Source of the DNA: Ptychodera flava
Lineage: Eukaryota > Hemichordata > Enteropneusta > Ptychoderidae
Length of the DNA: 64,000 nt
Assembly (NCBI RefSeq): GCF_041260155.1
Contig: NC_091944.1
Coordinates: forward strand, 12,155,272 to 12,219,271
Direction: 5' to 3'
How positions within the stretch are numbered: the first letter of the stretch is position 1; each line of letters opens with the position of its first letter. Below the pieces are notes generated by a model. That model was not told the origin of the DNA. It ran no database searches and worked only from the letters and a program-made list of their open reading frames with translations. A program made the position numbers and the translations under genes. Below are positions 1-64,000 of the stretch, piece after piece.

Positions 1-90
1 TAAAAAGCGACCCCCCTCCAAATCAATTTTCTAAAATTTGACCCCCCTCAATTCATCAATTGTAAAATGTGACACCCCCCCCCCCATGAA
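1..90. repeat. C-run short repeat (TGTAAAATTTGACCCCCC-like)
   Basis: Two or three imperfect copies of a ~30-40 bp motif, AAAATTTGACCCCCCT followed by an AT-rich spacer. The same motif returns at 1,945-2,070. The long C tracts give G-runs on the other strand. No coding content is seen. Confidence 0.6.
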
Positions 91-879
91 AAAAAAATTT
101 CATCAGATTTGATTCATTAACCCTTCGCACCCTGTGGCCCAGGGCTGAAAAAGTTTCCTCACATACTAGAGAATCAACATTTTGGTGAAATGCCAAAATC
201 AAATTTTTGCACACACATGAACTTGTAATCGCTGTAGTCTAATCAAGTACACTAATATCAATAATCAAGAGTACATAAATACACAGATTTAGCTGGTTTT
301 GTATTTAAAATAAATTATTCATAGCTTCTGTCTCATAGATTATGTATGGAGGACCTGTGTATTTTCTATTTTGCCTGGCAGTTCTTGTGTGTTATCACAG
401 TATACCTAGGGAGTCCAAGACGGGAACTTTCCAGAAAGTGTTTTACGTTGCATGCTGCACTGGCACTGGAAGGTTTGAGTGTCAGCGTGTGCTTTTTAAG
501 TCAGATATTTCTCTATTTTGAGTCTTACTCAAGTCAGCAGATATGTAAAGAAACGGTGAGTGGCAGAGATCGAATTTTGTGCGGATCGGACAGTTTATTT
601 AAACCCTACGCCATGCTCTACTTTAGTCGATGGAACGAACATTGCTCACACAAGTGAAAGCCGTGCCGTATATTTGCAATATACACACAGCTGAGATGAT
701 AATATCACCACAAGTTGAAAGCTGATCTTTCTGCAGCAAATTGTGTGTTAACTGTGAACTTTATTCCGTTTATGAGTTCAGTCAGATGTCTGAAATTGTC
801 ATGAGAACATTATTTATGATCGTTCCACTGAACTTTTGTCGATGCGCGGAGTTAGCAGAGTAAGACTTCAGATTAGTTC

Positions 880-1000
880 GGCATGTACCGACCGGAAGTA
901 AACGAAAGATCTAAGATGGCTGCTCCCGTGGTAGCTGAACTGGACGCTGGTTAGCAGTGAATTGCGTGTGTTGTCGCCGACTTTCATGTGCAGACATTAC
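880..1000 (+). promoter_or_regulatory. Promoter-like segment with possible short first exon
   Basis: ACCGGAAGT (ETS-type site) near 889 is followed by AAGATGGCTGC, a YY1-like initiator context, at 913-923. An ATG at 916 opens 12 codons (MAAPVVAELDAG), and a weak GT donor lies just before the stop. ETS plus YY1 sites around a start codon are common in animal housekeeping promoters. No downstream exon could be tied to it, so the gene it would serve is unknown. Confidence 0.3.
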
Positions 1001-3300
1001 ACGGAACTTACAATTGTGCTCATCATCGAACATTAGTTAAAGTCGCGTGTGAACTATTTGTGTTTCCCACCTGCGTGGTCAAGTCTGTGGTACCTCTGCG
1101 GTACCGTTAAGTTTTCCATAGAAATTGTTAAGCAAATTTAGAAAGGGTTTGAACAGAGTTTTGTTCTGAAAGTGTGTGCTCGACTCCTGCCGTCGGGAGG
1201 TCGATCAGTACGGTAACTGCTACCATGGAGTAATATTTATAGTTTGGGTACGGTTTTACTATTTTATATGTAGACCCCGATATTTGACACAATATAGTAA
1301 TATACAGAAGTTGTTTGTTACATTATATGACTGTGTGTTGGTTCCTCATTTCATGCCCCATGCTGTGTAGCCCTGCGTACAGGTGTGTGCACGTGTGTTC
1401 CAGCATTATATGGCCTCTACCAAAGCCCTGCAATGGTCTTTGAACAGACTTGAGGTCTCTGCGGCCTGGATCTGGACCGCAATGAAGACTAAAGGGTCTT
1501 TTTGGCCGAAATTCTGCTCTATTGGGGCAAAATTCTTTCCCTGCCTACCTTTACCTCCTAACCAATCCCAGTAAAGATGCGATTGACTTCTCCTAACGTC
1601 CAAAACCACTCATTTTCTGAAACATAACATACTCGACAAGTTGTTTACCCATGGCGATCCCCATTTTGAATCTCGCTGCAGAGACCCCAGTTATCTCCAC
1701 AGACCGTTGCAGGGCTGTGGTGGAGGCCATATACGCCAGGAACACACAGACCTGTACTCAGGGCTACATGCTCTGTTGCTGCTCTAGAGAGGTTAACGCC
1801 AGTCTCGGACTTGTTGGCCCTGCTAGAGAAATAAATTTGGCCGAGCTTCAGTCGGTTATTATTCTGCCGTCTCGAAACATCGGTTACACAAGCAACATTT
1901 CGGTGAAATTCCAAGTCAATTTTGTTTTCCATAACTCGATACAAACCTTTGTAAAATTTGACCCCCCCTTCAATCATTGATTGTAAAATTTGACCCCCCC
2001 CCTGAAAAGCCGTTTTTGTAAAAGTCAACCCCCCCCTGATTTCCACCGACCCCCCCCCCTCCCGTAAATAACGAATGCTCCCTTAGAACAAGATATCGGT
2101 TCTGACACTCTTCAGGGAAATCCATACAATTTTTGTATTTTAAACCCTCGGCGTCCATGGCAAGACCGTTGGTATGTTAAGAAATAACATTAACTACGTA
2201 CATGTTTTTTACAGCGAGTCTCCACTATTCATTTTGATCAACTGAAAGAGCAAACTCCAGTCTACAAACGCCTGAATGCGTTCCATTCACAAAGAAGGTC
2301 AAAGTGCAAAGTTCAGAGACGCTTAAACTCCTCGTTGTTGCCGCCATCGCTACCTAGCTCGGCCGACTGTCGGTGTGATCTTCGGTCTGGATACGTTATC
2401 GTTGTAAAGCCAGCTCAAATTCGGTCCTCTTGACGTGCAGATGTCTGGTGAGTTTCAATTTCTTGTTCTTTATACTATGTGGAGTCTCGACTAAGAACAA
2501 CAGAGCGAGCACAGGCGGTTACTTCCTGTTTGTGTTGTGGCAATGGCATGGCTGCTTCGCGCGCTGTATAACTGACCTGTTCAGCGGCAGCGACCGCTTT
2601 GCTTCTTCGCCTTGGGCAATGCAGTTGCGAAGAGATATGCAGGGCATTGTGCAAATTGTTAAACTGTGTCTCAATTTATGTGAAGATACTGAAGGTATAC
2701 TATATTTCGCTCGAACAGCCATGGACCTGTCGTGAATCAGACAAATGCGCGGCATTACGTAGATCCGTTACTTCTTTAGCGCGGTCACCTTGTGGCAGTC
2801 AAAGGTCCTCTATAGTACAGACACCGCTCTAATTCGATCAAAGGCTACGTGTAAATACTCCAGTATTCGTACAAAACCTATGTATGACAGTAAGAATATC
2901 CCACTTCAAATGATCTTTGACAAAACCGCTTAGACTGGGAATAGAGAAATAAGTCTATTTTAATCTCATGTTATATCTGCATTTACAGGGCACAATTTTA
3001 CTAGTCTAGCGTAGGCCATAGTTTTACCGTGTCGCCAATAGGTAATTTAACTAATTATGTCAAAGTCGCCAGGCACATACCACCGTCTGCAGGTTGTTTC
3101 GGTACAGATTAATTAATAAAATAATCAGACATAAATTGAAGATGCTAACGTGTTCAGTATATATTGCATTTGTCTGTAAATTTAAACTTTTACCACATGT
3201 TACAGCTTAATTGAAAGTGTTAAGATGAACATCATTAACAATATGTACCACAGATATGTAATTACCTGAAATAAAATACTTGATTTCTTTTACTTTTGCC
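1001..3300. other. No gene recognised; repeats only
   Basis: Several short open frames on both strands overlap one another and lack splice or family support. C-run repeats occupy 1,945-2,070. A CpG-containing patch at 2,330-2,450 holds GCCGCCAT and, just after it, CAGATGTCTG followed by GTGAGT, which could be a tiny first exon on the + strand. Nothing further supports that. Confidence 0.4.
1945..2070. repeat. C-run short tandem repeat, 4 imperfect units
   Basis: GTAAAATTTGACCCCCCC recurs about every 40 bp with drifting spacers. It is the same motif as at the window start. It shows as an open frame on the minus strand only because G-runs translate as glycine. Confidence 0.65.
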
Positions 3301-3319
3301 ATTCACTACTTTATATAGC

Positions 3320-4085
3320 AAGTGTAAATTGGTTTTGGTCAAGTCTTTCAAGCTTTAGGCATAAATGCCAAACTGTGAAAGCTCATTAGAAATAGAGATA
3401 TAAAACTTAGCTGACATGAAAATGCAAAATATATTTTACTTATAGAACATATTGTCCGATCAATATAAATAGCAAGTTTCATATACTTTTTTAGAGTCCT
3501 TTAAGTCTTATATCCCTAATTGGCAAAGTTAGATAATATGCAAATTTGTAACTTGCTGATGTAAAAATGCCAAACGGCTGTCATTAATATTTTATCATAT
3601 TTCTTCAATTTACATATAATGCTTAATCAACTTTGATGAAGTCAATCAAGGTATATCCCTGATTATAAAAGTTATGCAATTAATAATAAGATGTTTTACA
3701 AAATCGGAACTGACTTTTGGTAAAATTATATCATACTATCTGCAATACACATAGCAAGATTCGTCTCCTTTGGGCAAGTCAATCCAGACATAAGCTTACG
3801 TGACGAAAGTTCGTTAAATACCTAAATAAGTAATTTGATAAAACAAAAAATGCTAAATGACTTTAAGAATGTCATAACGTAGTATCTTCAATGCACATAG
3901 CACATTATGTCAAATTTGATTAAGCCAATTCAGGTATATCTTTAGTTAGGAAAGTTCAATGTATATGCAAACCATCAATAAGATGTTCTAAAAAAATCTA
4001 AACCAACCTTTGTTAGTATAGTATTTTCCTTGTTTACAGTTAGTTTCGACAACTTTGGTCAAAGCAATCAAGATGCTGTGTGTAC
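3320..4085. repeat. Decayed ~150-bp tandem repeat, about 5-6 units
   Basis: A recurring landmark, roughly TTTGGTCAAGTCAATCAAG followed by TATATCCCTAATTA and AAAGTT, appears near 3,325, 3,485, 3,625, 3,770, 3,918 and 4,040. Between landmarks there are related stretches with AATGCACATAGCA and TGCAAA. Units are strongly diverged from one another, so the array is old. No coding signal. Confidence 0.6.
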
Positions 4086-4089
4086 ATCT

Positions 4090-6180
4090 GAGATACTATG
4101 GTTTAACATTACTGACTGAAAGTCAATCATTAACTTTTTTTCAGCCAGTTCGTCTTCAAACACCTGATTTTGTGTCAGATGGGAGCTAAACATCAGGGTT
4201 AGCTCACCAAAGTGTCCGAACGCATAATCTAAGCACTCCAGAATGGTGATTTTAGTGACTCGAAGAAATTGAATTTATTTTCATTTTAATGTTATTTTTT
4301 GTCAGTATCACAATTACTAGGCATCAGTGTTTTGCATATTGCGATTTTGACGTCATCACTTTTTGGTTGTATACCACTTATAACTTTTTGCTTAACACTG
4401 CAAATAATAGTATTTATGCCATTTTTGGATAGTGTAACAACTAATGACCCACCTAGTTGATGCTGGGGAGGCCACTGCCACTGATGTGTAACATTGGAAA
4501 TGCACAAACAAGACAAACAAATGAGCCCATGCTAGTTACAGTTCAGGGACTCTAAATGAGATATGAAATATTATTCACTTCGTTAATTGCTTGAATTTTT
4601 ATGATGTACGTTTTTGTGAAATCGTCAATGATTGTTGTTCACAGTTTCATTTACAAAATCAATGAAATATTGCACTTTATACATATTGAGTGATGAACAA
4701 CTTTATATATATTAAAACAAAAGTTTTTTTTTTATTATTAACTTTATCTTTTCTTAAATTCTCCCAATAGCGCAACACATACACCAAAAGTAATGCCACT
4801 CCCAACCTTCGTCTTGAGGTCACCTCCATATAGTGCTCACTTTATCTTAGTCGAAATTATGTGACCATTCACAGGTTTTAGTGTAACTCCTTCACAACTC
4901 TAAATCTTCACTTGGTAATGGTAGACTTCAAGTCAAATGGTTTTCTTATCTTTAATTAAAAAGAAGAGTTAAGACAACACTTTTCAGGCGAAAATGACAG
5001 TGTATGAGGCATCGTTAGAAAAGGCGTGGTTTACATAAAACTAGCAAAGGGATTGCGAATTAATTAAATGTTAAAATGCACAAGATATATGCAGCAAATA
5101 ACACATTAAAATACTAGACTTCGCCAATGACAATCTTAGTGCGATGAACATTTTGTTTTTACGTCGTCTGTTCTAATCTCTTGTTTACATTTAAACAACT
5201 GTAACAATAAGACTCGTTCGTACAATATTTCAAAATGTGCTGCAATTCAAAATGCAATCTTGAAAAATACACACAGAGCAACTCTGCTCTGAGAATAGAT
5301 TATATTTATTCAAGTGTATATAAATCCAAATAGTCATTCACATAAACGGTAATCATTCAGAAAAAGTCATCACCACTTGGTTGTTGACATTTTTGTGACA
5401 AAGTAAGCTCATAAAGAAAATCATGTATATTGAAAAATTCTGTCAAACTATTTTGCTATCGTCAAGCTGACGTTAATGAAGTTTAACCTGATAACAAACT
5501 CACTGGACGTAGATTAGCGTTTTCCATCACAGCTTTCATTTTGGGGCAACTTTGACACTTTTAAAGGGCTGTTTTTTCGAAGTACGCTGTGAGCCCTCGT
5601 ATAATAAGTCCATGCCTGTAACAGGGTCTGGTCATTACCTGTAGCAGTCCGTAAGAAATAACATCTTCTACAGGACCTGTAAAATTGGTCAGATATCAGG
5701 GGTGTATGAACAGGTCTGTATCAGGCCAGGCGTTAAGGAATGGATACAGTGATGTAATTTCTGAGTGTATCCAGTGCCGTGACCACATGACCGAAATACT
5801 GGTGTATAAAAAGTGGTGTGTCAGTATTGAATTTACAGGGCCTGTTACACGATCTGAAAATTTGTCAGGGGTGTATATTATCAAAAAATGGGCCAATTTT
5901 GATGACAGAAATGAATATAGGCATAATTGTGTGCATATTAAAAAATATAGACCCTGTTAAAGGTCTCTATTCACATTGTTGTATAAAGTCCTATGAAAAC
6001 AGCGATGGAGCAGGCCGAAATTTCAGTCCAGTCACATCACTGTGTTTACACCACTCTAATATAGCCATGTCATCCTAGCACTGGCCACAGACCTGTAAAT
6101 CAGCCCCTGTCAAAGCAATGCGACGTCTTTGCTAACACAGATCTGCACCACCGGGTTGTGTCAGAATCTGTACAGGGCCT
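4090..6180. other. Non-coding stretch with a cluster of ACAGGNCCTGT palindromes
   Basis: No gene is supported. A TGACGTCA palindrome (CRE-like) lies near 4,348. From about 5,610 to 6,180 there are repeated full or half copies of ACAGG-N-CCTGT, for example near 5,672, 5,836 and 6,171. The open frames here are short and overlap on both strands. Confidence 0.4.
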
Positions 6181-6195
6181 GTCACAGGGGCAAAT

Positions 6196-6216
6196 GTTTG
6201 TTTGTTTGTTTGTTTT
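6196..6216. repeat. (TTTG)n microsatellite
   Basis: A short TTTG run lies upstream of the first coding exon of the + strand family X gene. Confidence 0.8.
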
Positions 6217-6471
6217 GCTGTTTACCTGAAATTCTTTGTCATCTTTCTGTCGTAATAAGTGTTGTTATCCTTAAGATTCCCAATTACTTACAGAGGAAAT
6301 AAGTTCATCGGCCTTTGAACTTTGAACTCTGACCAAAGTCTCCTGTGTACCCCTTAGGTCATTCAAGCCTTCACAGTTTCTGTTTGTTAGGGAAAACAAT
6401 CATACAATTAACAAGCAACAACTGCTACAGCACAAACGACACATATCGCAAAGCTTATCTAAAATTCTGTG

Positions 6472-6830
6472 ATGAAATCACTTTTAGAAACAAACACCAA
6501 GAGGAAAGTGCTGATATTTTCGAAACTCGAGTCTTTTCGAAGAGCTGCACAGGACGTTCGACACCTTATTGAGAACATTTTCGAAAATGACCAAAGCTTT
6601 GAAATAACAAGCGATGTCAAAAGAAATCGGACTGCAGAAGACGATGATTCGAATACAGTTACGGCTGTGGTGGTTATTGATGCTAGACAAACCAGAACGC
6701 TGATAACGCCAGAAAGAAGAGATAGAAATGTGGACCACTGGGACGAACTGCACATGCTCAGTACAACAGTTACCAATCCAAGAGGTAAATGTAATAATAC
6801 TCATATGAACAATCAGAACAGGGGCGTAAT

Positions 6831-6866
<36 letters not shown>

Positions 6867-8934
6867 TAGGCAGATAGACAGACAGATAGATAGATAGATA
6901 GATATAGATAGATAGATAGATAGATAGATGAGTATGCTTTATTTGTTTGTATACTTATATGACCCAGTCCGCCAACGCTTCGTGTGAGACTCTTCTTCAA
7001 TGTTTGCTGTTAATTTTCTCGATATGCAAAGAACCCAGCAGCATATTATCTCTTGTAGATGCATTTCAATTTTTACATATGACTCATCATTCTTGATGTA
7101 TAAAATGTTTTGCTCTCTCTGATCATGGTTCAAATTAATTTCAATCACAAAAATATTAATTTGCTCTACTTGTATATAAGTTGGTGCATAATCGAACACT
7201 TTAAACAGAAATAAAGGCATGGAGCAAATGTTAATAAGGCCATGCACATTTTTTCACAGATTCAATTTTGCTAGTCATTTATGGCGATGAACGGTCTCGA
7301 GAGCTAAACAACAGCGACCTTGTAGCCCCTACCTGGCTAACTACGTGGAGGTACAATGACGAAATCGCCTTCTCCCTCACCTGTAACCAGCGATGCTTCA
7401 GTATATGGGACAATTTTAACGAAAGCCAGGTCATGGCTATTCGAACCTTCATCGAAGGCGAACGACGTTGCACGGTTGAGTACTTTCGGGAGATAACGGA
7501 CTTTGATGCGGCGAAATGTGGAAAGGTATCACTTTCATCCCAGGATATCAATGTGCTCGTCATTGGTGAAGGACCACTGACAGACAAACATTATACACAG
7601 CTCCCTGACGGAGTAGACACATCAGTCATAAAGATAACAAAGTACACTGATTTCAACTACAATATTGCAAGGAACGGTAAACAACGTGCACTCATCATAC
7701 ACCAAATTGAAGGAGTTACAAGTACGCATCTGGCAGACAGCTCGTGTCTACTAGAAATTCTTAGCAATTGGACCGAAAGGAAATCACTTCCACGTCGCAC
7801 GAACTCTGTTGAAATTAACCTCGTTGTCATCTCCGCCCACTGCAGAGAATGTGTGGATAAGATAAGTGAGATGCAGAGTTTGATCAAAGAAAAATTAAAG
7901 ATAATGCAAGGTAAGAGAGGTTTTTCCAATAATCGTTTATGCTTATCATAATCTTCAAACATCTTATATCTTTCTTTCATGAATTTGACTTTGTTGTGTG
8001 TACCGGTGCTTTACTGTCTGTTCTGTGCTGTTTTGCGTCTATGTTTATAACTATGCAGTGTATTACGAATTTTGACCTAGTGTTATGGATTACGGATAGG
8101 TATGATTGCAATTATCTTATTAAGTATTCACAAGCTATGAAACGATCATAAATGGTCTTGCGTGCCTTTTTACATGGAACAAATTACAATGAAACAGCAC
8201 AACTTTTTAGATTTTATTTCTGAAAACAAATTCCTAAACTTTGCGTTTTTCCCCAGAGAATCTGGTAATATTTAGTGTCGATTTTTGAGAGTGATTCTAG
8301 TGTTGTACAGTTCTGATGCCAGCGCCTAACTATTGCGTTTTTCTGTTGTCTTTCTACAGAAAAGTGTCGATATGTAATAAAAGGTGAAATCCTCCCAACA
8401 GTGTCAAATCAAGTAACCCTGTGCTTCACCAGGTACATGTGTGAACACGGAAATGCTAGAACGTATCTGTACCGTCTGTACATCATGTCATGGTTATCAA
8501 AAGTCTTGTCGTTATCGCTTCTCCGTCCTAGTGCCCCTTCGCTAAGCCTAGTAGCTCTCATGTGCCTCCATGAACTTGGAAGATGTGTGCGTTACCTATC
8601 AAATAACAACGACTTTCATCAAATCCCACCGCTGCCTGATCTTAATCGCGTATTAAATCCACATTTTTCACCTCGGTCAGGACGACTTATGCCTTGCATT
8701 ATTGATCTGTTGAAATTTGACAAATTTTGGAGAAAGGTGTTGCCTTTCCTGTGTAAAGTACTAGTCTTTTTAAAAAGAATGCTAGTGATAGTATGGTTGT
8801 ATAAAAACCTTTCTTTGCTTCGAACAAAAATGTCAAATGAACACGCAGATCGGAATAGTCTCTTGACAATCATGTCACCCGTCTTTCTGAAATTTGGCAT
8901 TTGTTGCTTTCGAAGAATTGTGAAGCGTAAGTAA
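6472..8934 (+). CDS. Uncharacterised alpha/beta-fold protein, family X, + strand copy
   Basis: Exon 1 is 6,472-6,784 (ATG after an in-frame TAA), exon 2 7,260-7,910, exon 3 from 8,360. Exon junctions are GT-AG and phase 1. Exon 1 starts a strand-helix pattern (KVLIFSKLESFRRAAQDV) and reaches VVVIDARQTRTLITP and a DHWDEL motif. Exon 2 continues with SILLVIYGDERS, a CFSIW motif and a second alpha/beta half (INVLVIGEG). Exon 3 opens with KCRYV and either stops at 8,934 or splices at a strong GTAAGT at 8,925. The 30.2-33.6 kb minus-strand gene matches it in exon order, phase and motifs (VLIYSKLESFKQA, VVVIDTRQTRVLLTP, DHWDDL, LVFLYGDKKS, CFSLW). I do not recognise the family. A Rossmann- or TIR-like fold is possible but unproven. 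The 3' end is uncertain. Confidence 0.7.
6831..6929. repeat. (GACA)n/(GATA)n microsatellite
   Basis: A compound tetranucleotide run in intron 1 of the + strand family X gene. The open frames across it on both strands are artefacts of the repeat. Confidence 0.95.
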
Positions 8935-9094
8935 TAGTGTTATATTAAGACTCTTAACATTTTGACAGAAAATAAATCTAGAGGTTTTGTTGATGGTAGT
9001 AATATGGAGAAGCTAAACTCAGGTCGAGTTACACAGGTGCGTAGGCAAATACCTCGCAGCAGTATTTTATTGGTTTATATATTTGATCTTACAG

Positions 9095-9184
9095 ACAAAA
9101 TTATGTGCAATGTTAGATGAAGAGCGTCTGAGGTTAATGATGTGTGAAACGTTATATAAATTCAAAGACGTAATGCTAAAATAG
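9095..9184 (+). other. Possible terminal exon of the + strand family X gene
   Basis: A good acceptor (TTGATCTTACAG) is followed by 29 open codons and TAG, reading LCAMLDEERLRLMMCETLYK in part, which looks helical. It needs phase 0, which does not match the phase-1 donor at 8,925. It is therefore either a chance frame or an exon joined to an undetected one. Confidence 0.25.
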
Positions 9185-9379
9185 GCATGCGTCAGATTTT
9201 CAAGCTATAAAACCCGATAATTTCAAGGTCTATTTTTATATGTCATCCGTTTACTAATTTACTGCATACCACGATTTCATTAAAATTAAACTCGAAGAAA
9301 TATATAATAAATATGTATAAATATTGATAAACATTTTGCTTTCATTGATTCTGTTAAGTTTATGAATTATGTACGGTGC

Positions 9380-9382
<3 letters not shown>

Positions 9383-9435
<53 letters not shown>
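9383..9435. repeat. (GT)n microsatellite
   Basis: About 26 GT units. The His-Thr open frame on the minus strand is an artefact. Confidence 0.97.
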
Positions 9436-9436
<1 letters not shown>

Positions 9437-9439
9437 ATG

Positions 9440-10510
9440 CTTCATGAACCTTGCAGCGTGGGTCGGGACTTAGCAGGGCGGTTTTGACAAGGATGTCGTC
9501 GATAGGTGCCGTAAAATGTGAGTTCAAATCCGATCGTTAATTTACTTGATTGAGAAAAGTCCTCATGTCACTGAGAGAAAAGTCAGATTGATCACAGCAC
9601 ACCACAAACCAAAAAAAATTGGTATCCATGTAGGGGAACTCAAAATTAAAAAAAACATGAACTCAACTTGCCAGGATATTGTCATCGTTCGTGTTCCGGA
9701 AAACATATATCCTTATCGTTTTCCTCTGCTCCCGTGAGTACATAACGTAAAGATTCAAAGTATTTAGCTCTGCTGTCACAAACTTTTGTGCGCACTTAGT
9801 GTGAAATATTATTGTTGGCCGATTCAAAGCCGGACTACACTTCAGTCGTCAATTGCCTTACAGAGGCTGTGTTGACAAGCTGAAACTTGTGAAACGCGAG
9901 TTTTGGAAAAGAACAGAGACAATACTTTTCATTTCATGTCGAAAAGTGCATCTACAGTTTCATTTGTTCATATGGGTCCACTGACTCAGTTGTAACAGGT
10001 TTGACCTGTCATTTTTTCGGCCATGATTACATGTAAATGGCCCCTGTAATCATCAGATGCATGCCAATTAAAGCATAGGAATAGATACTGGTTAATCTTC
10101 GTCAACCCAGTCACCAAAACATATTTCTCGAGTCAAGCAGATTATTGCTAGAATACCATAACCATAGCTTAATTTGTGGTTTTTAATTGAAGGTGACTTC
10201 ACTCACTCACTCGCAAGAACATCATGATGTTCTTGCTATGTTCCAAGTATGGAGGTCAGTGTCATTAATGATATCTGTCCAAAAAGAATGAAACAAAAGA
10301 GACTAAGAAGTCACTAATTCTCTCAATTTTAAAGCGAAAGAGTCTCAGCTTGTAGATATAGATCAGATCTAATTTAATGCTTCACAAGTTTGTTCAACTC
10401 TGGACCTTGACTGGTATCTATGAATCGGGGAAAGTTAAAGGCCATTTGAACTTAACTCATCATATAGACGCGGCAGTGTGCGTATACGATACGGCGTCTT
10501 ATATTTAACT
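9440..10510. other. No gene recognised
   Basis: No splice-supported exon. A perfect 24-bp palindrome (GCAAGAACATCA with its reverse complement) lies at 10,213-10,236, just after a short CACT run. Confidence 0.4.
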
Positions 10511-10513
10511 TAA

Positions 10514-11199
10514 GGTTCCAAGACAAGAAATTGACCTTTTTAAGCTAACAATTCTCTAGTAGTCAATAAGCTCAGAACCCCCGTAAATTATATATTTTCG
10601 GGAAGCCTAGATATAGGGGAACATTTTATTTACCATTTTGTCACCACTGTTTAGATAACTATCACGTGACTGTAATTTGTATAACCTTTCAAAAATATCG
10701 GTTTTCCCTATGTTTTGTTTCCATGTTTTGAGATATGTGGCTGAAATTTGTGTAGGAGAGCAAGCTGTCCTAAGGATCTTCAGAAGTGTGTCTCAGAATT
10801 TTTTTTAAATCTCCTAAAACAATTTTTATGCCATAAAAACTTCCAGAGCGGTGAATTTAACACTAGTTGATTTCTTTAAACTTGTGCTCCAAAAACAACT
10901 GAGCAAGATATAAAAAAATCTGAGACACTCTTTGGAAGAGCGTTGTGACAGCTTGCATTCCAACAAGTTTGAGTCAGATATTTTGAAGTATTTAGACAAA
11001 ACATAGGGAAAACCGATGTTTGAAAGGTTATGCAAATTACCTCTCACGTGATAGTTATGTAAACAGTGGTGACATTGGGGTTACCAACATGTATCGCTAT
11101 ATCTAGGCTTTCAGCAAATGTATAATTTATGGGGGTTCTGAGCTTATTAGCCACCAGAAAATTGTTAGATTAAAAAGGTCAATTTCTTGTCTTGGAACC
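10514..11199. mobile_element. TTAA-flanked fold-back DNA element (non-autonomous)
   Basis: The ends are perfect inverted copies: GGTTCCAAGACAAGAAATTG at the left and its complement ending GGAACC at the right. Both are flanked by TTAA (10,510-10,513 and 11,200-11,203). Similarity continues inward for roughly 330 bp per arm, so almost the whole 686 bp can fold on itself. TTAA duplication is the hallmark of piggyBac- and Kolobok-type DNA transposons. There is no transposase, so this is a MITE-like passenger. The arms differ at many sites, suggesting age. Confidence 0.8.
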
Positions 11200-11209
11200 T
11201 TAAGCAGAG

Positions 11210-11420
11210 GTTAAGACTGACAAAACGTCTTCATAACTAATATAGCAGACATATTAATTCTTGGTGAGGTTGAAATGCAAACTGCGATAAGATATATCAG
11301 CTCACATTGTTCTGTAACATTTTGTCTTCTTTGAATTCGAAAGAATGAATGATTCCCAAATTTCTTTTACTTCATCGAGTTTGAAAATTAATGCCCAGGA
11401 ATTTATTCTCCAGTTTTTTT
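11210..11420. repeat. Dispersed repeat related to the 23-26 kb array
   Basis: The order of landmarks (ACTGACAAAACGTCTTCAT, a TTCTTGGTGAGGTTGAA segment, GCGATAAGATA, then GAAAGAATGAATGATTC) matches units near 23,174, 23,547 and 26,150. It is a lone copy immediately downstream of the TTAA element. Confidence 0.5.
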
Positions 11421-11599
11421 GGGTTTTTTTGTTCACACTGATACACAAATCATATCTCGAAGTTCCTAAAAGGCCCATAAGCTGTAACTTTTACCTATTT
11501 TTACCTATTTTTTTGTTAATTAAAACATCTTGAAACGTCAATAAAATATGTCCAGTTCTTGCAAAATGATGTATTTTGGTAAAAATAAATCGTAAATTA

Positions 11600-11825
11600 C
11601 CTCCCCCGCAGACGCACAACCGCTTAAAAGTCAGCCGCGCCAAGCGCCAGATTTCAAATTCCATGGCCTATGTTTACACGCGGCAGGGCTGTCACGTGGT
11701 AAAGATCGCAGAGAGTGATGACGTAGATGATCACGCGAGACCTTCGATATTTTGCGTGAAGGAGAAAGACGTGCCTGTGAGGTCACGGACCACTTGTCAA
11801 CATCAACAATGGAGAAAGGCGTAAG
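11600..11825 (+). promoter_or_regulatory. Promoter-like CpG patch with possible first exon
   Basis: This stretch is locally richer in CpG and contains CACGTG (E-box, ~11,694), TGACGTAGATGA (CRE-like, ~11,719) and the start ATGGAGAAAGGC followed at once by GTAAGT. That arrangement fits a promoter and a four-codon first coding exon (MEKG). I found no convincing second exon downstream on this strand, so the transcript is unknown. Confidence 0.35.
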
Positions 11826-11829
11826 TTAA

Positions 11830-14800
11830 TTGCCTATATAAATACTGTTGTTGTCTTTGATGTTACGGACCGGGCGGAAGTGTGCATCCTTTGTATTGAT
11901 TTTGTAACAGATTTCTTTGGCAAGCCAGGATTTTAGAAGTCTATGGCAATAAACACTTTCCAGCCGGTTTTATTTTCCTGTGTCGCGGTGCGGCACCAAC
12001 ATTGTCCGTGTATCATCACCAGCTATCGTGAATTACGTTTCCATTTTTATTTGGGGGGGATTCATCTAAGTTGTCAAAAATCGTAAAATTGTTTTGAATA
12101 CCATGCTCTTTGAGCGAGTTCTTTCTGTCGCTTTTCTTTGGCTGTTGTTACTGAACATTTAGAACATTAGAGCTCCGAACCCGGTGAGTAACGGTACACT
12201 CAGTGTGACAGAATTCGGACAGGGTAGTAAATTTCGCCTAAAGTCGTTTCGTAAATGACTAGCAATACGAAATCTTATTACCGTACCTTTCGAAACTTTA
12301 TTGTGGTTATTCTCAAACTCAGTTGATACGACGGGAGTGATATTTCGGGGTCAAAGTTGCCAAAGTTTTGACCCCATGTCGATGGCGTAGTAATCGGACT
12401 GCAATCCCAGAAATCGGACGTCGTGTTTGGAATGTGATTAGGAGCTAAGTGTTGATAATTTGAAACCTCAAACCACCGATTTTAATTTCGATGTGTTTAG
12501 AAAACTGTATATAAGAATATTTCATGATAATTAGTTATGTTTGATCCATGGACGACTCAACTATATTTCGACGTGTATAGCGCTAGATATCGGACACGGG
12601 CTGCCTCTGTGTGTGTTGCTTTCGGCACCTTGTATCGTACGGTGTGGCTAACTTCGCTAAGTTTGTTCAGTGAGTATTACTTATAATTGTTTCCATTGCA
12701 TATTTTGTTTGTATTAGAATCGCACAGGCATTATTTAATAAAAATAGCGAGTATATTTCATCGTATGACATTATTTACCTGTCAAGTTTTTACGCGGTAA
12801 GTCACTTACGTTTACACAATTATGCTAAATATTGTCTGTCCGAAAACTTGTACACTTCTTACGTTCATTAAATGTACTTTTTTTCTAGAAACAACTGCGC
12901 AGTTTTCGTTAAAACTACATGCAATCGTAGCGAACAATGGAAAGAATATTTTCAAAATCATTATTCTCCCCCACATTCAAAATTCAATGCTAAATCAGGA
13001 CTTTAGTCAAAATTTCAGTTACTTTGACCTGACGGCAGTATGTTGACAGTATCACTGACGCGGTATCAGACGACAATTTGTGACCGCCGCTCGTAGCGAA
13101 CTCGATAGCTTCTACCAAAAAAAACTATTGAAAACGGGACATCAGTATCACCTGACTTAATATGAGGTCACACGACCTGTAAAACGCTATCAATACGGAG
13201 CGAAGTGAGTGTAACTAACAGCATGTCACTAAATGTCCGAAAACTGAGGTCGTCCGAAAACTGTCACACTGAGTGTACTGTACTAACTGTAGTGTCTGTA
13301 TGCGTGGACCCAGGAGCAGGGTCTATGTGGAAACACACGCTATTCGATAGCTTTCGAGCGATGGTGTTTGCCCAGACTATTAATCTCATAAAATACACAT
13401 TTGATCCACATAATTGCTGCTCTCGATGATCGACGACAGTTGAAAGTTCATAGAGTGACCGTGATGTCGGCACAGCAGCCTGAGCACGCCTGTACATACA
13501 TCGAGATCGCGAAGGCGCATACAGATGGATTCGTCTTTGACACAGGGTAGGGGCTGGGCATGGAGGAAGGTCTATGTGTATGGTAGGAGTTAGAATGAAA
13601 ATGAATAAGGCTGATGTATTACATGCGAATCAAAGCACTGGTATTGTTTTTAGGACTGGCATTGTTCACTTTGAAAATAAAAGAGTTCGATTTGCATCAC
13701 ATTGTGAGAAAAAAATACTGTCGAAAACTGTCACCTTTTATCATGTATTTCACTTGTCTCAGATATTTTTTTCAATACTGTAACGAACAATATGCCCCAG
13801 TTCATGACTTGTAATCGAGATGGTGGTTGGAAAACAATGTTGATATTTGATTTCCTTGTTATGACATGGTGATCTATTGTCTTTTGTGGCTAGGACAGTA
13901 AGTTCAAATAATACATTTGAAGGGCAGAAAATGGCTGGAAATGCACAATCCCGCAGTCGACTCAGTGTTTTGTTGAAGATTTTTTTCTCTGGCACGGTGG
14001 ATTTTTGAAACCAGCGACTGTTAAACTGAATAAATGCTGTTTCTGTATTTAAAAAATATATTTTTGCCAAAAGTACAACCGTAATGTTTTTCGGGGGGAG
14101 GGGGGTAGCGGGTGTGTTTTTGAGTCAGCTAACATTTGGACCAAACAAGTAGACAGCTGTTTCTGTAGTTTTAATAGATTATGTTTATTTATTGACCAAA
14201 ATTCTACCTCATGCCATTGTTCTGTTGCTTTTTCCAGGTGGAAGCATTTTGAGCCCACAGACTTTTTCTTACGTGGAAGCAAGACACTGCTGTTGTTCAT
14301 CATTTTTATACATAAGGTTTTACTTTATTTACAAAAGAGCTCAATGATGTGAACAAAGTGTATTTTTAGGAATGTAAATAAAGATATAGAGACATTTTAT
14401 TTTTCCTCCTTATCCTGTTAATTTGCTAGATTTTTTTACATTGATGTTATGACAGTATACACATGTTGACTGGCCATGAGGGTAACAGCATAGTGTGTAT
14501 CATGAGGGACTGTGAGTTATCCCCCAAAAACAGACTGTTTCCCGAGGCCAAAGGCCCAGGGAAACATTTTGTTTTTGTTTTTTGGGTTTTGTTGGGGGGG
14601 GGGGTGACTCAGAGTCCTGATGGGTTAAAGAATTTTGCTGTTACCCAAAAGCCAGTCAATATGTGTTTTGCAACACACCTAGCATTCCACATGAAGCAAA
14701 ATTGACTGATATAAATCAGAGTGTGTGACTTTGTGGAAAAACGTGAATGCTACAGACTCCAGGCTGTGATTTTCATATTTTACTGGAAAAATGGCAAATA

Positions 14801-15100
14801 TACTTACAGTGCAACTAAAGACTAAACAAAGCATTTGTTGAACATGTTACCTTGGTGGCACTGAAGGTAAGTGGCCTAAAAAGAATGTCAAGGACACTGT
14901 GCTCTCACTGTGATTAGCTATAACACAAAACACAAACGTGTTCATCCCAAGTACCCCCCACCGGTCTTCACCAAATATCACAGTAATAGGTACCTCATGC
15001 ATTTTTCAAGCATCAACACATATATACACTGGACAGATGGATACCTTTTGCATATGCTCCTCTGTCATACATCCACATATCAAGGTAAGTTCAAAATATA
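11830..15100. other. No gene recognised
   Basis: AT-rich sequence with short overlapping open frames on both strands and no conserved motif or splice pattern. A run of 13 G lies near 14,594. Confidence 0.4.
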
Positions 15101-15299
15101 GTCAATGACTCCGTCCACTTCCATACAGTGACAACATATTTACACGCAAGCTGAAAAATGCGAAAATGGCCCTTGTAGCTGCTGAAATATCTTGAAGTTG
15201 ATAAACATGAAGTCAAAAATAACTAAAGGACACCAGAAAATTTGGAGAAAAAACTTGACTGATGACTGTCCAAGAAAAAACAGACCTACAGCTGTAATG

Positions 15300-16310
15300 G
15301 TTAAACTAGAATTAGATATGCACATAATAAGTGAGATAAATACCAAGTCATCTGTACGGGGTGTACCTATTGTAAATGTTCAGACATTGATTGAAGGACG
15401 TGAAAGGTCATATGAAGGTTACCCAAAATCTGGTTTGAAAGTTTTGGTCCCATACTAGTCATTATTTTCAAACAGAAAGCAGCTCTGTAGCGCTATTGGG
15501 TAGCTTGGAATTAGGCATGCCCATATTTACTGAGATGCACAGGTCAAGGGTTACCCAAAATTTCAGCAATAACTTTTGGTCCGATATTATTCCATGTCAA
15601 ATAAAACCAGATCCCTGACACGATTATGTAGCCTGAAATAAGGTACCTGGATGTGAATAATGTCAAGGGTCATACTGAAATTACGGGATAAATTTTAGTC
15701 CTTTACTGTGCCATGTTCAAGGGAAAACATGACCTCCACACTTATTTGCCTAGAATTAGGCATGTGCATATTTTAAAGCTCAATAAGCTTTATCTTTTGG
15801 CTATTTTTTTAGAACTTTTTTTTTGTGGTTTCCTTACACTTTTCTGCATTGAATCTCAAAAACTTTAATTTAATGCCAAATATTTAGCATACCACACAAC
15901 CTATATATAAGTATAATCTACATTGTTATTGTTCAATATTGTACTCAAGTCCGGACTATAATTCATTTGTAAACAATAAACAATGATTACTACACACATA
16001 CAATCTGTGCTGACTAAAAGAATACTCAAAATTTCAGCATGACAGATTACAGTCAGACACAGAAGTTGATATACAGAAGCAGAATACTGAAAACTTACCA
16101 CAAGTTACAGCTTCAATGAGCTGCATAGGTAAGGGATCACCCCAAAATTTGGAAATTAATTTTGGCCCAATAGTGGGCCATATCCAAAAGAAAGTTGATT
16201 GCTTACTCTGTGGGTAAACGCAAAATGAGAATATGGTGTCTCCCCTGCACCATGGAGGTAGTAGGAGCTCCATGCCTGCACTAAGGTACTGGCTGTGGGT
16301 CAAAGGTCAT
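15300..16310. repeat. Decayed ~150-bp tandem repeat
   Basis: The landmarks GAATTAGGCATG, AAGGGTTACCCAAAATTTCAG and TTTTGGTCC followed by CCATGTCAAA recur around 15,310-15,450, 15,510-15,630, 15,640-15,760 and 16,120-16,200. The units are heavily diverged. The open frame at 15,192-15,458 is part of this repeat, not a gene. Confidence 0.55.
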
Positions 16311-16319
16311 AAAAAATAA

Positions 16320-17405
16320 TGGAAAAATCGCTGAAAATAGACAATTGCAGATATCAGCACAAAATGACCAATTTACATAGAGGCTACCTAAAGTAACCAC
16401 AAAGTAAAGATCAACTCAATCTGGCCAACAGTTCCCAAGTTCATGATTTTTACCACTTCTGCCTGTTTTCCCTCATTTGATATAGACGGATGGATGGACA
16501 TATATACATACAGTGATGGACATTTTTTCAGCCTATAAGAATAGCTTCCTTTGCTATACATGTGGCTAGTATGGAAGCTAACACTTCAGGAAAACCTCAG
16601 GAAAGCCTGAAAGTCCTACTCTATCCAAAAACATGAAATGTAAATATTCTTAAGTGTTCCCTGATTGTGCCATAAGAAAACTGGATTAGTAGAATCCATG
16701 TTATGTCAATGTGGTAGTATTGCACATATTTGCCACGTTAGTACTGCTCATGCAAGAAGTTGAAAATTTGTTATTCATAAAGCTACCTAATACCATGTCA
16801 AAACATTGTGGAAATTCACTGCACATGAGTATGTCACATACATGGGAAAAGTTGCCATCTTTGAAATTAGCACTACAGCTGTAACTCTCATAATACATGT
16901 ATTTCCTTTACTTTTGTCTGTGTGTCAACTACATTTCTTGTTCTACTCCCTCATGCATAGTGAAATGCATACAGTTATGGTTGTAATGTTGTAATACACA
17001 TTCTCATTATTGAAGACTGACATCCAGATTGAAATTCAATATTCAACAAGAACACTGCTTGCTACATAATATACACAGATTGTTGACACACTGACTACTG
17101 AGTATTTAAACATGCTTGAAGAAGTAGAACAAGAAACTGTAGTTGATTGACACAATAGCAAGACACTGCCAATGACCTAGTGATGACAATGAGAGTACTG
17201 GTACCTGAATGTGTACTAAAAGTTACAGTTCACTGTCTTTGACCCAACTGTGGACAGAACTCCGTCTAAGCATACGTGAGTAATGGCTGTTGATGAACAC
17301 AAATGAAAACAGATGAAGATATGTGTCCCCTTGCCCCAACACTTCATCTGCATAGACTTAGATAACCCCTGGCAAACCAGTTTTCTCAGTCCCTTTATTT
17401 CTGAT
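16320..17405. other. No gene recognised
   Basis: Intergenic sequence 3' of the minus-strand transposase-like copy. No exon, RNA gene or element is supported. Confidence 0.4.
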
Positions 17406-20400
17406 CTAACTTGGAGTTTTGACATTTTTTGTTCTACACACTATACTTGGCAATAGTTCCTCTATGTTCTTTTTGATTTCTGTTCCTGAACAATGGAAGC
17501 AGTAGGTGGTGGTGGTATTGCTGCCAGATGTGAGGATATTCTCCTTGGATCCTGTAGCTCTATCTTTCTTTGCATACCTTGATGATCTTGCAGCCTCTTG
17601 CACCTCTTGCAGGATTATCTTCTTTACGTCTCTGATGTAAGAGTACGGTTTATCAACCTTTACTGGTGTTGCAGACCATCTCCCACTCTTCTTGTTGAAG
17701 TGTCTGTGATATCTTAAACATTGATAAATAATTTATTGATGAAACTATAAAGAATATTTATGATTTTGGCTCTATCAAACAGGTTCAGCAAAACTTTATC
17801 TCTTGTATTATTAAAATAATATCAGTGTGGAAATTATTTTTCCACCGTGAAGAGTTTACTTGATAAACGGGGTAGGGTTGGCAAGGCTGACTATTTCACA
17901 TGTGACTGGTATTTTGGTTGCCCATGAAAACAATCACATTTGTGGAAACATTTACAAAGTTGCTCATTATTGGAGCAATCCAATTCATTTTAACAAGTTT
18001 ACATCTGTAACCCATTAATTTCATACTGTAGTTTATAATTTTGCAAAAAGCATAATACTGGTACTTTTCAATAGAAACAATTTTTAGCACAGGTACTGTT
18101 GATTCATTGACCTTCTCTTGGATGCATTTACATACATGTTTTTGCACTTGATGTCAGGATAGACAGGCTGTAAGGTGTATCTAGATTGTTCAAACAACGG
18201 AAGACTATGTTCCTGTCTAATTTTACAATAAAACTCACATCATTTCACCATTTCTTGTCTTTCTCACTTCTCTGTTGTGGTGTACATTGTGGTCAAGAGC
18301 AGCCAACCTATTTCCAACTCTATATACTGGTGGTTTGTAAGCAAACCTCTTTGCAGCATACATTAGAACATTTTGTTGAAATTCTCACGTTCAGCTGTGT
18401 GCCTGGAAAATGAAGAATGTGAAACAAAAATTGTAAACGATAACACTTGACATGTCACCCCCCCAAAGACATACATATTCAGATATAAAGACCTAGTAGT
18501 GGCATTTGTATTTCAGCTCACATCACCATTTTTATAGATGGCAACAGATGATTTACCACTCAATTATGATATCTTGCAAGACATACATCCATTGTAATTA
18601 CACTAGCAATGGGTTGCCAGCCAAGCAGTACAAGTCTTTGAAATTGGAGTGGGTGCAGAGTTACAAAAATTGTAGCTTTTCTGCTGTATTTAGTGCGATG
18701 GGCCAGGCGCTGTTTGTCCTGTAAACATGTCCATGAAACTGCACAGTCATGCAAGGTCTCATGGGATTCCGAAAATGGTTTATTGGAGCTGTCAGGCCAC
18801 AGAAAAAAAGAATTGGTTCTGGCCATGGCTTATTTCCAAAATTGGGGAGGTGATGTGCATTTATTTTGTATTTGCTCAGGTCAGTCAGTCTGCTTTCCAA
18901 ACATGTATTCAACAGTTCACATTAATGTATTGTACATAATTCTGGAAGGTGCTGATCAGAAAGAAATTTATTTTTTTTTGCTCACTAGACTGAAATACAT
19001 GAGTGTCATATGTATGTTTGTACCCAATCTATGTATGTATACATGTACTAGTATTCATGGATGGACATGTGTTCTTGTATATCTGTTGGTCGATTACAAA
19101 AACTTGAGAACCACAGCACCTTCCATCTTGTGTACATGTGCAGATGAACAATGGTTTGAAGTGAACTTGTTCAAATGAACTTGATGATTTCAGAAATATG
19201 CAAATGAGTTAAAGAAGTTCAAAATTGGTCAAATTTTTTGATCACAGAAATTGGTAAAGAGTTACCTTTAGAATAGCATTTTACTGACATACTAGCACTC
19301 CTTTTGTTATGAAACAGGCCATGCAACAAAATCTGGCAATGTACATAAATGTAGTATATTCAGATGACACTGCTGATGTCAAAGTATCTGTCATTATTTC
19401 AAAATTACCATAAATATACATGCAAACTATTGTGCAGCAGCCTGATTAACACCTACATTAGGTATGCCAACATTGAATTAGGGTGATTTCAAACATTTGA
19501 GGTAGGGTGGGGTGGGGGCGTTACAATGTCATGTTTTACATTATTACCTGAAATTCAGATAGTATGGAATCTTCTTCAGGAGGGTTTTGTCCAGAACAAT
19601 TTTTCTCAGGGCAACATGAGCTGGGCTATCGCTTTTCAACCACTCTCTCTCTCTTTATCATCGTAAGGGGACCATGGTTACGCTGATTCACACCCTCACA
19701 ATACGGAAGTATCCATGAATGTTCACCACAAACATGGTGCAACACTCCACACCATAGTCCCTGAAAAAATGAGATATAATATGCTGCTACATTAGGTGCA
19801 TTGAATTACCTTGTAAATGTTACTGATATTCAAGTTTACTTGACTTAGCCAGTTTTTCTGGTGTTATATGTAGTAGAAGCTACATATAACACCAGCTGTT
19901 GAGCTGTTGAGCTGTTGGGAGCTGTTGTGACAATTAAGCATCTGTCCACCATCAGTATTTCAATGACACAAATACGTTTTCTATACATATACTTGCAGTC
20001 AGTGCATAGATTCAAAGTTTGCATTACTTACATTCTCTGAATGTTGTCTCTTTGTGATCTGTGTTCAAATCATGTGTTACATGTTAATAATGCTTACACA
20101 AACAAATAAAATACTTACCAGAAACTGTTCATAGTTTGATGCATTTTTACAACAGTGCCAAAAATGGTTTATAATATCCTTGCTCCACTTCAGGAGTAAT
20201 CTGCACTCCTTGACTTGACCACCTGAAATACAAAGTTTTGACTGTTTTGTCAACAACGCAATCAAGTCATGAAAATACTTTCAAATTTCTAATAAAGGTC
20301 AGCAGACATTTTGCACATGACAAATGGCTTACAAACTTGCCTTCCATGCCATGAGAAATAAACATGATATACTAGTTAGGACTGGGAAAATTTTTGTGTC

Positions 20401-22559
20401 AATGGCACTACATTCCAAGTTTGCACAGAATACATGTATTTGTGGAATATATTGTACCATGTTTATTTGGTCTCAGTATTGCTGTAACCAAACAAAAGCT
20501 TTAAAGTAACACACACATTAAAATTAAGAAATAGTAAAATAGAAAATTGCACATAAAACCACAAATCTTACTCAAGTACCTACAAGCCAATCATCATACA
20601 ACAAGACAGTTGGCAAGTTTGATTTCTGACCTCTTTCCCATTGTTTTAGCTCTTTTCTATGTTTTTGGAGCTGGCACATCAATTAGCATGAAATCGTACC
20701 TCCAATTTATGATAATATCCAAGTCAGAGTACATACATGCATGCAATGGATGCTGACTGATCCCATAAAAGTTAGCATTAGAATTGATTGTGATAGCATA
20801 CAAAAAACATAAAGGCTACATATCAAACTATTGCTCCATGTGCCATGTACACATACAGCAAATGGGAACAAAGGCTTCACTTTACCTTTACTATTTTTTT
20901 CCAAGGTTCTTTCTGTTTTCTTCTTTCCTGATAACAAACATAAAAGAGCATTTTGATAGAGTTTACTATTTTGAGAGGGCTCAGAGGTTCTCATGTAAAT
21001 TGTAATTTCATGTACCAGTGGACAGTTACACAACAGTCACACATTGTGAATATTTGTCTGATATACACACATTGCTCACGACTGTGCAACATTAACACAG
21101 TCAGTTTATACCTCCATGAAAAACAACATTGAACATTATTAAACATTAAAACTTACAGATCTCATTTGATCTTGATGCCTAAGCTAAGACAGAATATCAT
21201 GAATACTGAGTTTGCACACACTGGATGTATCACTTTAAATGGCTCACTGGTTATGTTCTCAACAGTTATCAGAAATCATAAATAATGTTGCATACATTTT
21301 GGGTACACCACTATATCCATCTGTTGAATCACTGCCACTGTCTTCAATCGCAGACATGCCTGTCAGTGTTGTGCTGCCAACCTTAATACTGAAAGAAAAC
21401 ATAATTGAGTCAAATGCAATGCTGACTGCAACTATAAGAATTACTAGCTGGTATGTCTTCCACTACAGCAGCTGCACTCATTATAATACGGGAAAAAAAA
21501 ATAATTTATTTTGCATAGACCTACTACTGATAGAAAGTGCAACTTTTTAAAAATTTACCTGCAATCCGAATCCATTGATATTTCAGACACTCCAGGGGCT
21601 GATATTTTCTGTAGAGTTTCTTTGCTTGGCCCTGGGGTTGACATCATAGGTGCACTTACAGCATTAACAGAGGAGGGGGAAACGCTGACAGGTTGAACTG
21701 CATAGTACCTTGTGTGAAAAAAATGTAAAGGATAAGTCTCAATTATGCTCTGTTACCCTATCTCTTCCTACCTCCTTGTCATGTCCTATTTTTCACAGCA
21801 GTCGATGCATAAGTTTAAAATACTATGGCATTACTTTGTGACTCATATCAGTGCCATGAAAAGAGAAATACACGAAAGTTCACATTTATACGCAAATATA
21901 ACATTTACATCTGAATGTACCTGCCCCTTCCCCAGCACACACGTTTGCACATTGTCACAAGATGTACATCACCAGTCCCCCACTTTAAAACACTCAGAAA
22001 CAGGGAAGCACTGATTGAATGAAATGCTTGCAAAACTGCATGGAGCCCAGCTCCATGGCTGGGTAACGGCTTGATGAACAGGGTTAAAAAATTAAACTTG
22101 GCACTAACAAGATGTGATCTGTTTACGATGCATTCACAGGCACAGGCAGCCAGAAATGGACAATTATCTGAAAAAATGCAAACACAATTTGGAGACTTAC
22201 CCATCACACGCATGTGCGTTTACAAGACAAGTTACAACTACTATGATTTTTATCACTGTCCAAAAAGAATCTGTACCGAGTGGCGTTCTAATTATTTGTA
22301 TAAACTTCGTGGGTTGAAGTCCGGTTGACGGTCACGATTCAAGTTTCAACCACAGTCCTCTCTAGGCTCTATCCATGATCCACAGAGGGACTGTGTTTCA
22401 ACTCAAGTTACAATTCATTGTCTTCCAGCGAACTATCTCTTCCCAGATATTTATTTTACCAGCATTCCGTCGAGTTTTAGCCCGTTTCTTAGCAGAATCA
22501 CTAGGTATTCGGCGGCCCGCTGGACGCTTACGCTTTTCTGCTTCGTCGAGCGACGCCAT
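17406..22559 (-). pseudogene. Transposase-like metazoan protein, spliced copy with frame breaks
   Basis: Seven GT-AG exons on the minus strand: 22,559-22,412 (start MASLDEAEKRKRPAGRR, lysine/arginine-rich, then INIWEEIVRW); 21,708-21,559 and 21,388-21,309 (Ser/Thr-rich linker); 20,222-20,119 (KWSKDIINHFWHCCK); 19,760-19,548 (LWCGVLHHVCGEHSW, then WLKSDSPAHVALRK and IPYYLNF); 18,402-18,239 (LMYAAKRFAYKPPVYR, LAALDHNVHHNREV); 17,703-17,406 (HFNKKSGRWSATPVKVDKPY, stop at 17,406). From memory, the NHxWxC, HHVxxxHxW, SPAHVAL and RWxxxPVxxxKxY signatures mark a multicopy family of unknown function, often with transposase-like traits, in fish, cnidarians and other invertebrates. Reading frame changes within the AG-rich run of exon 5 and again early in exon 6. 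An exon between the first two appears missing or unrecognised. Intact introns exclude a processed copy. Decayed gene or assembly errors are both possible. Confidence 0.65.
19858..19895. repeat. Perfect hairpin, 16-bp arms and 6-nt loop
   Basis: CTGGTGTTATATGTAG is followed by TAGAAG and the exact complement of the first arm. It lies in an intron of the minus-strand transposase-like copy and is followed by short AGCTGTTG repeats. Too short for a typical microRNA precursor. Confidence 0.7.
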
Positions 22560-22899
22560 GTTGAATGTGAGTAGAACGGTATGCGCATGCGGACATGAAA
22601 AATTACGTAGCATTTCGTGTGTCAACAGTGTTGTATTCCAGTCCGGACAAGAATGGAAATTGGCGACATAAAATCGCTCGTTGTTGGCCTATAGTATGCG
22701 TTGTGATCCCAACTAATGTGTGACTCTGCGTTATTTGGTAGGACAATTAACATAAGTAAGTCATCATTGAAAAAAAAATAGGAAAAAAATGTCAAAAGTT
22801 ACAGCTTATGGAACTTTAATAATTAACAAATAGGGAGCACCGCATCTTCCTCCATAATTAAAAAAAGAAATCTATGTCCCTTCCGTCTCATCTGATGTG

Positions 22900-24060
22900 A
22901 TGTTGTGGTGTTGGCTGACACCAAATCGGACTAACTTCATTTATCACCATTATACAAATATGAATCGTACTATAACCTCTCTTATCTCCATTATATAGAT
23001 ATGAATAGCGCGAATCTATCTTATCTCAATTATGCAGATGTGAAACTCTATAGGCAATGTGTTAATTTCGCATGGGAGGATGAATTTGGGAAAATTCCCG
23101 ATTCTATGAATCAATCACGTATACAAGTTATAGGATAGCTGGTGTTATACCTAAAGTATTGAGGGCGTTAATACTGACAAAGCGTCTCCATTACTAAAAT
23201 TACATAGACAATTGTTCTTGTTTAGGTTGAACAGCAAACATGCCCGCGATAAGATAACCGAAATCACATTTGCTTTTGGCATATTTCTCTTTTAAACTCA
23301 AAAGAATGGATGATTCATAAATGTCGTCTGTTTCATACCGTTTTAGCCCTATCTTGTCTCTACTATAGAGTGTAACAAAACGTAAACATTGTGTTAGTTT
23401 CGCATGGAAGGACAATTTGGCACAAATTCCCCATATCATGAATCGGTGCTAAATGGCCTTTAGAGGTTAATATCCCTTGTAAAATGACGTATAAACTGTG
23501 TGAGTATGAGATATATGATCTTATCTCTAACATAATGCAGGAGTTAGACTGACGAAGCGTCATTTTTACAAATATAATATACATATCGGTTCTTTTTGGA
23601 GTTGAAAAGCAAATATTCCTGCAATGAGATAACCTAGATCACATTAGTCGTGTGACATATTTACGCTTCGAAATTCCAAAGAATAAATGACTCTTAAATG
23701 TCTTTCATGTCATTAAGTTTAGAAAATTATGGCCCCCCAATGTTTTTCTCTAGTTGGTATTTTTCAAGTTAATGAAACAGTTGACTCCATGCCTCTTTCT
23801 ACTCCTCTGGTTTATGTTGTTCGGGTGGATGATACAGACTCAACCAAACCTCCATCTCATCTCTATGTGAAACCCCGTATACAATTTGTTGATGTCTAGT
23901 GGGAGGACAATGTTTAGACAATGCCTTTCATTTCTTACAAATTTAACATTTATAATCCACGAATATATCTCTAGTTGATTAGTTCAAGCTTACAAAATAG
24001 TTCATACGAAGGGATAATTTAATAATCAAAATAAAGGACGAAAAGAATCTTCCATTTTCC
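22900..24060. repeat. Diverged ~330-375 bp tandem repeats
   Basis: Paired landmarks recur: TTTCGCATGGGAGGA (23,069) and TTTCGCATGGAAGGA (23,398); ACTGACAAAGCGTCTCC (23,174) and ACTGACGAAGCGTCATT (23,547); GATAAGATAACCGAAATCAC (23,247) and GATAACCTAGATCAC (~23,626). The open frames at 23,200-23,439 and 23,363-23,584 are repeat sequence. Confidence 0.6.
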
Positions 24061-24064
24061 TGAC

Positions 24065-24915
24065 GTCATGTTATAGTGGTGGCTGCCACCTAGTCGGACG
24101 AGCCCCTATCTTAATCCTTGAAATTACGCATTGTTACCGATTTATGTCCACGTCGCCAGACACCCGATACCGTTAATTTAACGACTGCAGACATGGCATA
24201 TGTGCTAATAAATTCTAGTGGAGTTATGGGGCATAAGTCAACAATGTGTTTGTATGCAAAACGCAGAATCTCGAAAGCACTGGAATATACTCTCTCACGC
24301 TCCTTCGTAATAACATTACAATTTCTGTCTGCAATGGTTGGACCCAATAAAAAACTTCGAGTCAGAGTCGTTTCCGTTTGCCTTACAAATATATTGTTAA
24401 TATTTAGCTCGTAATTCCACCAGCATTTATTAACACCCTAAACAAGTGTTTTAAAGCTGTCATATGATTTATATTTTCGTCAAATCGATGACACCTCCGA
24501 GAAGTTTATTCTATCCCTCTACACTTTTATAGTGGCGACTGACACCTAGTAGTAGTCGGACGAGACTCTATATCTTCATCCTTGAAATTCACAACTGCTT
24601 AGTCTACCATTTATTTGTGGCTATGTAGCCAGACACCTGATACTGTTAATTTAACGACTGCAGACATTGCATGGGTGCTAATAAACTCTAGTGCAGCTAT
24701 GAGGTATAAATCAACGATGTGTTTGTATGCAAAACGCAGAATCTCGGAAACACTGGAATATTTCTACGCGCAGGCCTTTAAGTAATAACATTACAATGTC
24801 TGTCAGCAGCGTTTGGGCCCAATAAAAACTGCGAGTCAGAGTCTTCCGTTTGCCTTACAAATATATTGCTAATATTAAATTCCACCGATGTTAAACTTTA
24901 TTAACACCCTAAACA
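24065..24915. repeat. Two tandem ~475-bp repeat units
   Basis: Unit 1 (~24,075-24,440) and unit 2 (~24,550-24,915) share CCAGACACC, GTTAATTTAACGACTGCAGA, GTGTTTGTATGCAAAACGCA and GTTTGCCTTACAAATATATT in the same order. The frames that appear coding (24,118-24,414 +, 24,111-24,347 -) are not preserved between units. A more diverged relative begins near 26,400. Confidence 0.7.
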
Positions 24916-27860
24916 AGTCGTATGGTTTATAACCATTTTGTCGTCAAATCGATGGCACCTTCGAGAAGTTTAATTAATCTACGCTGTATCATACCATACG
25001 ACATCATTTTCATCTACACTGTAACATTAAAAACAACAAGATCGTTATCAACTAGGTGGGCCAAACAATATTGGATCTTTCGTTTTGCTGAGACTGATGT
25101 AGCTGGAAAAGATTTGCAAAACCCCATTACCTATCACACTGTCACATTTGTCAGCATCGAGATCTGTTACTGTAAACATGACGTGCTCTCTTAGGGTCGT
25201 ATGTCACCAGTTACTAAGCGTAGGGTTGTAAAGTGGGGATTCAGCAGCACCTAGCAACACAAGCGTAAGCTAAAAATTAAATTTCTGTACGATATCGCCC
25301 ACAAGGGAACTTTGTAGAAAGCAGATATGGCACATCTCCAGGTGGTTCTCTTTTCCATTGATATCCCAATCTCGTTCCATCCAACAATTTTACAATTCAG
25401 GGCCTGGATAATTCTTTTCATTTGTATAACACCGTCAGTTTCTTAAAGTAATATACGCAAAATGAAAAAATGTCATGCTGTTGTGCAAAAAAATCTGAAA
25501 ATTTGACTCTATAACCAGAACAATAAACCTCGCGAACGTCAATGCGTGTCATTCGGTGCTCTGTGGTAATGATTATAATGCTTTGAGCATTAAACACAAT
25601 TCAGCATTAAAATATCGGGAAAAAACTCCATACTGATAGTATGTGTACTTTTGGTCACCCGTGGCCAAAATTTACTGTAGCGTTTAATGTCTAATAGATA
25701 CACACTTTTCTTCAAACGAGATCAAGGGTCAAGGGTCATGCAAAGGAATGTTGCATTGCTTTACTACGCACGGAGCAGTGTTTGCTCAAGGCATGTCTGT
25801 TCGTTAGTTCCCTGGTCAATTAATCGTGCTGCGGCAATCAGCAGGACCGGTTAGGAACGTAAATGATGGTAATGAGAAGATAACAAGACTTCCAGCCCGG
25901 CAAGGGGCATCAATGGTACATCTGTGTTCAGAATCTTGATCATGTCCATACTGCAGTCTCTTCGATTTTCTCCACGACCACATTGTAATCATGACTAACC
26001 TTTTCACTTGATCACTGAAATACCTGTTAATGAACTTTTTATAATCGTCTTAGAGGGTCTTAGTCATGTTGTACCGGTAAACAGTAAAAAACATAGTCAC
26101 TAGAGACATCAGGCGACAAACTGTTAGGAAAATGCTAATTCAATTTAGCATGGGAGGTTGAAAAACAAATATGCCTACGATGAGAAAACCTAGATCAACT
26201 TATTAGTCTGTCAATCATTTTCTGTAAAATCTAAAAGTATGACAAACCCGTAAATTTATTTTATTTCATAAAGTTTTTCCAATAATGACCCTCGAAATTA
26301 CTTCTCCAGTTGTTCTGTTGAAGCTTGTGAAGCAATTCATACAGACGAATTCCTAAATAAAACAATAGGGAACATGATGCCTCTCCCTTCTCCTCTGATG
26401 TGTTGTTGTGATTATGGTGGTTGACACCGAGTCGGACGACCCCCTATCCGCGTCTGGATCACTTATCATTGCTGCTTTATGGATCCTTTTTTCAGAAACC
26501 TGGTACTGTTGGACATCGCTTTTGTGATAATAAATGCTGGTGGAGTTATGAGGCAAAAATAACGTTGTACTTATAGGCAAAACAACGGAAAATCGCTGAA
26601 ACACTGAAGTCTTTATCATCTCATGCTTTTCCGTACTCAGACATTCCAATTTCTCTCTGTGTGCAGAAGACTATCAGAGTCTGCGTTGTTTGCCGACAAA
26701 GATATGGCAAAATTTCATCTCATAAATCCACCAGCAATTATTATCAGCCTACACAAGCATATTTTGAAGTCGTCAGAAGTCTTCTACGTTCTTCGAATGG
26801 GTAGAACCACTGTGTTGTAGTAAAAACCGCGTTTGTTCGAAATGTACACTCAGTCTGTGACATGTAATAATCAGAAACCGTTATCAGTCATGCAGTCCAA
26901 AATTATCTAATCTTTCGATTTGTCTACTGAGGTGGCGGGAAAATACTTGTACTTAACGGTTTGCACGGCGCTATGACCTCGTTGCCTGTCACATTTGTGA
27001 TTATCGAGCTCTGCTACGGTTCTGTCAGTATAGTTGGGAATCAGCTAAGGCTAGCAACACTGACCTAAGCTAAACACAATTTTACTGGTCGTCAAGAGGA
27101 ACAATTGTTGTAGCAAAAAGAGATAGACAACACATGGTATTGTGTTAACAGCAAAAATAACAGTTTACGACTTCTGCTACATCGAATCATCAATCTCCAA
27201 ATCGTCCTTTGTCATTTTATGTCGTTCTCTTCTTCCCCATTTCATTGTTTAGGTGGTTCTCTGCATTTATACAATGCCATCCCTTTCTTAAAATAAAAGA
27301 TGTTGACGTGCTGATATAACCACCATATTCCAAACTAGAAAAGTAACCATCTTAAAAAGCCTCTTCCTGCCAGTTGGTGCCAAGTGATAATTATCTTCAT
27401 AGCCGTTATGTATTTCTATCATGATTTCATCATTGAAACGTCTCCTTATGCAAACCGTTTTAGGTTGTGACTACGCTAATCTGATCGCATCTGTAGTTTC
27501 CATCGCCCTCTGGCTAAACTTTACTGTAGCGAGAAAATGTAGAAGTTTAACGAAGAAAATATACCGTCCTACACACCAGAGGTTGAGTTATTCACGGTCG
27601 ATGCCATGTGATGTTGCTGATTGCTTTGCTACGTACCAAGCAATGCTTGTTCACGCGGTGAGGTTAGGTTGTGTTTGTTTGGTAGTTCCCTAGTCACGTT
27701 ATCATTATCGTTATCGCAATCAGGAGGACATACATGTGGTATCACCCAGTAAGGAACGTAAATGGCGCTAGGATAACAAACCTTCTAGCCCAAAAGAGAC
27801 CATATTCAAAACTACAATCTCTTCATCACGCTTGGCAAAAGCCGTACTTATTCTGATAGA
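24900..27860. repeat. Diverged ~1.9-kb duplication
   Basis: Blocks near 25,640-25,920 and 27,505-27,800 align in order: TTTACTGTAGCG, GCTTTACTACGCA/GCTTTGCTACGTA, AGTTCCCTGGTCA/AGTTCCCTAGTCA, then GGAACGTAAATG and TTCCAGCCC/TTCTAGCCC. Together with the units upstream this suggests a larger module copied at least twice and then much altered. The frames at 24,922-25,194 and 27,421-27,693 are not conserved between copies. Confidence 0.5.
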
Positions 27861-27869
27861 CCTTTTTTC

Positions 27870-30150
27870 TTAAATTCCGACATTACGAATGGGCGAGTCA
27901 ATGCTAGCGCGACTTCATCAAAAGCAGATAACGAATTTACCACACTGTCTTCTTGAATTTTCCTAAGTGTTTTATTATGAGAGGCAAGCTTACTGTGCGT
28001 TCCTGCGGTGCGAACGCTGGTTCTTGTGGAAAACCCGTGCCACGCCAGAGAATCCGTTTACTTCTTTTGCCGCATATTTGTAACAGGAACATTACACAAA
28101 CCTGACAGGTGGTATACTTTATTTAATTAATAATACAAATGAAAGAATCGATGTCGTAAAATGTGGAGCGCCGCAACAAAGCAAATTGTTCCCCCTTCAA
28201 GTCAGAAGTTATGTTAATCATTTCAGACGATATTCACTGTCTCAAAGAATTTCTGCAAATTTAAAACCTTTAGACCCGCAGGTTTCTCAGTGCGTGCCAT
28301 TGAGGTAGGTGGTATTTGCCACATCAATTTTGCACTGCGTCCAGTGTTTGGATCAAGAAAACTGACAATGGGGCCTCAAATAGCAGACTGTCAGATGTAC
28401 TAGTATGACATCCCTGTTTCCCATGTAGATTAGACGGGTCTTTTGAAAAGAAATCGTAAACGCCAGCGTTTTCCGCTTCACTGCTAGTAGATCTGCAGAA
28501 AGTCTAATAGTACCATTTCATGTAGCTGCACGCAATACCATTAACAATGGCACCCATGAGACTCTTCTGACAAAGCTTCTTTGTCTCCTATTTATTCCCC
28601 TCTGTGGCCACTGGAGTGATCAAGTTCATTTGACGTGTGTTACATGCCGACATTGTCATCGGTTTTTCGAACTAAAATGTATTTGGCTAATACTTTGTCG
28701 ACAGTAAAGTTCAAGGTATCTTGAAGGTTCTGTTTGATGATAATAAGGTGACTTTTATTCTGAATATGATTAAATTATTGAACTCTCCCTTGAAAATCAT
28801 GTAGCATCTTAATGTGTCCGATAGTGACATGAGACGACACTTTGTACGAATTTGAAGCTAAATTTTCAAGTATTCGTTTACAGAAAGAAAAAAATCGTGA
28901 TATGCAATGGAAATGAGTTAAAAGCGGACATAAGAATATATGAAATCAAATTATCGCAGAGTTACATCTATTATTTTATGTGTGTAAAAGTCAACGGGAA
29001 AAATGATTTGTCGATAATAAGGGGAGTTTGATTCAAGCATTCATCTGCACTATTTTTTTTCCAAAAATGATCTGAGAAGTAAAATATATATTGACGATTA
29101 ATAAGACTATACAAAATCCATGATCTACTTGTTAATACCACCCCTTTTGCTCAAGTAATGCAAGTAACCCATGGCATACAATTCCGCCTTGTCAAATAAA
29201 CATTTATCAACAGAATAGATTACATACAAGAAATAGCCGGGTCATAGGTGTTGACTTACGTACAAACATCAAATTTCGTAAATGGCATAGTAGTCCTGGG
29301 TAACGAACATAATTGGTGATGCACAGCTGGAACATTGAGTGCAGCTGGAACATTGACTCTGAGTGTTTTCTACAGTCATCTCTTTCTACTACGGTTGCCA
29401 TTTCAAATACTGCTCCCATTGTTTACATTGTGCATATTTCAACCCGCAGTATGTATCACAAACAGTAGTAAAACTTCCGCTAGTATACCTCCTGAATTCA
29501 ATTGACAACAATAACAGCCAAACAACAAATCATCGAACAATAATCTCTGAAACGAATTTTCACTCATGTTGATTTTTCTCTAATAGGACTGATTTGCGTC
29601 AATATAGGTAAAATTAACTTTCTTCTTGCTTTCGTATATCCACATCCTTTTACCCTGCTTTCCATCGCCTCCTGATGGCTATTTAGAAAGGTCAAGACAA
29701 AGTACTGCTCCGTCTGACAATGGATACCTCAAAAATTACTTTCTGTCGATGAGAAATAAGTCAATTTTCTCCATGCCAAGGGTACTTGGAGCAGAACGTA
29801 CTTTGTACTGTGTCAACAATGATATTCATGTCAGGTAGAAGCTCTCAGGTGGCCAGCTTGTCATTCCAGTACAATGGACTCCTTTGAGCAGTCTAATGCC
29901 CATTTACTGTAGGGTCAGTTTATTGATCCGTGTCTTATGAATGTGTCGCGAAACTGATACTGTCGGGCCCTTTCATTCCTTCGGTGTTTGTTCTCTACCT
30001 TCGCAATATGCACCCGATGCACTAGTCATCCCTGAGGACTCTAACACTATGGCCTCCCCGTTTTATCCCTTGGTTTCTCAGATTTAATCGATTACCCTTG
30101 AATTGTGGTAACACTGATACGAATTATGAAGCAGACCAACTCAAAGAGTG
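27870..30150. other. No gene recognised; 3' flank of the poly-Q gene
   Basis: No coding exon is supported. A 16-bp direct repeat, GCAGCTGGAACATTGA, occurs twice at ~29,324-29,356 with near-identical copies. On the minus strand an AATAAA at about 29,927-29,932 could be the polyadenylation signal of the gene ending at 30,156. Confidence 0.4.
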
Positions 30151-30155
30151 ACCAC

Positions 30156-30849
30156 TTATGTCGTTGGTCCAGCTTGTCGTATTTGAAGCTGTTCAAGTTT
30201 TTGGAATAGCAAATCCATGCGCTGATTTTGTTCTGTCTGCTGTCTCTGCATTATTTCGAACCGCTTTTCGATTACATCCTGTAATTGTTCATGGTCACTC
30301 TTCATCTGCTTTTCAACGTTGTCTAATCTCGCGCTCACTTCTTCTTCTTTCCTTTTTATTTCTTCGAGCGTACTCAGAATTTCAGGTGGAGCTGTTTTTT
30401 CTTGGTGTCCCTCATTTATCACATTTGTGCCGCTGAATACGTCCAGCTTACTTGATATTTGCTGTTGACAATCTTTTATGATATCAAGGGAATTTCTGAT
30501 ATCTGGATAACAGTTCTCAGCACCCGCATTTGCACGTAGGTGGTGTTCTAGCAGGTCTTTCATGTCATCAAGGGTAAAGTTCACCGCAGCTATTGGTCTG
30601 CCGTCGGTTGACTTAGTCTGACGTTGTACTTCAATATGTAAAGCCACTGAGTCTTCCTGTGAATTTTGCTCGATGATACCCTGTTGTTCCTGTGGCTGCA
30701 GTGACTGAAGTTGCCGATGTTGATTTTGCTGTCCAGTGCCCGCAGATTGCATAGTGTTCTGCCGCTGCAGTTCTTGTAGGTGTTGCTGCTGCTGCTGCTG
30801 AAGCAGCTTTTGTGGTTGTTTCTGCTGCTGAAGTAGCTGTTGTTGTTGC

Positions 30850-30882
<33 letters not shown>

Positions 30883-33573
30883 CGCTGTTGCTGTTGTGAA
30901 CTCTTTTGATCTTGTAGATGCTGCTGTTGTTGTTGACATTGATGCTGTTGTTGACTTTTATGCTGTTGTGAACTCTTTTGATCTTTTAGATGCTGCTGCT
31001 GCTGTTGCTGCTGCTGCTGTAGCGCCACTTGTTGCTTTGTATTAACCGGTGCTGTTTGAGAAGTGCATCGAAAATTTACTTATCACTACAAAATATAGGC
31101 AGGCATGATTTGCGGTATCGATAAGTTTAAACGTCAACTCGTCAGTATGGAAAATTTTCTTCAACTGTTTTCCTACATTATGCTCCATATCGGACCAAGG
31201 AATGATCTGCTTCTCAAACAATTTCTAATGAACAAAATCGCATTCAATCGACATTGCGTTCACCTAAAAATTTATCCAAAAAAAGAGCTTATAATAACTA
31301 TATACATGTAACTTACCTATGATACCCAGAGAACGCCGTTCAATATAATCTGCCAAACGATCGCTTAGGGTTTCTTGTTTCTCTGTAAAATTGATTGTAA
31401 AGCATGAACAATAAGCAAAATCATATTGTAGTATTTTGATATCAATGACACAAGTTTCGATTTAAATTTTTAACCGCCTCTTTAATATAATGGCAAAGCT
31501 TTTTATGTTTGCTCTGACATCAGCAAAGAAGTCTAAAAATTAAATAAAATGATCGAAAAAAATAATAATAAAATTTCACTTTTACCAGAAATATTGCAAG
31601 CGTAGATGACGACCATCCTTAAACGCCAGTTGTAGTCTTTCTGCGCCAACAAATTCCCTATTTGACCATCAGTCATTTCTCTGTGTTCCTCCTTCATTTG
31701 TCTGTGAAGAGACGTTTTCAAATGATCTCGAAGAACTTTATCTTGACAACTCGTGCTCATCATTGGCAGCACAAAATTGCATTTCACTGAAAGTATAAAG
31801 CCACCTTATTATGTTTAATGAAAAGTGTCTGGCTAGTAATAACAATCGAAAATTTAATACCCATTTGTACACCAATGTTAATGTATAGAAGGCTTAGTGG
31901 AAGAAATTTTGCTGAGTATGCAATTTGATTTTTAAGTACGAATACAGTGTGAAACAACATCATTAACCTTCGTATTTCACCAGTCTGAGAGTAGGGTTTT
32001 TTGAAGTGACTCAAATTTTATAATTTCTATAAGACATAACTGGACACTTACTTAAACATGATAAACAAGTGAAGCGACGCCGTAAGTTATCAATGATGGT
32101 AAAACCAAAAAATCTACTTACATTGTTCATTGACTATTTGTATAACATTTACACAAGTGATACATTGACAGAACCAAACCAAGCGGTTGCATTTTGATGA
32201 CCCAAAGACCCTTGATGACCAAGAATTCCTATTCGATGACGGAATGCGACCAAGCAGCTGATTCAAATGGCCAAAATTGTCGCTCACTTTGCAGAATTCG
32301 TTCTTTGACCAAAGTCCAGACTTGTCGTAAAAGGTAGTCAGTGCATTTTGCGCATTTACTTTTCCGTTGCTCGTGTTCGGATGATGCAAGGCATTGCGTT
32401 CTTCTATAAGGTGAGATTTGGTGTCAAACTCATCGATATGAAAAAGTAACTTGTATGATTCCAAGTGTTCCTTAAACTCTTCACACTGACTGTCATTGCC
32501 GAACACCACCATATTATTGACGTACAGCATTCTGGGTAGGTAGACAACCTCTTCAAAGTAGCACTTTATCGCAGACTTCTGGGTCTCATTCAACTGTTGC
32601 CACAGCGAAAAACATCTTCCTTTAGAAGCTAGGCAACACGCGTTCTTGTCCCTGTATGTCCAGATTTTGAGAAAGTAATCGGAAATCAGTTTTCCTTCTG
32701 CCAGAGCTTCTGATTTCTTGTCACCATATAGGAAAACGAGAAATGAACCTAGATGAAAATGGACAAATTACATCTGTTATCATTGAGGCAATTGAGATTT
32801 CAAGTTCCTTATTTATTTCTTACGTAATTTTGAGACCATTGTTCGTAAGAGTGTTTACTCGGGCAAATATAAGTATGTTATCTTCAAAACTATCTAGATA
32901 CAAATGTGTAATGGTAGTGCTGAAATGTTTCTAGTTCCAGTTCGTTGCAATACATGTACCTGAAATATAACGAAATGATGTAAAACTTAAAACTTGATCA
33001 AATCTTCATGTGTACCTGATCTAAATACGAGAGTTCCGAGATTTGCGAAATTGAATTCACTTGTTGGTCGCCTTTGAATCAAAATGCAGCGCTGACAGGA
33101 AGCCTGCCTTCATATGTGTATTTTCATTATGTTTGTTTTATAATTTATTCACAATTCTTATCACTCATTACATAAATCTCTTGCCAAATAAAAGATTCAG
33201 ATACTGATTTTGTAAAAGACTGTATCTTGCCCCTCTACAGGACTGCATGCAGGGTAATCATTTTAGAATTTTCTCAGAGTTACCTACCCCTTGGTTTTGA
33301 TATCTTGGTGGAGAGTTCTCTAAGATCATCCCAGTGATCAATAGATCTGTCCCGGTCAGTTGGTGTCAGGAGAACCCTTGTCTGTCTCGTATCTATGACA
33401 ACTACTGGTGTCACAGCACTGAAGGCTGAACTTCTATCACGAAAAGAACTTTTATTGTAGATATTAACATTACATCGCATGCCATCGAGGATGGTCGTCA
33501 GCTGACCTTTGATCTCTTCGCTGGCTTGTTTGAATGACTCGAGTTTGCTGTAAATGAGGACTTGTTGAGCCAT
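30156..33573 (-). CDS. Family X alpha/beta protein with glutamine-rich coiled-coil C-terminus, complete
   Basis: Five exons: 33,573-33,288, 32,748-32,122, 31,786-31,586, 31,382-31,317 and 31,051-30,156. All four introns are GT-AG and phase 1, and the total is 2,076 nt (691 residues plus stop). The ATG at 33,573 follows an in-frame TAA. Residues ~1-95 give VLIYSKLESFKQA, VVVIDTRQTRVLLTP and DHWDDL. Exon 2 gives LVFLYGDKKS, CFSLW and a second alpha/beta half starting NNMVVFGND. Exon 3 (KCNFVLPMM) matches exon 3 of the + strand relative at 6.5-9 kb. The last exon begins with ~120 residues dominated by glutamine (CAG/CAA), then a Gln-rich linker and a predicted coiled coil (IKRKEEEVSARLDNVEKQMK) ending GPTT. 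The Gln/coiled-coil tail suggests oligomerisation. Function is unknown. It is transcribed away from the UBL-GTPase gene at 34.7 kb. Confidence 0.8.
30780..31020 (-). repeat. CAG/CAA triplet-repeat tract inside coding exon
   Basis: Runs of CAG and CAA on the minus strand encode polyglutamine, interrupted by a repeated HLQDQKSSQQ/HLKDQKSSQQ segment. The interruptions show that the tract also grew by duplicating a ~30-codon block. The valine/alanine-rich frame on the + strand here is a shadow. Confidence 0.9.
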
Positions 33574-34663
33574 CTCGCCACATGGATGGATTTACAGGAT
33601 CTGTCGGTAATACACATATTACCTAAGGTTAAAAAAGGGAGGCACATCAATATCCCATACAGGCATTGGTTGTTGTTAGTTTCTTCCCCCGTCCCTTTCA
33701 TAAAGGGCGAGAAGGCTTTTTCTTTCTAAACCTTTTTTTTTTTACATTTAATACGATTATAGTATCTGTATCGCGACCTTCACACTAAATCTGGCTTACG
33801 CTGTAAACGAAATCAAAACCCTGGGACGACTTATGGTCTTCCTAGTTTCAGTGCAAGTTTTAAACGATATCACCTGTGATGGACAGTTCCATTGTCCATG
33901 TATATGTAAAATGGAAATTAAAACAAAAATCCCATTAGAAGAAGTTTCAGTGCAAGTTTTAAACGATATCACCTCTGATGGACAGTTCCATTGTCCATGT
34001 ATATGTAAAATGGAAATTAAAACAAGAAATCCCATTAGAAAAAGAATTACAGACTTTCGGGTGCAATGTTGTTATCTCTTATGTACGACAGACTTGCTCG
34101 CTTTTCTGGCGTCAGGGTTCGATGAACTTTACTGCCATTCCATGCCCAAAGACTACAGCAACCAGGCGAAGGCATCATCTTTGGATTCAATAACATTGTA
34201 CTGAACGAGAAACTCTGGCCATCCCAGCTTCACAAATCGAACGGCCAACTGTGCAGCTAAGACAGTTTCGTTCTTCTCTAAAACATTGGTCGATCCAAAA
34301 GTTCGCCGTTCGTCGAATTTCTTTCTAGCATACGAGGGTACGGGAAATAACGACCCGAGGGCCTCGCCAATGACCTGCGATTCTTGTTGCAATATCAACA
34401 CTGAACGGTTATGAAACCTTACCTTTCTGAAATGTGAATTCTTGGAAAGTTGTAGTTTCGTGATATGCAGCCATTTTGAAATTTCACCTCAAATACAAGC
34501 AGTTGACATTTGAAAAATTGAAGACGTGAAACGACAGTATTGGCTCAAGCTGGTATCATTGTTTGGACGCCCTCAATTCTGCATTCATATGCAAATCCGA
34601 GTACTGAACTCTGGTCGACAGCTTTCACTTCTTCAAGCGAAAGAAAAGCTTGCAACTTCGACT
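33574..34663. promoter_or_regulatory. Head-to-head intergenic region between the family X gene and UBL-GTPase gene A
   Basis: About 1.1 kb separates two divergent start codons, at 33,573 (-) and 34,664 (+), so a shared or bidirectional promoter is likely. A minus-strand acceptor-like TTTAACCTTAG near 33,625 suggests a 5' UTR intron of the (-) gene. The region holds a 99-bp tandem duplication and conserved open frames of doubtful meaning. It is duplicated almost intact at 42,785-43,811. Confidence 0.5.
33844..34041. repeat. 99-bp tandem duplication, copy A only
   Basis: Two adjacent units (33,844 and 33,943), each with AGTTTCAGTGCAAGTTTTAA and GGACAGTTCCATTGTCCATG. Copy B has a single unit (from ~43,060). 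The 99-bp length keeps the open frames on both strands in register (33 codons), so those frames are poor evidence of coding. Confidence 0.9.
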
Positions 34664-36859
34664 ATGGGGAACGGTAAGATTTCTATCCATGTCAGAAATT
34701 CTCGCGGCGGGAACGCAATGCCATTACAGTGCAACAAAGATGATACAATTAGTGCTCTGGCGGCAAATCTGCAAAAGAACGCCACATTGTTTGATATTCA
34801 TCCAGACGACATAAAGCTCAATACCCTGGAAATCTACCAAAACCTGCCGAATAACAAAAAGAAAAAAGTGGAGTTCTTTGAGAGAGTAACAACACTCAGC
34901 GACCATGGCTATCTCGTTGAATTTGATCATCACCCTCTTGAAAGTAAGTTTGAGCTGGCAAATACTTTTAAGTATTATTTTATGACAGGCAGAGAATAAC
35001 ACTGAAAAAGAACTGTTCAAATAGCTATGAAGTTGGAAATTGACACTTTTATCAATTAAGGTGACAGGTACTAATGTCAGATAGTGTCATGAATCACTAC
35101 TACTATGACAGAAAAAATCATCTGCAAAACTTTACACTGGTTTGCTGATTCCTCACATTTATAGCCATCATGATTTTGACCTATGACCTTTACCTGTGAC
35201 CCAGTTCATAAAAACGTACCAGTGATTATTGATTGATTGATTGATTGCTTTGTTTATTAATTTTATTCATGTATCTATTCTGTTTATTTATTCATATATC
35301 CATTTGTATTTTTTGTATTTATTCATTCGTTTGTTGAGTTATTTCCTGATTATTAAAGTTAAAAGAGATAAGAAGCTCACCAAGATCATGCTAAACAGCA
35401 AAAATAACCAATAAAAACAAAATAAAAAGTGACATTTTAACAGCACTCAAAACAATATTAAGGTGGTGGCCGTTTTGTCCAATCTTTGCCAATAAAAATG
35501 ACGACCACTGTCTCCCAGTATATATTTAGATCCTTCATACCTTTCAAAATGTATTTTTTAAGAATATCCTTATGTTCTTAATTGATCAGGTATAGGTGCA
35601 TTCATGCTTCCTAAACTTCAGAATTTCTCATAAATAGCTCATTTATGTTGTTAATCTACTTTTCAGTGCAAGAAATCAGAGTCAAATACGTCAATTCGAT
35701 CAACCCAATTAAAATCAGATGTGGCGTTGATGACTTCGTCTGCGATCTGTCAGACAAAATCCTGGAAAATCTAAACGATTTCCCCCTCTCAAGCGACGAC
35801 CGTGAACGTATAAGAGCCGAGGGTAGTGAAATACAACTATTTTTCCCTTCGTCGGATGGTGGTTTAGAACCTCTTGACCCCATGCATCAGGTTTCGAGGC
35901 TGCCAAAGAAGTATGTGATGTTCGATGTTAGGACACAGGAGATGAAGGACAAGGGAAATGGTAATTGGGTGTAGAATTGTTGAGTTTGCATAACATTGAC
36001 GAAAGTACACTATGCAAATAGTTAGCATTCGAGAGCACATTTCATTTTAATCCTAAAAACGCAAGCTGGTTAATTTACTGCTCGGCTATCCTCTTTTTAT
36101 CATATAGTTTTCTCAACCTGTATGGCGATTTGCTGTTTATTTTTTCTCAACGCATTTCAATATTATTTATAAAGGTTATATTTGCATGCTGTCCTTCTAT
36201 CATTGTGTTATCTATCTGTTACCTATCAAACGGGAATATTACAAAATGGTCACTTCCTGCCTTATACAATAAAGCCTTCAGAATATTGTACGATTTTAAA
36301 AAGCAAATAGACTTTTTCCAGAAGTTTTCATCTTGTCATACCTCACGGTTGGTGAATAAATAACATAGATTACATCTCAAAGATCATTTGCTAATGATAA
36401 ATGGCATTTATTACTCTATGTTAAATCATTCTGCCATGTTGTTTTTAACCGACAGCCATAAAATTGTATGTACGGCATCAGAATTCCAGATGCGCCGAGG
36501 TGATCGTTTGCTGGGAAAACGACACAGTACTAGATGTAATCAAGGATATAAAGAGTGACATCACACGGTTTGGATTGTCAATGGACGATGTGAAGGAGTT
36601 GGATGACCAAGATAAGGTCATGGTATTGGTCAAACCAGGACAGAAAACCGGTGACGTGGCAGTTGCTATGGAACCATATGATTCAGTAAGTTCTTTGAAA
36701 GACCAGGTGGTAGTATTTCGAATGGAAGATAAAGAAGTAAAACAAGTAACAATAGGTAAGTTCAATAGAATATGGAATGAACAGTTTTTCCTATATTTAT
36801 AAATGGATTCATAAATTCATCGTATTATCTGTTGCTTTAATTGCTAAAGGATCCATGAT

Positions 36860-36910
<51 letters not shown>

Positions 36911-38361
36911 TTTTGTAGACGAGATTGAAAAATTTTGTGTTGGTCAAACTATTGCTTTCTTTGGAGCATCCGGGCATGGGAAATCGTCAACAATCAACAC
37001 AATAGGAGAGGTAATATTAAACATTATTACTTTAAGAAAACCAAATAGGGTAAACCTGCCAGATAAAGTCAATCAAATGCTACTTAACTATGAGTGGATG
37101 TTTATTCTAGAAATGAGAGCCATAACGGTAACATTTGATGTTGATAAATATCACTTTAGAATTTCAATTTCAGGCCGATACAAAACTTCACCATGAGGAA
37201 TATAGTGACATAAAATAATACAAACAAAATAGTTGCGAACATTCCCCAGACATAATTATATGATTATCAAGATACACTCATGTAGGAAAGGATTTCACAC
37301 TTATCGATGTCGACCTAATGTGTGAACCACAGGTCATACCTGGTGTTGAAACACCACTAGCCGATATATGGAAGGGAACAGCCGCAGGCACAATTGTCAT
37401 TTCCTCACTTCCAGTCGAAGTGGGGATCCACACTTTTAATCTGCTTGATGTCCCTGGTAACGGTCTTCCTCAATACGAGTCACCAAGTGACGAGAAGAAG
37501 GCCCGTGACGTCATCCGATGGATACTGCAGGGGTCCTTTCCAAAAGACACCAAGCCTGACTTTTGGACATCAAAGAACATCCTAGGAGCATGGCTCACGT
37601 ACATGAAGAGTGAAAGCAGTGGACGAGTTGACATCGTAGTGATAGTCCATAATGCTAGTGCTTATTCTCCAGACAAGTTGAACAATCTGGTTGTGGCTGA
37701 AGCACGACAACAGAGAGGTAAGGGCAACACATGGGATGTTAACTCATGCAGTATCCATTTTTTCGACAATTTCCTTTGACCCCTTTTTTAAGATCGCACA
37801 TTAAGCATGTGCCGACTTTACCTAAGAGTACAAGCTGGCTGAATAAAATTGTCATATATTCGAAAAGCTACAAAGAAAACTTTACCTGAAATAATCACAC
37901 TATGTTAACTATTATTCACAACAGTATGATGAATTACTGTTAATGGTAACCACGGAAATCACGATGAAAATGACAAAATGACAAATCACATGCCATATTA
38001 CCTCCAAATAACCTATCGCTTACTCAAGCTAGTAATCCGCACACTTCTGATAAAATGTGAAATTGACCGTCAAATGATAAAAATTGTCTTCATTTTATTT
38101 CTATTGTTTTGTTTTACAGGAAATGGCATTCCTGTTATGGCTGTGATCACGCACGTTGATGAATTGAAAGACGACGCTGAACTCAAAGAGAAGGTCACTG
38201 AACTTTCAGACATCACCGGCATTGACGAATCATTCATTTTTCCTATTTCAAATCTATCAGGTAAAGGGTCTTACCTCAGGGGATCAGAAAGAGATAACTA
38301 TGTCTTGACTATGCTTAAACAAATGTTAGCAAGGTCTAAGAGATATAAATCACAAACATAA
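34664..38361 (+). CDS. Triple ubiquitin-like domain, IFI44-like GTPase, copy A
   Basis: Six exons: 34,664-34,943, 35,667-35,960, 36,456-36,755, 36,919-37,010, 37,333-37,717 and 38,120-38,361. They total 1,593 nt (530 residues plus stop) with all splice phases matching. Exons 1-3 are phase-1 modules of ~95-100 residues. Each opens with a short strand (KISIHVRN, EIRVKYVN, IKLYVRHQ) and has an acidic DD/ND turn before a helix, as in ubiquitin-like beta-grasp domains. Exon 4 carries the P-loop GASGHGKSSTINTIGE. Exon 5 has a switch-like GTAAGT and G3 DVPG. Exon 6 has THVDE (G4), SNLSG (possible G5) and a C-terminus LTMLKQMLARS like the IFI44 ALRQM segment. IFI44 is an interferon-induced GTPase-like protein of the vertebrate antiviral response. 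Three ubiquitin-like repeats ahead of the GTPase are unusual. The start was chosen because this ATG context is shared with copy B. A (TTTA)n run precedes exon 4. Antiviral function is inference. Confidence 0.85.
36858..36913. repeat. (TTTA)n microsatellite before GTPase exon 4, copy A
   Basis: About 14 TTTA units end a few bases before the TTTTGTAG acceptor of exon 4. They may act as its pyrimidine-rich tract. Copy B has the same repeat at 46,001-46,056 with one interrupted unit. Confidence 0.95.
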
Positions 38362-39370
38362 ATATTTTGGTACCATTGCTTATATTGGTGTATTTTGTCC
38401 ACAAACGTAAACATAATTACTTTCTCAAAGGGTTTTAGACCTATGTTTGACTAGCCTATATTCAGGTAAGCTATGTTGCAATATCAAAGACTCTTAAGAA
38501 GGAATGTCCCAACATTGACCACTTTTATATATACCTTTGTGACATTTTTTCTATACTGGGCTGTTTGTTTTCTTTCTGCTTTTATTTTGAAATTAATTCG
38601 TATATAAATTATCGTTTGTAGTTTATAAAGCAATAAATAATACCTGTACTTGTATCCTGCTCGAAAATTCATTTTATACTGCAAAATGTTAGTAAAAAAC
38701 ATATTAGTCAGATTTTTTTGCTGTTCTACTGATTGTAACCAACACACATTTTTAGCAAAGACTTGTTAAGCGTGTCTTCTTATGACAAATTTGTTGTGGA
38801 CGACAATAAAGTGGTACCAATTTTCGCTGTTTGAATAAGAGTATGACTGTCATTTCTCACGGATCGAGTCGACAATCAGCTGAACACATCAACTGTTAAC
38901 ATGTAAATGATTATTTAAAGCGATATGGGGTCGTCACAACTACAGTCAAAGGTCATATGGGAAAATACAAAGTAGATACTGCATCCAAGTTACGTCTCCC
39001 TAGGCGATTAATGAAAGTTAACATATGTCTGCCATGCATGTTGCAGCGTTTTGACGTGATGCTTCTAGATGTTTTTGTCGAATCCAAACCGACTCAGTTC
39101 CGAAGACTCCCCTCTGTGTCAATATGCTTTTGTAGAGACTGCAACAAGCATATTGACGATTACAGATTTTAGGCTGATGTGTAAAAGTGACCGATCGCAA
39201 AAACATTTCGTTTCTTTTAATATCAAGATAACACTGTTGTTTAAGTCTTAAATAATTATTTTGATAGTTGTTCCTTCGCACCTTTTAGTAAAACTCAAAA
39301 TATGATATGTTCTTTGCAAAGGGTCATAGGTCATCCAGGGATAACTTGTTCATTTCTGTCTGTTTCTTAA
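38362..39370. other. 3' flank of UBL-GTPase gene A
   Basis: Candidate polyadenylation signals AATAAA lie near 38,632 and 38,803. The rest is non-coding sequence shared almost base for base with 47,485-48,486. The segment with GTCATAGGTCATCCA near 39,324 is also found, diverged, at ~52,150. Confidence 0.6.
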
Positions 39371-40379
39371 AGGGGAAGTTCACCAAGGATGATTTTTACA
39401 TATGTGGTAGCTCTGTGGTCATTTACCCCGGAAAAGCTATTTTCACCATTTATAGCTCGCAAGATTTTTTACAAAAACGATAAAATAGTACAGGAAGTTG
39501 CCCATGAAATTGAATCATGAGAAAAAGCTCCAAGCTTGGAGCTTGCATAATGTGATATGGAAGGGACCATCTCCGGACGGGTATGGCCCCACACATAGTC
39601 CACTCACAGTAACACGGTATATAGACAGCAACACAAAATCTGACAGTGGACAGTTTACAACCATTTTCAGTAATAGAGCGCAGCCACTGCAGTGAACTGC
39701 AATAAAACTGCTCACATTAATTATTTCAGCTGTAGCCAGCTGGCAAAGTCGACAACATTGTATGTCCCATGCAGACAGTTTGTCTAGGGAAGTTGAAATA
39801 AAAAAGATTTGTACATGGACCAGTGCATGGTAATGTTACATTGTATCTTAATCTTGAACACAGGATGCCAATCGTAAACTCTCATTTACAACTCGAGCCT
39901 CAGACAGAGCTAGTTTTGCCTTTGTACAGGCAGACTTTTGGTCTTTATCAAGTAGCCTTGTTCAACACCAAAGTGGACACGGCTACAGCTGTAACTAATA
40001 GTGTAAGCAGTTTTATTGCAATTCACTGCAGTGGCTTCGCGCTCTATTAATGAAAATGGTTGTATTATAAGTGAATCATTGTTTATGCAAGGATACTCAG
40101 GATAAACAAAAGTTATGTAAATACGCACAGCCTGGTTTAAGTATGGGTGAGTGGACAATGCCATACCCATGGGAAAATGGTCCCTTTCATAACACATTAT
40201 GCAAGTTCCAAGCTTGGCGCTTTTTCCCATGATTCAAATTACATGGGCAACTTCCTGTACTATTTCTATAGGTTTTTGTAAAAAATCTTGAGAGTTATAA
40301 ATGGCAAAAATAGCTTTTCCGGGATAAGTGACCACAAAGCTAGCATATATGTAAAAATCATCCTTGGTGAACTTCCCCT
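39371..40379. mobile_element. TTAA fold-back DNA element inserted in copy A
   Basis: The ends are AGGGGAAGTTCACCAAGGAT and its complement ending GGTGAACTTCCCCT. The left flank is TTAA (39,367-39,370); the right flank is TCAA (40,380-40,383), a one-base drift from TTAA. Copy B keeps the empty site TTAACATGG at 48,483. Arms of ~370 bp are inverted copies around a ~240-bp centre. There is no transposase. TTAA targeting points to piggyBac or Kolobok. The insertion postdates the A/B duplication. Confidence 0.9.
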
Positions 40380-40383
40380 TCAA

Positions 40384-42784
40384 CATGGACTTTGTCGTTG
40401 ACATAACCTGTCCGAGAGAAGTGACATATACACTACTTTGAAAATGATGTTCAGCATACTTGTATTATAAATTACGATGGAGAACATAAAATCGCAAAGT
40501 TCTTCAAAATAATATAATGCCGAGTTCAGTACCTGGTCCATTGTGCACTGCTGAGTGACTTTGTGTACAGCCGTGGCGGTTCATTGGATATTGCAGGCTA
40601 ACTGGTAACCACCGGGAGATCACTGTAATATGATATCCTTCAAAAAATATTTGTCGCAGATAAGTTGGCCTTTTTTCAAGAAATTGTTAACACGAACATG
40701 CTGTGATTTGATTGTATTTTGAATGTATGATATCGTTAAGTACACTTGCGTGTCAAACTGACGAGGCAAAATTAATCCATACTGTATGTGCAGCTTGTGT
40801 GTTCTTTTACCATGACAACAAGCCATGGAGAGGTGATATTAGTCTCACATGACTTCACACAAATGCATCTTGCCCACAGGTACACATTTGCCCTCGGTCT
40901 ACACTTTTGAGAGGGGCTTCCGCTCAATATGTCATATAGGTCAACTAGCATGTGGCCGCCTTGAATAGTCTGAGTAGTGTGAAGGTGCAATGTTCGTTAC
41001 TTGTTAGGCCACACAAGTCTCAATCGTCGCCTCTTTGCAATTTTGTTTAATACTTGACATTATTTATGTACATAAAGTTGCACAACAGGGACTGCATGCT
41101 ATGAAGTATCAAACATGGAAGCAAAGGCACTATAGTGATGACTTACATAAATGTGAATTTTTGAACTTCGTATTATGAAAATATCCGATCGCTGCTTTAC
41201 TTGTTCATTTACATACTTATTTTATTTGTTTGTTTGCGTGTTTTATTGGTCGGTTGGTTGGCTGGTTATTTCGCCCTTCAAAGTCAACCCAGGCTCATAT
41301 GGAAGTTTGTCTTTGTCAGCAAACGAACACGTGTCTCACAGTATACACTATGTCGAGATAGAGTTAACGTGTATACGTAATCCAAATCATTGATAGCTGA
41401 AACGAAAGGCGACTCTACTCAGACAAATAATGCCTAATGCATAGAATTTGAGGTCAGTTCGACGAAAAACTTGTTTTTCTGCCAACACTTGAAACTCTTA
41501 TGACCTGTAACCTTTAGCCATTCAAAGCAAATTTTTGATACGTACATCAGTCAGCCCATTGCCTGTCCTGAATTGCCCGAGTGCTGTGCAGGTGCACATG
41601 TCGTTGTGAATGGGAGCTTATAAGAGAAAATCGACGCCATATTGTTTAGCATTTTTCACTCTTTCAACGTAATTGTAAAACTGACTGCACTGTACTGCGC
41701 TGTAAATCGACGCCATTTTGCTCACATGTAGATTACTTTACTTATAAGGGCGGGGATTAAGTTGAGCTGTTTTGACTGTCTTCACTACTGAGGTGATTGG
41801 GTGCCATATTGTGAGTTGGAATCTCATCTATAATCTACTGAATTTCCATTCCCTAACGTATTGCACAACATGGACTGCATAATATGTATCGTTAAATATT
41901 GTACATATAGCGCCCCTACAGTGTTCAACGTCGAGGGGGAGGGGGCATGCCAATGTTCACACACACGTTTATATATTTATTGATTTATTTAAAATACGAA
42001 ATTAGGGCTCATTCGGATCTAAAGATTGTAATAATTACTTATTTTTACTCATTCATTACAAGTGAGGAAACGATAGCTAAATATATCGAATCGTTTCAAT
42101 TTGCTAACACAGAAAAAGTTCACTTGCACACCAAAATACATGACTTTTTTCTTTGCGTCTTTTGGTCAAAGATTAGGTTAGGTATTTGGGCATGTAAGTA
42201 CACTCCAGGATGTCTAAATGATAATTTAAACCATGCGGGGAATGAATGGTATCATCAGTGAATGGTTATACTATGCTTACAAAAAAGGAGAAAAATGCAA
42301 CAAAAACACGCAATGTTCGTTTCCATAGTAACGATGCACAGCAAAGGAAACATAGCAAATTTTTAAACTCGGATCCGGTCGACTGAGCGCAGTTTAGGGA
42401 CTTAACTCACACAAAGGGTCATCTTTGACAACACTTGACCCAGAAATAGGTCAGTCATCTGAGTTAGATCACCGAAGGTGGGTAACATATACTACCTTAG
42501 GGGAAATGCCTGTGACCTCTTGACCACTTTGCGTTGACTAGAGGGACTGAGTTAACCAGGATAATCTTCTGAATACATTAACAGGTACGTTATCATTTTA
42601 ATAATATGACTCGTCCCAAAATAGTTGCATATCTATAAGGTGATGTGGTGAAACTTAAGACGATTATGGCTTACATTTGCTAAACGTCAACTTCGCAGGA
42701 CAAGTGAGACGGGTGTTTATTTCTCAGATACTTTTCATGCAAAAGAAGTTTGCGGCTGAAATTAACCGTTGATTACATTGTACC
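40384..42784. repeat. 3' flank of copy A with early copies of the ~300-bp module
   Basis: No gene is seen. The segment from ~41,396 (CTGAAACGAAAGGCGACTC) through AATCGACGCCATATTGTTTA at ~41,632 is one copy of the module that fills 53.4-64 kb. Shorter relatives occur at ~41,025-41,115 and ~41,785-41,910. The short frames at 41,175-41,393 and 41,947-42,261 are not conserved in copy B. Confidence 0.6.
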
Positions 42785-42921
42785 TTGAGCCATCTCGCCA
42801 CATGGATGGATTTACAGGATCTGTCGGTGATACACATATTACCTATGGTTAAAAAAGGGAGGCACATCAATATCCCATATAGGCATTGATTGTTGTTAGT
42901 TTCTGCCCCCGTCCCTTTCAT
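42785..42921 (-). pseudogene. Orphan 5' end of the family X gene in copy B
   Basis: The start codon, ATGGCTCAAG, and the 5' leader of the 33.6-kb minus-strand gene are repeated here. After three codons the sequence runs into the end of copy A (GTACAATG). The duplication breakpoint therefore fell inside exon 1 and left a promoter with no gene behind it. The 65-codon open frame across it is not the gene's frame. Confidence 0.85.
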
Positions 42922-43811
42922 AAAGGGCGAGAAGGCTTTTTCTTTCTAAACCTTTTTTACATTCAATACGATTATAGTATCTGTATCGCGACCTTCACAC
43001 TAAATCTGGCTTACGCTGCAAACGAAATCAAAACCCTTGGATGACTAATGGCCTTCCTAGTTTCAGTGCAAGTTTTAAACGATATCACCTGTAATGGACA
43101 GTTCCATTGTCCTTATATATGTAGAATGGAAATTAAAACACGAAATCCCATTAGAAAAAGAATTACAGACTTTCGGGTGCAATGTTGTTATCTCTTATGT
43201 ACGACAGACTTGCTCGCTTTTCTGGCGTCAGGGTTCGATGAACTTTACTGCTATTCCATGCCCAAAGACTACAGCAACCAGGCGAAGGCATCGTCTTTGG
43301 ATTCAATAACATTGTACTGAACGAGAAACTCTGGCCACCCCAGCTTCACAAATCGAACGGCCATGTACGGGGAAATTTAACTGTGCAGCTAAGACACTTT
43401 CGTTCTTCTCCAAAAGATTGGTCGATCCAAAGTTCACCATTCGTCGAATTTCTTTCTAGCATACGAGGGTACGGAAAATAACGACGCGAGGGCCTCGTCA
43501 ATGACCTGCGATTCTTGTTGCAATATTAACACTGAATGAGTATGAAACCTTACCTTTCTGAAATGTGAATTCTTGGAAAGTTGCAGTTTCGTGACTGAGC
43601 GATTCAGATCACCAGTATGCAGCCATTTTGAAATTTTACCTCAAATACAAGCAGTTGACATTTGAAAAATTGAAGACGTGAAACGACAGCATTGGCTCAA
43701 GCTGGTATCATTGTTTGGACGCCCTCAATTCTGTATTCATATGCAAATCCAAGTACTTAACTCTGGTCGACAGCTATCACTTGTTCAAGCGAAAAGGTTG
43801 CAACTGCAACT

Positions 43812-46017
43812 ATGGCAAGCGGTAAGATTACTATCCATGTCAGAAATTCTCGCGGCGGGAACGCACTACCATTACAGTGCAACGAAGATGATACAATTAG
43901 TGCTCTGGCGGCAAATCTGCAAAAGAACGCCACATTGTTTGATATTCATCCAGACGACATAAAGCTCAATACCCTGGAAATCTACCAAAACCTGCCGAAT
44001 AACAAGAAGAAAAAGGTGGAGTTCTTTGAGGGAGTAACAACACTCAGCGACCATGGCTATCTCGTTGAATTTGATCATCACCCTCTTGAAAGTAAGTTTG
44101 AGCTGGCAAATACTTTTAAGTATTATTTTATGACAGGCAGAGAATAACACTGAAAAAGAATGGTTCAAATAGCGATGAAGGTGGAAATTGACACCTTTAT
44201 CAATTAAGATGACAGGTACTAATGTCAGATAGTAAAATCAATCACTACTACTATGACAGAAAAAATCGTCTGCAAAACTTTACATTGGTTTGCTGATTCC
44301 TCACATTTAAAGCCATCTTGATTTTGACCTATGACCTTTACCTGTGACCCAGTTCATAAAAACGTACCAGTGATTATTGATTGATTGATTGCTTTGTTTA
44401 TTTATTCATGTATCTATTCTGTTTATTTATTCATATATTCATTTGTATTTTTTGCATTTATTCATTCGTTTATTGAGTTATTTCCTTATTATTAAAGTTA
44501 AAAGGGATAAGAAGCTCACTAAGATCATGCTAAACAGCAAAAATATACAATAAAAACAAAATAAAAAGCGACATTTAAACAGCACTCAAAACAATATTAA
44601 GGTGGTTGCCGTTTTGTCCAATCTTTGCCAATAAAAATGACGACCACTGTCTCCCAGTATATATTTAGATCCTTCATACCTTTCAAAATGTATTTTTTTA
44701 AGAATATCCTTATGTTCTTAATTGATCAGGTATAGGTGCATTCATGCTTCCTAAACTTCAGAATTTCTCATAAATAGCTCATTTATGTTGTTAATCTACG
44801 TTTCAGTGCAAGAAATCAGAGTCAAATACGTCAATTCGATCAACCCAATTAAAATCAGATGTGGCGTTGATGACTTCGTCTGCGATCTGTCGGATAAAAT
44901 CCTGGAAAATCTAAACGATTTCCCCCTCTCAAGCGACGACCGTGAACGTATAAGAGCCGAGGGTAGTGAAATACAACTATTTTTCCCTTCGTCGGATGGT
45001 GGTTTAGAACCTCTTGACCCCATGCATCAGGTTTCGAGGCTGCCAAAGAAGTATGTGATGTTCGATGTTAGGACACAGGAGATGAAGGACAAGGGAAATG
45101 GTAATTGGGTGTAGAATTGTTGAGTTTGCATAACATTGACGAAAGTACACTATGCAAATAGTTAGCATTCGGGAGCACATTTCATTTTAATCCTAAAAAC
45201 GCAAGCTGGTTAATTTACTGCTCGGCTATCCTCCTTTTTATCATATAGTTTTCTCAACCTGTATGGCGATTTGCTGTTTATTTTTTCTCAACGCATTTCA
45301 ATATTATTTATAAAGGTTATATTTGCATGCTGTCCTTCTATCATTGTGTTATCTATCTGTTACCTATCAAACGGGAATATTAAAACAATGGTCACTTCCT
45401 GCCTTATACAATAAAGCCTTCAGAATATTGTACGATTTTAAAAAGCAAATAGACTTTTTCCAGAAGTTTTCATCTTGTCATACCTCACGGTTGGTAAACA
45501 AATAAATTGGATTACATCTCAAAGATCATTTGTTAATGATAAATGGCATGTATAACTCTATGTTAAATCATTCTACCATGTTTTTTTTTAACCGACAGCC
45601 ATAAAATTGTATGTACGGCATCAGAATTCCAGATGCGCCGAGGTGATCGTTTGCTGGGAAAACGACACAGTACTAGATGTAATCAAGGATATAAAGAGTG
45701 ACATCACACGGTTTGGATTGTCAATGGACGATGTGAGGGAATTGGATGACCAAGATAAGGTTATGGTATTGGTCAAACCAGGACAGAAAACCGGTGACGT
45801 GGCAGTTGCTATGGAACCATATGATTCAGTCAGTTCTTTGAAAGACCAGGTGGTAGTATTTCGAATGGAAGATAAAGAAGTAAAACAAGTAACAATAGGT
45901 AAGTTCAATAGAATGTGGAATGACAATTTTTCCTAGAATTATAATTGGATTCATAAATTCATCGTTTTATCTGTTGCTTTTATTGCTAAAGGATCCATGA
46001 TTTATTTATTTATTGAT

Positions 46018-46056
<39 letters not shown>

Positions 46057-47484
46057 TAGACGAGATTGAAAAATTCTGTGTTGGTCAAACCATTGCTTTC
46101 TTTGGAGCACCCGGGCATGGGAAATCGTCAACAATCAACACAATAGGAGAGGTAATATTAAACGTTACTACTTTAAGAAAACAAATAGGGTAAACTTGCC
46201 AGATAAAATCAATCAAATGCTACATAACTATGAGTGGATATTTATTCTAGAAATAGCAGCCATAACGGTAACATTTGATGTTGATAAATATCACTTTAGA
46301 ATTTCGATTTAAGGCCGATACAAAACTTCAACATGAGGAATATAGTGACATAAAAATAGTACAAACAAAATAGTTACAAACATTCCCCTGACATAATTAT
46401 ATGATTATCAAGATGTCATCATGTAGAAAGGGATTTCACACTTATCGATGTCGATCTAATGTGTGATCCACAGGTGATACCTGGTGTTGAAACACCACTA
46501 GCTGATATATGGAAGGGAACAGCCGCAGGCACAATTGTCATTTCCTCACTTCCAGTCGAAGTAGGGACCCACACTTTTAATCTGCTTGATGTCCCTGGCA
46601 ACGGTCTTCCTCAATACGAGTCACCGAGTGACGAGAAGAAGGCCCGTGACGTCATCCGATGGATACTGCAGGGGTCCTTTCCAAAAGACACCAAGCCTGA
46701 CTTTTGGACATCAAAGAACATCCTAGGAGCATGGCTCAAGTACATGAAAAGTGAAAGCAGTGGACGAGTTGACATCGTAGTGATAGTCCATAATGCTAGT
46801 GCTTATTCTCCAGACAAGTTGAACAATCTGGTTGTGGCTGAAGCACGACAACAGAGAGGTAAGGGCAACACATGGGATGTTAACTCATGCAGTATCCATT
46901 TTTCGACAATTTCTTTTGACCCCTTTTTTAAGATTGCACATTAAGCATGTGCCGACTGTTGCCTAAGAGTACAAGCTGGCTTGAATAAATTTTTCATATA
47001 CTCGAAAAGCTACAAAGAAAACTTTTGCCTGAAATAATCACAGTATGTTAAATATTATGTACAAAAGTATGATGAATTACTGTTAGTGGTAACCACGAAA
47101 AATGACAAATCACGATGGCCATATTACCTCCAAATGATCGCTTACTCAAGCTGTTAATCCGCACACTTCTGATAAAATGTGAAATTGACCGTCAAATGAT
47201 AAAAATTGTCTTCAATTTTATATCTATCTTTTGGTTTTACAGGAAATGGCATTCCTGTTATGGCTGTGATCACGCACGTTGATGAATTGAAAGACGACGC
47301 TGAACTCAAAGAGAAGGTCACTGAACTTTCAGACATCACCGGCATTGACGAATCATTCATTTTTCCTATTTCAAATCTATCAGGTAAAGGGTCTTACCTC
47401 AGGGGATCAGAAAGAGATAACTATGTCTTGACTATGCTTAAACAAATGTTAGCAAGGTCTAAGAGATATAAATCACAAACATAA
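43812..47484 (+). CDS. Triple ubiquitin-like domain, IFI44-like GTPase, copy B
   Basis: Exons 43,812-44,091, 44,807-45,100, 45,599-45,898, 46,060-46,151, 46,474-46,858 and 47,243-47,484 have the same lengths and phases as copy A (1,593 nt, 530 residues plus stop). The domain order is identical. The P-loop reads GAPGHGKSS instead of GASGHGKSS. By eye about ten residues differ from copy A. Six are in exon 1 (start MASGKITIHV against MGNGKISIHV); exons 2 and 6 encode identical protein. The ATG is confirmed as the start because upstream sequence is in a different frame from copy A. The upstream region is a duplicate of the head-to-head promoter but without an intact divergent partner. Both copies look intact, so this is a recent functional pair rather than a gene and a relic. 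Confidence 0.85.
46001..46056. repeat. (TTTA)n microsatellite before GTPase exon 4, copy B
   Basis: TTTA units with one TTGA interruption, in the same intron position as in copy A. Confidence 0.95.
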
Positions 47485-48829
47485 CTATTTTGGTACCATT
47501 GCTTATATTGGTGTATTTTGTCCACAAACGTAAACATAATTACTTTCTCAGAGGGTTTTAGACTTCTGTTTGCCTAGCCTATTTCAGGTAAGCTATGTTG
47601 CAATATCAAAGACTCTTCAGAATGGATGTCCCAACATTGACCACTTTTATATAAACCTTTGTGACATGTTTTCTATACTGGGCTGTTTGTTTTCTTTCTG
47701 CTTTTATTTTGAAATTAATTCGTATATAAATTATCGTTTGTAGTTTACAAAGCAATAAATAATACCTGTACTTGTAAATTCATTTTATACTGCAAAATGT
47801 TAGTAAAAAACATATTAGTCAGATTTTTTTGCTGTTCTACTGATTGTAACCAACACACATTTTTAGCAAAGACTTGTTAAGCGTGTCTTCTTATGACAAA
47901 TTTGTTGTGGACGACAATAAAGTGGTACCAATTTTCGCTGTTTGAATAAGAGTATGACTGTCATTTCTCACGGATCGAGTCGACAATCAGCTGAACACAT
48001 CAACTGTTAACATGTAAATGATTATTTAAAGCGATAGGGGTCGTCACAACTGCAGTCAAAGGTCATATGGGAAAATACAAAGTAAATACTGCATCCAAGT
48101 TACGTAGGCGATTAATGAAATTTAACACATGTCTACCATGATGTACATGTTGCAGCGTTTTGACGTGATGCTTCTACATGCTGTTGTCGAATCCAAACCG
48201 ACTCAGTTCCGAAGACTCCCCTTTGTGTCAATATGCTTTTGTAGAGACTGCAACAAGCATATTGACGATGGGAAAATACAGATTTTAGGCTGATGTGTAA
48301 AAGTGACCGATCGCAAAAACATTTCATTTCTTTTAATATAAAGATAACACTGTTGTTTAAATCTTAACTAATTATTTTGATAGTTGTTCCTTCGCACCTT
48401 TTAGTAAAACTCAAAATATGATATGTTCTTTGCAAAGGGTCATAGGTCATCCAGGGATAACTTGTTCATTTCTGTCTGTTTCTTAACATGGACTTTGTCG
48501 TTGACATAACCTGTCGTAGAGAAGTGACATATACACTACTTTGAAAATGATGTTCGGAATACTAGTATTATAAATTACGATGGAGAACATAAAATCGCAA
48601 ATTTCTTCAAAATAATATAATGCCGAGTTCAGTACCAAGTCCATTGTGCACTGCTGAGTGACTTTGTGTACAGCCGTGGCGATTCATTGGATATTGCAGG
48701 CTAACTGGTACCACCGGGAGATCACTGTAATATGACATCCTTCAAAAAATATTTGTCGCAGATAAGCCGGCCTTTTTTCAAGAAATTGTTAACACGAACA
48801 TGCTGTGATTTGATTGTAAATTGAATGTA

Positions 48830-49153
48830 CAGGGCTTACAGGCAAGACTTGCCACTTCGATGCCTGGTATGCATGTTTTTTTACACACACTAAACGTTTT
48901 CATATCATTAACAGGAAGGAACCTAATGACTGGTCTGGTCGTAAAGACATTAATTTGCACCCAAGACTGGTGATAGTAATCTGTCTCAAGGCCTACATGT
49001 CAGATATATTTCGGTGTCGGTTTTCTGTTGTTTATCCTGTACAAACAATCCAGTCATTAGGTTCCTTCCTGTTAATGATATGAAAACGTTTAGTGTGTGT
49101 AAAAAAACATGCATACCAGGCATCGAAATGGCAAGTCTTGCCTGTAAGCCCTG
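48830..49153. mobile_element. TA-flanked MITE inserted in copy B
   Basis: The inverted ends start CAGGGCTTACAGGCAAGACT and stay nearly identical for about 105 bp. They flank a ~115-bp centre and are bordered by TA on each side (48,828-48,829 and 49,154-49,155). Copy A has the empty site GAATGTATGATATCG at ~40,721 with a single TA. TA duplication fits a Tc1/mariner-type element. Arm identity shows it is young. Confidence 0.9.
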
Positions 49154-49832
49154 TATGTTATCGTTAAGTACGCTTGCGTGTCGAACTGACCAGGCAAAAT
49201 TAATCCATACTGTATGTGCAGCTAGTGTGTTCTTTTACCATGACAACAAGCCATGGAGAGGTGATATTAGTCTCACATGACTTCACACAAATGCATCTTG
49301 CCTCACAGGTACACATTTGCCCTCGGTCTACACTTTTGAGAGGGGCTTCCGCTCAATATGTCACATAGGTCAACTAGCATATGGCCGCCTTGAATAGTCT
49401 GAGTAGTGTGAAGGTGCAGTGTTCGTTACTTGTTAGGCTTCACAAGTCTCAATCGTCGCCATTTTGCCATTTTGTTTAATACTTGACATTCTTTAATATA
49501 TGTACATGAAGTTGCACAACAGGGACTGCATGCTATGAAGTATCAAACATGGAAGCAAAGGCACTATAGTGATGACTTACATAAATGTGAATTTTTGAAC
49601 TTCGTATAATGAAAATGTCCGATCGCTGCTTTACTTATTCATTTACATACTTATTAATTTGGGTTTATTTTTTGCGTGTTTTATTGGTCGGTTGGTTGGC
49701 TGATTCTTTCGCTCTTCAAAATCAACCCAGCCTCATATGGAAGTTTGTCTTTGTCAGCAAACGAACACGTGTCTCACAGTATACACTATGTCGAGATAGA
49801 GTTAACGTGTATACGTAATCCAAATCATTGAT

Positions 49833-50170
49833 AGCTGAAACGAAAGGCGACTCTACTCAGACAAATAATGCCTAATGCATAGAATTTGAGGTCAGTTCGA
49901 CGAAAAACTTGTTTTTCTGCCAACACTTGAAACTCTTATGACCTGTAACCTTTAGCCATTCAAAGCAAATTTTTGATACGTACATCAGTCAGCCCCGGCT
50001 GTCCTGAATTGCCCGAGTGTTGTGCAGGTGCACATGTCGTTGTTAACGGGAGCTTATAAGAGTAAATGGACGCCATATTGTTTAGCATTTTTCACTCTTT
50101 CAACGTAATTGTAAAACTGACTGCACTGTACTGCGCTGTAAATCTACGCCATTTTGCTCACATGTAGATT
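49833..50170. repeat. ~300-bp module, copy B instance
   Basis: It runs from CTGAAACGAAAGGCGACTC to ATGGACGCCATATTGTTTAG and the following TTTTTCACTC. It is the counterpart of 41,396-41,720 and a relative of the array units from 53.4 kb onward. Confidence 0.7.
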
Positions 50171-51189
50171 ACTTACTTATAAGCCCGGGGATTAAGTTGA
50201 GCTGTTTTGACTGTCTTCACTACTGAGGTGACTGGGTGCCATATTGTGAGTTGGAATCTCATCTATAATCTACTGAATTTCCATTCCCTAACGTATTGCA
50301 CAACATGGACTACATGATATGTATCGTTAAATATTGTATATATGGTGTTCAACGTCGTGTGGGGAAGGGACATGCCCATGTTCATACACACGTTTATATA
50401 TTTATTGATTTATTTAAAATACGAAATTAGGGCTCATTCGGATCTAAAGATTTTAATAATTACTTATTTTTACTCATAATTCATTACAAGTGAGGAAACG
50501 ATAGCTAAATATATCGAATCGTTTCAATTTGCTGACACAGAAAAAGTTCACTTGCACACCTAAGTACATGACTTTTTTTCTTTGCGTCTCTTGGTCATAG
50601 ATTAGGTTAGGTATTTTGGTATGTAAGTACACTCCAGGATGTCTAAATGATAATTTAAACCATGTGGGGAATAAATGGTATCATCAGTGAATGGTTATAC
50701 TATGCTTACAAAAAAAGGAGAAAATTGCAACATAAACACGCTATGTTCGTTTCCATAGTAACGATGCGAAGCAAAGGAAACATAGCAAATTTTTAAACTC
50801 GGATCCGGTCGATTGAACGCAGTTTAGGGGGTTAACTCACACGAAGGGTCATCTTTGACAACACTTGACCCAGAAAGGGTCAGTCGTCTGAGTTAGATCA
50901 CCGAAGGGAAAATGCCTCTGAAAGGTTGACCACTTTGCGTTGACTAGAGGGACTGAGTTAACCAGGATAATCTTCTGAATACATTAACAGGTACGTTATC
51001 ATTTTAATACTATGACTCGTCCCAAAATAGTTGCATATCTATAAGGCGATGTGGTGAAACTTAAGACGATTATGGCTTACGTTTGCTAATCGTCAACTTT
51101 GCAGGACAAGTGAGACGGGTGCTTATTTCTCAGATACTTTTCATGCAAAAGAAGTGTGCGGTTGAAATTACACCTTGATTACATTGTAC

Positions 51190-52075
51190 ATTGGGACATC
51201 GACTGCCCAGCAGGACGCATATTTGGATCTATCATTTTAAATTCTCGGATGGAAAAGTAGTGGGTTGGATCATTGATCATGTGTGATATTTACCACTCTT
51301 TAATTAATTGTCATATAATCACTATCCACGCCTTTCATTTCAAGGGAATTTCAAGTATCACACTGTATAAAAATTGGTTCTAATGACGGTTTTACTTTCG
51401 CTTGTATTCAAATTCAGTCTATTCTAAAGCAGGCTATTCGCAAACGTCGTCTGTTGCACTGTACTTTCAATATTCGTATGCCATGAAAATCTGCATATTT
51501 AATTACAGAAACATATTTTTGTATATTTATGACTGGCAGAGATGACTTTGAAAATTTTCGGCGAACAAACGAACATCTACTGCATTTTTAAAACCTTCTT
51601 TCCAGTTCACGTTGTACTTATAACTTCACGATCGGTTTACTTTCACTTTCCACTTTCTCACGTCATACAGTGACAACTTTGACACAAGTTAAATTTCTAT
51701 GCAAAACATAATTGCTCCTGTACGTCCTTGGAAGAGCATTCCCTATTCAAAGCGTAAGAATATTCCAAAGACTGTAATTGCCATGTTTTCGTAGCAAAAG
51801 CGTAGCACTGTATGATAAATGTCTTTCTGATGAAAATACAATTGATAAAAGTATGTTGCGATAATTTTATGACTGTCATCAATATTATGCTCATGTTGGC
51901 TGACCATACTAATTAATCTCATGTATATGATGAATTAAGTTTCGATATACCCCGGCAGGGACTGCTACAAATAAGAAAAACGGTTGATTATAAGCCAGAT
52001 TATAAAAGTGGCCGCGTGAAGCAACATGATTGCATTTTCCTTCTCACATTTACTAAATTATTAAACAATAATATT
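51190..52075. other. Unique spacer after copy B; no gene recognised
   Basis: It is unrelated to either copy and to the array. No splice-supported exon or element was found. Confidence 0.4.
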
Positions 52076-52079
52076 CTGT

Positions 52080-54000
52080 TTTGATAGTTGTATTCTTTCC
52101 AAGTGATCGCATTTTAGTGAAATCACAACATGATGTGCTCTGTGGGATAGGGTCATAGGTCATCCAACGATAACTGGTTTCATTCTGTGCTTTATATAAA
52201 TAATTCCACGAGAGAACCTGGAAATTTTATTAAAGCCGCAATTTTCAATCCTAGGTTCTCGCATTAGTGAAGTTCTCCTCCCAGTCAAACGCTTGGCCAG
52301 TACTGTTTGATTTCTGTAACATTAATTACACAAACTGATCCCAACCTTTTGGCACGTTTTGCTAATCCTGCAAACAGAGTTTATACAAGCGTTTGATTGA
52401 CGGTCGGTTCAAATCGCCAACGGTCATTGATTCCCCACCACCAACGCTCGAATTTCCTAAAACAATCGTTTTCGAGTCGCGTTAGAATTTGAATATAACC
52501 ACAGAGTTCGATCGGCAGCAGCTGCGCGATGACCGCTTGGCAGTCTGTCTGCGTTTTTTGCGGCCGGAAAAAAGTGGCATTTCTGGAGCGTATGCCCGCG
52601 TGTTGCGGGAAGGGTAAAGGGAGGCTCCGCCTTTAGTAGGACCATGCAATGCGATGCGAACGAAACAACAAAATTTCTTCGAATTCATATAAAGCCAGGT
52701 ACGCAATATGTAGGACATCGAAGTCCATTGCGCACTTCGATTCTGAATGGCTTTGCTTACATTGGCGATTCTCTTGATACACTGTTGCCAAATAAGTGAC
52801 CACAGATAAGTCACTATATTCTTAAGACAAAATAAATCCCGCAGATAAGCCCCCATTTGCCACATTTGTGCGTTCAATAATTCCTTTAAATTTTAGAATT
52901 TATGATTCCACATATTATACGAAGAGTAAATGGTGAAGTAATGTCGATTTAATCTACAATGTTATCTCATCTGCTCTTCTTTTTATATTACACACTTGTT
53001 TTTATGAGTAATTTGCGATATTGCAACATTCAGCTATATGGCACCTAACACTTTTGAGAAATTTGCAAAATATAAAAATCCAATTATCCCAAATTAGTTC
53101 CAATCGTGTTGTAAGCAAAAGTTACCAGTCTATTGAGAAAACAATAAAATCTGTGTCAATTTACTTAGTGGTGTTAATTCTTTACACGCTCAACTGTGCA
53201 TCTTGCACCTGCCCTTAAAATCTATGGTTAACATATTTTCACTTTCATTATTTTACCACGGATAGTTGATACAATAAAACGTTCATAACTTTATGATCTT
53301 TTTATTCTATTTAATGTGTCTGCGAAAACTAATTTTAAATCAAAAGCTCGTTTTGAGTATATAGCTGGCCCAGCTCTCCAAATTACTCACAATCTGGAGT
53401 TAGCTTGCATATACTGGTACAAATTCATCACAGGTTGAAGCGAAGTAAAAGTCAGTAATGTTTGCTTTGTATATAACAGCTTGTCACTTTCTGCCACGTG
53501 CAACAAGTGAAACTCTCATAAACAATAACCTTTAATCGTTAAGAACTGTTCTGTAGGTCAATCAGTCTGTGGCAGTCTGGACTTGTCTGAATAGTCATAA
53601 GTGCAGTAGATTTTGTGTAAGAGTGTCTTACAAGAGTAAATTGACGACATAGTGTTTGTTATTTTCCGTTCCTTCTGTGTAATAAACAACATAGAACGCA
53701 CTCTATTCATTTTCTTACGTTACACATATCGCCTACAGACTCGGTTGAATATAGCAAAAAAACCCCTCAGTATCCGAGTTTAGCTTGAACGTAGCAGACA
53801 TGACATGATCGCAACATGATCGCAACATTCCTCCTGTTTTTAAAAGCAAGTAGGCATGAACGTCATAGAAAGGTTTTTAACACGTATCCAGGCATACATA
53901 TAGCAGGTATTAATAACAAATATACAAACATTAAGTTCTCTGTGTCATATTACAAGTGCATCTATCTCACATCCTATTGAGGGCACACGCATGCATACTA
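52080..54000. repeat. Diverged third copy (C) of the unit's 3' flank, no GTPase exons
   Basis: Segments align in order with copy A: ATAGTTGTATTCTTTCC to GGGTCATAGGTCATCCAACG (52,085-52,170 against 39,255-39,345); AAGTCCATTGCGCACT to AAATCCCGCAGATAAGCC (52,720-52,850 against ~40,535-40,665); and the module with GAAACTCTCATAAACAATAA (~53,440-53,720 against 41,396-41,720). Divergence is much greater than between A and B. No ubiquitin-like or GTPase exon accompanies it. Confidence 0.55.
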
Positions 54001-54364
54001 CAGACTGCACACACCTTATTTCATGATGATTTTATATATAAAGTACAAATCCTGTAACAAGCACTACTATACCTGCTAATCCTTTGGAACGCAATCGATT
54101 TTGAACCTTATGGACAATAAAATTAAGGAATTTCAAATAAAGCTTATAATATATATTTTATATAATGTTAAGCAGTAAGTTTTTTTGTAAAGTCAAGGCT
54201 TATGTAACATTTCTTTATCAACTAGTATTTGGTATTTGGTTCTTGAAAGTTCTCAAAACGTTGAATATTTTTTTCAGAGAGTCTTCGTCAATAAACTCAA
54301 AAATGTAAGGTATGATCCCAGAATACACAGCGTGGAGGTGCGACGTGGAATCTTTTTATGGTGA

Positions 54365-57300
54365 TCAATGACTGAAACGAAACGAAAGTAAAGTCTACTC
54401 AGTTATATAATGCGTACTTCGTAGAACTGTTTGTCAGTTGGAGGTAATGTTTGTATCCTGTTGCCATTTGAAACTCTCATGAAGTGTTACCATAGATACA
54501 CTCAATAGAAATGTCTGGTATATGGGTCAATCCGTCCTATGCTGTCTGGACTTGTCTGGGTAGATTGCGGTCGCAGTTGTTGTTTTGTATAAGAGCTTTA
54601 CAAGAGTATATCGACGCCATATTGTTTAATATTTTCCGTTCCTCCCGTGTGTGACTAAAAAACATTGGCAGCATAGTATTGGTCCGTGGACTGGAGGGGC
54701 CCACCGTGCACCTCCTCTCCCATAAACCTACTACATGGGTATTTTTTTTGTTCTTTGGGATCTGCTGAACTAGAAAAAAGATGTTAACATTGGATATTTT
54801 GGGATGCACTACCTGTCTGCACTGGTTTTTGATTTGTATGTACTGCAAAAAATGGCGAAAAATGGGTAGGAGTAGGGGTTAGGGGGTACTATATCCTCCC
54901 CTAAATTGAGTAAACTAGCATGAAATAGCACAAACCTTACATTTTTGAAAAGCTCAGATACTGTTCTTTTGAGGAACACCAACTTTAGCAAAATTGATTT
55001 GTGTTCATAGAATGGAAAACGAATCGAAAGTAAAGTCTACTCTGACATATAATGCGTACTTCGTAGAACTTTGTCAGTTGGAGGAAATGTTTGTATTCTG
55101 TTGCAATTTAAAACTCTCATGAAGTGTTACCATATATACACTAAATAGAAATGTCTGGTATATGGGTTAATCCGTCCTACGCTGTCTGGACTTGTCTGGG
55201 TAGATTGCGGTCGCAGTTGCTGTTGTGTATTAGAGCTTCACAAGAGTAAATCGACGCCATTTTGTGTAAAATTTTCTGTTCCTCCCATATGTAATTAAAC
55301 AACATTGACGACACAGTATGTACTGTCAAACGTTTCATCTTTCTTCCTCTCTGTGCCGACTGATTAATATACGTTTCACGTCATTGCCTAATAATGGTCA
55401 GATTTGTTCCTTTTTAAAGATTTTAAGTTTTTCCAGCCTTGTTTGGGAAATGATTTGTACAGCCAAATTTCAATGACTGTCATTTAAAAGATTGTCTTTA
55501 CACATATCAAGACATACACATGACAGGTATCAATAACAAATTTAATATTATTTTAAGTACCCTCTGTCACACTGAAAGTGCATCCACCTCACATCCTCAC
55601 ATCCTCTCGGAAGCACACATCTATACTACAGACTGCACACACCTTATTTCGTAATGATATGTCCCATATAAATTACCGATCCTGAAACAAGCACCAATAT
55701 GCCTGCTATTCCTGTGGAGCGCAATCTGTTTTCAACCTTAATGACAATAAAAGTGAGGAATTGAATAATGCTCGTTATATCTATTAAATAATATTTAGCA
55801 GTTTTTATTTGAAAGTCAAAACTTACATAACAAGTATTTTATCCAATAGTATTTGGCATTTTATTCTTGAAAGTTCTCAAACCGTTTAATATTTTTGTCA
55901 GGCAGTCTTCGTCAATAAACTCAGAAACGTATGGTATGATCCCAGAATACACAGCGTAGAGATTCGACGTGGAATCTTTTTATGGTGATCAATGACTGAA
56001 ACGAAACGAAAGTAAAGTCTACTCAGTTATATAATGCGTACTTCGTAGAACTGTTTGTCAGTTGGAGGAAATGTTTGTATTCTGTTGCCATTAGAAACTC
56101 TCATGAATTGTTACCATAGATACACTCAATACACTCAATAGAAATGTCTGGTGTATGGGTCAATCCGTCCTATGCTGTCTGGACTTGTCTGGGTAGATTG
56201 CGGTCGCAGTTGTTGTTGTGTATGAGGGCCTTTCAAAAGTAAATCGACGCCATGTTGTTTAATATTTTCCGTTTCTCCCATATGTAATTAAAAGACATTG
56301 ACCGGACAGTATGAAATGTCAAACGTTGTATCTTTTTCTTCTCTGTGCCGACTGATGAATATCGTTTCACGTCATTGCTTAATAATGGTCAGAATTTGTT
56401 CCTTTTTAAGATTTAAAGTCTTCCCAGCCTTGTTTGGGAGACAATATTTCTACGCCTTCTCGCCATTGTCAGCATAGAGATTAAATGTCCATACATCTAC
56501 AAATTCACCTATGACTGAAACGAAATAAAAGTCTGCTCCGACAAATAATGCAAACTTCGTAGACTTTACAAATGCAATATTAAGACCTTCCACGCCAGTC
56601 ACAATCATTTAGATAAATTTAAGTTCAATAGAAATTCTTTAAGTTTCTGTAGAGTGCTTCTGGTAACATCTTACTTACTCCTTTGACTTTGTTTTGTCCG
56701 TAGAAATTCATTGATAGCTGAAACGAAATTTGTGTGTTATAATGTTTACTTCGTATAATTGATCCTCTTTTCCAGCCACCTCTACCAATTGAAACTCTCA
56801 TAAACAGTAACCTTTTATCATTCAAAAGAAATGCCTGCTTGGTGTGTGGGTCGACTGGTCCGTGGCTGTCTTGACTTGTCTGAATAGTTATAGGCGCGGC
56901 GTATGTTGTGTATATGAAGGCCCTACAAGAGTAAATTGACGACATGTTGTTTGTTATGTTTCGTGCCTTGTGTAATAATTGAACTAAGAAGGCGACATAT
57001 GCATTGTCATGTCGTCCTACAGACTTGATTGAATATAAAAGACAGAACTTAGCATTAAAATTTGCTTTGTGGAAGGCAGCAGACAAAATATGTTCTCCTT
57101 TTTTCCTTCCTATTTTGAAAAAGCAAGTTTGCATGAATGCCACATAAAATATTATGTTAATATGTATCATTACATACATATAGCAACTGTTAAAAAAAAA
57201 ATTTGTATGTTCGCCCATTTCACATTTTGTCAAAAACACAAAAATCATACTACCAGACTGAACATATTTCATTTAATAATTAATTTCTATGTAAAAAAGC

Positions 57301-59460
57301 TCCTTTAGCAAGAATCAATATGCTTTTTATGCCTATGGTAAGCAATCAAATGTCTAATTGAATGAAAATTAAAATGTGCATCCATTTTACACAGCCTATA
57401 CTAAGCACATATAACCATCCCAAAGGATAAGAGTATGCTCATGACATTTCTAATTGTCTTTGTTCTGTCTATAAGTTATCTTCACTATAATTAGCACCTG
57501 CATTCTTAATGTGTTTATAGAAGAGAATACAAAATCTGCTGAAATGATAGAAAGGGTGTGTATCCATTACGAATAGCCTGTTTCAAACACATGTATCCAA
57601 TCATACACTAACATTTTGACATAGAAATGAAGAAACGTCAGTATGGCTGTACATGTAAGAGACGGGCTTGGTGCAATGGATGCACACCATCTGCCTTTCA
57701 TTCGAGCAGACAATAAAATTTAGTCTGTATTTATAGGCACAGCAGACATATAAATCTTGTGTCATTCAGGTTTGTCCCGGCAGTTCTCGAAAATATTGTC
57801 TTCTATGACAAAGCAAATTAAATGTAGATGTTACTCATACAAATGCAGATAACAATGCAAGAAATGAGATGAGAAGTGGGATAAGGTTACGTCCTAATTA
57901 TAATATAGTAATTTATGCAAAGAAATTAAGCAGAAAGTTAGTGTGGTCTGTTCATACGGATGTGTGTATAAAACAAGCACGGTGTCATAGATGTAATGCT
58001 TTCTACCATTCTAGTTGTGAATGCCTTGTTTCCATGCGCAGAGTTAGCGAATTGGCGCTTGTTATAAAGTGCATATTATAGGCAAAGAAATGTTTTGAGA
58101 AATAAGCTCTTTGTAGTTTGGTAATGTGGATGTTTGCGTACGGTAAGATATGGAAAGTTGACTCAAACAAACATGTTTTTTCTTCTTTTTTGCAGCTGGT
58201 ATATTCTAGTCGTTACATATCTTCAATTGTTACTACTGCATGTGCAGATCGATAAATAATGAAAGGAAACTTATTATTAAATTACATATGTTTCATGTAC
58301 GGATACATGAGGAGAAAATGTATGTGGGACAAGTGCTAACTTGCTTTTACGAGTTGGACTTGGGAAAAATACTCGCAAGTTTCATTTGCTAACTTCCGGG
58401 GCCATGATATTTTGGCTGATAAATTTTGTTTGCTGCCTTCAAGCTACTGTCATATAGTCCTGACTTGCAGAATATTGATTGATTTTTAGAATACCACAAT
58501 ATGATATTTTCCAATAGGCCTTATGCTTATTATATATATTCAATAATATTTAGCGCTTTGTTCATTGAAGTCAAGGCTTATAAACTGTCTTTATCTAATG
58601 ATATTTGGTGCTTTGTTCTGGAAAGTTCTCAAAACGTTTCATATTTTTTTAGTGTCAGATTGTCTTCGTCAATAAAGTGATATGATCCCAGCATACATAG
58701 CGTAGTCTCAACAACAGTGACCGATGACCGAAACGAAAGTAAAATCTACTCAGATATATAATGCGTACTTCGTAGAACTGTATTTCACTTCGAGGAAATG
58801 TTTTTCTGTTGCCACTTGAAATTCCCATGACCTTTCACCCAGAAAATCATTCAATAGAAATGTCTGGTATGGTAGTCAATCAGTCCTACATGTATGCTGT
58901 CTTGACTTGTCTGGGTAGAGTGCAACCGCACAAATCGATGTGTATTAGGGCCCTCGGGAGTAAATCGAGGCCATATTGTTTAATATTTCCCTTCATTTTG
59001 TAGTATCAAAGTTTGATCTTCTACCCTTCTGTGCCGATTTACAAATATCAGTTGATTTTTGGCATATCGTTATTTCGATAGTTCATGCCAATGATCTATC
59101 TTTAAGCAGATTTTATGTTCTGTTCTATCTATCTTTGCAATCTCAACAATAGCGACCGATGACTGAAACGAAAGTAAAGTCTAAACAGATTATGCGTACT
59201 TCGTAGAAGTGTTTGTCAGTTCGAAGAAATGTTTTTTGTTGCCACTGAAAATTCCCATGACCTTTAACCTTAAAAATAATTCAATAGAAATGTATGCTGG
59301 TAGTCAATCAGTCCTACATGTATGCTGTATTGACTTGTCTGGGTAGATTGCAACCGCACAAATCGATAAGTATGAGGGCCCTCTAAAGTAAATCGAGGCC
59401 ATATTTTTCAATATTTCCGTTCAGTAAGCTTATGTTCTATCAAAAGTTTGATCTTTTACC
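54365..59460. repeat. Array of ~300-bp modules, older part
   Basis: Copies start near 54,371, 55,010, 55,991, 56,515 (partial), 56,715, 58,725 and 59,155. Each runs: GAAACGAAAGTAAAGTCTAC, AATGCGTACTTCGTAGAA, GGAGGAAATGTTTGT, TTGAAACTCTCATGA, CAATAGAAATGTCTGG, CTTGACTTGTCTGGGTAG, ACAAGAGTAAATCGACGCCA, TATTGTTTAATATTTTCCG. Spacers between modules are themselves partly repeated (for example TCAATAAACTCA and ACTGCACACACCTTATTTC). No gene is supported. The long minus-strand frame 56,625-57,272 crosses modules and is not kept in other copies. Confidence 0.75.
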
Positions 59461-60909
59461 CTTCTGTGCCGACTGACAAATATCAGTTGATTTTCGGCAT
59501 ATCGTTATTTCAATAGTTCAGTTAAATTATTCTTATTTTATGGCATTGTTCAAATATGTTAAGCATTTTTTTATCTAGTGAATTTTGATATGCACTATTT
59601 CTTTGACACAGTTTTTGAACATATTATGTCGTATTGATATAAATGTTTTTTCCATATGTTTTGTGAATGAATGTGGGACCATGAGGGCGCAAATAGCGAT
59701 TCTCCTTTCATCGGCATAAGGGTCTGTCTTCTCGGGTCGTCTCGTCTCGGGCCTGGTTTTCCTGTAAGCCTCAAATTCACGACTGACTGAAACGAAAGTA
59801 AAGTATGCTCCGACAAATAATGGCGACTTCGTACAATTAGACATTAGTTCGAGGAAATGTTTGTCAACCGTCGCCGATTGAAACTCCAAATGACCTTTAA
59901 CTGTTAGCTACTACACATAAATGTCTCGTAACCTTTAATCAGACAATGTAAATGTCTTGAATTAGGGTGAACCTATGAAAGCCTGTCTTGACTTGTTCGA
60001 GTATTTGACAGGGGAGGCGGCCGTCGTGTAAAGGGGCCCGACAAGCTTAGGATTAACTCGACACCAGATTTTTTTTCTTTTTCTGTTTAATTACATAACA
60101 TAAACAACACAGTATGTATTGTTAAACAGTGCTCCTCTTGCGTAACAATGTAACCTGATACAAATGTCTTTGGCTTTTGTAATATTGCATTTTGCTTAGT
60201 GTTCATTCAATACCCAGTGTATGTATGAATTCAATAATATTTAGCAAATTATTCTTAAAATATCATAATTAAAATATATATGGCCGTGTTTGAGGGTTAA
60301 CTCTTTGTCAATAACGGACATTTCGGCATATGCATCATAGAGAGTTGTCGTGCGTACTAATCCAAAGTCGAGAATTGCTAAAACGAAAGTAAAGTCGAGA
60401 CACGTACTTAGTAGAATTGCTGCTCAGTACGAGGGAATGTTTGTTTTCTTTCATCACGTGAAACTCTCATGATCTGTAGCGTACACTTACCTAATGTAAA
60501 CATCCTGTAAGCATTAATCATCCGATAGAACTGTTTGGTATATAGGTCAATCAGACTGTGGCGCTCGTGCTTGTCTGAGTAGTTCCAAGGCACAGTGGTT
60601 GTTGTGCATGAAGGCCTTATAAGATTAAATCGACGCCATTTTGTTTGATATTTTTCGCGAGTTTCAATGTGACTACAGAAAAAAGTTATAAACGTCTCAA
60701 TATGTACTGTTAAACGTTGCATCTATCACCCAGCAGTGCGAACTGGTAAAACTTTTAGCATATTACAGTAAAGGTTTCCGGTGAATGCTTGTTTTCCTTT
60801 TTATTCAATAAAACATTTAGGGTTTCGGTTCTTAAAGATGTTTTAAGTCGTCCTTGGCTTTTATTGGAGATTGTCTTTGTCCATGAACAGACTATGTCAT
60901 TTTCTCAGC

Positions 60910-60910
60910 A

Positions 60911-60943
<33 letters not shown>
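60910..60943. repeat. (TTA)n microsatellite
   Basis: About 11 units, present in repeat unit 1 and absent from the matching place in unit 2 (~62,852). Confidence 0.95.
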
Positions 60944-60944
<1 letters not shown>

Positions 60945-61375
60945 GACTTTATATCGGACTCATTGTCCATATAACAACAAAAGAAAATCTGGTGATAAAT
61001 ATACATCATAGATGTTACCCTTCATACTTAACCACAGTAAAAATGGCTGAAACGAAAGTACAGTCCGCTCAGACAAATAATATGTAGACTTCGTAGAATT
61101 ACACGACACTTCGAGGAAATGTTTGTTGTCTGTCTCCAAATGAAACTCCAAATTACTTTTAACTGACATAGTTAATACATACACAGTGGTTTGTTTTAAC
61201 CCGTTGGCATAAGGCGAACTAAACAAACTGTCTGAATTGAGGTGTTGCCAACACTGTCAGGGATAATTATCAACTAAGCGGTAATACTAGTCGATCCCAG
61301 AGAAATCAACTCTGCTAAAGTTGAAACATTGTATTGCAAATCAGATGTAGTCAAAACGAATACACTTGAAAGTAA

Positions 61376-61641
61376 GGCCAAAGTAATTAAATTATTTGTT
61401 TTGCGTCCACCCTAAATGGGAAAAGGTACGCGTCTAAGCGGCTGAAAAACACACACAAGAAAATTAACACAATGTAGTTTGATTGCAGCAGATAAAGAAT
61501 TGTAACAAAATTTTAGTTCAGAAAAGCTAAGTGGTCATGTCCTAAAATTTCCTGTTCAAATACACTGTGTGTGTTTTTCATGAAAACCTTAAAAACCTAA
61601 GCGGGTAGGGACGCAAAAGAAAGAATTTAATTACTTTGGCC
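61376..61641. mobile_element. PIF/Harbinger-like MITE
   Basis: The ends GGCCAAAGTAATTAAA and TTTAATTACTTTGGCC are perfect inverted repeats. The next ~15-20 bp, including TTTTGCGTCC, also match. TAA flanks both sides (61,373-61,375 and 61,642-61,644). The matching site in unit 2 (GAAAGTAAGTGATAGG, 63,221) has one TAA and no insert. A 3-bp TWA duplication is typical of PIF/Harbinger. There is no coding capacity. Confidence 0.85.
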
Positions 61642-61865
61642 TAAGTGATATGTCTTGTACAATTAGCCGGCTGTACGTAGACGTGCGTGGTGGCTGTGTT
61701 TTGACTACGTCTGACCTCCTGCAAGACAATGTTTCAACTCTCGCAGAGTTTATTTCTTTGTAAGTGACTGATATAAAAACTAACTGATTGTTACGCTTAA
61801 CAGTGTTGACGACACCTCAATTTACAATAAGTCTGGTTCGGCTTTTGCCAACGGGTCAACGTAAT

Positions 61866-63425
61866 CTACTGTTAGATGTCTCGTAAGCTCTAACCATTTA
61901 GTGTGAATGTCTTGTATCTAGGTCAGCCTATAAAATTCTGCCTCGACTTGTCCGAGTATTTTGCATCAAAGCGGTCGTTGTGTAAAGAGGTCTTACAAGA
62001 TTACACCGACGCCAGATTGTTTGATGTTGTTCTTTTTCTATTCAATTACACAACATAGACAACACAGTGTGCATTGTTAAAAAGTACACCTAGTGCCACT
62101 GATACGAATGCCTTTGGCTCTTATAATATTGCATTTTGATTAGTGTTCATTCCATACCTGGTGTATGTATGAATTCAATAATATTTAGCAAATTACTCTT
62201 AAAATATCATTATTAAAATATACATGGCCTTTTTAAGGGGTTAACTCTTTGTCAATAAACGGACATCTCGGCATATGCACCATAGAGAGTTGTCGTGCGT
62301 ACTAATCCAAAGTCGAGAATTGCTAAAACGAAAGTAAAGTCGAGACATGTACTTGAGCAGAATTGCTGCTCAGTACGAGGGAATGTTTGTTTTCTTTCAT
62401 CACGTGAAACTCTCATGATCTGTAGCGTACACTTACCTAATGTAAACATCCTGTAAGCATTCATCCGATAGAACTGTTTGGTATATAGGTCAATCAGACT
62501 GTGGCGCTCGTGCTTGTCTGAGTAGTTCCAAGCACAGTGGTTGTTGTGCATGAAGGCCTTACAAGATTAAATCGACGCCATTTTGTTCGATATTTTTCGC
62601 GAGTTTCAATGTAACTACAAAAAAAGTTATAAACGTCACAATATGTACTGTTAAACGTTGCATCTATCACCCAGCAGTGCGAACTGGTAAAACTTTTAGC
62701 ATATTACAGTAAAGGTTTCCGGTGAATGCTTGTTTTCCTTTTTATTCAATAAAACATTTAGGGTTTGGGTTCTTAAAGATGTTTTAAGTCGTCCTTGGCT
62801 TGTATTGGAGATTGCCTTTGTCCATGAACAGACTATGTCATTTTCTCAGCATATACATCATAGATGTTACCCTTCATACTTAACCACAGTTAAAAATGGC
62901 TGAAACGAAAGTACAGTCCGCTCAGACAAATAATATGTAGACTTCGTAGAATTACACGACACTTCGAGGAAATGTTTGTTGTCTGTCTCCAAATGAAACT
63001 CCAAATTACTTTTAACTGACATAGTTAATACATACACAGTGGTTTGTTTTAACCCGTTGGCATAAGGCGAACTAGACAAACTGTCTGAATTGAGGTGTTG
63101 CCAACACTGTCAGGGATAATTATCAACTAAGCGGTAATACCAGTCGATCCCAGAGAAATCAACTCTGCTAAAGTTGAAACATTGTATTGCAAATCAGATG
63201 TAGTCAAAACGAATACAACTGAAAGTAAGTGATAGGTCTTGTACAGTTAGCCAGCTGTACGTAGACGTGCGTGGTGGTGCTGTTTTGACTACGTCTGACT
63301 TCCCGCAAGACAATGTTTCAACTCTCGCAGAGTTGATTTCTTTGAAAGTGACTGATGATACAACTAACTGATTGTTACGCCTGACAATGTTGACAACACC
63401 TCAATTAACAATCAACCGATGTCTC
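61866..63425. repeat. Array of modules, younger ~1.55-kb unit 2
   Basis: It is nearly identical to unit 1 outside the two inserts. Landmarks: TAATGTAAACATCCTGTAAG at 62,440 against 60,496, and AGGGAATGTTTGTTTTCTTT in both. The third unit begins at ~63,426 (GTCTCGTAAGCTCTAACCAT) and runs off the window. Confidence 0.75.
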
Positions 63426-64000
63426 GTAAGCTCTAACCATTTAGTGTGAATGTCTTGTATCTAGGTCAGCCTAGAAAATTCTGCCTTGTCCGAGTATTTT
63501 ACATCAAATTGGTCGTTGTGTAAAGAGATCTTACAAGATTACATCGACGCCAGATTGTTTGATGTTGTGTTTTTCTGTTCAAGTACACAACATAGACAAC
63601 ACAGTATGCATTGTTAATAAGTGCACCTATTGCATAATAGTGCCACTGATACGAATGCCTTTGGCTTTTGTATTATCGCATTTCGATTAGTGTTCAGTCC
63701 ATACAGTGTATGTATAAATTCAATAATATTTGGCAATTGGTTCTTAAAATGTTATCACGAAAATCTCCCTAGCCTGTTTGGGAGTTTAATATTTGTCAAT
63801 AAACAAGCATATCTGTATATGCAGCATACAGAGTGGTCGTGCTCACTAATCCAAAGTAGAGATTTGCTAAAACGAAAGTCGAGACAGACTACTAATATGT
63901 TCTTCGTAGAATTGTTGATCAGTTTGAGGAAATGTTTGTTTTTTTATCGCGTGAAACTCTCATGATCTGTAGCCTATGGTTAGTTAATGTAAATGTCCTG
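63426..64000. repeat. Array of modules, unit 3, cut by the window end
   Basis: It carries the same landmarks as 61,870-62,450 (TTAGTGTGAATGTCTTGTAT, ATCGACGCCAGATTGTTTGA, then GCTAAAACGAAAGTCGAGAC) but is more diverged than unit 1 is from unit 2. The short + frame at 63,621-63,965 is repeat sequence. Confidence 0.65.

What the first reader, a model, noticed from the sequence alone, without database searches (positions are those of the whole stretch)
34664..38361. Three ubiquitin-like domains joined to an IFI44-like GTPase
Seen: six exons with matching phases give 530 residues. Three successive ~95-residue modules share a beta-grasp-like opening strand, acidic turn and helix, and are followed by G1 (GASGHGKSS), G3 (DVPG), G4 (THVDE) and an IFI44-like C-terminus. 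Known: vertebrate IFI44L pairs this GTPase with a TLDc domain; I know of no described member with three ubiquitin-like repeats. Inference: the repeats may replace TLDc as partner-binding or conjugation-mimic modules in an inducible defence GTPase.
Basis: partly seen in the sequence, partly recalled or inferred. Interest (0 to 1): 0.8.

Follow-up and report, generated by a model that had tools for sequence, protein, structure and literature searches.

The report
Triple-module IFI44-like GTPase gene pair
An animal gene, present as two near-identical tandem copies, joins three copies of a small, possibly ubiquitin-like module to a GTPase that resembles the antiviral protein IFI44, in place of that protein's usual front domain.

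Summary
Six exons at 34664-38361 have canonical splice sites, matching phases and encode 530 residues. A tandem copy not mentioned in the finding lies at 43812-47484 with splice sites and frame intact; dN/dS between the copies is 0.17, so this is a real coding gene. The three ~95-residue modules are homologous: profiles built without one module recover it from 1579 window ORFs at E 6e-7, 1e-8 and 1-2e-3. The GTPase is TRAFAC-type and on balance most like IFI44 (whole-domain alignment, THVD, long post-G3 insert), but Era competes and BLASTP and phmmer see the relation poorly. No TLDc is detected; recalled human IFI44 shows one in the same scan. No module ends in diglycine, so conjugation like ubiquitin is unlikely. 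Best reading: an IFI44-like GTPase with a three-module adaptor array instead of TLDc; a new architecture of a known kind, with function inferred.

The parts
34664..34943 (+). Copy A exon 1: start codon (A at -3, G at +4) and module 1 (residues 1-93)
   Evidence: upstream in-frame stop at 34511
35667..35960 (+). Copy A exon 2: module 2 (residues 94-191), symmetric phase 1-1 exon
36456..36755 (+). Copy A exon 3: module 3 (residues 192-291), symmetric phase 1-1 exon
36919..37010 (+). Copy A exon 4: P-loop G1 (GASGHGKSS)
   Evidence: PF03193 E 1e-5 and PF01926 E 0.006 on the whole protein, both below gathering score
37333..37717 (+). Copy A exon 5: switch region, G3 DVPG, long insert
   Evidence: the acceptor CCACAG is kept in copy B
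38120..38361 (+). Copy A exon 6: G4 THVDE, IFI44-like C-terminus, stop
38632..38637 (+). Copy A candidate polyadenylation signal AATAAA, 270 nt after the stop; matched in copy B at 47754
43812..44091 (+). Copy B exon 1, module 1
44807..45100 (+). Copy B exon 2, module 2
45599..45898 (+). Copy B exon 3, module 3
46060..46151 (+). Copy B exon 4, P-loop GAPGHGKSS (S309P against copy A)
46474..46858 (+). Copy B exon 5
47243..47484 (+). Copy B exon 6 and stop
   Evidence: end corrected by one base in 14
33565..42794 (+). Tandem duplication unit 1 (adjoins unit 2)
   Evidence: self-BLASTN
42785..51200 (+). Tandem duplication unit 2; the four co-linear aligned blocks are 93-95% identical to unit 1
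   Evidence: self-BLASTN

Best explanation
An animal GTPase of the IFI44-like type in which the usual N-terminal TLDc domain is replaced by three tandem copies of a ~95-residue, probably beta-grasp (ubiquitin-like) module, one per exon, probably made by duplication of symmetric phase 1-1 exons. Proposed working: the GTPase half is a nucleotide switch. The module array is a fixed, non-conjugated binding platform that docks partners or self-associates, and switching exposes or hides it, probably in an antiviral or stress response. Shown: gene structure, homology of the modules, G1/G3/G4 motifs, selection on protein sequence, no diglycine ends, no detectable TLDc. Inferred: the beta-grasp fold, partner binding, the switch, and the defence role.
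For: Six exons in phase. An intact tandem copy with dN/dS 0.17. Leave-one-out module profiles recover the held-out module at E 6e-7 (M2), 1e-8 (M3) and 0.9-2.1e-3 (M1), next best window ORF E 0.8-2.7; pairwise z 5.1, 8.0 and 10.4. In-register sub-threshold ubiquitin matches over its first 34-45 positions: PF00240 E 0.12 with each whole protein, module profile against PDB ubiquitin variant R4 E 0.26 and 0.41, ranks 3 and 5 of 9, M1 against a recalled-ubiquitin HMM with 9 of 2549 reported shuffles equal or better. IFI44 (recalled): SW z 9.3-10, 0 of 1000 shuffles, hhalign over 208 columns at 29% identity, against z 3 for Irga6 (hhalign P-loop only) and 0.8 for Ras; segment from beta5 to the end z 4.6 against Era 2.6. 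G3-to-beta5 spacing 63, against 57 in IFI44 and 28 in Era.
Against: No significant ubiquitin-family hit for any module; module 1 submitted alone did not list PF00240 at E up to 10; M2 gives no signal and M3's best match to the ubiquitin HMM is out of register; of 900 shuffles one outscored every module and five outscored the best M1 ORF. IFI44 is not exclusive: Era scores z 7.3 with the domain, and past the P-loop it scores z 7.0-7.8 against IFI44's 5.9-6.3; in the insert IFI44 is not significant (526 of 10000 shuffles) and Era's counterpart is no worse (159 of 10000; one search likewise null). BLASTP found no IFI44 match (E 15), phmmer gave 8.6 bits, less than the 15.3 bits of an RsgA chain with the same domain, and tblastn of IFI44 on the window missed the gene. 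The IFI44 comparison rests on one recalled human sequence. Nothing shows expression, partners, cell location or defence.
Confidence: 0.55

Rival explanations
1. The modules are a lineage-specific alpha/beta repeat unrelated to ubiquitin (or another class such as PB1, CIDE-N or RA), used for oligomerisation of the GTPase.
For: No Pfam family reaches its cut-off; M2 has no ubiquitin signal; M3's is out of register. The module profile's two best PDB hits are Sr35/CNL9 chains (plant NLR, recalled), not ubiquitin, also not significant. Profile comparison with recalled ubiquitins gave probability 1.6%. A crude Chou-Fasman average puts a helix where ubiquitin's fourth strand would lie.
Against: In-register hits from three searches are to ubiquitin's first 34-45 positions. 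The same crude average opens with strand, strand, helix and closes with a strand.
Confidence: 0.3
2. The GTPase is a divergent TRAFAC (Era/RsgA/septin/GIMAP-like) protein, not specifically IFI44-like.
For: Era z 7.3, with 0 of 1000 shuffles as high, and higher z than IFI44 past the P-loop (7.0 against 6.3; last 120 residues 7.8 against 5.9). Top Pfam hits are RsgA_GTPase and MMR_HSR1, both below gathering score. BLASTP E 15 against IFI44. RsgA chain 15.3 bits against IFI44 8.6.
Against: Higher z with IFI44 over the whole domain (9.8 against 7.3) and from beta5 to the end (4.6 against 2.6); THVD in both; insert length shared. Oyster IFI44L is itself described as TLDc plus MMR_HSR1 (PMC11682996 passage).
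Confidence: 0.3
3. The two copies are not a tandem duplication but two haplotypes of one locus left side by side by the assembler.
For: The units adjoin (33565-42794 and 42785-51200) and differ by about 5%, which is within the range of heterozygosity of some marine invertebrates (recalled).
Against: The copies differ by indels and in their flanks, and a search with the neighbour gene's product found no match beside unit 2; read depth was not available.
Confidence: 0.3

Closest known systems
IFI44 / IFI44L (vertebrates; oyster CgIFI44L-1)
   Same: GTPase half: G1 GxxGxGKSS, THVD at G4, long insert after G3, co-linear C-terminus
   Different: Known members carry N-terminal TLDc (for recalled human IFI44; PMC5614904 and PMC11682996 passages). 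Here three homologous modules and no detected TLDc
Ubiquitin-like (beta-grasp) modules such as the tandem Ubls of ISG15 (recalled)
   Same: Tandem ~90-100-residue modules; in-register weak match to the first 34-45 positions of ubiquitin
   Different: No significant hit; no C-terminal GG; fused in front of a GTPase
Era/RsgA-type TRAFAC GTPases
   Same: P-loop and G4/G5 region; Era z 7.3; RsgA_GTPase best Pfam hit
   Different: NKxD (recalled Era) in place of THVD; G3-to-beta5 spacing 28 against 63

Membership tests
IFI44/IFI44L | GTPase with GxxGxGKSS, THVD-type G4, long post-G3 insert | tested here: met
   one recalled human reference only, and the insert agrees in length, not significantly in sequence
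IFI44/IFI44L | Significant whole-domain similarity, better than to other GTPases | tested here: inconclusive
   SW z 9.3-10, but BLASTP E 15, phmmer 8.6 bits, and Era higher past the P-loop
IFI44/IFI44L | N-terminal TLDc domain | tested here: not met
   No PF07534 listed at E up to 10 for either copy; recalled IFI44 control E 1.5e-8. So it is not filed as a canonical IFI44
IFI44/IFI44L | Induced by virus or interferon | not testable with these tools
   Only motif counts, at chance level
Ubiquitin-like modules | Beta-grasp fold | not testable with these tools
   Structure prediction switched off
Ubiquitin-like modules | Significant profile match | tested here: inconclusive
   PF00240 12.6 bits against cut-off 25.4 with the whole protein, not listed for module 1 alone; PDB ubiquitin variant E 0.26
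Conjugated ubiquitin-like modifiers | C-terminal diglycine | tested here: not met
   Module ends PLE, KGN, VTI; GG only at 15 and 158
IRG (interferon-inducible GTPase) | Similarity beyond the P-loop to Irga6 (recalled) | tested here: not met
   z -0.6, 744 of 1000 shuffles equal or higher after the P-loop
GIMAP/AIG1 | PF04548 match | tested here: not met
   E 0.28, 19 residues only

The most novel reading that the evidence does not exclude
An invertebrate IFI44-like GTPase in which a triplicated beta-grasp module, spread by duplication of symmetric exons, has replaced TLDc as the docking unit. It would be a linear, uncleavable Ubl array coupled to a GTP switch, with module 1 diverging faster than the rest between the tandem copies, as expected of a contact surface under changing pressure.
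Probability: 0.35. Interest if true: 0.65.

Novelty: new variant of a known kind. Interest (0 to 1): 0.45.

Why it matters
How IFI44 proteins restrict viruses is not settled, and in one study restriction of RSV did not depend on the predicted GTP-binding region (PMC7459546 passage), which may point to the N-terminal half. A natural family member with a wholly different N-terminal half would let that half's role be tested by comparison and domain swap.

Tried and rejected
Relatives were sought in viral contigs and prokaryote species contigs: none found, so no deeper alignment could be built. No genome is held for the window and the species was not identified. The PDB hit 8vd6 (E 1.6e-4) was rejected: one stretch of 31-44 residues matching each unit of a repeat protein. 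A recalled-ubiquitin HMM ranked both M3 ORFs and the copy B M1 ORF first, second and third among 507 window ORFs, but one of 900 shuffles beat all three, five beat the M1 ORF, and M3's match was out of register, so I do not count M3 as support. hhalign of the modules against recalled ubiquitins: probability 1.6%. An earlier acceptor at 37286 for exon 5 would need phase 1 and does not fit exon 4; 37333 fits and is kept in copy B (read by eye). The IFI44 insert as a separate marker: not significant. Interferon-response sites: 6 found, 5.5 expected. Codon-score scan: its training set included these exons, so it is not evidence for them.

Full report
Gene structure. The start codon has A at -3 and G at +4, with an in-frame stop upstream. 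An AATAAA lies 270 nt after the stop codon.

A second copy. A search of the window with the protein found a tandem copy, 43812-47484, which the finding does not mention. The duplicated units adjoin (33565-42794 and 42785-51200). All splice sites and the frame are intact in copy B. Gaps aside, exons are 1565 of 1592 bases identical and introns 1977 of 2069 (sums of the rows; the copy B exon 6 boundary there was one base short, corrected). dS is 0.049 and dN 0.008, ratio 0.17, p 2e-5 with rounded counts. This is evidence for a protein-coding gene that does not depend on any family match. Of ten amino-acid differences six fall in module 1; its non-synonymous rate exceeds the rest, p 9e-4 with rounded counts. 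Whether the copies are a duplication or two haplotypes cannot be told here.

Three modules. Local alignments between modules give z 5.1 (M1-M2, 1 of 2000 shuffles), 8.0 (M1-M3, 0 of 2000) and 10.4 (M2-M3, 0 of 2000). Profiles built without one module found it among 1579 window ORFs at E 6e-7 (M2), 1e-8 (M3) and 0.9-2.1e-3 (M1); the next ORF was at E 0.8-2.7. The alignment used had been made with all modules, a small bias. M2 and M3 are each one phase 1-1 exon, the form that can be duplicated without breaking a frame.

Fold of the modules. No family reached its cut-off. PF00240 (ubiquitin) matched residues 8-50 at E 0.12 in each whole protein, below its gathering score, but module 1 alone did not list it at E up to 10. 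The module profile matched a PDB ubiquitin variant at E 0.26 and 0.41, ranks 3 and 5 of 9 hits; the best two were Sr35/CNL9 chains at 0.14 and 0.22. M1 matched a recalled-ubiquitin HMM in the same register (9 of 2549 reported shuffles as good); M2 did not; M3 matched out of register. Profile comparison gave 1.6%. A crude secondary-structure average opens strand, strand, helix and ends in a strand, as beta-grasp would, but has a helix where the fourth strand should be. I judge the beta-grasp reading at about 65%. Structure prediction, the test that would decide, was off.

GTPase. The spliced domain aligns end to end with recalled human IFI44 (208 columns, 29% identity by hhalign; SW z 9.3-10). 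Irga6 matches in the P-loop only; Ras and G-alpha do not match. Era reaches z 7.3 over the domain against IFI44's 9.8, and past the P-loop it is ahead (7.0 against 6.3; last 120 residues 7.8 against 5.9), while from beta5 to the end IFI44 is ahead (4.6 against 2.6). So much of the signal is general TRAFAC similarity. For IFI44 speak THVD in place of NKxD and the 63-residue spacing after G3 (57 in IFI44, 28 in Era), with RDxIxxILxG in the same place; but the insert is not significant in sequence (526 of 10000 shuffles; Era's counterpart 159 of 10000; null also). BLASTP, phmmer and tblastn did not find the relation significant, and phmmer scored an RsgA chain higher (15.3 bits). The recalled IFI44 was checked by its TLDc match (E 1.5e-8).

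Function. There is no detected TLDc and no diglycine end. A fixed binding array on a GTP switch is the most economical reading; it is inference. Support from literature is indirect: RSV restriction by IFI44/IFI44L did not depend on the predicted GTP-binding region (PMC7459546, passages); an oyster IFI44 gene rises with poly(I:C), less so when an interferon-like protein is knocked down (PMC8218723, passages); an amphioxus IFI44-annotated gene falls after poly(I:C), log2 -9.66 (PMC5752451, passages).

Literature. IFI44 with 'ubiquitin-like domain' and 'invertebrate': 0 papers. IFI44 with 'ubiquitin-like domain': 11 papers, 10 listed, none of whose titles or abstract openings describes such a fusion (listing only). 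The listings, several of them capped, showed no title or abstract opening with such an architecture, and one search found 0 papers. I read passages of seven papers and none in full, and the library lacks most subscription journals.

Surroundings. A divergent neighbour gene on the minus strand appears to begin near 33573, about 1.1 kb from the start of copy A (read from the frame), and has a paralogue at 6472-7948. The ORFs searched from the two gave no Pfam family at E up to 1 and, for the joined paralogue, none at E up to 10 and no significant solved structure (best E 0.07).

Noticed in passing
6472-7948 (+) and 33591-32117 (-): Two paralogous genes of an unknown family (42% and 39% identity over two stretches), with a shared VLI[FY]SKLESF opening and VVVID[AT]RQTR motif; no Pfam hit and no significant PDB hit for the first. 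One is head to head with the GTPase gene.
   Followed up: partly
30159-31079 (-): Open frame of 307 residues with a long glutamine-rich stretch followed by a probable coiled coil (judged by eye); may be a further exon of the minus-strand neighbour gene.
   Followed up: no
34664-34943 against 43812-44091: Module 1 holds six of the ten amino-acid differences between the tandem copies (p 9e-4 for excess non-synonymous change).
   Followed up: partly
53500-64000: Many direct repeats (units up to about 1 kb, about 75-99% identical).
   Followed up: no
33844-34044: Two head-to-tail copies of a 99-base unit in the region between the neighbour gene and copy A.
   Followed up: no
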